Assembly (NCBI GenBank): GCA_029204225.1 | Contig: CM055099.1 | Coordinates: 65,127,852-65,191,851 of the forward strand | Direction: 5' to 3' | Length of the DNA stretch: 64,000 bases | Source: Diphasiastrum complanatum | Lineage: Eukaryota; Streptophyta; Lycopodiopsida; Lycopodiales; Lycopodiaceae | Part shown: one piece after another, positions 1 through 64,000 of the stretch | Position numbering within the stretch: the stretch's first letter is position 1 | How the letters are laid out: each line of letters begins with the position of its first letter | Made by a program: the position numbers and the translations under genes | Notes under the pieces: generated by a model | Seen by the model: the letters and a program-made list of their open reading frames with translations, nothing else | Database searches by the model: none | Told to the model about the DNA's origin: nothing

Positions 1-126
1 TCTACTAACAAGACAATCTGTAAGATATTGACAAAAATAGTAGAGACAAGTCGTTCCGATTGGAAAACAAAACTCTTCTCAGCTATCTGGGCTTACTGCA
101 CAACTCCAAAGGAAGCCACAAGGTCT
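1..126 (+). mobile_element. Ty3/gypsy integrase fragment
   Basis: Frame 1 from the first base reads as the C-terminal part of a Ty3/gypsy integrase core: a TNK...ILTK stretch, a DWK/TKL motif and IWAY, the usual 'W..L..ALWAYRT' block that follows the catalytic glutamate. It is cut by the window edge on the left and loses similarity near base 126. It is a fossil scrap with no terminal repeat visible. Assignment rests on motif recognition only. Confidence 0.6.
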
Positions 127-767
127 AAGTAATGATCCACAACTAGCGGCTGCATGTGCATACTTCACTACTAGCGGCTTCGTGTGCATACTTCACTAAG
201 TACACATAGTGTCCATGAACAAAGGTGCTACGGGTCCCTATGTCCTTATTTCACATGATGGCAAATTCACGACTGTAAGCCCAAAACCTTTATGATTGGG
301 CACAGTTTGCTTCAAACTGCCCCCGTCGATGATGTGTGAGGGTGATGAGTGTTGCTAAGAGGCTGCGTGTGGAGCTCCCATCATCAAATCTGAGTCCTCA
401 GATTCTGTGCCATCGGGTGATTTCCTCTGTGCTTGGAGCTTCTTTTGGATTTTTTGTCATCGAGTGTCAGGCAACTGGGCCTTAGATGTGTCAGCCTATT
501 GAGCTGCTAAGGCTCTTTGATGGATCTAGTTGAGGGTTGGGTTGCTTCTATACTAGTGTGATGATACTGTTGTTTTGGCCATTGGTGGTTGTCCTCTGGT
601 GATGTGGTTCATGAGCGGGGATGTTTGGACTTCTTGGACTCAATAGGAATGTCCCAAGCTTGGTCTACAAATTGCAGTTGTCGTTGAAGTTTGGGCCCAT
701 TGCAGTTGATGTAGTGCGATATCTGTCATTAGATACCCCAGGACTGCTGTCAGCTGCTTGTTTTTGA
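127..767. other. Unassigned stretch with a short tandem duplication
   Basis: No coding region is recognised. A 28-bp unit beginning ctagcggct is present twice in tandem (143-170 and 171-198) with two visible differences. The rest is mixed-composition sequence between the gypsy scrap and the first Copia element, possibly degraded leader of one of them. Confidence 0.4.
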
Positions 768-2514
768 CATAATCATGAGAGAAATAAGATCTTGCACCAC
801 AACTAAAGATGCTTGGGATGCACTTAAGTCCATCTATGAAGCAAAGAATACTTCTAGAATACTCACTCTCTTAGGATCAGATTTTCCAAAGTTTTCAAGA
901 AGTGAGGAGAGTGCATCAAACTATGTTTTGAGAGTAAAAGATCTTCATAGAGAGATTTATTGTGTTGGTGTTACAATTAACCAAGATGGGCTAGTACAAG
1001 TCATTCTAAATGGCTTATAAGATAAGTATGATAAACTTGTTCAATCCTTTGCCATTAAGGAGGAGTTGCCTAATTTAGAAACTCTCCAAGGAATTCTCAT
1101 CTCATCTCTGAAGAAGCTAGGCAAAGTTATAAACTTTCTAGGATGAACAAACTCGAGCATGGTGGAAGTGAGCTCTTTGTCAAGGACAAGCATAAAGGAA
1201 GGAGTAAGAACCAGTTTGCTCAAGCATCCAACAAAGACAAAGCCAAGGATCAAGACAAAGATGGTGAAGAGGATGATTCATCTCTTCTTCACTTCAAAGA
1301 CCAAGAAAAGAAAGTCAAGTTTTCTTTTGTGGTAAGAATGGTCACTATGCCTCTAATTGCTTCAAGAAGAAAAACCAACTCAAGCAAGCAAATATCTCCA
1401 AAGAGATTGAAGAAGATTTTGTTGCAAGTGATGGAGAAGATCACTCATGGTGTCAAGTTTTTCTTCATCACCTTTCAAGAAAGATAGAGCTTGATACATA
1501 ATAGTGGAGCTTCTTCACATATGTGTAAACTTTTGAAAAGTTCTCTTTTATCTAAGGAGAAGTTGTGGCATCCTAACTTTAAGTTTACGTCTTCTATGGT
1601 CAATAAAGAGAGGCTGTTGGCCTTCCAAAATCATTTTCCAAAGATTTCAAGCCTTGTGAGGCTTGTGCTATGCAAAATCACATAGAAAGCCATATCAAAA
1701 GTCTTTTATCAAGACTACTCATCCTTTGGAGCTTATACACTCTGGATGTTCATTTTTTTTCCTTCTAAAAGTATTGGTGGTGCAACATGTTGTCATCTTT
1801 ATTGATGACTTTACAAGATATACTTGGTTGTATTTACTTTCTTTCAAAAGCTATGGTATTTGATCACTCCTAATCTTCAAAGCTTAGGTTCAATTTTCTT
1901 TCAAAGTTAAAGCTTTAAGATGTGAAGGAGGTGATTACATCTCCAACAAGTTTCATGAATATTGTGAAGGTGAAGGAATAGAGAGAGAGTTTTCTTGTGC
2001 TTATTCTCCATCTCAAAATGGAGTTGCTGAGAGGAAAAATTGATCTTTATGTGAATGTGCTAAAGCAATTTGAGTTGAAGCTTCTTTGCCTATTGAATAT
2101 TGGGGTGAAGCAATTAATTGGGCAAACTATTTGTGCAATAGATTACCTCATAATGCACTTGCTGGAAAATCACCATATGAAGTATTGTTTAAGAAAAAAC
2201 CTAAAGTAGATCACCTTAGAGTTTTCAGATGTGCTTGCTTTGTTCTTGGAAACAAGGAAAAGAGATGATCCTAATTCTATCAAAGGGATTATGGTTGGAT
2301 ATTCATCCAACAAGAAGGCTTATAGAATCTATGTTCTCTCTACCTCAACTACAATTGAGAGTAGGGACATTCTTGAGGAGGCCAAGTTCAAAGATTCTCA
2401 AAAAGATACTCCAATCATCACCCTTGAAGACTATCATGGAGATGGGCCGAGAATTGAGGAGGAGTCACCTCAAATATTTTCACCAAGGAGGTCTCAAAGA
2501 GAAAGATCCGAGCC
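768..2514 (+). mobile_element. Copia-type LTR element A1, broken partial copy
   Basis: A Copia fossil on the plus strand. Parts in order: gag (about 0.77-1.3 kb, UBN2-type with a zinc knuckle), the start of protease (DSGASSH-like, about 1.5 kb), and integrase (about 1.6-2.4 kb, with zinc-finger remnant, FIDDFTR, PSQNGVAER and the GYSSNKKAYR block). No reverse transcriptase or RNase H follows. It is broken, with more than five breaks. It belongs to the same family as A2 on the other strand, because the integrase passages are nearly word for word the same. On the right it stops abruptly against the terminal repeat of A2. The internal decay suggests an old copy. Confidence 0.8.
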
Positions 2515-2999
2515 AAGCAAGATCTGTCAACAAAACATGAAACTAAATACAATAAATGCCTCAACTCGGCTAGAGAGAGACAATGAAAGTGCAAACTCGA
2601 GTAGAGAGAGAGGGCACAAAGAGCTTAGTCTCCAAATTTGCATTGCACACAAATTTCATCATCTTCTCAATGAGAGTACATCACATATATATATATAGAT
2701 CCATGGACTCTCCTCCTACTTTGAGTTGAATTGGATTTGTGAATCCACCTCTCAAGCTATCTAGACTTATTCAAGCCACCTCAATATGTCTAATTGTGCC
2801 ACCTAGTCTTTTCATGCATTAAATGTGGCATGCAAAGTACAAATGGCAATTCCTATGGTAGCTCGAGTTTCTACTTCTACCTACCTTGAATATTTTATTC
2901 TAAGATGGGTCTTTACTAAGCCAAAAGAGCTCAATTCATCTTTGGCATTTTTAGGACCCCTACTTACAACATTAGATAGATTTTTCCAATATTTCAACA
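2515..2999 (-). repeat. Left LTR of Copia A2 (incomplete)
   Basis: Direct copy of 7871-8352. It ends in ...ATTTCAACA, the mirror of the TGTTGAA that opens the full right copy, and is followed at 3000-3007 by CTCCTCCT, which is AGGAGGAG on the minus strand and fits a polypurine tract next to a 3' LTR. It is the 3' LTR of the minus-strand element and lacks the segment matching the first ~130 bp of the right copy. Confidence 0.85.
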
Positions 3000-5900
3000 C
3001 TCCTCCTAAAAAGGTATCTAATGTGGATCAAGCATTGATCTTGAGATAAGACCAAGATTAGATCTATGCTTTGAGAAGGCACTTTTGGAAAGTGGCTATG
3101 TGGAGATTAGCAATACATGAAGTGTCGACATGTTCCAAGTTTGATTTCACCTCCAATGAGCTTTTCCCTTACAAAATGGTGTGCCACTTCTATATGCTTG
3201 CTTCTTGCATGAAAAATAGGATTGTTGCAAGAGCTTGAGCCAATATTGTCACATTTAATCAATAGAAGATCATCCTCTTTGATGCACTTTAGCTCCATGA
3301 TTAACCTCTTGATCCAAAGCACCTCTTTAGTTGTTGTAGTGTGCTTTGTACTCGGCCTCACAAGAAGATAGAGATATGGTATCTTGCTTCTTTGAAAGCC
3401 AAGACACAAGATTGCCTCCAAGAAAGATAGTATATGCATTAATGGACTTTTGATCCATCTTATCACTTGCAAAATTGGAATCCGAATAGCCAAAAATGGT
3501 TAGATCTTCATTCTTGTACAATAAACCATAATCTTGAGTAGAAGATACATATCTTAGAACTCTTTTGGCCATCTTCCAATGTTGGAACTCAGGATCTTGC
3601 ATAAATTGACTCAATTTGTGCACACAATAGCTCAAATTGGGTCTAGCGGTAGTAAGCCAAATTAGGGAGCCTATAAGACTCCTATAAGTGTGATGTCCTC
3701 GAAGGATCTTTCATCACCTTTAATAGGATCTTTTACATGTTGCTCCATGGGAGTATCTATGCCTTTACAGTTTTGCATATTGAATTTTCTCAACATAGAA
3801 AAGACATATCTAGATTGACAAATAAAAGCATACTCTTCATGAAAATCAATCTCAAGGCCTAAATTGTAATGGATCTTTCATTTTAAATTCTCCTCCTAAT
3901 GCATCCTTAGTTTCTTGAACTAGCATCAGACAACTTCCACTAAGAATAATGTCATCTACATAGATTAGAAGAATGACAATATTACTACCATCAAACTTTA
4001 AGTACATAGAAGGATCATAGTCACTAAGCACAAATCCTAATGAAAGTAGAAAGTTGTTGAGTCTTGGATACCATGATCTAGGTGCTTGCTTCAAGCCATA
4101 AAGACTTCTAAATAGCAAATACACCTTAGATTTATCCTTGATAAATCCTTGAGGTTGTTCCATGTATATCTCCTCCTCAAGATAGCCATTCAAAAAAAGC
4201 GTTGGAGACATCAAGTTGATACAATTTCCACTTAAAAAATAAGGCAAGAGATATTATGATTCTTATCGTCACCATCTTTGCTACAGGAGCAAAGGTTTCT
4301 TCATAGTTAAGGCCATATATTTGTGCAAAGCCTTTAGCACATAATCTTTCCTTGTACTTGTTGATGGAGCCATCATGATTGTACTTGGTCTTGAACACCC
4401 ACTTGCATCCAATAATATGCATGTCAGGTGGTGGATCCACTAGCTCCCATGCGTGGTTGGTGATCAAGGCATCATATTCAATCTTCATGGCCTCATACCA
4501 CTCCTTGGTATTGAGGGCTTCTTGGACATCTTTGGGCTCTCATGAGAAACAAAATAAGCGTAAGTGGGATCAAGATCCACTTGCTTTCCTTTGTCATCAT
4601 AAGTGAGCCTCTTAGGCTCGGATCTCTCCCTCACGGATCTTCTAGGAGTAAAAATTCGAGGACTTTCATCTTCAAATCTCGACCTCTCCATACGTTGATT
4701 GTCTTCAATAACAAAAGGTGTTAGATTTTGTAGGTTGCTTGATCTCGGCCCTTCCAAGATTGTACTTTTCTTCTTCATGAAAAACTACATCTCTACTATC
4801 AATTACTTTAGAAGTAGAGAGCATGTAGATTCGATAGGCTTTCTTGTTGGATGAATATCCAACCATTACTCCTTTGCTTGCACAAGGATCATCCTTCTTT
4901 CTCGTTTCCAAGGGAATATGGACAAAGCAAATGCATTCGAATACTCTAAGGTAATCAGCCTTAGGTTTCTTCAAATAAAGTGCTTCATATGGTGACTTTC
5001 CTCCAAGTGCAACGTGAGGGAGTCGATTGCAAAGATAGTTTGAACAATTGATGGCCTCACCCCAAAAGTCTTTTGGCAAGGATGCCTCAATTCTAATGGT
5101 TTTGGCACATTCACACAATGTTCTATTTTTTCTTTTAGCCACCCCATTTTGAGATGGTGTATATGCACAAGAAAACTTTCTTTTGATGCCTTCAAGCTCA
5201 CAATAATCATGAAATCTATTGGAAGTGTACTCATCACCTCCATCACTTCTAAGAATCTTGATTTTGTATGAAAATTGCTTTTCAACTAGAGCTTTGAACT
5301 TTAGGAAATAGTCAAACTCCATAGACTTTGAAGCTAGAAGATATAACCAAGTAAATCTTGTGAAATCATCAATGAAAGTTACGAAGCAAGTAGCACCACC
5401 CTTGCTCTTTGAAGATGAGAAATGCACACTTGAGTGTATGAGCTCTAATGGATGTGTAATCTTGATAGATGACTTTGAAAAAGGCTTCTTATGAGACTTA
5501 GATATGGCACAAGCCTCACATGGCTTGAAATTCTTGGAGATAAGATTAGGCAAGCCAATAGCTTTGGCTTTTTTGACCATGGACACCATAGAACTATAGT
5601 TAGGATGCCCAACCTTCTATGCCATAGTTCCTCCAAAGACATATGAGAAGCAAAAGCACCATCACAAGAGTTAGCATACTCTTTGGGATCAAGCTTGTAG
5701 ATTCCACCATATCTAGACCCAAATGCAAGGACCTCATCATGCTTCTTGAGTGTACATGTATCAACATTGAAATTCACATCTAGTCCACTATCAAACAATT
5801 GCCCAACACTAATAAGATTTTTTGTTAACTTAGGAACAAAAAGTACTTTAGACAGAGAAAGAACTTTTGATGATGAAAGCTTTAAGAGAATGGTCCCTAT

Positions 5901-7725
5901 GCCTTCAATAGCACACTCATGATCATTTGCTGTGTAGATGGACTTCTTGGATCCTTCATAAGGTGTCATGGATGAAAAAGAATGCTTGGAGCTACACATA
6001 TGTGAGAAAGCTCCACTGTCGATGAACTACGAACCATCCTTCTTGAAAGGTGATGAAGAAGAACTTGAGACCATGAGAGATCCCTCTCCATCACTTGCAT
6101 GAGCATCTTCCTTCTCTTTATTGGAAATGTTGGCTTGATTGAATTGACTCTTCTTCTTGAAGCAATTGGTGGCATAGTGCCCCTTCTTGCCACAAAAGAA
6201 ACACTTGATGTTTTTCTTCTTCTTCTTGGATGTGAAAGCTTGAGAGGACTCATCCTCTTCTCCTTTCTCCTTGGAAATAAGATTGTTTTGCTTGAAGAGG
6301 GTTGGTGTTGATTCTTACTTCTTGACTTGTGCTTGTCTTTTGTAAAGAGAGCTTTACCATCAATGTTGAGAGACAATCTTTCCACTTTCAAGAGTTTATA
6401 CTCTTGTCTTGATTCTTCAGAAATGAGCACACTTTGGAGTGCTTCCAAACTTGGTAGCTCCTCCTTATTGGCATAACTCTGAACAAGGTTGTCATATTCC
6501 TCCTTTAACTCATTAAGTATGACTTGGAACAATTTCATTTTGGTTGATGGAGTCTCCTATGCATGACAATTCTCTATGGAGGTCTTTAACTCTACTTACA
6601 TAAGTTGAAGCACATTCATCACTTCTCTGTACACTTTGAAAAATTTGGTTTCTTAGTGTTAGGAGTCTAGAAGTATTCTTTGCCTCTTAGATGGACTTGA
6701 GAGTATCCCATAGGCATCTTTGCGATTAGTACAACACCAATTTCTCTTAAGATGTCATTTGAGACCATTCATTTTAATATAATGCAGAGCCAGTCCTAGC
6801 TCTCTTTTTGTACTTTGGAATTTCTTGAGGAATTGTGGTTCTTCTATGATTCCAAGTACAATATCCATCACATCTTGTAGAATTAAGACAGTTCCATCCT
6901 AACCTTTCAAATTGAGTAATTGGAGGTTGACAATCTTTCACTTGCTTCTAATAGAAAGACACCCATTGAAGTCATAAAGAATGATGGAAGTCAAAAAAAA
7001 TGGATGAAAAAAATTGCTTATCTTCTCACTATAGCAACCAATCCAAGGGGCAAAAAACCAAATCCATATAAGACAAAGCACAAAAACCTGTGAGATAGAT
7101 CTCACAAGCTTGACAATCTCTCTAAAACAAGATTTGGAATCATCAAAAAAGATGGAAGTATGGCAAAAGTTATGGTTCTTAGAATTTCACACGTGTGAAA
7201 ATACTCCAAAATGTCAAATTGACTCAATACAATGTATTTGTATTGAAACAATTTGCCTAGAACCTATAAATTTTGTCTAAATCACATATAGATGAGATTG
7301 GTCAACTTCTGGATGATTTTTGTGATCATTCAGGCAATAAATGACATGTACTCACGATTTGCCACAGGTCCTAGGCGCCCCTACCTACAACACTTCAAAA
7401 GCTTATAGCTTTTGATTGGCTTATCCAACTGTCATGATTCGAATTGCATCAGATTCTACAATTTCTTGCTTTCTAGTGGGCCAATTTGCATGAAATTTGG
7501 ATCTAAGGTGAGAGAGAACCACCAACTGAAAATGGGCAGATTTCACACGTGCCAGCACCTGAAATTCCGTACAGTACCTGATCTGGACCATTCAAAGTGG
7601 TTTGAAGCTCTAAATCACCAGAAAACTGCAAACTAGCTAGAAAATAGAATCTAGGACAATTCCTAGCTTGAAATCCGATCAAATTTGCAAACTTTTTGAT
7701 TAGATTTGCTTGTAAATATTAGGTA

Positions 7726-7738
7726 GGCTCTGATACCA
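7726..7738 (-). other. Primer-binding site of Copia A2
   Basis: GGCTCTGATACCA on the plus strand is TGGTATCAGAGCC on the minus strand, the complement of the 3' end of initiator tRNA-Met that plant Copia elements use. It lies directly next to the LTR edge (TG at 7739-7740), which fixes both the element's orientation and the LTR boundary. Confidence 0.9.
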
Positions 7739-8352
7739 TGTTGAATTCACACGTGTGGGACGCCCTACACATGTACTTTTGATCTCCTAAGCCCAATAAT
7801 ACTATAAAGATAAGACTAGCATTGATTGACAATAGGAAAGCTGATCATACAAGAAATATTATTGTGTTACAAGCAAGATCTATCAACAAAACATGAAACT
7901 AAATTACAAAAAAATGCCCTCAACTCGACTAGAGAGAGAAAATGAAAGTACAAACTCTAGAGAGAGAGGGCACAAAGAGCTTAGTCTCCAATTTGCATTT
8001 GCACACAAATTCTATCATCTTCTCAATGAGAGTACATCACATATATATAGATCCATGGACTCTCCTCCCTACTTTGAGTTGAATTGGAGTTGCGAATCAC
8101 CTCTCAAGGTATCTAGACTTATTCAAGCCACCTCAATATGTCTAATTGTGCCAGCTAGTAATTTCATGCATTAAATGTGGCATGCAAAGTACAAATGGCA
8201 TTCTATGGTAGCTCGAGTTTCTACTTCTACCCTACCTTGAATATTTTATTCTAAGATGGGTCTTTACTAAGCCAAAAAGAGCTCAATTCATCTTTTGGCA
8301 TTTTTAGGACCCCTACTTACAACATTAGATAGATTTTTCCAATATTTCAACA
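7739..8352 (-). repeat. Right LTR of Copia A2 (full length, 614 bp)
   Basis: Begins TGTTGAATTC next to the primer-binding site and ends ATTTCAACA, so the ends carry a TGTTGAA/TTCAACA inverted repeat. The inner part matches 2515-2999. A CACACGTGTG palindrome lies at 7748-7757, near the LTR edge. It is the 5' LTR of the minus-strand element. Confidence 0.88.
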
Positions 8353-8887
8353 GAACCTTCGCAGAGCATCAAGATCATCCTACCAACCTTCGCAAGGTAT
8401 ATAAATGAAATTAGAAGCAGCGAAACTAGCCTGCCTACATGGTTTGATCTTGAAAATCTAATCACAGGAGCATGTTGTGAGAGAGATCATCGCTCTGCGA
8501 GACTTGAACCCTCGCAAATAGTCTGAACCCCCTCGCAAAACTTTCGCAGGGCAGTCAAATCACCTTCTGAACTCTCGCAGACTTTTTGAGGTCTTAGAAT
8601 TTTGTGAAGAAAGCCCCTTCCAAAATTTTGGGTGGAATTGAGCAAGGGAAAGTGGATTTCACCTAATATGCACTCTAAATTCCGTTATATAAGGGGCTGA
8701 ATTCGAGTCATTTGTCACCTTTGTTGGCGAAGCTCTGCTCAGATTTTCACTAAAATTTCCAAATTTATAGAAGAAAAATTTCCGACGGGGGATTGGTCTC
8801 TCCAAGAAGCCCTACAGGAGAAGGGCCCACACTGCTCTTATGCGAGTGATTGAGGAATGCCGCTTCCAATCCCGAGGGCCGTCTCAA
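8353..8887. repeat. Unassigned sequence ending in a dispersed repeat
   Basis: 8353-8700 has no gene but carries many TCGCA/TGCGA words (cttcgcag, ctcgcaaa, tctgcgag). From about 8787 (gacgggggattggtc) the sequence matches, with divergence, the stretch at about 25768-25960. The match is interrupted at 8887 by Copia B and resumes at 14831 (ccgatgagggttttc). This is therefore an older dispersed repeat that served as target for Copia B. What the repeat encodes, if anything, is unknown. Confidence 0.6.
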
Positions 8888-9128
8888 TGTCAATAATCTG
8901 ATGAGCACTATCAATCAATCACCATAAGCAATCACCAAGAGAAAGAGGAAGAACACACCATCACACTATATCACACTGAATGAAAGAGAGTACAATAAAC
9001 CTTGAATATATATATAGAGAGAAAAAACTAGTAGTTGGACTATAGACTAGCCTACATCTACTTACAACTGGTAACAGTTGTCAACAGTAAATCGTAAACA
9101 GTAACAAGTTTATTCATTGTTTCTAATA
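8888..9128 (-). repeat. Left LTR of Copia B (241 bp)
   Basis: Begins TGTCAATAATCTG, like the right copy, and ends TTTCTAATA where the right copy ends TTTCTAACA. It is preceded by CTCAA and followed by a CT run (9129-9137) that is a polypurine tract on the minus strand. It contains only a short tatatatata-gagaga run where the right LTR has a large expansion. Confidence 0.92.
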
Positions 9129-12100
9129 CTCTCTCTCAATGATAAAAATTACATTCTTCTATTCCTAATAAAGTACAAAACTTTTCAAATTTACATCTAC
9201 CTAATGACTTAGTAAAATATCTGCCATTTGATCTTCAGATTACAAAAAACAAGATCAATGGTTCCATTAAGTAATTTCTCTCAAACAAAGTGATAATGTA
9301 TTTCGATGTGCTTGGTTCGAGCATGTAAAACTGGATTTTTGGCAAGGTGAATGCAGCTTTGGGTTGTTGCAAGAAATAGTAGTCGCATTCACCTGTGATT
9401 GACCTAAATCGACAAGCAATCTTTGTAGCCATACCGCTTCCTGTGTAGCATTGTTGAGTGCACAATATTCAGCTTCCGTCGAAGATAAGACTCTGTAGGT
9501 TGCTTTTTGTTGCTCCATGAGACTGCAATTGTACCATAACTGAACGTATGACCACTGGTAGATCTTCTATCATCAATATTACCTGCCAATCGGCATCTGT
9601 GTAACCTACCAACATTTGGCACTTCAGACTGATCATACTTCAAACCAAAATTCAATGTCCCTCGAATGTACCTTGAGAATACGTTTAGCAGACTTCTAGT
9701 GTGCTTGACTAAGATCTTGCATAAATTGACTAACAACACCAACACATAAGAATATCAGGTCGTGTGTGTGTCAAATAGATCAAACTACCCACCAGTTATT
9801 TGTACAAGTAAGCATCTCTTTCTCAGATTCATCATATGTAGTAAGCTTCATGTTGACATCCATCGGTGTACTCAAAGGCTTACAATCCTGCATATTGAGC
9901 TTATTAAAGCAAATCTCGTGCATACTTGATTTGTGTAAGAAAGACAACCTCTTCCTTTTGCCATACTTCAATGCCAAGACAATAGTGCATAAATCCTAGA
10001 TCGCTCATGTCAAAAAGCATGGAAAGATCTGATTTGATTTCATCAATTAAGCTCTCATTACTTCCTATAGTGATCAAATCATCCACGTACAAAACAATGA
10101 ACACTATATCTGAATCTTGCTTTAGAATGTAAAGATTAGGATCAGCCTTACTCTTTACCATTCCCCTTCGCTTGAAGTGTTCATCAATGCAAGAGTACCA
10201 CGCCCATGGTGCTTGCTTCAATCCATAGATAGCTTTGTTGAGCTTACAAACAAGATGCTCTCTCGCTGGCTCAACAAATCTCTGAGGTTGTACTAAATAC
10301 ACCTCTTCATCCAGCACTCCATTAAGAAAGGCATATTTAATGTCCATTTGCTGGATCTTCCAACCATGAAAAGTAGAAATAGCAATGATAGAACGTATAG
10401 TTACCATCTTAGCTATGGGTGCGAAGGTTTCCTCAAAATCAATGCCTTCCTGCTACTCAAATCCTCTCGCAACCAGCCGTGCTTTGTACTTGTTGAGTTG
10501 CTCATCTGCTCCATATTTGATCTTATAAATCCATTTGCAAGTGATAGGCATCTTACCCTCAGGTAGCTCAACCAAGTTCCACGTCCTACTTTTTTGATAT
10601 GGGCCTCCATTTCTGTTTCCATTGCTGCACGCCATTCCTTGTGCTCCTTTGCTTCATGAAAGGTTTTTGTTCTTGAGGCCTTTAGTACGGAACCCATTTG
10701 AGCTAGATTCATTTACTAACCTTGCAGGAGGTTTCTGATTTCTGCTTGACCTTCTAAGCTCTCCCTGTTCACTAGATTCGGGAGTATCTCCCTTCTTAGC
10801 ATCACCTGTGACTGATAAGTACCATTTAGGTACTCGCTTAGGGATTTCAGCTTCAACTTATCTTTTTCCATTGGATCTTCTGCATCAAAATCCACTTCTT
10901 CCTGTACTTTCACTCCCTCATCAAAAGGTTTAGTGATTTCTTCAGATTGTTCACCTTGACTCATCTCATCAAATGTAGCATCCCTAGAAATCACAAGCTT
11001 CTATGCATTTGTATCATACATCCTACATGCCTTGGCCTTATCATCATATCCAAGGAAAATACTCTGACAACTTTTGCATCCAATTTCCTTCGTTTCTCAT
11101 CAGGAATATGAGCATAAGCATCACAACCAAATACTCTCAAATGAGGAATATTAGGTTTCTTTCCAGTAAAAGCTTCATGAGGTATTTTACCTTCCACAGA
11201 TTTCGTAGGACAACGATTTAAGATGTGTGTAGCTGTGTTGCAAGCTTCTGTCCAGAAGGTGTTTGGCATACCCTTGCTTTTGAGCATTGCCCTGGCCATC
11301 TCAACAATGGATCTATTCTTTCGCTCTGCAACTTTGTTTTGCTGAGGTGAATAAGGTGTTGTAGTCTGCCTCTTGATCCTTTGATCCTTGCAAAAATCAA
11401 TAAATTATGTCGAAAAATACTCACCACCTCCATCAAATCTCAAGGTCTTGATATAACTTTTTTCTTTTCAACTAATGTCTTGAATTCTTTGAACTTAACA
11501 AAAGCGTCTGATTTCTTGCTTATGAAATAAATCCAAATGCATCTGCTATAATCATCAATAAAGGTAATAAAGTAATAGCAGCCACTAAGAGATCTAGTCT
11601 GCATTGGTCCACATAGGTCACTGTGGACAAGATCTAGGATGCCACTGGCTCTCCTTGCTCCACTTTTGGGAAACCTCTCTCTGTGTTGTTTTCCCAAAAT
11701 ACAACCTTCACAGATTTTTCCTTCTAAAGAAATATCAGGCAATCCAATAACTAGACTACATCTTTTCAGAATTTGTAAACTTTGAGCACTGATATGACCA
11801 AATCGTTGATGCCAATGATCACTTCAATTATCAACAATGCTTACCATAGATTGAGTAAAAGATCTCGCATTCAGTTTATAGAGTCGATTTTCGTTGACTC
11901 TAGCTCTTGTAGCAATCACTTTGTAGTGATTTTTGATGTCCTTGACGAGACATTTGTCGCTATCAGACTCAACCTTGAGTTGTTGATCAGCCATCGTCCC
12001 AACTGATAGTTTGGCTAAACCAGGAACATATTGCACATTGCTTATCTGCTTTATCATTCCGCTGGCTAGCTTCACTGGTACCACTCCAAATCCTTTCACA

Positions 12101-13261
12101 GGTAGCAATTGGCCATCAGCTTGTCCAACTTCATCGCCATTGTGGATTTCCTTGAATTCCAAAAACCACTCCTTTCTTGAAGTCATGTGCTTGGTTGCTC
12201 CACTGTCAATGCACCAGATATCCTTTGCTTCGTCACTTGTCATTAGCGTCGTAATGAACAAGTTTGAGTTTTCACCTGTATCATCTTCATATTGATCATC
12301 ATCGAATTGATGTTGATTAACATAATTGTCTTCATAATGATCATCATCAAATTGATGTTGATCAGCATAATTGCCCGCCTGCCATTTGCCTTGTCTTTGT
12401 GCTATCTCCTTTTGTTCCTTGAAGCATTCACACTCCCAATGGCCAGGTTTGTTGCAGTACCTACAATTTCTAGGTTTATTTTGTCTGGAATAGCCACGTC
12501 CTTGACCTCGGCCTTGATTCCAATTGCCTCAATTAGGGCTATCATTGGCTTGCTCATGAAATTGTTGAAATGATCCCCCGGCTTGAGTTTCCTCCTCTCG
12601 ATTGATACCTACCATGGCCAAATCTTCTGTCTCGTCCTCTAACTGCAAGAGCTTGATCATAGCCCCTGTTACAATGATTCAAGTTCTCTTGACATTGCTC
12701 TTCCTGCAAGAGCAATCCACCTAGCTCTTCATAGGTTGGAAGATTCTCCCGTGTGGCAATGCTTGTCACAAACATCTGATGTGACTCACTCAAGCTATTC
12801 AATGTCAATTGAACGATCTCGCGATCCTGTACTCGCTCTCCAACGACAGCTAGTTGATCACGGATCTCCTTTACCTTCAATAGGTGATCGGCAATAGTTG
12901 CACCATCATCCATCCGTAATGTGTGCAGCTTTGTCTTCAGGAATAGCACTCGAGCTGTGTTTGTGGTCTCAAACAATGCCTTCAACGTATCCCACGCTTC
13001 TTTCGGTCCTTCCAAATCCAAAATGTAGGGAATGATAGCATCTCTGACTGACAAGCTGATGACATTCTGTGCTTTCTGTTTTCTCCTATTAAATGCCCGC
13101 TGATCTTCTTCAATCACTGGCCTTGTCTCCTCACCTGTCACGATCTCCCATAGCTCCTTTTCCATCAGAATGTTTTTCAATTTGAATTTCCAAACTGCAT
13201 AGTTGTCGACTCTTTCCAATTTGCCAAATTGCCATTTTTGAAAAAATTTTCCATCTCGCAA

Positions 13262-14488
13262 AGATCTCCAATTTCAAAGATTTTTATATCAGCGCATAGC
13301 CCTTTGTACCAGCATAGCTCTTGTCTAATCAAATCCAAAAAATAGTCTCTCTAGCTAGGTCAAAATATCACTCTGTTTTCTGCTTATCTACAAAAAATAC
13401 AAAGTAGACAGACCTTAAACAAAAGTGGCCTAGTACCAATGTTAAGGGCCCTTTCAAAATTTCAGTTGAAGTTGAAGAAAGATGAATGAAAACTTCAATG
13501 AATTTTTGGCCGTTGGATCTGTGCAAGATCTGTGGTTCATATCAGCTTGTTTCTTGCCTTTCACATGTGGCATTCATCCACACATGCGCTCTTACTTTTT
13601 GTGTTTGTAATGGGACCCAACCCCTGTAGACGCTACATTTTTGGAGCTGTTTGTCGCGCGACTCCTGGGCCTCCCCTTGCGCGTTTCGAACAGAAGGGTA
13701 GGCATTTCACCCCAAAAAAAAACAGGCGTTTTGGGTCAGCAGACTGATGTTTCGGGGCCGTTGATGGCGTTTCGGGATCTTTTGGCAGCATTTCGGGCTT
13801 GTGTGCCACGTTTCAGACCTGTTCAGCACCTTTCCAATAACATAATGCAGCCAACAAACCTACAAAACACTGTTTTCCAGTCAAAAAACTCTGTTTTTCA
13901 CTCAAATCTCCACCAAAATCTGTGATTTTTTATGTAATGGGTTACAAATCCAACTCTCCTTGCAGGTTGCTACCTCCCAACACTACTCTAACTGAAAATG
14001 ATGGAGGATACTGAGTTTTCCAGACCTATCATACTTGTTTGCACAAGTTCCATAGAAAATCACAAAAGTAGGCTAAAACTCAATGAAATCACAGTTTCTC
14101 AGTTCCTAAATGCTTCATAACTATGAATGGCAGTACTAGACACAGTCTAGTGTGATTTGCAATTCCCCAAACAAACAAATGAGGGATTTCTTGGCAAAAC
14201 TCTCACACAAATGGCACTTTTCACACAGAACTTGGAAGTATTGTAAAAATCTCCCAACTCAACAGGATTTCAATTTGTCTGATGCTACTCTGGCCTTTCT
14301 GATGCCTCCGGGACCGTGTCTTCATTCCCCGCTGATGATTCTGAGCTCCAAAACCTGCAAAATACTCCAAGGAAGAATTTCTCTCAACTTTTGCCTCTCC
14401 AAGCTTTCACCTCCTGTGAAGGACTTCCTCACTTCATTGTGAAGCCTGTGACAAGCTGTATCCACTGATCAGACACGCAGGACTATCG
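13262..14488. other. Long leader of Copia B, no coding content
   Basis: About 1.2 kb between gag and the primer-binding site. No frame resembles a known protein. At 13427-13441 the plus strand reads ggcctagtaccaa followed by TGTTAAGG, which on the minus strand looks like an LTR end (CCTTAACA) followed by a primer site resembling TTGGTA(T)C(AG)AGGCC. This suggests that leader or LTR was acquired from elsewhere. Confidence 0.5.
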
Positions 14489-14501
14489 GGCTCTGATACC
14501 A
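14489..14501 (-). other. Primer-binding site of Copia B
   Basis: GGCTCTGATACCA, the minus-strand TGGTATCAGAGCC, matches initiator tRNA-Met and lies next to the right LTR edge at 14502. A second, less perfect site occurs about 1.06 kb further into the element (13427-13439), close to gag. Confidence 0.9.
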
Positions 14502-14825
<324 letters not shown>

Positions 14826-14830
14826 CTCAA

Positions 14831-16289
14831 TTACCCCGTGATCCCCAGCCGATGAGGGTTTTCTAGGCCCCCAAAGGCACGGCTGTAAGGAGGTGTAATT
14901 GCAATCTCAGTCCTATCGGTCTTGATACCTAGGCTTTTCATCATCTAAATCGTCCACCCCTTTATATAGAAGTCCACTGAGGGGTCGTCACTACTGGTTT
15001 CCTCTCTCTCTGTTTCCGGTGGATCTAATTCTGGGGGTCTATTGGTATTACTAGCTGGTCCGGGTGACTGCACTGGCGATCCGAATGGTATGGGGTGAGT
15101 CTCGTGTAATCGGTGGACACGGCGTAAGTCAGATACCAGAACCCATTGATTATGAACTCATAGGTTTCAAAGTAACTATAGCCCCCGCAATGTTGTATTC
15201 TAAGTATAGTATCTCCCGCTCGTAGGTAAGGGTGGAGTGCTGGGGTATATAAATAGTAATGTGTGGCTCCTTCTCGGATCAATTGACAAACATCTCCTAG
15301 TGTAGGGTGGAACTGAATCTCATCCATTATGTTCAAGGGTCCAACCCCCCACGAGGAAGGAAGCTATTCGGCGCGTCCCCCATCTCAGGTCTCTAGAGGC
15401 ACCTACTGTTGTCAAGATGGGATCATATCTATAACTCAAGATACTGTTCTGGGCAGTTTTGCTTATGCCAACGTTTTTGATACTTCACAGTGGTCGAGAT
15501 TCACGGCTAGAGGTTACACGAGTGTACCTACTCACAAATACTATAGAGATCTCTGTATGGGTACTCAGTTAGCAATCATGGGTCAAATGAGATGAAGTCA
15601 TCGTCTATTGCTTAGTCACATTTACTTGGAATGTGTCGCTAGAGTGTTCAACCAAGCATGCTGAAATAAACAAACAATCATCAAATGATTATACTATAAT
15701 ATCATGATTAGTCTCGTGCAGTGTGAGGGTGCCAATTATACGCGTCGCCTTGTTTGATAGGCGATAGTATTTTGCCAAGCATCAGGCCTAGGTATTTCGC
15801 TAGGCAATTCCAATGATGGAGGTGACTATGATGACTCCTAACCGAGTGGTGTGTTTCAACCACGTACGGTGGACGACCCGCTCTTCTATTCAAAGAGGTC
15901 AGGTTAGTGACTCAAAGTAGGAACAAAAACGATTCATTCCCAAATACAACATGAAATTGAGTTTTGCAAACTAAGCACAAGATGCGTAGAGATTTTAACC
16001 CTGAATAAGTGTCAGCATACTATGAAGAGATACGACTAACATACCATCTAACTTGATCATCATTAAACAAGTCCATATCAAGATAACAATACCCATTTAA
16101 GACTCGGAGCCTAGTCAAATCCAGTTTATGCTAAGTTAGCAATGCCCACGAGATTCCAAGAAAACGACATCATAGGCCACAACATAAGAACCTACGGATG
16201 TAAAAAGACATGCTTTAGCAAAGAACCGAAATTATACCTTATGTGAAAAAGGAGAACCGGTATGTCCTTGGGCTCCCCCCAATCATGAA
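14831..16289. other. Right half of dispersed repeat, then unassigned sequence
   Basis: 14831 to about 14900 continues the repeat broken by Copia B. Beyond it no known gene is seen. A short TATA-like run (ggtatataaatag) lies near 15245. One open frame on the minus strand (15025-15336) is listed separately. The remainder up to 16289 shows no motif I recognise. Confidence 0.4.
15025..15336 (-). CDS. Unrecognised 103-codon open frame
   Basis: Reads MNIMDEIQFHPTLGDVCQL and ends DQLVIPIDPQN. The composition looks protein-like: it is rich in aromatic residues (YYLYTP, GYSYFETYEF, NGFWYLTY) with no low-complexity stretch. No family is recognised. Compact size and a region full of retroelement debris suggest a fragment of a mobile-element gene, or a chance frame. 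There is no start-site support beyond the ATG, and neighbours give no context. I consider expression unproven. Confidence 0.25.
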   Translation of the reverse strand: MNIMDEIQFHPTLGDVCQLIREGATHYYLYTPALHPYLRAGDTILRIQHCGGYSYFETYEFIINGFWYLTYAVSTDYTRLTPYHSDRQCSHPDQLVIPIDPQN

Positions 16290-17447
16290 GTGCTAACCTC
16301 CATGCTCCTCATGAACTCGACTATCCCCAGGGGCCTTAGATTGAAGGAGGCCCCTTACTTGACCTCCTATAGGTGCACTTCAGGTGGCCGCAACAGGCAC
16401 TTTAGGTGGTTGCAACAGGAACGCTCATTGTCATCTAGTGAGGCCGAGTACAAAGCTCTTACACATTGCACAAAGGAGATGGTATGGATCAAGAGGATGA
16501 TCAAGGATCTTCACTTGATGGATTTTTCAGAGAGCCCAATCATCTTTTGTGACAATCAATCAGCCCAAAGAATGGCATCCAATCCTATCTTTCATGCTAG
16601 GAGCAAGCATATTGAGATACAATATCATTTTGTGAGGGAGCGAGTCATTGCAAAGGAGGTGGAGCTTCAACATGTGTCTTCAAGGGAATGTGTAGCTGAT
16701 ATCTTCACCAAAGCATTGGGAAAAGACTTGTTCATGAAGCATAGGACTTCACTTGGAGTATTATCAAAGTCTATGCTAAAACTAGTTGAAGAGGGAGTGT
16801 GAAAGATTCAACTAGTTTCATCAAATTTTGCAATATTTCCATATTTGGCATATTGAGACCAAAACTTGTTTTAGACTTGGAGGTTGACTTTTCAAAGTTC
16901 ATTAGTCTAAATTTCATTTGAATAAACACTTTTTAAAAGTGTGGGAAAGATAGAATGCGAGTTTGAGTAGATTCAATTTGAATAAGTTGTTTACATTGAA
17001 TCTAGACCCAAAATTGGTAGGATTAGCATTTTGGTGGGAAAGCCAAGTGGCCAAATAGGGTTTGGACCTGCTATAAAAGGATGTAACTTGTGGAGAGAGT
17101 CATCTTCTCTCTTCTCTATCTTATTTCATGCTCATACATGGTTCTCTTGGGTTCTACTATCCATTGGTGCACTATCTTGGTGATTGCTTGCAATTCTATG
17201 TGTAGAATGATCTATGTTTGCTATTTTTGGATCCACACGTGTGAAATACAGTAGCTTGCTGGTTTTTTACGGAAAACAACAGTACATAATCATTTCATTC
17301 AAGTTTGATCAAGTTCTATTAGTGTTTGCATCTCAAATTGTGTGTAGATGCTGATTTTTCTACATTGGTGAAATTGGTAGTGTATTTCTCTTTCTAACCA
17401 AAGATCATTCAAGTAGATTGGATCTTAAGGATCTGAAATCTTTCACA
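16290..17447 (+). mobile_element. 3' end of a Copia-type element (C): RNase H plus LTR
   Basis: A plus-strand Copia fossil retaining only its 3' end. RNase H runs from about 16.39 to 16.80 kb with SSSEAEYKAL, FCDNQSAQ, the 'HARSKHIE..YHFVRE' block and ADIFTKAL. A polypurine tract gaagagggag (16788-16797) and the 3' LTR follow. The 5' part is missing and the left junction near 16.29-16.39 kb is abrupt. Broken and partial. Age cannot be estimated because only one LTR is present. Confidence 0.88.
16798..17447 (+). repeat. 3' LTR of Copia C (650 bp)
   Basis: Starts TGTGAAAGATT right after the polypurine tract and ends AATCTTTCACA, giving an 11-bp terminal inverted repeat. A TATA box (tataaaa) sits at 17072-17078. 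A CACACGTGTG palindrome lies at 17234-17243 in the downstream half. Confidence 0.85.
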
Positions 17448-17814
17448 TTATATACTATATACGATCAATCCAATCTCCATGCTTGTATGCTTGATTCAAA
17501 TTTGAAAATGCCGCTCATTTTTTCATTCCAATAGGTAGTTGGCGCTCATATTTCCATTCTCGTGGAAGGAATGCATATGTAAACATTTTGCAATTTTTTC
17601 TGATTCGAATTTGGAGATGGCGGTCATATTCTAAATCCAGTGAAAATATTGCCCTTTTCGTAACCAATGGAGGGAATATTTTTGAATTTAGTCAAGTTAT
17701 ACTATGAACTGTTAACAGTTCTTAACTGTGACTATAGACACTATGGTTAGATCATTGGGAGTTGGGGAGGCCTTGGGAGTGGTGTGGGCAAGCAAATAAA
17801 CAATATTGTTTTAT
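17448..17814. other. Unassigned AT-rich spacer
   Basis: Sequence between the LTR of Copia C and the Copia D remnant. It has short inverted words (aactgttaacagtt near 17707-17720) but no gene or element end that I can support. Confidence 0.4.
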
Positions 17815-19432
17815 TTATTTTGATATTTTTGTATATCCTACATGGCATTCCTTAAAGGGTCTTTTTGATATTGAGAACTCCCCTAATGAGCCGCTGAGTG
17901 CAAGAAGTTGCACTTGTTTCTTTGACATCCATGATATAGCTCCATCACCTATGAAAATACAATAAGAACTAATGGATTTCCTATCCATTACATCTCCAGC
18001 ATATTTCGAATCTGAAAATCCAAAAATATTAGGTGATGATCCCTCATACAATATGCCAAAATCTCGAGTTCCAATGATGTACCTCAAAACTCGCTTTCCT
18101 AGCTTCCAATGCTCCTAGCATAGTTTTTGCCAATAGAACTTTGATCCATCATAAAAATGATCTTCTTCCTAAGAATAGACCTTCTTTCAATGATCATGTA
18201 ATGCTCAAAATAGAAACAACCATAATTGATATAGAGAATAGTGTCCACTTGGTATGCTTCACTATTTCTTACATCAATTTTACATGTAAAAATGTGACTA
18301 GAACATGAAGAATCAAATAGAATGTAAATGAAATGATTCCACCATGATTCCAACTCTGAACTCTCTGGAAAAATACAGCAAACAAACAATAAATGTGAGT
18401 GATCAACTTTTGCTTGCATGTCTCCTCCTCCTTTGTCCTTTGTTGCCTTGTATCCACCATGATACTCCATGAATGAGCCTCCATCTTCATCTTGCCACAA
18501 GAAACCATCAAACCTTGGAAATCCATGAGTAGGTGAGTACATTAGTGATGCAAATCCAGCACCACATGACTCCATAAACCAAGTAGTTTGCACTAGTCCA
18601 TCTTCAAGATCTACTTGACACAAGAAAATGACCATGAATTCACCAAAAATTGACAATCTCCAAGTATTGGCACCAAGTAGCTCAACACTTGAGAACTTAG
18701 CCATGGATGAGTGACATAATGAACCTCCAATAGCTTCATTTCCATCAGCAAAATCAGCCAAGAATGCTAGTACAAATCCAACATCAAAACAATGCTCACC
18801 AATGTAGCTAGTTTTACCATATCTTGACAATTTGCACACATCCACATGAAATTGCTCAAACATGAGATAGAACAAGTAAAGTAAACTTGAAAAACACTTC
18901 CTTGCTGCTCCTTTGAACTTACTTGAGTATTCAATATGCTGTAAAAACAGATCCATAACACCTTTTCCAATTACCTCTCCTTTTATGCTCTTGACTAGCT
19001 CCAAATTGCCAACTTCTCTTTTGACTAGTTGAAGCGCTTTGAGATCAGCCTCTTGATCTTCAACTTGACCATCAAAGTCATTGAACAAACTTTGTTTTCC
19101 AGATCCATTACTTGATTTTATAGCAAGATAACATCCATCCACTTGCATAGCTCCATGTACACAAGAAGATCCTCCAAAAGATGTTCCATTCTTCATAAGA
19201 GATCGATACTCAAGATCCATTGGTTCGATCCACTCCTCTTCTTTCCTTGCTTGATCTACACTTGTAGGCTCATCCAAAGAGGTTAGGAAAGCAACATAAT
19301 TTCCAGAAACTACTTGCTTACCCTTTTGATCATATGTGAGCCTTGAAGGTACTTGTCTTTCTCTTGATGTTCTCCTTGGCTTTTGACTTGATGAAGGTCC
19401 ATCATCACCACCATCCAAAGTAGGATCCTTCT
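17815..19432 (-). mobile_element. Copia-type remnant D carrying ~1 kb of foreign open sequence
   Basis: A minus-strand Copia fossil. On the right it has the integrase C-terminal extension and the first part of reverse transcriptase (about 19.43-19.17 kb: RRTSRERQVPSRLTYD, then EEEWIEPMDLEYRSLMKNGT). On the left it has the start of the RNase H region (about 18.11-17.82 kb: RYIIGTRDFGILYE, DRKSISSYCIF). The ~1.05 kb between them is not Copia sequence and is described as a separate entry. On the right the remnant joins the gypsy element E near 19433. Neither LTR is visible. It is broken and partial. Confidence 0.8.
18099..19418 (-). CDS. 439-codon open frame: Copia edge plus unrecognised protein-like region
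   Basis: A single uninterrupted frame. Residues 1 to about 80 are Copia (integrase tail and start of reverse transcriptase, up to MKNGT). Residues ~85 to ~430 match nothing I recognise. The first part of that region is charged (VEDQEADLKALQLVKREV, LELVKSIKGEVIGKGVMD), and the rest is rich in Phe, Cys, Trp and Gly (CFSSLLYLFYLMFEQFHVDV, SELESWWNHFIYILFD). The last residues lie over Copia sequence again but in a different frame. An open run of about 345 codons is very unlikely by chance in AT-rich DNA, so this may be host-derived or other coding sequence captured by the element. No zinc finger, signal peptide or catalytic motif is evident. It could also be a spurious long frame. Function unknown. 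Confidence 0.45.
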   Translation of the reverse strand: MDGGDDGPSSSQKPRRTSRERQVPSRLTYDQKGKQVVSGNYVAFLTSLDEPTSVDQARKEEEWIEPMDLEYRSLMKNGTSFGGSSCVHGAMQVDGCYLAIKSSNGSGKQSLFNDFDGQVEDQEADLKALQLVKREVGNLELVKSIKGEVIGKGVMDLFLQHIEYSSKFKGAARKCFSSLLYLFYLMFEQFHVDVCKLSRYGKTSYIGEHCFDVGFVLAFLADFADGNEAIGGSLCHSSMAKFSSVELLGANTWRLSIFGEFMVIFLCQVDLEDGLVQTTWFMESCGAGFASLMYSPTHGFPRFDGFLWQDEDGGSFMEYHGGYKATKDKGGGDMQAKVDHSHLLFVCCIFPESSELESWWNHFIYILFDSSCSSHIFTCKIDVRNSEAYQVDTILYINYGCFYFEHYMIIERRSILRKKIIFMMDQSSIGKNYARSIGS

Positions 19433-22161
19433 TATCAACTCTTTCTCTCCTAGGTCGTGTTTCATGGCAAATCTTAGGGATGGTAGTTCCACCTCAATAG
19501 GCAAAACACATTACTGCCCATACACTAAGAAAAATGGAGTATGATTGGTGCTAGTCTTGTATGTGGTATTGTATGCCCATAAGGAAGAGTATAGTTTCTT
19601 ATCCCAATCTCGTTGGCTTTCTGACATAGTCCTTCTTAGAATACCCACTAACTGCTTGTTCGTGCTTTCTGCTTGACCATTGGCCTGTGGGTGGTAGGGG
19701 GTGCTTTTACGATGTTTGATCGTTAGCTGATCATTTAGGGCCTTGATTGTTTTGTTCAAGAAGTGGGTCCCTCTATCAGATACGATATCCCGAGGAGTAC
19801 AAATTGTCCTATCATTTGTTCAAGTAAGAACCAGACTGTTGCTTTCGAGTTATCTTTTGCTACTGCTCGTGCTTCGGCCCATTTAGTAAAATAGTTGGTG
19901 GCTACTATGATGTAGTGTTTTCTACTAGATGATGCCAGGTGTACTGGTCCCACAAAATCGATACCCCACTTTTCGAATGGAAGGCATGCCTGTATAGGAA
20001 TTAATGAGCGTACCCTGTTTTCTGATATATCTACCCGTTGGCAAGTATCGTAGTTTTTCGCGTGGGCATGAGAGTCTTGGAATAGTGTCGGCCACCAATA
20101 TCCAGCCCTTAGAACCTTCTGTCCTGTGAGTTGACCGGCAAAGTGGCCACCGCAAGCGGAATCGTGGCACTCTTCTAGGACAAATTTAGCTTCCTTGGGG
20201 GTTATACAACATTGGTATATTCCTTCCACCCCTCGTCTATATAAGATCCCCCCTATGAGTGCAAACTTCAAGGCTTGCAGTCATAACTTCCATTTTTCCT
20301 GGGTGGTCATGTCCTTGGAGGTATCTAATTCGATAAGTAAGTTGCTAATGCCGCATACCAAATGGGAATCTGTGCCATGTCTACCTTCAATAGTTCTTTC
20401 AAGTGATCTGTCTCCCACTTGCTATCGGTGTTGGTCACTCCTCCTAGCTCACAGATGCAGCCAATCAATCCTTGTAACCTAGGTGGGTTGCTCTGGAGGG
20501 TATAGTCAAATTCATGAAGAGATATGATCCACTTCATCAGTCGTTTGGGTGGTTCCAGTTTGTTCATCATCAGACTCACTGCCATGCTTTTGGTAAAGAA
20601 GGTCACTTTCCGGTGTAATAGGTAATGTCTAAGTTTTGCGGCGGCGTAGGCTATACCCAAACATATCTTCTCAGCCTTTGAGTAGTTAAGCTCTACCTTG
20701 TTCAGTTTCCTTCCTATGAAGATAATAGGGTGGTAAATCTTATTCCAGATCTGAGCTAAGCAACAGTTGATGCATGTATCAGTGGTGCTAGTAAATACGT
20801 AGAATTCCCTATCGTACATCGGTGGTTTCAGTATTGGGGCATTAGCCAGGGCCGTTTTTAATCCTTGGAAGGACTTCTCGCACTCTTCGTCCCATGACCA
20901 CTTTGGTTTCATTTTTCAATAAGCCTGTCATGGGGTATGTATGGGAGGCGTAGGCCATCATGTATCTTTTGTAATAACCAGTTGAACCTAGGAAAGTTTG
21001 AAGTTGACTCATGGTGGTGGGGGCCATCATAGCTAATATCATGGCGATCTTTTCGGGATCGGTGGCCATGCCGTATTTATTGATCACATGGCCTAACAAC
21101 ACTCCATATGGTACCCCAAACAGACACTTGTTGGCATTCAAGGTAATGCAGGTGGCTGCGCACTCTCTCTCTCTCATCGATGATGGATTTGGCCAGTAGG
21201 TAATTGACTTGGCATGGAGCTCTGGATAGACTTGAGAGTATTTTGAAACTCTTTCATGAGTTTCTCCATTTGTTGCTAGTGTTGCTGGTTAAGCAACTCC
21301 ATTTGTGTTTTCCATAATTGTTCTCTTGTTTCCTCATTTGGTCAGGCTTCTTGAACAACACGATGTGCTCTCCGTTCACGTGGCTCATCGACATCTAATC
21401 CCTCGTCTTCTTCTCAAATGGCATCAGAGATGGCTTGTTTCAATGATTGTATTCATCATTGGAGCAAAGTCCACGTCGTATCCATTGTGGGAGTCCAACG
21501 AGAAACCAAATGATGAGCATAGATTCGGTTGGTTGTTCCTGTACCTGACTTTTTAATCTTTTAAATCTTTTTATGTAGTCATGTACTTTCTCATCTTTTG
21601 TCATTTTAATGTTACTCAACTTGACAAAAGGACTTTCAATCAAATGAAATGGCTTGAATCATTTGGTGAATGCTTCCTTCAAGAGTGACCAGTCTCGTTT
21701 ATCTTCACAATCAAGGTTAAAAAACCATTCTCGTGTTCGATTGATCATGGTCATCGAGAAGAGTTGAACCATGGCTTCTGGTGATGTCTTGCCATAGACA
21801 TCACATGCATTCTCAAAGACTTGAAGAAATCTTTGAGGGTCAGTGTTGCCGTCGTACTTAGGTAAATCTAACTTTGCAGTATGTTTTTCAGTACGCAGGG
21901 CATTATTTGAAAAGCTCCATTTAGGTGAGCGCGTGTGTGGGATGATTCTGCAATGTGAAAGTGTGGGCAATCGTATGAAACTTCATCTCGCATGGATTTC
22001 CATCGTTCAAATGGGTTAGTGGAGGGCTCATGGATTTGGGACTTCATCCTAGAATATCTATTAAATTGAGCCTGTTCGGTAGATGGAAAGACCATCTCTG
22101 GTGGATAGTCCTCTGCGGAATTCGGATTGTAAGGACGATCCATAGCAACTCTGGAGTACAT
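19433..22161 (-). mobile_element. Ty3/gypsy remnant E
   Basis: A minus-strand Ty3/gypsy fossil. In its own direction: gag (about 22.16-21.44 kb, with LPKYDGNTDPQ and the REWFFNL..DW block), the C-terminal part of reverse transcriptase and RNase H (about 21.18-20.33 kb, with LGHVIN, FLGSTGYYKRY and LNYSKAEKICLGI), integrase with H2C2 zinc finger and core (about 20.27-19.51 kb, CHDSACGGHFAGQLT, GIDFVGPV, YHPQANGQAES), and the integrase tail (PIEVELPSLR, to 19.43 kb). Protease and the reverse-transcriptase palm are not recognisable. It is broken, with more than five breaks, and no LTR pair is identified. A duplicated copy of its gag 5' part lies just to the right (22605-23143). It looks old. Confidence 0.85.
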
Positions 22162-22391
22162 AAAGATTGAGTATATAGGTCTCTTGGACTCTTTTGTAAC
22201 TTTGGGTTTTATTTGTTTTTTTTTTTTGTGTCAAGAATATTAGACAGAGTCTAATGATGTGGGGTGTTCAAATGGCACAATGTTTGATGATAGGGTTTTG
22301 CAAAAAACTGGTGTGAGAATCATGGTAATTGGCCAATACTGAAATCTAGTCAAATAATAGAGTTGACTCTGTTTTGGAGTTGACTTGTTCG
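21851..22391. repeat. Duplicated segment, copy 1 (gag 5' region of gypsy E)
   Basis: Begins gtcgtacttaggtaaatc. It recurs almost unchanged at 22605-23143, offset 754 bp. It includes the start of gag and the upstream leader with a poly-T run (near 22209). Confidence 0.9.
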
Positions 22392-22451
22392 ATATTGTAA
22401 ATTCAAACACTCGGTTGAAAATTGATAGAAAACACGGATTGAGATCTGAGA

Positions 22452-22594
22452 GAATGCCTTCGGTCGAGATGTGATAGAAGTCTCCGGTCGAGATTTGACA
22501 GAAGTCTCCGGTCAAGATTTGATAGAAGTCTTCGGTCGAGATTTGACAGAAGTCTCCGGTCGAGATTTTACTGGAATTCCTCGTTTGAGATCTA
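22452..22594. repeat. 24-bp minisatellite, five to six units
   Basis: Units of gaagtctccggtcgagattt plus four more bases run from 22477 to 22572 in four clean copies, with a diverged unit on each side. The period of 24 bp equals eight codons, so the minus strand reads as a repeated octapeptide (TGDFCQIS-like). It lies in the gap between the two copies of the 540-bp duplication. Confidence 0.85.
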
Positions 22595-22604
22595 AACAAA
22601 TGTC

Positions 22605-23143
22605 GTCGTACTTAGGTAAATCTAACTTTGCAGTATGTTTTTCAGTACGCAGGGCATTATTTGAAAAGCTCCATTTAGGTGAGCGCGTGTGTGGGAAGAT
22701 TCTGCAATGTGAAAGTGTGGGCGATCGTATGAAACTTCATCTCGCATGGGTTTCCATCGTTCAAATGGGTTAGTGGAGGGCTCATGGATTTGGGACTTCA
22801 TCCTAGAATATCTATTGAATTGAGCCTATTCGGTAGATGGAGAGACCATCTCTGGTGGATAGTCTTCTGCGGAATTCGGATCGTAAGGACGATCCATAGC
22901 AACTCTAGAGTACCTAAAGATTGAGTATATAGGTCTCTTGGACTCTTTTGTAACTTTGGGTTTTGTTTGTTTTTTTTTTTTTGTGTCAAGAATATTAGAC
23001 AGAGTCTAATAATGTGGGGGGTCCAAATGGCACAATGTTTGATGTTAGGGTTTTGCAAAAAACTGGTGTGAGAACTATGGTAATTGGCCAATACTGAAAC
23101 GTAGTCAAATAATAGAGTTGACTTTGTTTTGGAGTTGACTTAG
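22605..23143. repeat. Duplicated segment, copy 2
   Basis: Near-identical copy of 21851-22391 in the same orientation, with only scattered differences (for example gatgattctgca against gaagattctgca). High similarity indicates a duplication much younger than gypsy E itself. Confidence 0.9.
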
Positions 23144-24144
23144 TCAATAACTGAACATGATAGTGAATCACTTATTAGTGCCGAGAAAAAAAATTGAGAG
23201 AAGAATCAAACACACAATTATATCTTGCAGAAAAGACATCTCGTTTGGCTACTTTGTTGTTTATATTTGTAAAAATTACAGCAAATAAGGATCCTAAAAC
23301 ACTTGAAATGATGAGGGAAACAATAGATTATGATTTCATAAGATTAGCACAAGTTGAACCATCAAAATCCATCAAAAATCTATGCTTGAACCTCACTAAA
23401 TGGCCCAAATCCTTGAAGAAGGCTTCACACGTGTGAAAGTACGGCCTCCCACAGTCTGAGTACTGTACACCAGACCTACATTCAATCCTATAATCATTAG
23501 TAATCACAAGTACTCAAACAATTATGAACATAGAGAGCAATTGCACCATTATGAGAGAAAAAACATGAAATTGCTTGATTGATTTTGGTGAGATATCATC
23601 ACCTATATATACATGATCCATCACGATTTTGGGCAGGTATGAGTAGCCCTAAACCTATCCCTAATTCTAATTTTGGTGGATCTTTCATCCCTACCAAGTT
23701 AGGGTTGGAATCTTGGAGATCCCTCAACAATGCAAAAATTACCAAAAATAGCTCCTATTTTTTCTCCCTTGTATCTAAGCATAATTTGGACTCATTCCAA
23801 AGGTTCTAACACTTAGGTCTACTTGAGAACATCCTTATGAATGGAATCCTATGCTATTTGGCACGTGTGACAAGCCACATCATGACCATCTAACTATTTA
23901 CAAGTCATATGACCAAAACTAGTCAAGCTAGAATTGTGAATTTTTAACAATATTGAACCTCCAAGCAAAATATAAATGGAGTGATACAAGTGTTACATCC
24001 TTATTTGGGTAAATAAGATTGAGATTTTTTTTAAAGAATTTAATAGATGTGTTGTTCAAGTCAAATGTTTTAGTTGGCTAAATGATCTTTTATTTTATAT
24101 TATGAAAATTCATTTCATCATGTACAGGTTTTTGCGCAAACTAC
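23144..24144. other. Unassigned sequence between gypsy E and the CACTA gene
   Basis: No gene is recognised. A CACACGTGTG palindrome lies at 23426-23435. The stretch 23.58-23.82 kb is LTR-like in texture (short promoter-like 'ctatatatacatg' run) but has no partner repeat in the window. Confidence 0.35.
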
Positions 24145-25193
24145 TCCCATAAGGGAACACTATGTTAGAGACAAGAGGTGAGGCACGAAAAATGTTGAGT
24201 GCAATGGGAATGGACTACACATTGCATCATGCTTGTCCAAAATATTGCATCTTATATCGTGGTGAGTATCGATGGTTAAAAGCTTTGCGATACTCCTCGA
24301 TATTGAGATGACTTACAAGGGACTACTATCCCATGCAAGGTGTTACAACACTTTCCAATAATCCCATGATTGCAACGATTGTTTCGTTGCAAGTCTCTTG
24401 CAAAACTTGTGAATTGGCATGCTAGTCATCGTTCTTCGGATGAGATCATGAGAGTACCCTCAAACTCTCCTGCATGGAAACACATCGACAAAGAATATCC
24501 ATGTACAAGTGAAACAAGAAATATAAGATTTGGACTTGCAACAAACGGGGTTAACCCTTTGGAAAAATGTCAAGCATGTGGTTTACTTGGCCAGTGTTGT
24601 TGGTCAACTATAACATTCCACCTTGGCTAAGCATTAAAAAACGACATCTCATGCTAGCACTTCTAATTGCCAGAAAACATAAAGTAAAAAAATATGGCTA
24701 TCTACTTTGCACCATTGATTGAAGAACTACAACTACTATGGAAGGGAGTCCAAGCATATGAGATCTCACGTCCACTTCAAGACAATACATTTTTGTTGCG
24801 TACAATTTTAATTTGGACTATGCATGACTATCCAAGATTGGGCGATTGTCCAGGTGACTATAAAATGAAATCACTTGTAATTTTTGTATATTTATTTTTT
24901 ATGCATGCAATATTTATTCTTTAAAAGAATTCTATTTATAACACAAATTGGATTTGAGTCTTTTAGGTTTTACAACTTCTGGATATCACGTTTGTCTCAT
25001 TTGTGGACCAAATATTGATGCTCGACACTCACGTCATTTAAACAAAGTTGAGTATAAAAATCATCGCAAGTACTTGCATGATGAAAACGATCCATTTAGA
25101 AATGCTCATAGAAGAGGCTTTGGAGGAAGATCAGAAACAAGAATGCCTCCAAAGAGAATGTTTGTGGAAGAAAATCAACAAAAAAAAGTCTAA
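24145..25193 (+). pseudogene. CACTA (En/Spm-type) transposase, TNP2 family, degenerate
   Basis: The plus strand reads as the TNP2 transposase of CACTA DNA transposons. Recognisable blocks in order: ARKMLSAMGMDY and HACPKYCILYRGEY (24.20-24.26 kb), QRLFRCKSLAKLVNWHA and SPAWKHIDKEYP (24.37-24.50 kb), RFGLATNGVNP, WPVLLVNYNIPPWL in another frame (24.58-24.63 kb), APLIEELQLLWKGV (24.71 kb), LIWTMHDYPRLGDCPG, and GFTTSGYHVCLICGPN followed by a HR-RYLH block. At least two frameshifts (near 24.57 and 24.69 kb) break the frame. A spliceable intron is visible at 24854-24966 (GTGACT...TTTTAG) that joins GDCPG to FTTSGYHVC exactly as in the family. The C-terminal half of TNP2 is absent. Sub-terminal repeats follow directly. 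Confidence 0.85.
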
Positions 25194-25231
25194 ACGAAAG
25201 CAAAGTGGATGAAAAAAATTTGCGATAAAAG

Positions 25232-25411
25232 GACGCTTGAGATCGATACCAGAACTGAATATCGGTTTCGAGCGCAAAATATACACAAAATATTTTACGA
25301 AATGAGATGCGCACTCGAAAGCAATATTGGACTAGCAGCGGTATCGGTCTCGAGCGCACTGTGAGAGGGCGGAAGCTTGAATGGTGAGAGAGAGCGCTTG
25401 AGAGCGATATT
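25232..25411. repeat. Array of five 18-bp motifs in alternating orientation (CACTA sub-terminal type)
   Basis: Variants of GCGCTTGAGAGCGATATT occur at 25232-25250 (+), 25258-25275 (-), 25309-25328 (+), 25340-25357 (-) and 25394-25411 (+). Such arrays of short inverted and direct motifs mark the sub-terminal regions of CACTA elements, where the second element protein binds. They start about 40 bp after the TNP2 remnant. The CACTA terminus itself is not found. Confidence 0.7.
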
Positions 25412-26649
25412 GAGCGAAAACGAAAAATTTTGCAAAAAAAAAATGAAAATTCTGAGGACTTATACATACAAAAATTTTTGCACGTGTGAAAAGACGGCCG
25501 AAACACGTGTCGTCAACTAATTGGTCCACGTGGAATGTCTGTACTGACAATGATGACTCAATTATGAGGCCACATGGGCTGGGACATGTGCACCAATCCA
25601 TTTTCGACGCATGTCATTCTCGCACATGACACATGTCAGATCAATCATTCTAGGTATGGCGCATTAATTTTGACCAATCACAAGTCGACATGTATTCTTT
25701 CGCTACTCCTCCACACGTGCGAATTTTTTTTATAAATAGGTTTTTATCGGTGTTAGGGCCTATTTTGACGGGGGGTTGGTCCAGTCTAAACGTCCTAAAA
25801 GGGCCAAGGGGCCCCACATCTATTGGTGGTTCGGCCCTACGTGAGCAATAGAGGATTTGCCACTTCCAACCCTGATGGCCTTCTCTAGTGCCCCGTGCTC
25901 TCCAACCGATGAGAGTTTTCCAGGCTCTCAGAGATACGGTTGCAAGGAGGGGGCTTGACGATTCTCTATAGTCATTTTACTAACCGAAAAATATGTCAGA
26001 CGACTTCGTAAAATATCAAATTGAGAAAAAAATCTGTTTCTTACTCTTCCCTAACACATGTACTCCAATGTGACGTTAACAACACATGGCCCAAATGTTT
26101 TCCAGTTTCATACATTGAAAATAACAACAAATAGGTAAATCACTCATATATACCCACAGCTTAGCTATAATCTCAACCCAATTTTTGTACTCGTGATAGT
26201 GCCAAATGCTTCAGTATTGATATCAAAACTAATTATTCGGTTAAAGGAATGCGAATGTACGATTCAATCACCCTAGGAACAATGGACTCAAACATAATAC
26301 ACACCCAACAATGATGGTTTTATCGTTTTAAGAAAGTACAATCAATTCTTAAAACTCAAAATCAACAAAAATACTTCAGAAACCCTTCTTCAAACCAAAA
26401 CTGTTTATGGCTACATACCACACTCTATTCCAACTGAAAGAAGACAACGTACAGAAAATGGCATCACGAAGATAAATTGATTGTGAAAAGTGTGAGTCTT
26501 ACCTTAATGTGCCATTAGGTAGCCGTTGCGTGGAAACTCTAGTCATGAACCTTGTAGCAAAAATCAGAGTCAGGCATGTTGATGCAATTTTCTCCACTTT
26601 ACGCGTGTCCGATCGAATTGGTGTAAAAAGAGAAAATGAAAAAAATTAA
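25412..26649. other. Unassigned sequence containing a second copy of the dispersed repeat
   Basis: About 25768-25960 is the second copy of the repeat targeted by Copia B (gacggggggttggtcc ... ccgatgagagttttcc ... ggttgcaaggagg). A TATA-like tttttataaatagg lies at 25729-25742, ahead of the repeat. The rest, 25.96-26.65 kb, is AT-rich with no gene that I can support. Confidence 0.5.
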
Positions 26650-26752
26650 AGTTTCTAGAATAAGTTTCCCAAGGAGAGCACCACCAGGGCAGCAGGCATA
26701 CTTGACTTGATACATTCAGATTTGTGGGGGCCAATCCAACTATCATTGAGCT
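26650..26752 (+). mobile_element. Copia-type integrase scrap (G)
   Basis: The plus strand reads FPKESTTRAAGILDLIHSDL then WGPIQ, the segment between the integrase zinc finger and the core, matching the same passage in Copia B. It is a fossil of about 100 bp with no repeats attached. Confidence 0.7.
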
Positions 26753-28074
26753 ATTTCAAGCAACTCACAATCCTTCTAACCAGCCCACAAACATTGAACT
26801 CACCTCAAGCAATCAATCAAGCCAAAGTTTAGAATACACCTTACTAACTATGGACTTAACAACACACAAGCAACAAACAGGCATGAGGGCACAAAGCAAC
26901 CATTAACCTCCCACAAACTACTAACCCACATTGCAAGTGACTAACATTGAGCAACTAACATTCAAAATGGAATTAACTTCAAAGCACACTCAAACAAGCA
27001 AGCAACTCCCAAAAGTGCCAACTCCTAAAATAACTAACACACAAAAGTACTAACATACAAAAGTCCTAACATTTGAAATACAAGGAGTTGGCTCCTTCTT
27101 ATAGGAAAATTCAATGCATCCCCTTCACAATGCCATCTTGCCATTCTTCATGCCCTTCAAGCCCTCTTTGCCATTTGTCCCCAACCCATTTGATAGTACA
27201 CCTAGTGGCCTCCATAAGAGAGTGGGGGAGTGGTGCATTCAAGGCTCTCTTTCAAAACTACCCAAGATGCCATTTTTGTCAAAGGCTGGGGAGGCCATTC
27301 AAGTTTCCCCTTTTGTACACCCTAGAAGCCCAAAATGTCAATGGCTAGTGGTTGTACCTCCCAAATTTTTAGCCTCCAAGGTGTTTTGGCATTTATTATC
27401 CAAATTTTGGGTGAGGCCCTTTTTCAACCCCTATTTTTAGTAGGCGCTTCGTTTTTCTTTGGGTACCTGTGTTTTTGGCCTTTCTTCGATTTTTCAAGGG
27501 TTGTGCGCCTACTGCTCATTTGTCTGGGTCTTTGGTCTGTTGGGTAACTACTTGGCTCGCATATTTCGTTAATTGCCCGTAAATTTACCAAACTTTGTCG
27601 TTAGGGTTTTTGTGACTCCTTGACACTGAATCCATATTTTTCGGTTTCGGGTAAATCTCGGTTTTTTTTTCTGTGGTTGACTTTTTCGGCATTCATGACT
27701 AGGGCTCCCACGACAACACGGTTTCCCTGAAAAATACACTGAGTGATCATATATTAGTAAAAATAAACTCAGTACATGGTGAGATTTTAGCATGGTCATA
27801 CCGGCTATTTTTTTTACAACTGGCCATTTTTTTGAAAAGCCATAAAATATTTATCGGCCATTTTTAAGGCCGCAAATTTGCTCTAGCCTCATTTAGGGCG
27901 GGCTGGGATCCAATTCTAGGTGGACCGACACTTTTGGCTCGGTCTTACAAAACTTGACCACAAACTATTTTTGACGATTTTTTTGAAAAGTCAATTTCTT
28001 ACTTTTAAACTGTGTCTAGCCACTTTAGGGACGGGATGGGACCCAATTCTAAGGCAAAATTGTGCCAATTTTTT
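26753..28074. other. CA-rich low-complexity stretch and unassigned sequence
   Basis: 26.76-27.07 kb is rich in caa/aac words with loose repeats of 'actaacatacaaaagt' type. 27.07-28.07 kb has no recognised gene. Short open frames there are low in coding character and are not called. Confidence 0.4.
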
Positions 28075-28253
28075 GCGCCTGGAACCGATACTACCTCGTC
28101 CGGTATTGCATTCAAGCGCGCATTACATCTCCTTTCTTTTGTGCTCTGTGTTCTTGCACTCGGATCCGATACTCCAATTTGAAGTATCTCTCTCGGGTGC
28201 ACATTGCCTTGACGTGCTTGCTTGACCTGCAGTTTGCGCTTGAGAGCGATATT
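28075..28253. repeat. Second array of the 18-bp motif, four copies
   Basis: Copies at 28075-28092 (+, gcgcctggaaccgatact), 28102-28119 (-), 28156-28173 (+) and 28236-28253 (+). The last, GCGCTTGAGAGCGATATT, is identical to the copy at 25394-25411. Start-to-start spacings of 27, 54 and 80 bp look like multiples of about 27. The array ends 32 bp before an ATG that opens the next frame, so it occupies a promoter-like position. Confidence 0.7.
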
Positions 28254-28284
28254 TGGAATTTTACGTCTGTTGTTTTCGATTAAA

Positions 28285-29637
28285 ATGTCTGATTTTGATT
28301 CTAGTTTGCTTTCTTCTCTTCATTAATTTGGTATTACTGATAGTTTGGAGTATTTCAAATCTCTTTTTTCTCTTTTTCTTTTTATTCTTCCTTCTATAAC
28401 TGAGGGCCCTAGTGTGGAGGCATTTTCTGAGATATATCTCAAATTTAAGTCTCTACTCAGTACTCCGTTATTCAGATATCAGAATAAGGACATGATTTAT
28501 TATCATGACCTGGTGGCACTCGACAAGCATATCTATAAAGCTAAGCTTCACATAATGTTTACCAAGTTACATAATGATTTCAAGTTTGTAGATGAGTGCC
28601 CAATTCATAATAAAAAATGTATATTTGTTGATTTTCAGTCTGCTTTTGTTTTTTTTCTTTTGTTAAATATTTCTCATGATTCAGAGGCTGTCCCTTCCAC
28701 TTTTGAAACTACTTCTTCTAGTGGTACAAAGTCTGAAAAGTCAAAGATTGTAGATATAGATATTTTAATTATTGATACGAGCGTTGATTTAGGTGATTGT
28801 TCTGATTTTGATCTTGCTCAAAATAGGGCATTGTTTATAGGCCTTAGAACACCCACTACCTTTTCTCCTTCTGATAAATTTTTGATCACTTTGCCTACTC
28901 ATAATATAGATAATAATTCCTTTTTGACAATATCGGATATATCAGATCTTTTTTACTTCACTGAAGCTGAGGCTCTTTGTAGTTTGAGCAAAGAGCTTGA
29001 TGAATTTTCGGATATAATTGATTTTGATGCTGATGATCTTCTCCCTGGTGTTGATGATGTACATAATGATAAGTTTTATTCAGGAAAAGATTGCTTGAAA
29101 ATGGCTGTGGAGGAAATGCACAACAAAGAAGATGATCTACCTTCTGAGGAGGAGTTTCTTAGAATCCAAAGTCAACTTGGTTTTCCACAACCAACTGTCT
29201 ATTCACCAACAATATTGACATCGAAAGGTGGACATAATATTGATGGAGAGACAGTAATCAGGGAAGACAAAGTTGAATGCGTAAGTTTTTGTATCTTATC
29301 ACGTACTAGTAGATTCGTTATGTCAGATTATATACTGGAGCTTTGTTTTTTATCATTTCAGGAAACAATTTTCCTTGATGATTTTGCAATTCGTCGAGGA
29401 GGGCAGAGATCTTCTGCTGGAGAATTTTCAAGAGATCATGCACTGGGGCACTATCTGAAGTTTTTCAAGAATAATGAGATAAGTGTTGCCCATTCAAAGT
29501 TTCATCAACATGGTGAAACTATGATTATGGCAATCAAGGGTTCGTTATTTGTTATGTTGTGGAACCGAGTCAAATTTGCCGATTCCACCCATAATTTGGC
29601 TTGCTCACTCAAACTCGCCCATCGGGTTCGCGGGTAA
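28285..29637 (+). pseudogene. Unrecognised acidic protein gene with an 81-bp intron and an early stop
   Basis: ATG at 28285 opens MSDFDSSLLSSLH, then TAA at 28324-28326. The same frame continues FGITDSLEYFKSLFSL and stays open to 29637 (about 450 codons in all), so the stop may be one recent C-to-T change or the true start may be lower. A canonical intron lies at 29281-29361 (GTAAGT...TTTCAG). It is 81 bp, a multiple of three and without stops, so both spliced and unspliced forms are in frame. The middle is acidic (DIIDFDADDLLPGVDDVHND), and after the intron it reads ETIFLDDFAIRRGGQRSSAG and HQHGETMIMAIKG. No family is recognised. The 18-bp motif array directly upstream, shared with the CACTA region, suggests a second gene of a CACTA-type element. 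A host gene is the alternative. Confidence 0.5.
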
Positions 29638-31600
29638 AATAGGTTCTTGGGTAAAACCTGGTGATTGATCTAGCAGCCATTGGTTTACATTAAGGAGTAA
29701 GAAACATGAAGATCAAGAAAAGCTCAAAGTGCAACTAATAAGTCCAGCATGGATTCATAGTTCCTACCAAAACCCAGCATGGCCTCTCATCCTCTTCGGA
29801 TTTTTAAGTGAAACCCTCTCAAGAAGAAACTTCCATCTTTATTAATACAAGAACGATGTGGTATTGTACCACAAAGGCCTTGCCATGTCATAGTAGCATG
29901 AATTTGTTTTTTATATTGTTGTGATAAATTATTTTGTGTTAGTAAATGTTTGTAATTTTACAGCTAAATATAAAACTTTTAAAATTAACAAAAGTAGTGA
30001 ATTTCACGATGTAATTTTTACAATTTCATGATGCACGTTTATAATTGTAGAAAATGAATATCACAATTTACTATGTACAAATTGATGAAAGTAGTTATAA
30101 ATTTTGTAATTTTCAATTTCACAATTAAATTCACAACAGTGGTTTGTGCAATTAAATACTCACAATATTACAAATTTCATCATAAATATTATGAGAGTAA
30201 CCACAAATATCATGATTCAATACTCACTGATTTCATGATTCAATATAATTAATAGATTCACATTTGGTATAAAAACAAATCACAATCTATTACTTACGCT
30301 AAAATATTCACAATTTAGTATTTAGAAAAGTTCACATTTTTTATTCACAATTGCACTATAATTTAAAATATGTTTCAATCAAAGTATTCAAAGTTTCACG
30401 GTCAATATTTAGAGTTTCATGATTAATATTCATAATAGCCCGATTAGTATTCACAGTTTCACTATCAGTATTCACAATTTCACGATCAATATTCATAGTT
30501 TCATGATCAGTATTCACGGTATCACCATCAAAATTCAAAGTATTCACATTTCAATATTCATGTTTTAGTATTCACACCTCAATCCATCAACTCTTCATCC
30601 AAACTGCAAAAAGGTCAAACACAACGCAAACAAAGAAAAGAGATTGAGGATGTTGAGTAGTAATAAATTATTTTGTGTAATTATTTTGTAGTTTCAAAAT
30701 TTGGATGGCAGTTTGTTCTAAGTTTTTAACAAAGTACATTTGAATGTTAGATGAGATCTATAATATTTGTTATTTATTTTAAAAGTCAATTTATTATAAG
30801 TTTTGTACAAAGTTGTTTTTTAGAGAAAGATGTTGATTCCATTCTTGCACTTGTTGGCTTTTTCAAACAATGGCCCAAAGTTTGAATCAAAATCCTAATT
30901 AAAAAGGATAAATTTGTTATATGACTTTGTTATATTTTGAGCATTTTGGCCCATGAGTTGTTGAAGAGCCTAGATAAACTATCTTGTTTTAGAGGAATCG
31001 TTGATTTTTTCTTTGTACTTTGCAATTTTTTTGGAATTTCCTTCATGTTTTTGTATGAAATCTTCAACAGATATTTCTTGCTCACTGAAATCGTAGCATC
31101 GGGATCAAAAGCATTGCACAACATTTGCTTGAATGTTGTGCGACGGGATATGATGATTCAGTAGAAATGAAAAGACGTTGAAAATCCATAATAATCACAT
31201 TTTAACATTCATAATTTGTATTTACGAAAGTCCATATTACTCATAATTACGTTGTAGAGTATTTTAGTACTTGAGAATATTCAAAATCAATATTCACGAT
31301 CAATATTCACAACACGTATTCACAATATTCACGTATCTCATAATATACGTTTCTCAATATTCACAATTTCACATCAGTATTCACGATTTGTATTCACAAT
31401 GTTTATGATCAGTATTCACAATATTCACGATCACTATTCACAACATTCACGGTGAAAATATTAAAATATCATTTTTTCAGAATCTCAGTTTCTCAAAATC
31501 TCAAAATCTCAGTTTCTCAGTTTCTCAAAGTCTCAAAATCTCAGTTTCTCAAAATCTCAAAATCTCAGTTTCTCAGTTTCTCAATTTCAACGATCACAAA
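29638..31600. repeat. AT-rich region with 'tattcac' satellite-like repeats
   Basis: 30.00-30.55 kb and 31.2-31.47 kb consist largely of degenerate units built from tattcacaatttcatgat. The clearest block is 30380-30545, a 21-bp minisatellite which on the minus strand reads as a heptapeptide repeat of the type NTDxETV/NIDRETM. 31470-31590 is a second simple repeat of tctcaaaa and tctcagttt words. No gene is seen in 29.64-30.33 or 30.6-31.2 kb. Confidence 0.7.
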
Positions 31601-32497
31601 GCATCAATAAAGTAATCTTCAGGACGCATCTCTAAAAATTCGATCATTTCTTCATCCAATATGGAAAACATTGTCTATATGTCCTGCAAAACAAAACACA
31701 CTCACAAAATTATACTTTGATAGAGATCAGTTCTTATTGGTGAAAACTTATTGATGAATTATATCTACCACAAAAGGTGTAATAACTACAATTTCATAGC
31801 TCAAGTAAACAAAAAACAAAACAAAACACAATCTTTGAGCTTTGACCATATTTGATACTATTTAAGACAATAACCACATAATATGCTTTAACTTTCACTT
31901 TGTTACAAACTCCATTGATCGACCTGAACACATAGTATTGCCTCTGCAAGACAAGGCCAAAAAATTTCATAACTCTGGACAAAATATTAATATAGGGATT
32001 CGAAGAGTAAAATACAAATGCCAAGGTTTGAATCTCAATGCATAAAAAAATCTCATGGAATTTACGACATTGAATTGCTTCAAATTGCAATGATAGTTCG
32101 CTATAAAGCATCTATATGTTTAATGTTCAAATAATCTTTGGATAACGTGTAAAACCGTTTATCTAATACAAGAAAAGAAGCTAGCAAGTAGTGTGATATT
32201 TTCTAGAACAAAGGGCAATTGATGCAAATAAAAGATTATCTTCCATTTTATAAAAATAAAATTTTTATGCTTGCAAAACGTTTTGACATGCTGAAAGTTC
32301 TACTTTGTATAAGAAAAGTAGGCTAACCCCCATGCAAGTTTAGCTTTTATTTCTAGGTACCAGTCAGTGCTTCCGCAGCCTCATCATCCTGTGCCCTCAC
32401 CCTGAGTTATCCGTGCCTGTTTTAAATGCTCTGCATGCACCAAGTAATCGACAAGCTATTAGACAAGAACGTTACCTAGTGATTTGCTCTGATGCCT
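31601..32497. other. Unassigned sequence including a diverged repeat copy
   Basis: About 31830-31975 resembles 33600-33730 (ccattgatcgacct against ccattgacagacct, then tattgc...caatgccaaaaa-like words). Read on the minus strand both copies give similar peptides (RSINGVCNKVKVK against RSVNGLLKKVNIK), so they may derive from an old coding repeat. Nothing else is supported up to the NAC pseudogene. Confidence 0.4.
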
Positions 32498-33078
32498 TCG
32501 AGGATACAATTCAAGACTGCTCCTACCCGAAGCTCAGATGGAGTTTTTCGTTTGCCAGTCGCCAAGCTGCTGGAAGCAGCAAACATGATTGCAGCGGCTG
32601 TACCCCTAGGACTGAAGAAGTACCACTCCAGGTCATGCATCTTCAAACAAGATCTATCTGCAGTAGTCATAAGACAATCAGCAACATCTTCTGAGGTCGT
32701 TCATTGTTTTCTTAAGTCGTGCATCATGATAGATAAATGAGAAGTTACACATAATTCTACAACAGCCCATCCTTTTTCATAGAATAACTTACGTTATACT
32801 ATCTTCCTGCATCGTGTGCAGCTGATACATGCAACAAAAGCAACACATACAAAACTTTGTAAAACGCTTTATCTTTATATATGCAAAGTATGCATACCAG
32901 GAAGATTCCAAGGTTCTCACTTATACAGCTCGATCTGAGTGATGCATTCAAATTCAAATATTAGGCCATTGACTTTTCGGTGAAGATAATAGGCTACGAG
33001 TTTCTCATCGCTAGGATGGAATCTAATATGAGAGGATACTATCGGCTGTTGGACAGCACATGCAGCCACATTTGCCAT
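32498..33078 (-). pseudogene. NAC-domain transcription factor pseudogene
   Basis: NAC proteins are plant-specific DNA-binding transcription factors. Exon 1 (33078-32898) starts MANVAACAVQQP and contains subdomain A-B residues RFHPSDEKLVAYYL and RKVNGL, then IELYK and EPWNLP. TGA at 32919-32917 replaces the usual Cys codon in ELYKCEPW. A canonical intron (GTATGC...CTGCAG, 32897-32658) lies at the conserved NAC position. Exon 2 from 32657 reads SCLKMHDLEWYFFSPR (subdomain C), then shifts frame, with a diverged KYxxxxR...GYW-like passage in the next frame. To the left only a doubtful trace of subdomain D/E (GIRANH) is seen. It is broken by at least one stop and one frameshift. The retained intron means it decayed in place or from a DNA duplicate and is not a retrocopy. 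Confidence 0.85.
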
Positions 33079-33755
33079 GATTGCACAACAAGTGTTTCAA
33101 ACTTTTGCAATCTTAGAATCTTCAAGTGGCAATCCTGTTAAATAGCCTTAGCTGTTGCAAGTTGGAGAAATTTTCTCATCTGATGCTTGTCCACAAACAT
33201 GGACTATTGTCCTCTCCCCGTCGCTCTTTTGCAAACATAAAAGCAAAGCAGCAAAGCATCTCTGCGATGCTTGATCCACACTGGCTGGTTGTGAGGGACA
33301 AAGGTGACTTCTTTGGTGGTTTTGCTACGATGATTGCCATCGTTATTGGTGGTTTTGCTGCGATGATTGCAATAAATGTTGGACTCATACTCCAAAGAGG
33401 CCAACCCATCAGAGTCCTCTAAGCCATCATAGCTACGTATGTGCTCTATCTTAAGCTTTCGCGCTCGCTCTTGCTCGCTCTTTCTCTCTGAACTCACATT
33501 CTCTCACTTGCCCCGCTGGTGCCTCCCATATGTTCTCAAATACTAAGGAAAAGGGGGAAAAAAAAGCACACTTTTCATGCATGCACTCTATTTCTTTCAA
33601 ACAGTTTCAAAAGTTTTAGGACCACGATCAAATTTAAGCCTTTAATGTTGACTTTTTTTAAAAGTCCATTGACAGACCTCATCACAGTATTGCATTTGCA
33701 ATGCAATGCCAAAAAGCTCAAAAAGAAACTTCCTGTTTTTTTTAAGTAGTATAAG
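33079..33755. other. Unassigned flank upstream of the NAC pseudogene
   Basis: This would hold the promoter of the minus-strand NAC gene, but no core promoter is clear. 33300-33380 has short repeats (gatgattgc, ggttttgctgcgatg). 33600-33730 is the second copy of the diverged repeat described at 31.83-31.98 kb. Confidence 0.35.
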
Positions 33756-34029
33756 TAGAAATGGGGTTTACACATCTGAATACAAGGGAGTGCATATAAG
33801 AAACTTCATGTTTCCATTGAAATGGGTTTAGGGGGAGGGAAGGCCCGGCTCCTCCGAGGCCCTTTTGCCCGGGAAGGCGATGTGCCCGAGGGTAGAAATG
33901 GAGTTTATGCATCTGAATACAAGGGAGTGCATGTAAGAAACTTCATGTTTTCATTGAAATGGGTTTAGGGGGAGGGAAGGGCCGATTCCGAGGCCCTTTC
34001 GCCCGGGAAGGTGATGCGCCCGAGGGCGC
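33756..34029. repeat. Tandem duplication of a 137-bp unit
   Basis: Two copies (33756-33892 and 33893-34029) start tagaaatgg and contain the shared words ctgaatacaagggagtgcat and gggtttagggggaggg, then a GC-rich end with gcccgggaag. A degraded third trace of the first half lies near 34305-34360. Confidence 0.85.
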
Positions 34030-34055
34030 AGCATCTTTCCCCGGGCGGAAGGGCC
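33992..34055. repeat. GC-rich 64-bp imperfect hairpin
   Basis: Left arm ggccctttcgcccgggaagg... pairs with right arm ...ccccgggcggaagggcc around a short gcgcccgagggcgc centre, with arms of about 30 bases and a few mismatches. It is far richer in GC than its surroundings. It could be the foldback end of a small non-autonomous transposon. A second, weaker hairpin (aaggtgcgtgtaaaatta / taattttttacgtgcacctt) lies at about 34148-34187. Confidence 0.7.
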
Positions 34056-34551
34056 GAGGAGCCGGCCCTTCCGCCGCGTGAATTCATTTTTCACATTTTT
34101 TTTTTTCTTTTGAGGTAAATTTCTTTTTACATCCACGTTTCAGATGGAAGGTGCGTGTAAAATTATGACTAATTTTTTACGTGCACCTTTCGAATGCCAG
34201 AAGGTGCTTGCAAAAAAAAATTGTCATAAAAAAATTTGCCCCACAGATTACGTTTTGTTTTGAGGCACCACCATTCCCTTTGTAAAAATTTGAAAAATGA
34301 TTTTAAGCATCTGAATACAATGGATGAATACAATGGAGTGCATATAATAAACTTCCGTTTTCATTAATAGAGGGATACGAGGGATTGCATATAGAGAGTA
34401 TAAAGGCCATAAGACAACTAATTCACAAGAACAGTCCTGCAGTCCTTCAGTCTAATTTGAAAGCAACAATTGCTGTGGGGGCCTATTTGCTGCCCGGTGT
34501 TGAAACTGCCCTGAGATGACATGGAAACTTATCTGTGCGGCATGATCTATC
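34056..34551. promoter_or_regulatory. Upstream region of the RING gene with a TATA-like box
   Basis: TATAAAG at 34399-34405 lies 147 bp before the ATG of the RING gene, a plausible distance for a core promoter with a ~115-base 5' leader. The further upstream part is debris of the foldback repeat. No other element is claimed. Confidence 0.35.
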
Positions 34552-37115
34552 ATGGCGGATTCCACTTCGCTTTGTGAGACCGATATTAACACCCTTGCCA
34601 GGTTTCTCTGCTCTGCCTCACTCCATTTTCTCATCTTTTTGTTCTTAATTCACCTATTTCCTTGGCGTCCTTACAGCAAATCTTCAAAACCAATGAACAT
34701 GCATGTTGCTCTGATTCTCAATTTTTACATTTACAGGGTTCAAGTTTTCTTTTGCAAATCTTCATAACCATAAATGGCTAATCATGGTTTTTCTGATTCG
34801 CAATTTTAAAATTAAAAGGTTAAAGTGTTTTCTTAACGTCCTTGCAACACATATTCGTAACCATAAACGCATGCATATTCATGATTTTCTGATTCGCCAT
34901 TTCACATTTACAAGGTCCTTCCTTAACGTCCTTCCAACACATCTTCGTAACCATTAATGCATATTCATGTCTTTCTTAATTCGCAATTTCACATTTACAA
35001 GGTTCAAGTCTTTCCTTAACGTCCCCCAACAAATTTACATAACCATAAATGCATATTTTCATGTTTTTTCTGATTCGCGATTTACAAGGTTCAAGTGTTT
35101 TCTTAACTGCCTTGCAACACATATTCACAACCATAGACGCATATTCATGATTTTCTGATTCGCCATTTCACATATACAAGGTTCAAGTCTTCTCCTTCCA
35201 ACAATTCCTCGTAAACCATAAATGTATACTGATGTTTTTCTGATTCGCAATTTCACATTTACCTGGCTCAAGTCTTTCCTTAACGTCCTTCCGACAAATC
35301 TTCATAACCATAAATACATAAGCATTTTTTCATATCTACAAGGGTCAATTTAGTCTATTCCTTAACGTCCTTCCGACAAATCTTCATAATTCATCTTTTT
35401 CTGATCAACAATTTTACAATTAGAAGGTTCAAGACAATGAGACAGGAGACTGCTGAAGAGATCATGTTGTCTTGCTTCGTTTTCAATGGTTGTGAGAAGA
35501 ACCGACTTGTTTACCAAACAGATAATTTAGCTGTGATGAGCTTTAACGTTTGTCGTTATTGTCAATGGAAATCTACAGAGATTGGATGCTTTTCAGCCAG
35601 AATTATTTGTTTACATGGCTATGATGTTTCTTTATTGTGGTTTTCTGTCAGCTCCTTGGCGGCAGAGATTGAGAGCAACACTTGTCCGATCTGCTTTGAG
35701 CTCATGGCCTCCCCCCATCATTCACCAGTTATTCTTTCTCCTTGCGGCCACACGTTTTGTGCCAAGGTCCTCACTTCTTTTTCTCTTAATCTTGAATTTT
35801 CTTCACTTTGTACGCATGAGTTGCGATAAAAATGCTTGACACCAAATCTCACAAAAATGTTTTCCATTTTAGTATCGAAGTCCAAAATCGCTAAAATGAG
35901 AAATATGTATTGTAGTCAGGACTTGTATTTCAAGTCTCTGTAAAGAGTTTGAGCGAATGTGATTGACGAATGTGAGTTCTTAAATGGCTATTCTGCAAAG
36001 AACAACCACCAGTAGAAGTTTCCATACAAGTTTGAGGATTTGTTCATTAGCGTATTTTTTAGGACTATTAAGCTATGTTGACATTCGCAACACCGTATAC
36101 TCAGTAACCTAGCTGAAACTATACTTTTCCAACAGTGTTTAGCTTTGCAGACTACGTTCAACCACCAAAAGACCTGTCCATATTGTCGTCAGAAAATCTC
36201 TTCCCAAGCTTTCAATTTGTCTCTGAAGAAGCTAATTGATAATTTTGTGGCATTGCAAAAGAAAGCTCTTCTTGAAACAGATTCCCGTGCAGATATTAAG
36301 CAAAAGAAATGTATAGCATATATGACCGCAGGGGTAACTACACAGTATGTTCATGAGAAGCTTTTGCAAGCAAAAATAAGGATCGCTGTTTTACAAAAAG
36401 AGCTGCACGAGACCGCGGAAATACAAAACGTCAGTGACGCCCCTTCACACTGTGACAACTTACGTAGTTCTGATGTTCGTCAAAGGCTTTTAGACAGAAA
36501 CTGCATCTAAGAAATCGCATGCTAGTTGAATTTCATTTTTGCAGCGCGTGGACACAGATCTGAGGTCTGCAAGACAAAAAAGGATAGAACTGGAGAGACA
36601 AGAACAATACGTCAAAGACAAGCTCCATGAAGTAGGTGAATATGTGATAGAATTGACCAAACTTGCTTTGGAAAATATAAGTGTGATTGACAGTCTGATT
36701 TGTTTAATCATCTTCAAAGAATTCCTAGCAAGTAGTAATCTCAATATGCGTACCTTTGTAGAAAAAAATTTCTTCTATAATGTTCGTCAATATGAAACAC
36801 CTGTGCTGCCTTGTCATTTTTGGTTGCAATATACAGGTCAAATTGGAGCACAAGATGATAGCTTCAAAATTGCAAAAGAATGAAGCAAAACAGTTTTCGC
36901 TTCAAAAGCTTCAAGAGGAAACACAGAACAAAACTGCTCTCGTCAAAGCCTCTATCACAACCTTGGAGAAGGTCTGACCACCTTGTGTTAGTTTAGCCTA
37001 GTTATTAGCCTATGTCTAAATTCCTGAATGCTGAACTAATAATTTGTTCCTGCAGGAGTGTGAAAAGTTCAGATTGCTTATATCTGAGCGAAATGAACAG
37101 GATCCTGCCTTTTGA
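34552..37115 (+). CDS. RING-finger coiled-coil protein, probable E3 ubiquitin ligase, six exons
   Basis: Six exons give an uninterrupted 246-residue protein: 34552-34601, 35652-35766, 36136-36429, 36545-36631, 36837-36971 and 37056-37115 (TGA). All introns are GT...AG and all phases agree. The start MADSTSLCETDI sits in a good plant context (ATGGCG). Residues 28-72 form a complete C3HC4 RING: C28, C31, C48, H50, C53, C56, C69, C72. An SLKKLIDNFVALQKK stretch follows, then a long charged helix (about 110-240; RSARQKRIELERQEQYVKDK, KNEAKQFSLQKLQEET) that should form a coiled coil, giving a TRIM-like RING plus coil without B-box. RING proteins of this kind pass ubiquitin from an E2 to a target, and the coil would allow dimers or target binding. 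The substrate is unknown. The donors of exons 1, 3 and 5 (gtttct, gtcagt, gtctga) are weak, so exact splice sites carry some doubt. Confidence 0.82.
34657..35430. repeat. ~88-bp minisatellite filling intron 1 of the RING gene, about nine units
   Basis: Each unit contains ttccttaacgtccttccaac, then a cttcataaccataaatgcat word, then ctgattcgcaatttcac and ttacaaggttcaagt. About nine units of 80-93 bp can be lined up from 34657 to 35430. They are diverged from one another by substitutions and small indels, so the array is not newly expanded. It makes up most of the 1050-bp intron. Confidence 0.85.
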
Positions 37116-38827
37116 CACATGATTAAACTAGCATTTCCAGAAGCTCTATCTATCCTTTGGAAAATAGTCAGGTATGTTGTCGCAGATCAAGCCACAAATT
37201 CTTTCCAAGATTTCCATGTGCTGACTGAGAGTATCGGACATGAAAAAACCTCGAAACCATGCCACTGGTCAGAGAAAAATTCCGCATCGTAATTCGACTA
37301 CACTGTCTGCATTCTGGTATGATCGAGTTTGGCAGCAAACTTAGATCACGATTTAGTCTGTATATTGCTATGGATTTACTGCAAATACACACATGCTACA
37401 TGTAAAGGTCGTAGAATTTTGAACTAAACTGAAGATGCAATTCATTTGCGTTTGGAGATAATACAGTAATGCGTTGTCCCAACAAGGATCTACAACTCTT
37501 TTTCAATCCTTCTTTACTCTCCTATTTTAGTATTCCCATGGACAAGAAGAACGAGTCATTGCGAGATTATATTGAACGGATCAATAGATTACATTTTGAT
37601 TATTATGCCCAATTTTTGAACACATAAAAAAGTCGAATATGTATGTACTTTTTTGCAAACTGAGGTGATGCTCTTTCCACCCTGCGCGTCCGTACAGCGC
37701 CCATACAGCTGCCATGTGGCATGTCCAAAGTGATCCATGCTACGCCTTTCGCCCTGCACGTCCGTGTACACAGTCTATACGACTACCACGAGGCATGTCC
37801 AAAGTGGTCCCTTAGAGTCAAACTACTTATTATGCTTCGTAATGTACATGTGAAAAAAAAGTGAAGGTATCCATTACGCAATGGAATGCGCGAGGTACAG
37901 CTTTTTAAAACTTTTTAGGCTCAAAAAATTCTGAAAATCCTTACCGGGCAGAATGGCATGTGCCCGGCCCATTCCATAGTACATAATGTTCTGAACATTA
38001 AAACATTACTGGTTTATAGTGCATTTTATCTTCTAGATATAATGTGCATTTCAGATTGGTGTATTTCGAAGAACCCTTAAATGGCACAATATGCTTATTA
38101 AACAATAGACATCATTATATGAACCTTACAAATGTGTAAAGGGCACTTATTATAGATAGAAAATGACCAATGTATTTTAGGGTGGTTTCAAACTACATTG
38201 AATGGCAAGTCCCAAATTTAAAATGGAGTTCTCCCATTGGTCTAAGAAAAAAAGTGGGTCTCCCTCCCATTGGTCAAGCACATTTTATAGGCCTGGGGAC
38301 ATTGCCTGGCATGTTGAGTTGTCAAGGATAACTTAACAAAAATGGATCAATGGATGGTAGAGATTCGAATTGGCCAGTCAGAGGTCCTTCATTTAGCACT
38401 TGTTAGCCAACTTTAAAAGGGGGGTGGTCCATTGCTCGCAACTCACTTGCAAAAGTTCAAATCAAAGGACCAAACAATATTACTTGTCACTAGTCTAAAA
38501 CCACCCTTATGTATTATGGAAGGAGCCAAGTAGATGACATTGTGCTCAGTAAGGAGCCATAGGCAAGGCCCAAAGGGACCCAGACTATGATATCTTATTT
38601 ATTTTCTTGCTTGTGTGGTTTTCATTATAAACGAGTAAGCTTCTATGTACCACGTAAGGACGATTCTCTTCATTTTGGCTTTCCACTATTTAGAGGCATC
38701 ATTGGCGTCGCATTTCCCATTGAACAAAGTGGGGGGATTGGCATTTAGCGAGTAGATTTTTACAAGTTTAGTCAGTTTTAAAACTTGAAAAATGCTCATT
38801 ATGGCAATCACCAATCAACCTACTAAA
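37116..38827. other. Intergenic sequence with a 72-bp tandem duplication
   Basis: 37672-37810 holds two diverged copies of a ~71-bp unit (ccctgcgcgtccgtacagcg ... catgtccaaagtg). 37.50-37.62 kb reads in one frame like a short gag scrap (ESLRDYIERI), too short to call. A small GC-rich stretch (ccgggcagaatggcatgtgc) lies near 37945. No gene is supported. Confidence 0.45.
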
Positions 38828-41800
38828 TCATCTTTGCAGCTCGAATCCATTTTCTTCGTTTTTAGCTCTGTAGGTTAATCCAATATTCTGGGTACCCTGC
38901 AGATACTGTAGGATTCGTTTGGCCGTTTGCCAATGTGCCAAACCAGGATTTGAAGAGAATTGGCTCAATGCGTAAATAGAGAAAGCCAGATCAGGTCTGG
39001 TACAGATTGTCAAGTACATCAGACTACCGATTAAGTTCTGGTAGGGTATACCTGCCATCTCTTATTCTTCCTCTTTCGTTTTTGGGCAATCTTGTTTCGT
39101 GAGCTTGGCTCCAACTATCATTGGTGTGGCTTTCTCTTTGCAGTCCATCATGTGGTACTGCTTCAGCACTTTTCTGGCATATCCTGACTGACTCAGGTGC
39201 ATTTCGCCCTTTGTTCGATCTCTTCTGATCTCCAGCCCTAGGCATTTTGTTGCTTCTCCAAGATCTGTGATTTCGTAGCTTTCAGAAATCTGACTCTTTG
39301 TGTCTTTGATCAACATCAAGGAACTTCCTATCATCAATGAATCATCCACGAAAATGGTCAGTATCACAAAATCCTTTCCTACTCTTTTGATGTAGACATT
39401 GCAGTCTGGCTGAGTAGGATTGAAGTCTAGAGACTTCAGAAGACCATCAAGCTTTTTGTGCCAGGCTCGTGATGCATGTTTTAGACCGTAGATGCATCTC
39501 TACAATCGACAAACACATTGTCTGTTGTCGGGGTCTTCATAGCCTTCAGGTCGCTTCATGAAGATTTCCTCCTCTAGATCTCCATGGAGAAAGGCTGTTT
39601 TCACGTCAATCTAGTGAATTTCCAAATTGTACTATGTGGCATATGCAAGGAGTAGCCTTATGCTTGTCATCTTGACCATGGGCAAATATGTGTTGAAATA
39701 GTCAACACCATATCTCTGCGTGTAGCCCTTCGCGACAAGCCTTGCTTTGTAGCGGCCAATAGTGCCATCTGATTTCAGCTTTTTCTTGTACACCCACTTG
39801 CAGTTGACTACTTTTATATTTTCTAGCAGTGGCTCTAATGTCCACGCCTCGTTTCGCCTCATCGACTCGATCTCCTCTGACATTGTCTGCTTCCAGAATT
39901 CTCCCTCTGGAGTCTGGATAGCTTCTTGGTATGTTGTTGGCTCTTCTATGAAGCTGCTATACTCGAATTGCGTGTCTTCGCTCCATTGAAGATTGTCAGA
40001 GGAGCAGTCTGGAGGTCGTCTTTGTCTCGTTGACCTTCGAGGTTCGTTTCGTCGCTGCTCGAACATTTCTTATTTGTGGGGTCAATCATCTGCTTCTTGT
40101 TGCTCTGAAGTTTGGGGCTCTGCACTCTGATTTGATGTATGTCCTCAATCTCCCTCTTGAATAGGCAGCAGTGTGAAGATCTCATGGCCTCTTTCGTCTT
40201 TTAGTCCAAGAAATGTGGACTTATCGAACTTCACATCTCTGTTCGAAACAATCTTCTTCGTGGTTGGATCATAGAGCCTGTACACATGTGTTCCATTCGA
40301 GTAGCCGACCATGATTGTTTGCTACGATTTGTCGTCGAGCTTGCTTCTCTTTTCCTTCGAAATGTGCTTGTGTGCTGCACATCCAAACACTCATATGTAT
40401 GACAAATCAGGGTTTTTATTGCCTCTGCCCAGAATTGACCTAGCAGTTGAGCCTGTGCCATCATGCATCTGGCTCCTTCAACTAGCATTTGGTTTTTTCT
40501 TTCTACCACACCGTTGTATTCTGGTGTGTATGCAAGAGTGAACTGGTGTTGGATCCATTATTCTTCGCAGAATCTTGAGAATTATGTACCTTTGCATTCA
40601 CCTCCATTGTTAGATCTAAGGATCTGTATCAGAGGTGTAGTAGATCGTGGTCATCCGGTTGTAATCATCTATGAACGTTAGAAAGTATTTCGGACCTGAG
40701 AGTGAATCTGTTTTCATCGATCCACAGACATCAGAGTGGACGAGCTCAAGAACTTCCTTGGCTCTTCTTCCCTCGTGTGTGAATGGATTCTGATGTTGCT
40801 TGCCTTTCTGACAAGCTTCGCAGAACTCAACCTCGGGCCTTGAGATCTTGAGACCTGTGACAATGTCCTTTCTGCTCATGTCATACAGGCTCCGCATGTT
40901 CAGATGATACATTCTCCTATGCCAGAGCTGATCTTTATTTTCTGAAGCATTTAATATGTTATCAGAGTTGCTGATTATTTTGGCCTGGTAGAGGTTTCCT
41001 TCTCTGCATCCAACCGTCATCAACTTGTTTGTCGTCTTCTCAATCATACGGCAAGTGTTTCCATCGAACAAAACTCAAATGCCTAGATCTATCATCTTGG
41101 AGACAGATAGCAGATCCTTTGTGAGTGAGAGCACATAAAGTGCTCCTGGCAGCTCTGCTTGGCCTGACAGTGTTTGTAGTTGTAGAGAGCCGATGTCATT
41201 GATATCGTGTCTACTTCCATCGCCTAGAATCACTGCTCTGTCGTTTTCGAGTTCGGAAAAGTTGATCAAGATCTTCTTGTTGCAGGTTATGTGAGATGTT
41301 GCTCCTGAATCGATGACTACATCATAGTCGTGTTCAGAGTAGCTTGTCGAAGCTTCATCGAGTATCATGAAAGCTTCGTCACCTCTTTTGGCATCCTTTG
41401 ATGACTCTGCAACGTTTGTCTTTTCAGCTTTGTTTTTTATTTTTGGGTTGAATCTACAGTCGTCTGCAGAATGTCTTTTCTTCTTGTAGTGCATGCAAGG
41501 TATTGCTGGATTGAACCAACATTTGTTGGTCGTATGGCCTGGTTTGTAGCAGTAATCGCAAGAAGAAGATTGCTTATTCGAGGACTTCGTCTTCTCGAAT
41601 CTTGGCTTGTTTTTGTTCTTCTTTTTTCCTTTCGTGAAGAGAGCCTTCTCTTGATCATTGCTTCCCTCTCCTTCGTCTCTCATCAGTATCTCATCAGCGA
41701 CAAGACTGGCTGCTTTGTTGAATGTCATATCTGATAAACTCAGTATGAGCATTCTCAGCGGCTGATAGGACGTCAGTAGCAATTTCATGAAGTACATCAA

Positions 41801-42296
41801 CTGTTGTGGTGATGGGACCTGGTGCTCCTGTCCTGATGCAGCGAGTTGAGCGAAGATCATTCTGATCTTCTCAACATGCTAGTCCAACTGGTTGCCATCC
41901 CACCATATGGATTGCAGCTGATTGTGAAGGTGCATGACTGAAGCTGTAGTTCTCACTTCATACTTCTGCTTTAATCTTTCCCACACTACATGGTTGCTTT
42001 CGTAGTCTTCAATCTGCATGAGTAGATCTTTATTTATGGACAAAACGATGATCGCCATTGCAGGCTCATCCTTTCTGATCCATTCAGCTCTCCTCGGGTC
42101 TCCCTCTGGAGGCTGCACCTCTGAGAGCTCGGTCACCGACCAGATGCCTTCGCCCTTCAGAAGCGTTTTGATTTTGAATTTTCAGATTTTGTAATTTGCA
42201 CCATCGAGACTGATTGCTACTCTGGTCTGGATTGTTGTAGCCATATTGTGTTGTCTGGAAGAATCACTGCTGGGATATCAGTAGTGATAACCTGTC

Positions 42297-42309
42297 GGCT
42301 CTGATACCA
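42297..42309 (-). other. Primer-binding site of Copia H
   Basis: GGCTCTGATACCA on the plus strand, complementary in the minus direction to initiator tRNA-Met. It touches the LTR edge TGTTGCGGAAG at 42310. Confidence 0.88.
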
Positions 42310-42820
42310 TGTTGCGGAAGTGAGAGTGTTTCATTTTCTTCTTCTCTCTCTTCTTATTCGCGAATGATTTCTTGTCTTTGAACTTTCTTTTGCGCGGAAG
42401 CTTTTACGGAATTCCAGACACGTGACCACACATCACAAAACACATTCTATTCTATCAATCAAGACACACAACACAAGACAAGGAGATACACGAAAATAGA
42501 GAGACTGTTTTATCAATTTAGTTTTAGAGCGAGATCGTCAGTGTCTCGCTCGTCGGCGGAATGGCACTCTGCTCTTTCGCTATGTTCTGCTCGTTGGCAG
42601 ACTTTCATGCACAGCTCTAGTATTTTTACTTTCCTGCTCTACTCGCTACGTCTCTCTCTGTCACTTACAGATTTCTGTTTTCTAATAATTTTTGTGATCC
42701 AGAGATGATCGTTTATACCTCCATTGTGTGGATTCTTACAGGATAGCTAGACGTAGAATCACAAGACTAGTTAATGCTAATCAACTAGTTAGTTAGTCTC
42801 CGTCGTTGTTATTCGTTTCA
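42310..42820 (-). repeat. 5' LTR of Copia H (about 510 bp, far edge uncertain)
   Basis: The inner edge is fixed by the primer site. The outer edge is placed near 42820 (attcgtttca) because LTRs end in CA, but no second copy exists in the window to confirm it. Confidence 0.55.
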
Positions 42821-44066
42821 ACTGGGTGTGAAGCCCGTTGAGCTGCCAGCTGATAGCGCGAAAGATTCTTCTTCGTTTGTTTCATAGTTTTTTGTTTTGT
42901 GTCCCTTTGCGGTTTGCGGTCCTGGAGGTGTGTTTACAATCCACAAATAATTCGTGAATTGTTCTTGCTTCGAGTCAAGGGACGTTGACTGTCGCGAATT
43001 GTTCTCGTTCGACTTTTGTTTCTTGTTCGTGCTACGACAAAGTTGCAGGAGTTCACCATTTCTGACAAGTTCGAATAGTAGATAGGCCTCAAACTTAAGA
43101 TCTAGTGAGATAGTGACATTTGTCACATGATGTTAGGACTGAAATGCATCTATTTGGCCCAATCACATTTAGAGGCATAGATCACAAGGCCAATCACCTT
43201 AATAGGTGCATTACATGTGGCCAATCATATTTAGAGGTGCACATCATGAGGCCCAATCAAATTGTGAGGTGAAAATCATGAGGTCCAATCAAGGGGCCAA
43301 AATCATGATGATTTGGATCTAGAAGTACAATACAGACTATTGTGCTCAGAGCATGTGTGGGATGTCCCCACTTTAAGGATTTATTGTGTTCTATGTGGTG
43401 AAGAAAACTCAAGTTTACATTGTCAATCTAGGTTTTGAGAGTTCTAGATAAAATTTTGAGATCCTAGTCACATTGTTTCGCTCCTACTCATAGTTCTTGA
43501 GTTTTTTTTGGCTTGAAATAGAGTCATAGAGTTGTTTGAAACTTTGTTTTGGTGTGTGATCCAAATTATCTTGTAGTTCCTTCTTTTGTGAAAGGCAAGA
43601 TCTAGTAACTCAAGTTGATTGGCATTGGTGGAGGGATTGGTCTCTCCTTTGTGATCAAGATCTTACTAAGTGGATCTAGCTCTTTGAAGCCCAAATCTTA
43701 GTGAGAGAGAAGAATCACACTTTTTGAGATTTAAAATCCAACTAAGAATGGAGAATGGATTGAATGTTTCAAGCTTGATGTGAAAAATTGCTTGAAATGT
43801 CAAGGTTTTGAGAGCTAGTTTGGACATAAGTCGATTTTGAGATCAAAAGGGATCAAAATCATGATGAATTGATCCATGATGGGTATGGTATGGACTGAGG
43901 TGCTCAAGCACCTGTGAGATCACCAAAATTTGGATGGTTGGTGTTTCTCCAAGGTAGATCCAAATCTAGAGTATGATTGCTTGTTGGAAAGCTAGTGAAG
44001 TCTAGTTTGTGATGCGATTGTTATCAAGCCAAAAGGACTTGTCTTGAAAAAATTATAGGCATTCAA
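42821..44066. repeat. Unassigned sequence with a 31-bp minisatellite
   Basis: 43156-43308 contains five units of about 30-32 bp (ggcccaatcacatttagagg ... atcatga type). The rest reads like degraded LTR or leader of the Copia scrap that follows but has no partner. A 102-codon minus-strand frame at 42818-43126 has no recognisable family and is not called. Confidence 0.55.
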
Positions 44067-44372
44067 ATGAAGGTGAGTAGGGCTGCCAATTTCTTGTGCA
44101 ATAGATGGCCGAGTGCTATTTTGGATGGAAGGACACCTTTTGAGATGCTATTCAAGAGGAGGCCGAGTGTCAACTTTCTAAGAACTTTTGGATGCACATG
44201 CTATCTCAACATCACACTTGATGATAGGACCAAGGAGGATCCATCTTCAAGGAAAGGTATTTTTGTTGGATATAGTGAGGTGAGTAAAGCCTACAAGGTT
44301 TACATTCCTTCTACTAACAAAGTGCTTATTGGTAGAGATGTCATTTTTGATGAGGGGAACATTCCAAATTAA
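44067..44372 (+). mobile_element. Copia-type integrase scrap (I)
   Basis: The plus strand reads as the C-terminal integrase region: AANFLCNRWPSAILDGRTPF, LRTFGCTCYLN, GIFVGYSEVSKAYKVY and GRDVIFDEG. It is an isolated fossil of about 300 bp with no terminal repeats recognised, and one frame is open over its length. Confidence 0.82.
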
Positions 44373-46104
44373 GAAAAGCTTTGTTGATTGTCTTACTTAA
44401 AATGTCATCAAAACACAATGTTGAAAAGAGAAAAATATATATATACACTAACAACAAACAGTAAAGACCAACTACTATGTAGATTGATGGTGGAAGGTGT
44501 ACCCTTTCAATTGTGTCTCTACTTTTGCATCTAGGCCCATGGTTATGACTCCCCAAGGTGAACTGATAAGCATTATGTGTTGGAATTTAAGCCCTCAGTT
44601 GCCTCCTTGGAATCATAACTTAGACAGCCAATCTATTGAAGGACGTCTACAACGGACTTCCTGTTGATCTCCAGCAAAGGGTAACCAATCCCATCATAAT
44701 TTCAAGTTCAGATGTTAAGTTTAATAACTTGAAGTCATTGAAGACTTGGCCATCTTCAAGGACTTCCACAAAACTTGCATTTGGAACAAGTTTGCAGAGT
44801 TACATTACTTTTTGAACAGTCTGCAAAAATACACTAAGTGTCGTAGTTTGCATTTTTCGCACTTTCCGAAAACCGCAACACTTACCTTCGACTTTTTCTG
44901 TTCAATTATTTTTTGAAGAAGTCAACTTGTTCACAGTTCAACAGTTTAACTATTTTCAACACCTTCGCCCTTTTTTGCTTTATCCGAAAAATGCGAAGAG
45001 AGAGAAAATTTGAGAAGGTCCTCTATTTTTAAGGGTTAAACTGTTAAAGACACCTTCACCAACTTTCAAGGATAGCTTAAACTTGTTTTAAGAGTACCTT
45101 CGTTTATTTTTGCTTTTTTTGAAAAGTGCAAGAAAGTTGACCTGCTAAAGACATCTTCGCCTTTTTGAGGGCACCTTCAACTTTCTAAGGGCACCTTAAA
45201 ACTCGTTCAAAGGCACCTTTCGCTTTTTCGCAAAAACCCCAAAAGGAGAGAAAATGCCGAAGGTTGTCTGTTTTGAACGAGGAATGTTCCCAGCCACTTC
45301 TTGAAATTTGCAAAGGGAGAGAAAACCACTTCACATAAAAAGCGATTTTGGGATTTTGGGATTTTGGGATTTTGGGACGTCCTCGTCCGCGTCAACGATC
45401 CTGATTTGTTGACCGTATATATACTATGTATAGTTGTCACAAAAGCCATATACTTCCAAGTACAACGGCTTTCCTGATTAGGTGACAAACATTCAACGTA
45501 ATTAATACACGGATGGAATCTATAAATAGATCATCCAAGCACAGATTATTGGTTGCTCCGTCATGAGACGTATCATTTGAGCCTCCCAATTACGCCGTCA
45601 ATTTTTTGTTGTAATTGTTATTTGTATTGTACTTCAGTGTAATATAGCAACAACAACTTTTCTATCTGTGTATAATGTAGATGAATGCTTGTTGTGATTG
45701 AATGCACTTTATCGTTGTCTGATCACGCTTGTTTACTCATTTTGATTAGAACATGGATATCTACGACTCCTCAGTTTTTGATCAGACGATGGTTGTCTTT
45801 GACGCCTGAGAAACTCGTGATATCACACTGCTCTTTCAGAACCAAACTTTCCTTTGAATATGATTTTCAATAACACCACACACAAACCATTTCTAATATC
45901 TTCGGTGGTCTGTACTCTTGTTTTTGAGAGTATGAACTAGTTTTTAAAATCTTGTTGGGAAATTAGAGCACTTAAAGCTGTGACTATTTTTAGCATAAAC
46001 TTTTATTAGATTGTTTTTGCATCTAGCATCTGATTGTAATGAGAGAGCTATTCTGCAATATTTTTGCTCTCTTTTCCGTTCGCGTTCTTCTATCTCCCTT
46101 GCCC
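44373..46104. other. Unassigned sequence; right part probably LTR of Copia J
   Basis: 44.82-45.26 kb holds loosely repeated caccttcgc/ttttcg words. 45343-45377 is a simple (gattttggg)4 repeat. 45.5-46.1 kb has LTR character: tataaataga at 45521-45530, a T-rich leader, and an end next to a tRNA-Met-like primer site at 46112. The LTR's outer edge is not determined. Confidence 0.4.
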
Positions 46105-47520
46105 CATCAGATTGGTATCAAAGCTTAGCTCAAATAAACCGAGAGATTAAGTTTGTTCCATTTATATTATTGTTATCATGTCTCATCTTGGTAGCTCTTC
46201 ATCATCATCCAACAAGGCTAGAATCATTGACAAATTCAATGGTTCTAACTTCTACATCTGGAAGTTAAAACTCCGGATGATGTTGATAGATAGAGATCTT
46301 TGGGATGTAGTAGAAGGTGCTGACCTGAAACCAGAAGATGGTGATCAAGCAAAGGCATGGAAGATCAAAGATCAGAAGGCCTTACCATGTATCACACTCA
46401 ATCTGGCCGACTCCCAAATAGCCCACGTTACCACATGCAAAACCTCTAAGGATGCATTAGATTTGTTATCAAATCTCTATGAGACTCATGATGTAACCAC
46501 TAGATTACATCTTAGAAGAAAGTTCTTTACTCTTAGCATGTCTGATTCTATTTCCATCACTTCTCACATTAACAGCTTCAAGTCTTTATTGGATCAGTTA
46601 TCAGCTGTAGGATATTCTATTCAAGATGATGATGCCATTATGACCTTGTTTTCTTCTCTTCCAAAGTCGTATAAACACTTTGTGGTGATGATCTCCACAC
46701 AATCCGATCTCACTCTTCAAAAGGTGATTGGTCATCTTCTTCAAGAAGAAATGCGGAGAAAGACTAGCAGCTTGTCCATCAAAGACAAATACATGGCTCT
46801 ATACACCAAGAAGAAAGACTATTCCAAGGGCAAGAATCAAGAATTAGATAGGAAATCTTTCTTTTGCGAATCATGCATCTATGGGAAGCCAAATCCATGC
46901 TACATCAAGCACACCTACCTGCGAAGTTCTGGGCAAAAGCTACTGCCACAGCCTATTATGTGCAGAACAGATCCAACACCAAAGTCGTCAAGAACAAAAC
47001 TCCTTATGAAGTTTGGCATGGGCACAAGCCTAGTGTCAGCCATTTAAAAATATTTGGTTGTATATGTTTTGTTTACAAAGGCTACATGGATGCGAATTGG
47101 AGAGGTAACTATGATGATCGATGATCTACCATAGGGTATGCATTTCAGTTTGGTAGTAGTTGCTTTTTTTGGTATTAAGAAGCAAAACATGATTGTTTTC
47201 TCCACAACAAAAGTCAAGTATAAGGCAATGTGCAGTGCAACACAATAAGGTATTAAGTTTAGGCAGATCATGAAGAAAATTGGTTTAGAACAGGAAAAAT
47301 TGGCTAGGAATCCCGTGTATCATGCAATGAAACATATCGAGATTCACTCCCACTTCATTTTTGGAAGAGTGCATAACAGGGAGATAGATGTTGTTCATTG
47401 TGGTACTAATGAGCAACTCAATGACATTTTCATGAAGCCACTTGTGAAAGAAAAATCTGATAATTTAGATCAAAGCTTTATGTACTTAAAGTTGTTTAAC
47501 TTTGGTATGTTTTATGAGTG
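46105..47520 (+). mobile_element. Copia-type element J, compact broken derivative
   Basis: A plus-strand Copia fossil. A primer-binding site TTGGTATCAAAGC (46112-46124) is followed by gag (46178 to about 46.84 kb: FNGSNFYIWKLKLRMML, then TLFSSLPKSYKHF), a short integrase part (about 46.87-47.08 kb: FWAKATATAYYVQN, KIFGCICFVYKG), and RNase H (about 47.09-47.47 kb: GYMDANWRG, HIEIHSHFI). The order gag, integrase, RNase H in 1.3 kb means it is far shorter than a complete element. It is broken. Its gag differs from A, B and H, so it is a separate family. No 3' LTR is recognised. Confidence 0.82.
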
Positions 47521-48020
47521 TTATACAAGTAACTCTACTTTTAAGAAGAGAGTTAGAATGAAGTGGATCTACTATACTAACTATTTATTGGTTCCAATCA
47601 CAAGACCATGACCAGTTGTACTCATGACAAGTAGTAGACGAAACACGCATCCCATAAGAGGCAACCCAAGTCATGTACGGATTGCCAGCAAAAAAAGTAG
47701 CTTGTATATTTCTTTTCTAGAGAGAGGAAAAATATATAGTATATGCATAAGCCCTTAGTTTAAAAAAAAAAAAAAAAAAACGAGTTCATGCCTCTGTTTA
47801 GTTTATTGCGTTTTTGTATGATAATTTACTTAGAATATTATCTCGTTGATTGTCAAAATATAAAATTTTTGGTCTGAGTTGTTGAAAATTCAAGTCCTAC
47901 AATAATCTTCTAGGTCATATTATTTTTTTCACTGCTTTGGCCCGGGTGCCATAGATTCGGATTCAATAGAGGACAAGGAAATATATCTATGTTTGCTACT
48001 ATTTTTTGAAATAGGTCCTT
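47521..48020. other. Unassigned AT-rich spacer with poly-A run
   Basis: A run of about 19 A residues lies at 47761-47780. It could mark a former retroposed tail, but no LINE or SINE body is recognised next to it. No gene is seen. Confidence 0.35.
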
Positions 48021-49740
48021 CTACAAGAAAGCATAAATGGCCAAATGTGGATTTTCTTGTGTTCGAATCTCCAATCCAATATTTGAGTCTAAGTAGGCTT
48101 CAAGAGTGAGAGCATATTCTTGGTTGCCTTCGTAGCATATTGCATAGAATTTGTACATTGAATGTGCCTCAAGACTCTTTGAAGAGCCCACGTATGCTAG
48201 ATCTGGTTGTGTGCATAGCGTGGCATATATGAGTAGGAATAGTGACTGATATACATACTTGCTCATTTCCTATTAATCTACATTCGACTTTGGGCATGTG
48301 ACTTTTAACAATTTGAAGCTAGGATTCATAGGAGAATCTATGGGTGTGTAGTCCTCCATGCCATATCTATATAGTACATTAAAAATGTATCTTTGTTGGC
48401 TAAGAAAATTAAATTTACAACTTCTTCATTGATTTTAATGCCCAATAAAGAGTACAATGGCCTAAAATTAAATATTTCAAACTCACTTAAGAGTTGAGTT
48501 TTTGGTATCAAGTAATAAGTAATTTGAATTACTAATGATAAGTGCATCAACAACATTTAATATTATGATAACATAGTTTAAGTCTTTGTTACACTTGTAT
48601 ATTTTGAGTCAGCAGTACATAAAGTATAATTGGAATGTAATAATAAACTATTATTTCTATTAACTAAGCTATTGGAGCTTGTTTTAACCATATAGGGCTT
48701 TATGCAATCTACATATCTTGTGCTCTTGTCCTTGAATGACATAGCCTTCTAGTTGATAAATGTATAGTTCTTCTTGTACAAATCCATTTAGGAAGATTGT
48801 TTGGACATCCATTTGTTGGATTTTTAGGCCTTATGTTGCTGATATGGCAAGTAGAGTATGAATTGATTGGTGGTTGACCATTGGATTGAAAGTCTCAATG
48901 TAGTTAATCCATATTCTTGCTTTCACCACCAAATGTGTTTTCCATTTGAAAATGAAACCATTTGGTTTTAGCTTTACCTTGAATATCCAGTTGGTGTCAA
49001 TGATATTTGTTGTGACTAGAGGCACAACAAGACTCCAAGTCTTTTTCTTCATCAAGGATGCATACTCATCCTCCATTGCTTTGTGCCAGTTATCTGCATC
49101 AAGTCTGGAAAGAGCCTTGGCCAATTTAGCATATTCATCATAAGAAATGACGCCTACAAAATGTATCGATCAAGTTATTGCCTTGGTCGAGTAGACATTC
49201 TCGTTGTGGGGGTGGTTGCTCTTGCTGCAAAATTGAAACATTCAAACCTAGTGGTATTGATATTTTAGGTTTAGACTTGTCATAAATTAATGAAGTGATT
49301 AGGACATACTTGTACTAACTTACTTTTTCTTTAAACCATAGATCCTATCTTTGAGGAAGAATGCATCTCAACTAATTGAAACTTGACCAATAGATATTTC
49401 ATAAACTTTGTAAGCTTTATGAGATGTGGAGTAAGCAATGAAATGCATTTGTAGTTCACATAGTCCAGCTTCTTTTTTTTATCACATTTGTAGCCTTGAA
49501 ATGCTTCAAATGTTGTCTTGTACTCCACTATATTTGTATTGGAATTATCTTGCAGGTAGCAAGTTGAAGATATTGCCTCCGCCCAAAATTTATGGCATGT
49601 GACAGCATGGCTGTTGCAGCAATGAGTAGAGTCACGTTCTTCCTCTCAGATACATTAGTTTGCTGAGATGTGTATTTGGTGGTGAACTGTCAATCCATTA
49701 GAAACATCGGCAAAAGACTTGTTGTTATTGTTCACACTTT
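48021..49740 (-). mobile_element. Old Copia-type remnant K
   Basis: A heavily decayed minus-strand Copia fossil. Parts in its own direction: integrase C-terminal region (about 49.7-49.3 kb, with EYKTTFEAF), start of reverse transcriptase (about 49.12-48.83 kb, DADNWHKAMEDEYASLMKK, NWIFKVKLKPNG), the end of reverse transcriptase (about 48.55-48.34 kb), and RNase H (about 48.27-48.02 kb, ATLCTQPDLAYV, NPHLAIYAF). It has many breaks and no terminal repeats recognised. Among the oldest copies in the window. Confidence 0.78.
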
Positions 49741-52700
49741 ATAGTCTTCTTTTTCCTTGGGAGATTATACCTTTGCTACTTCCTTTGGGCCACCATAGTA
49801 GAATCATACACTCTTGTGTTGGGGAAGGTGTGACGAAGTTCGACTGGGCAGTGGAAGTGAGCCCGAACTTGTCTCCCCAATCAAAAGAAAGACAATGAAA
49901 ACTATAAGGACCGATCGAACCATCGAGATTCATATAATTGCTTAGAACATTCATTTAACTTAGTAGAGTATCTAGTAGGTGTGGCTCACCGCTATGCATG
50001 CTTCCTTCGAGATTAGATATTCCAAGTGATTCGTGGAACGAGTATCAATAAATGAGAGAGAAATTATCAGAAAGCATTCATCGTGGAACATACATAAGAA
50101 AATAGAGAATTTGCATAAAGCTATTGTGAATGCAACGATCAGATCACGATCCTGTGCCCGAGAATGGTTCATAGTAATAGCGCACAATGTGTTGTGATCT
50201 TACTACGCTAGTTATAGGTTGAATACTACCTCTAGTTATTGAATTACTTTCACTCTCTCTAAAATATCTGATCTTTTGGAATCAGATAATTCTGATACAA
50301 TGGAGTTCACAAAGGAACTCTAAATCACGCTTCCACTAAATTGACTTTGATTACATTCATTCATGTAATTATCTCACTTACATCATTTGTACAGCGTGTT
50401 GCCATTATGTATATATACATGTGACAGTTATAACAACTGTGTGGACAATGATCGTGAAGTAGTGCAGTTACTGCAAAGTACTGAAATGAACTTTGACGTG
50501 GTCTACGTTGGATAGGACAGAGTAAGAGCTCCATTTTGAATGGTAACAGTCGATGATCGCCGAAGATGTCAAGCAAGTTGAGTCGACTGGCTCGCCCTTG
50601 AGAAGATGTACTACAAAATAAATCAATAAGCGCACATACATATGTGCTAGAATGAAACATCTAATTAGATTTAGTTGACTCGTCCTCGTCTTGGCCATGG
50701 ACATTGGACTCACGTGACTGCGATGCATGGGATTGGGACTGCGATACCTGCATGCAATGAAGATGAATAAGTTATTTGAGAAATGTGGGGAGAGTGAGAG
50801 TCAAACCCTACGATCGTACTAAAGTTACAATATATTTTGAAGCCATACCTCAAAAGTAGCATTCCAATCAATTCTCACTTATTGTCTCTCCAATAATTCG
50901 AGTAATATTGCGTACGCATGATTGTACTCCTCCTTGGTGGGAGACCGCTTTACGTTTCCGCATAAACCAACAAAATTGTGATTAGAATTTAAACAAATAA
51001 ACAAATAATTTAGGATAGTCCAAGAAGATTAGTAAGATAAAAGTTGAATTTCATTAAAATTAAATTCAACTTATGGGTGGTAGACTTACGAAATGGGCAT
51101 GAAAAGAATCATGGCCGCCGCTACCCAAGTGAGAAGGCCATGCAGTCTCCAATCACTTTTTAGCCGCCTCTCGTTGTCACTTGAAGCGATCTGGATTGTC
51201 TCGGTATTTTTTCCTCGCAAACTTTTAGTCTTCCTTGTGCACGTGGGGCGGCCTAGATCTACCAGCTTTCATCGCATTTCGGATCTCCGATTTGCGGTAG
51301 CTCATCACGCCTCCCATGTGACTCACCATCCATTTTCGATCAAATTGCATATCAGTGGAGGGGAGTGGAAACTCTCTATACAACTAGTCAATGACATCAT
51401 TCTTGTCTTTGTCGTCTTTATTGTGCTAGTCCTTAAAAATGTCTTTATTGAAGACGACATGTATGATATGCCTCATGCGAGTGATTACACGGGCTAGAGT
51501 GGAATGGAAGTAGTAATTTGTTTTTTTTTGTCGTTATTGAACTAAACTCATATATTTGAGCTTATTTATTGCACTAAATAGGGTACAAAATGTCTAAAAC
51601 TGTCTTTGTTTACTTGCAGCATTTATCCCACCCTTCATCCATTATGTCTCGTGACACGTCTCCCAGTCAGGGATCTGGTCGCAGTCGTGGGTCGTTTTGT
51701 TCCTCCATGAGTGATGATGCTTAGTTACATGGATGGGATGTCTCCCTCGTGGGTAGGCAAACTCATTGAGACACTGAGGGCTCGATGGGAGGCTCGGAGT
51801 TCCAGTAGGTTGGTCGACTACCCAGCAACCTCCTCTCACTATGAGGAGATCCAATGTGTGGATAATAGAATTCAGAATAAGGTCTTAGTCATTTTTTTTC
51901 TTTCATGTTGTTTGTTCAGAACATTGTCCACAATAGCTAGCCCCTTCAAGTCATTGCCAACGTAAGCCAATAATAACTGCTATAACATAAATGTAAAAAG
52001 AGAATATTGTGATACTTATGCAACAATAAGTCATTGCCCTTACAAATTTATGTAATTTAAGAATGTTGGCTTCGCGCCCTTGTTGACATGAGAGAGTCCT
52101 TGTCCTAGAAAATTTGGCCACACTTTTTATTATTTCTCTCTTTTAGTATCCTTTAAGATATAAGCATAAACCTCTTAAAGCCCTTGGAAAAGTGTCTTTA
52201 AAACAAAAAGTTAATGGGTTATAACTTTTGGTCACAGAAAAAAAATTGGCCAAATTTTCCAAGTTTAGTTTTAGGAAATAGTACAATATAATTGTCCTCC
52301 TTTTTTGTGTTCACAAAAAGGCCAAGAGCTTTGGAGCATCAAGGACATTATGTTTGTAGAACCTATGGGCTTGTAGCATAAGAAAGCCGACGGACTTTGG
52401 AGCATATATAAATTTATGGAAAACATATGTATGTATCAAAATAGTCAGTAGATTTTTGTTGCCTATGATTTTTATGTCGGGTAAAAGACGAGCTTTACAC
52501 TTTTTTTATTGTCGACCTCTCGAGCAAGAGCCCATGAAAGTGTTAAGCCTTATTCACATGATTTCCCCCCTGCTTTAGAAGGCAAGAAAAACATTGACCA
52601 TTACAATCAAAGGGCCCAACATTCCTAATTTTTTTGAGAATTTGTCTAACATGTGTCCACCACTAGTGAGGATGGTGGGCCAAAACCATCCTTATCTAAG

Positions 52701-53194
52701 TATTGAGCTATGTCCTTATCGAAAGCATGCAAATCATGGAAGCTTTTATCAAATTTTCACAATAGCTTATCATTATTGCTACAAAGCAAACATTGAGCAA
52801 GAGGGGCCAGATTGTTGACTCTAATAAATAAAAAAACATATGCTAGTAGGGTCAGTTTCTTGTTACCCAAGTTAATAGTTGATTCCAACACTCTAACATG
52901 GTCCGGTTAATAGTTGATCGGAGCTTCGCATATTAACAATAGTTAATTAAAGTGCTAGTAGGGTCAGTTTCTTGTTACTTGGATTAATAGCTGATTAGAG
53001 CACTAGTTAGGTCAGTTTCTTGATACTTGAGTTAATGGTTAATACGAACTTCCCGTATCTTAATGCCAGGTGCTCATATTGTATTCTAGAAGTACTTCCA
53101 AAATCACAATGTTTGTCTAAATTTTTTTTAGTGTTCTTGTCATAATTTTCAAGTGGATAAAAGTTGACACACATAGCACATGAGACTTATGGTG
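49741..53194. other. Mostly unassigned 3.4-kb stretch
   Basis: I see no gene that I can support. 51.09-51.97 kb contains mid-length open frames, including a short Ser-rich start MSRDTSPSQGSGRSRGSF near 51643 and, in another frame, WVGKLIETLRARWEARSS. These look protein-like but match nothing I know and may be transposon debris. 52841-53056 contains a word tagggtcagtttcttg three times with ttaatagttgat words between, a loose tandem repeat. Confidence 0.35.
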
Positions 53195-53274
53195 GAATGT
53201 GCATGTGGATGGCAATGACGTGCTGCCGTCCGCACGATGTGGTAACCTGTCATTGGTTGTCCACATGCACGTTC
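53195..53274. repeat. 80-bp hairpin upstream of the ERDJ3A-like gene
   Basis: Left arm gaatgtgcatgtggatgg(c)aatgac pairs with right arm gtcattggttgtccacatgcacgttc, about 25 bases each with a few mismatches, around a GC-rich loop. The arms are long for a chance hairpin. A small foldback transposon relic is likely. It lies 540 bp before the first exon. Confidence 0.6.
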
Positions 53275-53639
53275 TTTCAAAAACATTTGAAAAATAATCT
53301 AACTTTTTTTTTGCTACAATGAAAAGAATAGAAAAATATTAGCCAAAAAAAAATCTGAAAATTTATAAAAGTGAAAGATAAAAACTCGAAAAAAAAATTC
53401 ACGCATTTTATTATGTAGGGGAAGGCCTTGCGCATTCCTTGGTGGGACCCAAGTGCAGGCTGAAGGCCCTCAAATGGAGCTCTAAAAACAACATTTGATG
53501 TAATCCTTTGGTTTGGACATGGTTCCAAGCTCGTTCATTGGCTGACTCCGTTGTTCAAATGAGTGGTTTACACGTGGCCTCAAAACCCTTTCTTGTTAAA
53601 TGCTATCACAAGAACTTAGGCTTTACTCTAAATGATACG

Positions 53640-53644
53640 ATCAG

Positions 53645-53677
<33 letters not shown>

Positions 53678-53817
53678 CTTTCCTTTCTTTCTTTCTGTCT
53701 CCATCCTTTTCCTTTTTCTGTTTATCAGTGCGTTTTCGAAGCATTATATCATCTCTCTGTCTCGCGCTCGTATCTCCTCATTCCGATCGAGCGATTGATC
53801 ACATATCGGCCGGATCA
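53640..53817 (+). promoter_or_regulatory. Pyrimidine-rich 5' leader of the ERDJ3A-like gene
   Basis: A (CT)n run at about 53645-53671 followed by a T/C-rich stretch lies 145-175 bp before the ATG. Pyrimidine patches near the start are common in plant genes that lack a clear TATA box. No TATA box is convincing here. The transcription start is not determined. Confidence 0.4.
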
Positions 53818-56800
53818 ATGGTGGCGATGAGGCTGAGACACAGGATGGCTGTGTCGGTCGTCCTTTTTCTCGTCATTCTAGTGCTGCTACTTGTAGCGGT
53901 TGCTGAGGCCAAGGATCTTTACAAGGTACGCGCTATTCGCAGCTAGCTGTAACACCATTCAGAACCATTGTCATTCCATCCATAGCCATTTTCATTGTTA
54001 TGGCTGTCATGTTCGTCATTAAGTGAAGTTGCTGCTAATGCAAATCCGAAATCAGTCGGGCATCCTCCAACAATTACAGCCCCTAATCGGGATCCTGCTT
54101 CTCATTCTCTCTCATTTTGTCAACATAGAGTACTCGATTGTGGATACTGCGACTTGTAGAAAGGGCTGGCAAGTTGTGCGATCAATCTGGACACCACCCA
54201 TATATTGGATTTAGTGGCCATAGAACCTATGAGTGTCAATTAGGGCCGAAGGTAATATACGAATCCTGATGTTAGCAAACAAGAAAAAGCGATAGATGCT
54301 AAGAGGACGAGAGCTTTTCATCGTATAGGTGTACTTTATAGACCTTCCCCTATTTCGTTGCCACGTTGATCTGTAGTTAGCAGCCGTTGAATCTGTTTAA
54401 TAGCAGTTCAGTTTTTCTTAATCACAGCCGTCCTCCCTAATCCATCACAAGAAGCCTCTCCTCTGCTAATTTTGTGAGCCTGTTCAGGGTTTGGTGGGCC
54501 GCATTCATACTTGAAGTAGATGGTAAAGACTCAAGATATTTCATGTGGTAATCAATGCCTTCTAAACTTTGAAGTTTATTTAAGAAGAGCGTTTCACGTT
54601 CACATTTCCTATTGAGTTTCCTGATGGCCTTTATAAAAATAAATCGATCAGTGCTTTCCTTGATCCAATTTGGAAAAGGAGACCGTGTATTACCTTCTGG
54701 TTGTTTCCATCTTGAACTTCGAATTTTTTTTAAAAAACTAATGTGGATGTGACTTATGAATGCGATCTGATGATTTATAAAGTGCATACCATAAATTTTG
54801 CTAAAAATTTGATATTTTTCAATATACCTATGGAGAACATTGGATCTATCTATAAAGATCGCCTTATGTAGATCCTTAAGATCCCACTGCAAACATCAAA
54901 AGGAGAATGGTGGAGCCAAGCCACCCAACCAGAAGAGAAACTGAAGACAAATCCTCAACTCAGGAGCCTAGGAATATTCCCCCCATAACCCTAATCCTTT
55001 GCTAAACTCATAATCAGTTACTATCGATATTCCTCTACATTCCAGTGCATGAGTGATAGTTGTTGGACGGGTCAACAGGACGTGTGTGTCATATGCTCAT
55101 TCGGACACTTGGTCCAATGCATGAGTGACACGTGTCAGACTATCCACCTACTAGCTTGCCTATGTGTCAGGGTATTGCCAAGTGGCAAGTGAAGGCTGTG
55201 CATGGAGTTTGCTATGTGTCGACGTTAGGATGTGTCAGGGTTAAGGGGTGCTTGAGGGGTATAGTGTGAGCCTGGTCAGGCATTCCTCATTATGGTATTC
55301 CTATGCAGCTATGGTTGGGAGGAGACTTGCAACAGAGCTCTCATGTTTGCTTGTTGATTTGTGTACATTTGCTTGAGATTAATAAAGTGACGGATTTGCT
55401 GGGTAATTCTGTGTATTTACTTAGGGTTTGTGAGCTTGTGCGCAACAGATTGTCCTTGAACCAATTGTTAAAATTGGCAAAAGCTAACTTGATCAAATCT
55501 CGTAAATACCATAATGACTTGTACCTTTCATCATTAGACGTGTGGAGCCTATTCCCACGTGTGAAATCTATGTCTAAGTCATTTAGATAGATCATATAGG
55601 TTTTACATCTCATTTAGTTTGGAAACTAGTGGTTAAATTGGCCAAAAACTAGTTTAGTAGTAAGATGCCACTTGGCACCATTCTAGTGGTAAAAAATGCT
55701 ATATCACATGGGTAGGAGTGGTCTCCCATGTGTGAAATATCATGGTAAAAGTTCAGATCTATTGTATATAGTTTTCATACAAGTCAAATGTCAAATCTCC
55801 TAGATTGTAGGACCTATCTCCTAATTTGTAGGAATCTAGAAGGTCAACACTAGCCACCAATGATGATGTGGCAAATTAATGGAATCTTAGCCACAGTGGA
55901 TATGGCTAAGCACTATGACCTGTCTCACACGTGCTGGAAGTGGCTTAGAGAGAGAGAATATGATGATTTTGTATTTAAATCCATGATGGATCCTCTAGTG
56001 TGGAGGTGGTTGGTGTCTCTAGTGAGCTCTCAAATTTGATCTTCATCTACAACGGTGGCAGCTTTGTGAGAAGATCTAGTGCTACAAGGAGAAGGGCTGT
56101 GCTGCAAGAGGAGATTATGAAATCTGCCTCGGGTCTCAGGTTGCTGTAGGACAGCAAAGCGTGGAGACAACTTTGTTAGGAGGATAACATGGTCTTCTAG
56201 GAGGAGATCAGATTGTCATTGGCTGTGTTAGCTGGCTGTCTAAAGATTTGTTCGTGCCTGCTGCTGTCTATTTGCTGGATCAGTCAACCAGATCAGATCG
56301 CTGCTGTCTATTGCAGATCTGTTTGCTGCAATTGAAAATCTGTTTGTTGCCTTACACACATATTCACTGATGGTACAGACCTGTTTGCTGCCTACCTGAT
56401 CTGTTCGCTGAAAGTGGAGCTGAATCTGATCACTGACTTGCAAGGCAAATTAATGGAAAGAAGACATATTTGATCGCTGGAAAACAACAGGAGTGCCAAG
56501 GAAAAGATCAACTTCAGATCTGTAGGGCAAAGCGTTGGAGTTTTCTACAGATCATGAAGATCCAAGGAACATCGGTCAGGAATTGCTAATGTTGGAGTGC
56601 TATCGCTGCATGTTACAGATCACCGAGGTTTAAGAAGGGGAAGAACACTATTGGTAGATCGTTGTAAATTGCCAATCACTGTTGGTTTGGAAGTGATTGG
56701 TACACATGCAAGGAAGTATGCCAATTGATGTGTCTTGTAGTAGCAATTCACTGAGGTTTAGAACCTTGATGTAGGCTGACGAAGGTCTCAGGAGTCAGGA

Positions 56801-59800
56801 TCAACATTACGACTAGATGTTGTTTTGCAATCAAGGTGCAAGGTGGAGAAAGGATCCACAAGAGTGATCAAATCAAGAACAATGTAGGAGAGCCATCGCT
56901 GCACAAGATGTTGAAGGATAGCTAAAGTTCTTGTAGGAGAACATTGGCAAGTTGTTGAAGCTACATGTAAGGTGGTTCATGCAGCTACAAGGGAAAGTGG
57001 AAGAGTCAACTCACAGGGAAAGGAAAACTACATGAGACGAGACGACGAGAGAGATGGTAGGAGAAGGCAATCAGCGATCATGGTGTTACTGAAGATGCAG
57101 AAGCAACTACCAATCAACATATTGAAGGAAGGTCAAGATTGGACAAGGTTTTGTCGAGGTTGGAATCGACAAACGTGCAAGCTCTACAAGGGAGTTGCAT
57201 GAGAAGTATAGACTATGGGTCTATATAAGTATATCGAGATTCAAGAGGATGCTTCATTGATTCACAGTTTCTTATCATGGTGGCAAATGATAAGTTCATT
57301 GTTACAAGTGACATGTGTGGCAAGCTGTGTGGTTGTGATTCTACGTTGTATCGGTTTGGTTTCTATCCAAGCCATAGTCCTTGTTTATGTGGTAGAAACT
57401 TTCTTGTCTATCTTGCTGTTTAGCCTCAAGAAAAACAACAAGGTTCATTTCTATGAATTGACAAGTTATTGATCAGCCTTAGAAAATCAATATGAAGTCT
57501 TCTAAAGTTAAGCAGGTTCTTTCAAGGAAGATGGACGTACACAAGTTGGGAAGTTTTCATATGACAAAATGTCAGATTAAATAGATGTCATGATGAGATG
57601 CTTTCTAAGTTGGAAAGTTGTTTGGGGCAAGTGACTCTATGTGTGAGGTAGAGGCAGGAGATTCCATGGAGAAGATAATGTCAAGTACTTTGTGTGAGAA
57701 AGTATTTGAGGGGGAGTATCTGCTACTTTGTGTGAGGAAGTATTGTATACATTTTATCTTTCTATTGGGGATGCTATTTGGTTGAGTTCGTGGATGACAT
57801 TCTATTTGTATCATTGTTGGAGAGAGGTTGGAATGCAAACATGAAGTGTACATCCAGGGGGAGTAGTTCAGCCAAGTCCATCAAGTCCATCACAGGTGGT
57901 AACTTATGAGAGTATCAGAAGAATTGAAGTGGATTCAATTTAAGGAATCGACACAATTGGAGCCAACTACTTATGAAGTACAAGTTTCTCACGTGGGGGT
58001 GTTGATGTATTTGTAGATCTATTTCCTACTTATGATTGTCATGATGGTGCTATGGTAATCAAAGAGGATTACCTTTTCTTTATGGATGTTGGTGAGATCC
58101 TTACATATTTGTCGTGCCTGGAAGATGTTCAAAAAGACCAAGGGAGTCAATCTTGAAGCAAAGTTCTTAGAATTATGGCAAAGGTTAATCATGTCTACAT
58201 TATTTGATTCACGGAGAGTCAAGTTCTTTAATCCAAAGGAAGTCAAGGAATGGGGTGATATGTTGCACTCATGGTGTGTGACACATATGCACTAAAGGGA
58301 CATGAAGACAAAAGTAAGACATTGGGAATTCATATGAAGCAAACGATCGACATTTTGGTTGACCGGTCAAAGTTGGCATTTGTGCTAACCTATGCCTTTC
58401 GGCGAAAAATTATGATGATGGGCATTTTACTTAAAAATGAAGGATTATGCCGATGGGCATTTTACTTGAGTCGCGATTTATGCCGACCGACATTTTACTT
58501 CAATGCGAAATTTTGAGTTATGCCTCTTGGCATTTTTCGGCCAGTGCCAAACTTTGTGTAAATTCGTAGAGAATGTTGACATGTGCCTAACTCTTTGTAC
58601 TTCTACGGGTCCGATGTCTACAGGAGGTTCTCAAGTAAAATACCAAGTCTAGGATGCTGCCATGGATACTACTCGAAGTAAAGTAGCTAGTAATAAGTAG
58701 AGGCGACTAGATCATTTGGGGTTTGAAATGGGATTTAAATTCCGACACTCCAACCTACCTACTAGCCTATCAATCCTCTACATTCCCCTACTAAAAGTAT
58801 GTGAAATTCATCAAAGTCTACTATTTGCATAGCGAAGCTATGCGAGTAGTTATTTGGTAGCGAGGCTATATTAAATAGTGTTTCCTTCCTATTCGGAATC
58901 GGTCCGAATCAGAATCGGTCGACTCGACCTATTCAAATCGGTCCTAGGATTTTCGAATTGGTGAATCAGTTTTGGGGTTTCAAAATTCAAATTTGTAGAA
59001 AAGCCAAAACATAGTTACATAATGCATTGATCACAATAGTATATAGATATCATGATTGAATTATAAAATTTATAAGCATTAAAGATTCCAAATTCCATAT
59101 TTTAATGATTAACCCTTTAAACCTTACTTGATACGTGTGACACTTGTGACCTCAGACCTTATTAAGGATACTTTTATGATTTGAACTTTAGAATAGTAAA
59201 CTTGAAAGTGATGTCAAATCATAGATGAATCATGAAACAAACACCAATGAAATTATAAAGGTATTTACTATGTACTTTGAACTCAAACATTCAAATTTTA
59301 ACATTCAACAATCTAGATTCCAATTTGAAATTCACGTAATTCATAAAAATGTAGTAACTCATAAAAAGTCCAACCTGTAAGAGTAAACTTCAAACGTCAT
59401 AAGCTCAAACTTCAATGTTCTTAGTAGCTATAGTATCTACTGTGATCTATCTAATCTCTATAATCTGTCGCCGCCTCTTATCCTACTCCAACGTTCCAAC
59501 ATTTCTAGGTGCCTCTTGCTCTTCTTCTTCTTCCGCTGCTTCTTCCTCTTCTTCAAAAGTTGGAACATTTCACAGGGGTGGCCCTTGTATAACTGCATAG
59601 CCATCTTGTATGGCTAGTGGGTCTGGACTTTCTGATGGATAGTTAGAAAACTTATCATTCAAAGTTCAAGCCTCATTAATGAATAAAATTTAGCAACTTG
59701 ACTCTCTAATCACGATTCACAAAGAATTAAGATGAATGCAAATTGCAATTTGCAAACCTGTTACCTTGTGGGGGGCGGGCTTGAGGATCTCTAGGGCTTT

Positions 59801-60983
59801 GAATCCCCTATAGATGGAGAGGACCTTCGGTCGCTTGGTGACAAACCTCACCAAGAATCGAGCGATGTCCACTACTTAACCCATGGCAATTTTGCTCAAT
59901 CAAGAGGTTCAAACAATGAGTTGCACACGGGGTCCAAAAAATATGTGGATAATGTTCCTCCACCATGCGCCCCATAGAAACACAATTGGTGGCATTATTC
60001 ACGATCACCTTCATAGTTCAAGCCTCAAGGTACAAAACATTCAATTAAAACTTCAAAGCTCAAACTTCAAATGTGATTCAAACGTAAAGTTGAAAACACT
60101 AAGTTAAACTTTAAACCTTTACTTGCACAACTTTTTCTGATCCCGCTTCCTCAATGGCCTTCTTGATTTCATCAAAAATATACTCGCATGTCAGGTCTAG
60201 CGATAAAAAATGAGCCAACATTGGGCTAACAGTGACACACGACTTTGTTTTTGAAATTCAAATATAAAAATCTGCAAAGAAATGAGATGTGTGGGATTGC
60301 CATGCTTGGTAGTGCCACATAAAGTCGTTATCAACTTCTATATCTTAGCACTCCATAGTTTTTCAAAAAGATAGAGTTTAGTTATTCACAAGGAGCTATG
60401 ATTCCACCTCATTTGTCTCGAGTCATGGCGTTGTTTTTATTCTGTTACTTTTGTAAAGTTGTTATTGGTTTCCTTTATGGCCGTCTCTTGTAGAATGCAT
60501 GTGCTTCAAATGGTTATTTTTGTTGTCGTTAACTAGTGCTACTATTTTATCACGTGCACTTACAAGTCGGTTTTCATGTAACACCATCTTGGCTGGATCT
60601 ATTTCATAGTTCATTTTAGTTTATGCTTTTGCGATTGTTCATGTTCTTGTTTTTAATTGGATGATACAAAAAAAGGAGGTTACTTTTCTGATTTGAAGGA
60701 GATATATCTCTAAACTTTCAGATTCTAGGCGTGGATAAAGGAGCCAGCCAAAGAGATATACAAAAAGCATTCCACAAGTACGTTTTGTTTTGTTAGTACT
60801 TGTTCATGTTACTTTTTTAAACATTTTTTTTTTACTTCTAATGTAGGCATATTGCATATACAATTTTGCGAGTATGCTTTTTTATGTTTTTGTGTTGTTG
60901 CCTGCGCAGGCTTTCGTTGAAGTTTCACCCTGACAAGAATCCATCGGCAGATGCACAGGCAAAGTTTTCGGAGATTAGTAACG
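53818..60983 (+). CDS. TMS1: ER J-domain co-chaperone, ERDJ3A/TMS1-like, 5' part (three exons)
   Basis: Exon 1 (53818-53925) encodes MVAMRLRHRM, a hydrophobic core VVLFLVILVLLLVAVAEA (signal peptide, residues ~11-31) and KDLYK. Exon 2 (60722-60777) continues ILGVDKGASQRDIQKAFHK. Exon 3 (60910-60983) gives LSLKFHPDKN with the HPD triad that stimulates Hsp70 ATPase, and ends ...FSEISN in phase 1, where the next exon should supply the Ala of NAYEVLS. All junctions are canonical (GTACGC...TTTCAG; GTACGT...GCGCAG; then GTAAGT) and in phase. The QxxIQKAFHKxSLK wording and the signal peptide fit plant ERDJ3A/TMS1, an ER-lumen partner of BiP that Arabidopsis needs for pollen-tube growth at high temperature. 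The later part (rest of J domain, thioredoxin-like region) lies beyond the window or beyond intron 3. Orthology is inferred from ~80 residues. Intron 1 is 6796 bp. Confidence 0.78.
54437..54886 (-). CDS. Unrecognised exon-like open frame nested in the intron
   Basis: On the minus strand a splice acceptor (gatgtttgcag) ends at 54887 and the frame is then open for about 149 codons to TAG. It starts WDLKDLHKAIFIDRSNVLHR and ends NRLTKLAEERLLVMD. The protein is basic and helical in look (KAIRKLNRKCERETLFLNK), without low complexity. It would be a 3'-terminal exon, and I cannot identify the upstream exon. No family is recognised. It may be a captured gene fragment, part of a transposon, or chance. 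Confidence 0.35.
   Translation of the reverse strand, partial: WDLKDLHKAIFIDRSNVLHRYIEKYQIFSKIYGMHFINHQIAFISHIHISFLKKIRSSRWKQPEGNTRSPFPNWIKESTDRFIFIKAIRKLNRKCERETLFLNKLQSLEGIDYHMKYLESLPSTSSMNAAHQTLNRLTKLAEERLLVMD
58410..58545. repeat. Degenerate ~35-bp repeat, four units, inside intron 1
   Basis: Units begin ttatgatgatgggcatttta, ttatgccgatgggcatttta, ttatgccgaccgacatttta and ttatgcctcttggcattttt, each followed by a variable spacer. They are clearly related but diverged. Confidence 0.6.
59495..60250 (-). pseudogene. hAT-type transposase remnant (DUF659 region)
   Basis: Minus-strand blocks typical of DUF659-containing hAT-like transposases: LTCEYIFDEIKKAIEEAGSE followed by KVVQ (about 60.21-60.13 kb), an intron ending ...ATGAAG near 60013, then VIVNNATNCVSMGRMVEEHY and FWTPCATHCLNLLIEQ (about 60.01-59.87 kb), matching the 'VxxVTDNASNxxAAGxxLxEKYPxxxWTPCAAHC' signature. 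An acidic tail rich in Glu (59.58-59.50 kb on the minus strand) may be its C-terminus. Most of the dimerisation domain and the N-terminal BED finger are absent. It lies in intron 1 of the ERDJ3A-like gene, opposite to the gene's strand. Confidence 0.78.
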
Positions 60984-61596
60984 GTAAGTTACCTTTGTAC
61001 TCAAAAGCAGTAGGCATGAATTTCAAAAAGATATCTTAGTTACCTTCTTTCAAGCATTTTGAAAATTTGTGCTTAAAATATTTTTTTGAGACAATGGGAA
61101 ACCAGTGAAATTGCCGGAAAGCCAGTGAAAGTGGCATCTTTTCGCAAACACTAATATCATGAAATTCTTGACAACTTTTTATAAAGTCTTATAACCCTTT
61201 TTTGAGTAATAATCCTTTGAAAACTAGAAAGCCAGTGAAATTGCATCTCTTTCCAAAAACCGGCATCTTTTGTTAATTATAAAAAAAATCAACAGATTGC
61301 TTATATCAAAATCTGACTGCATATGTTGATTTTTTTTTTCATATTTTAACTTGAATTTAAATTTTATATATTGTAGTGAAAAAATCCTTAAACACATATT
61401 TATAATTTATATAAATAATACATGTAATCATAGAATCCGTGAACCGTGGACGGTTCACCACGGTTCTTGGAACCGTACAATGAACCGCACGGTTCACAAA
61501 GTCTGGTTCCAAGAACCGTAATAAATAAATAAATAATTAATTTTTTTTAGGGGTTTTAGGGGTTTTAGGGGCTAAAGAGCATTAAAAAAATTAATT
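60984..61596. other. Start of intron 3 of the ERDJ3A-like gene
   Basis: Starts with the GTAAGT donor after exon 3. It contains two related pieces (tgggaaaccagtgaaattgc near 61095 and agaaagccagtgaaattgc near 61227) and a palindrome-rich stretch of gaaccgt/acggttc words at 61438-61520. I found no fourth exon before 61596. The intron apparently runs through the retroelements to the window edge. Confidence 0.5.
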
Positions 61597-62328
61597 AATT
61601 CAGTGTCTCCCCCCCCAATTTGAATCCGCATACCCTATCATTGGCTCATTGATGGCTTTATACTCAAGCCCAAGGTTAGCAGTTCCTTTTAAGTACCTCA
61701 ATGTTCTTTTTGCTGCTTGCCAATGCTCCTCCCCTGGATTCACCAAAAACTGGCTGAGTTTTGTGACTGCTACTCAATGTCGGGTCTCGTGCATATCATA
61801 GCATACATCAGGGCCACTGTATGGTCTCCTCATCATGTATTTCCTCTCTTGATCATTACTAGGACACATTTCCGTGCTACGTTTCACATTTGGGTCCAAA
61901 GTTACCCCCGCAGGTATACATTCATTCATTCTAAATTTGTCGATTACTGATTGAATGTAGATACTTTGGTTTGCCCAAGTGATCCCCTTTTCTCTGTCCC
62001 TCATGAATTGAATTCCCAAACAATAATGTAAGGGCCCTAAGTCTTTCATTTCAAATTCATTTTTCAATCCATTCTTGAATTCATTTAGGGTTTCTTTCTT
62101 GTTGTAGACTATGACAAGATCATCTACATATAAGGCCAAAAATAATCCATCTTCAATCTTGACATACAGGCCGCTGTCACTGTAGCATCTTACCAGTCCA
62201 TTTTTGATCAAAAGTTATCTATCTTCTGGCACCACATCCTGGATGATTGTTTTAAACTGCCTTCTTTAGTGCACATACCTTCTTGCTGCCATTTGTGAAT
62301 CCTATGGGTTGTTCCATGAATACCTCCT
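61597..62328 (-). mobile_element. Copia-type remnant M, split by gypsy N
   Basis: A minus-strand Copia fossil. Reverse transcriptase is the right part (EVFMEQPIGFTNGSKK at about 62.33-62.28 kb, then LALYVDDLVIVYN and MKDLGPLHYCLGIQFM at about 62.15-62.0 kb) and the start of RNase H the left part (QFLVNPGEEHWQAAKR, about 61.75-61.6 kb). The Copia reading stops exactly where the gypsy LTR begins at 62329, so gypsy N inserted into it and the rest probably lies beyond the window. It is broken, with several breaks, and no LTR is seen. Confidence 0.82.
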
Positions 62329-62685
62329 TGTTACGAGCTCATGACCAGTGCCGAACCCTAGAGAACACAGAAGGTCAGATACCACAGTTAGGGTCATGTC
62401 CAACGTACACGACCAACAGGGCAAGACAGTGTGAGTAGTGTGCCCCAACACGGTCCATAGCCATGGCGGGCCAAACACAGTCTAGGGACCCTGTCAGCAG
62501 GACAGGGCCCCCAGTTGGGTCCCGACGTGCAGTCGGCCACGTCAGTGCCACGTGGTCGACACTTGGCAGATGCATGCTACTAGTCCTCACACTGGGCTAG
62601 GAGGGGCTTACTCTATATCAGAGAGTAGGCAAGGTTGGGTGGATCAGTTAGTGTTTGCCCTATTGTGGTGTTAGGATCTATTACA
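62329..62685 (+). repeat. 5' LTR of gypsy N (357 bp)
   Basis: Starts TGTTACGAGC exactly at the break in Copia M and ends ATCTATTACA just before TTGGTATTAGAGCCA, a tRNA-Met-like primer site (62686-62700). The second LTR is outside the window, so the start rests on the break point and the TG...CA rule. Confidence 0.7.
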
Positions 62686-63473
62686 TTGGTATTAGAGCCA
62701 TCTCCATCTTTGGGAGCTAAGTAGCAGCAGTAGAGAAAGCTATCAAAGGATAGGAAAAATCTCTTAGATTCTCAGAAATTAGAGGAGCAGGGCCAACGCT
62801 GCAGGAACAGCTTTCTACCGACCAAAAGTTTGTAGAAAAGTTTGCTTTTCAGATAGAAATTAGTTTAAATTTCTAGAGCAGGTCCAGCGCTGCAAATTCA
62901 GACTTCATCTCTGATTTTTGCCATCAGATTCAGGGAATTAGAGTGAAATTTTGGAAGAGAAAGAGTGGTGCTGATCCAGCGCTGATAGTACCCTCATCCA
63001 TCCTGATTTTTAGAATCCTCTTTGGTTTTAAATCAGAAAATTTTGGAGCAATTAGATCGCTGTCCAGTCAGCGAGGGTAGAGCGACACCAAAATCAGAAA
63101 TTTAAACACTTTTTGGGCCCTAAATCAGAAGAAATCGGGCCATTTAGATTGCTGTCAGATCAGCGAGGGTAGGCAGCTATCAACCTTAGAAAGTTTTGCA
63201 CTTTTTGGAGTCCTTTGCCTCGTTTTTTGGAGCCAGATCAGCGAGCTACTCTACTCAAGAAACCGGAAATTTTGGTACCAATTTGGAGCATCAAACTGGG
63301 ATTTTCCGGGACAGCAGGTATGAAAATTTGGGTAAAAGAGCTGAGAGGGTTCCTCTTCGTATTTTCTTTGGAAGTACAGTCCTCAGAAACAGCTAAGTCT
63401 TCTTTCCCTCTTTGTACATGTATAAATTAGTCTTTTGGATTTTTTTTGAGAAGTTAAGATACCTCTCTTACCA
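62686..63473 (+). other. Leader of gypsy N with a repeated ~100-bp motif
   Basis: No protein is encoded. Two related pieces, near 63040-63090 and 63140-63190, share ttagatcgctgtcc/ttagattgctgtca followed by agtcagcgagggtag/gatcagcgagggtag. The words 'cagcgctg' and 'gcgagggtag' recur throughout. Confidence 0.45.
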
Positions 63474-64000
63474 ATGGAAGTTGAAGAACAGGAACAATTC
63501 GTCGAAGAACTCGACGAATTGGTTACCAAGGAGCAGTTTCTCCACTTGGTAACAAAAGTGGATGAACTGAAGTTGGCATTAGCCAATTTCAAGTCCAGTG
63601 TGTGTGTGTGATTTTGAGTTCCGCGAAAGGAAGCCTTCCCTCCACTTCTCAGTTGTCCCCTTCTCCACTTCCATCAGTTTCGGATGAGCCTATGCGGTCT
63701 CACCCCAGTGTCTTTAAAGATTTAAAGCCTCCTACTTTTATTGGGAAAGAGAAGGATAGAAATGCAGACATTCTACAAACTTTCCTCAGCAAATCGAAGA
63801 ACATTCATGCTCTTAAACAGACCATTTGCAAGCAATTGAGGCCAGTCTTTCCCTAGGGCCCATGGCCTATAAGTGGTGCTTAAATCTCCAGGAGACTGGG
63901 CAGACTCCCCGGTCATGGAAGGCCTTTGAAGAAGCCTTCCTAAGAGAATTTCTACCTGAGAATGAACTTGATAGAGCTTGGGAAGCCTGGGAGAAAACAG

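Follow-up and report, generated by a model that had tools for sequence, protein, structure and literature searches.

Soybean CACTA elements carry 17-bp subterminal motifs with GC-rich and AT-rich portions and palindrome-like pairing, four of which lie in the left 159 bp (PMC2613891). The subterminal regions of TgmR* in soybean were less methylated in the mutable line (PMC4219821). In Arabidopsis VANDAL elements the VANC motif is multiplied in non-coding parts of the element, where the element-encoded VANC protein binds and removes methylation (PMC5735166). Regularly spaced motifs in alternating orientation are furthermore described for the bacterial BIME/REP sequences (PMC2817692).

In the window (the whole stretch of 64,000 nucleotides analyzed here) we found ten 18-bp sites. 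They form two arrays of five, A1 (25233-25411) and A2 (28075-28253), each 179 bp in size and about 2.8 kb apart. The sites are:

25233..25250, plus strand: A1 site 1, ACGCTTGAGATCGATACC
25258..25275, minus strand: A1 site 2, GCGCTCGAAACCGATATT
25311..25328, plus strand: A1 site 3, GCACTCGAAAGCAATATT
25340..25357, minus strand: A1 site 4, GCGCTCGAGACCGATACC
25394..25411, plus strand: A1 site 5, GCGCTTGAGAGCGATATT, identical to A2 site 5
28075..28092, plus strand: A2 site 1, GCGCCTGGAACCGATACT
28102..28119, minus strand: A2 site 2, GCGCTTGAATGCAATACC
28156..28173, plus strand: A2 site 3, GCACTCGGATCCGATACT, with 7 mismatches to the motif of the first-pass annotation
28183..28200, minus strand: A2 site 4, GCACCCGAGAGAGATACT, absent from the list of the first-pass annotation
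28236..28253, plus strand: A2 site 5, GCGCTTGAGAGCGATATT, identical to A1 site 5

The strand order + - + - + was common to A1 and A2. The sites of A1 start at offsets of 0/25/78/107/161 bp (gaps of 25, 53, 29 and 54) and those of A2 at 0/27/81/108/161 bp (gaps of 27, 54, 27 and 53), with a summed difference of 6 bp between the two sets of gaps. The arrays are thus direct copies of one layout that face the same way and are not mirrored. All sites fall on a lattice of approximately 27 bp, on which the slots 0, 1, 3, 4 and 6 are occupied, and they include four inverted pairs that stand tail-to-tail with start-to-start distances of 25-29 bp and loops of 7-11 bases.

The first-pass annotation had listed nine variants of the motif in both orientations, five in A1 and four in A2. 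Both orientations and the count for A1 were reproduced, but the total is ten, since A2 also has five sites once 28183(-) is included. The A2 spacings of 27, 54 and 80 bp given there match the starts 28075/28102/28156/28236; with the overlooked site they become 27, 54, 27 and 53. The distance of 27 bp for the first +/- pair of A2 (28075+/28102-) was found again, whereas that of the first pair in A1 was 25 bp and not 26 bp. The copy said to be identical between the arrays is indeed the same 18-mer at 25394+ and 28236+.

Close known counterparts are the soybean Tgmt*/TgmR* elements and the TnpA sites of En/Spm, which share a motif of 17-18 bp, GC- and AT-rich portions, inverted pairs and four to five copies per 160-180 bp (PMC2613891, PMC4219821). 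As in plant CACTA arrays, A1 is located near tnp2 coding DNA. In contrast to the borders of Tgmt*, which are asymmetric with 4 and 24 repeats, A1 and A2 have the same five-site layout and direction. They further differ from plant CACTA arrays in the motif itself, in the lack of convincing CACTA ends and in ORF2, the gene after A2, which is unrelated by Pfam.

With the VANC targets the arrays have in common a short motif multiplied in non-coding DNA beside genes. However, VANC motifs are 8-9 bp long, and the VANC21 arrays have one orientation and are spread by tandem repeats (PMC5735166); the sites of A1 and A2 are 18 bp long and alternate on a fixed lattice, with spacers that are not repeated. 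A MULE transposase domain was not among the Pfam matches of the translated frames (plus strand 18-38 kb, minus strand 23-33 kb). Unlike BIME/REP, which are bacterial and palindrome-based, A1 and A2 lie in plant-like DNA and show no covariation of the pair arms. Judging by titles and abstract openings, no plant array of this layout was found in the literature, and a text search of papers, figures being outside its scope, returned none with the motif core in any of four 16-base forms.

To judge how distinctive the sites are, mismatch counts and scoring matrices were applied to the window. Allowing three mismatches to the motif of the first-pass annotation gave three matches (25258-, 25394+ and 28236+), a number reached by 0 of 100 dinucleotide shuffles. 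At up to five mismatches nine array sites and three positions elsewhere were recovered. At up to six, the window contained 34 matches, 25 of them outside the arrays in addition to the nine array sites, and lone sites are not distinctive at this threshold. The site 28156+, with its seven mismatches, was recognised by its place in the array and its matrix score.

A matrix built from all ten sites gave array scores of 21.6-27.8 bits, while the next position in the window reached 11.6 bits. Since this matrix was trained on the very sites scored, matrices were also trained on each array and tested on the other. With the A1-only matrix the sites of A2 ranked 2, 7, 8, 9 and 10, and with the A2-only matrix those of A1 ranked 2, 5, 6, 9 and 10, each time of 127,966 strand-positions. 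Cross-validation therefore placed five of five sites of the other array within the top 10 in both directions.

Under a null model chosen post hoc (gaps uniform from 18 to 60, random strands), the similarity of the gaps had P = 3e-4 and the equal strand order a probability of 1/32; given the four gap sizes, 4 of the 24 possible orders match as well as the observed one. The motif is sharply limited to 18 bp, and C2, C4, G7, A14, T15 and A16 were invariant in 10/10 sites. Counted from a CpG-rich consensus of our own choice, 28 of the departures were transitions, 10 of which fell at CpG, and 8 were transversions. The twin arrays are non-random, all evidence for conservation coming from these two arrays within one window.

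The position 27900(+), the best non-array match of the A2-only matrix (11.5 bits), was considered as an eleventh weak site; it lies off the lattice and was not counted. It is held by the first copy of a 37-bp direct repeat just 5' of A2 (27882-27918 / 28015-28051, 81% alike, 133 bp apart).

We propose that A1 and A2 are fixed-layout clusters of putative sites for one DNA-binding protein, probably that of a transposon, and we hold this reading with roughly even confidence. In the neighborhood of the arrays the following features were identified:

24439..25172, plus strand: decayed CACTA tnp2 transposase domain (Transposase_21), found in four pieces with the Pfam profile
28285..29280, plus strand: ORF2 exon 1, 332 codons, ATG 31 bases after A2, strong codon periodicity
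29281..29361, plus strand: predicted ORF2 intron, GTAAGT...CAG, 81 nt, phase 0, with splicing predicted from the sequence
29362..29545, end uncertain, plus strand: probable ORF2 exon 2, periodicity p = 0.06, not significant

The four Transposase_21 pieces cover positions 1-45, 41-81, 87-139 and 137-205 of the 213 of the profile; the reading frame is broken by two frameshifts and changes once more across a possible intron. The remnant ends at 25172, 60 bases 5' of A1, in accordance with the earlier description of the first array as following a CACTA transposase. Short queries for C-terminal transposase blocks, run against the window, gave a best E of 0.019 at 9767-9642 (-) and otherwise weaker matches, all taken as chance.

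ORF2 exon 1 contains one in-frame stop (28324-28326) and no frameshift in 996 bp. The open frame of 436 codons exceeds the maximum of 229 in 3000 simulations, and the codon periodicity of exon 1 is highly significant (p = 3e-17). This periodicity together with the in-phase intron, its GTAAGT donor and its CAG acceptor indicates that the 28.3-kb frame is the start of a real gene, which the first-pass annotation had listed as an unknown gene after the second array. The further suggestion that it may be the second gene of a CACTA element did not find the same backing, as none of the known second proteins of CACTA elements was matched by ORF2 in Pfam.

Against our proposal count the acidic nature of ORF2 exon 1 (pI 4.5), which is without a recognisable DNA-binding domain and had no match to Pfam up to E = 5, and the lack of convincing terminal repeats. 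Exon 2 matched only KNTase_C, below the cut-off (E 0.076). The stretch 28327-29280 had only matches of E 0.38 and 0.49 in the PDB and seven peptide-pattern matches, none of them a relative, in the viral contigs of IMG/VR, a collection without plants. A structure predicted for this stretch from one sequence had a mean pLDDT of 35, and the model was set aside. As a gene of the element, ORF2 is the strongest candidate in this neighborhood. Its 3' side is followed by AT-rich short tandem repeats at 30372-30565 and 31276-31588 (periods of 21, 22, 24, 32 bp and others).

The most complete form of the transposon explanation assigns A1 to the 3' and A2 to the 5' subterminal region of one CACTA family, in two neighboring copies or one rearranged copy, with ORF2 as the tnpA-like second gene. 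This is a special case of the transposon-array reading, takes its weight from within it, and appears to us somewhat doubtful. The position of the tnp2 remnant before A1 and of ORF2 directly 3' of A2 argue for it, as does the resemblance of the motif length, pairing and extent to the left border of Tgmt*. A common motif with unrelated spacers is also what would be expected of the two ends of one element.

The ends themselves argue in the other direction. Exact CACTA occurs within 24-30 kb only at 24158, 28854 and 29449, none of them placed as array-flanking ends. Among 13 left and 10 right candidates for near-CACTA ends before A2 and after A1, no pair had three or fewer mismatches in 13, so that the local part of the check named in the first-pass annotation, a search for CACTA/TAGTG ends nearby, yielded none fitting A1 and A2. 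Decay or truncation could hide such ends. Looser criteria gave 74, 82, 336 and 2 end pairs (total 494) with 1, 2, 8 and 0 matching 3-bp duplications (total 11). Since this is about the chance rate of 1 in 64, the looser pairs are not convincing.

One loose pair of 13-bp inverted ends, 27032 / 29944, encloses A2 and ORF2, is 11/13 alike with AAT on both sides, and speaks to that extent for the CACTA version. Its ends are not of the CACTA type, its start falls within a short tandem repeat, and A2 is 1 kb away; as such pairs occur at chance number it was rejected as element ends, and it is the best candidate for a second look. A comparison of the DNA after A1 with that before A2 gave inverted matches that were rejected as well, the best being 14 bp and perfect (25982-25995 / 27633-27646), by eye with no common continuation or duplication.

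Further points against the CACTA version are the direct rather than mirrored arrays and the unequal decay of the two coding regions: two frameshifts were found in about 420 bp of the tnp2 domain versus none, with one stop, in the 996 bp of ORF2 exon 1, which suggests different ages. Besides tnp2, no CACTA domain was among the Pfam matches at E <=0.01 in the plus-strand frames of 18-38 kb and minus-strand frames of 23-33 kb; Transposase_24, TNP1, DUF4218 and DUF4216 were all absent there. Because tnpA is strongly diverged between species, as has been described (PMC8195511), the lack of Transposase_24 and TNP1 in ORF2 weighs little.

Taken as clusters of putative binding sites of one system, as the first-pass annotation had it, the arrays are supported by the cross-validation, strand order, spacing and unrelated spacers; their identity as CACTA subterminal regions is less well supported, no fitting ends having been found. 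CACTA is the most likely family and the assignment is plausible. In view of the missing convincing ends, the same-facing arrays and the more decayed tnp2, we keep the claim of a transposon array apart from that of CACTA membership and a second gene.

Host regulation would do without a transposon: the sites would lie in two promoters, that of ORF2 and that of a lost or non-coding unit after A1, and be bound by a plant transcription factor. We regard this as unlikely. A2 does stand directly 5' of a real gene start, the stretch after A1 (25481-25740, plus strand) contains by eye a number of G-box-like CACGTG sequences and then, near 25.73 kb, TATAAATAG, and host-type NAC and RING domain pieces occur in the vicinity. 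However, for a host factor it would be unusual to find an 18-bp site, invariant at six bases, five times in one layout at each of two places 2.8 kb apart, and the surroundings contain decayed mobile elements.

From the promoter-like stretch to A2 there is no plus-strand frame of 150 aa. An ATG offset of 31 bases appeared by eye to be shared after both arrays; it was discounted, since the frame after A1 is only 25 codons long and no codon periodicity was detected over 25412-25800 (p = 0.95). The NAC (NAM) piece (32890-33000, minus strand) has a score equal to the cut-off, and the RING-type zinc finger piece (35683-35772, plus strand) is just above its own; upstream of the RING frame are tandem repeats with sizes of 85 and 264 bp.

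Several other repeats were seen in the window. A direct repeat of about 550 bp (21847-23149, 95% identical, 754 bp apart) has a 24-bp minisatellite between its copies. Direct repeats at 8887-9131 / 14501-14828 bracket minus-strand frames and resemble the long terminal repeats of a retroelement; the region 8887-14828 includes by eye a stretch like a primer-binding site. A copia gag match in Pfam, the NAC (NAM) piece and tnp2 give the window the look of plant nuclear DNA. The segments 25883-25950 / 14826-14893 are 78% identical and by eye could form the same stem with compensating changes (CAACCG/CGGTTG vs CAGCCG/CGGCTG). This stem had no Rfam match at the gathering score in the window and none in a permissive search of 25.2-28.3 kb.

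A different origin of the twin layout would be an old tandem or segmental duplication whose similarity was left at the motifs by chance. The equal length of 179 bp and the same layout are compatible with it. The four spacers, compared between A1 and A2, did not align beyond chance (p = 0.51, 0.08, 0.83 and 0.07; summed p = 0.07), although the two long ones come near significance (0.08 and 0.07) and leave room for remote common descent. For the 500-bp flanks, none of the eight comparisons between arrays had p < 0.05 (lowest 0.095); two of all 16 comparisons did, both being inverted repeats inside one flank, left of A1 and right of A2. If decay were neutral, one would not expect ten 18-mers to survive while spacers and flanks are erased, and we consider this origin quite improbable. 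As sites and layout are shared with no other detectable similarity, selection on the sites explains the arrays better than duplication followed by decay.

The base composition of the arrays also differs from that of the window. The CpG observed/expected ratio was 1.65 in A1 and 1.10 in A2 compared to 0.50 in the window, with 19 CpG in 180 motif bases versus 8 in 178 spacer bases. Three of the four 500-bp flanks exceed the window too (0.74, 0.93 and 0.85; the fourth, over ORF2, has 0.32), and the signal is therefore not confined to the arrays. The CpG richness of the arrays suggests low methylation or youth, and bears only indirectly on a loss of methylation caused by an element protein, as in the VANC system.

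Stem-loops, as cruciform DNA or RNA hairpins with no protein sites, can hardly be what the four inverted pairs with their loops of 7-11 bases conserve: folded as single-stranded DNA, two of the four do better than their shuffled versions (z -2.65 and -2.35) but the other two do not (z -0.66 and +0.78), and the arms agree at 12/18 positions in all four pairs, whereas the 24 plus/minus combinations (these four included) average 13.2, so that they are no more alike than arms of other combinations. Watson-Crick plus G-T pairing was likewise 14-15 within pairs versus a mean of 15.7, with no compensation. No Rfam family reached its gathering score in the window; in 25.2-28.3 kb only sroH appeared, at chance level (E 0.83; 15.9 bits, the gathering score being 80) and in a minus-strand position that overlaps the end of A2. 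A tRNA search found none, and a scan with bacterial promoter and terminator models, which do not apply to plants, gave no excess over shuffles.

Clusters of putative binding sites under selection would, on the sequence evidence, fit better than decayed duplicates or hairpins. In the proposed transposon-array reading, the 18-bp site GCRCTYGARANCGATAYY would be the unit recognised by a protein, each tail-to-tail pair probably taking up one dimer, and neighboring dimers may cooperate along the lattice of about 27 bp. The spacing of the A1 pairs varies (25 vs 29), which speaks against a rigid helical phase. The protein would most likely come from a transposon family, as TnpA does in En/Spm and VANC in VANDAL. 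When it occupies an array it might regulate the adjoining promoter, either repressing it or freeing it from DNA methylation, and it may also tag this DNA for the transposase. On this view A2 would be the promoter-proximal control region of ORF2, where a complex just before the gene start may either shut off transcription or promote it, and may protect the DNA from methylation. The site-pair pattern had no match in the viral contigs of IMG/VR and none in prokaryotic contigs, hardly a test as neither set holds plant genomes.

A bolder version, to which we would give little weight, takes ORF2 as a novel plant transposon regulator that binds an obligate five-site array with the geometry 0-1-3-4-6 on the 27-bp lattice and a set distance to the ATG. 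The layout would then be the conserved unit, on which a defined multimer assembles that prevents methylation of the array and activates the element. In length, one array roughly equals the DNA of a single nucleosome.

Should the layout turn out to be conserved as a unit in a transposon family, a compact DNA target with exact geometry would be at hand. Such a target may be of use in learning how TnpA-like or VANC-like regulators of plant transposons recognise their own element and resist methylation. It would also provide a sequence handle for finding the family along with its DNA-binding protein, a kind of protein that homology searches often miss because of its divergence.
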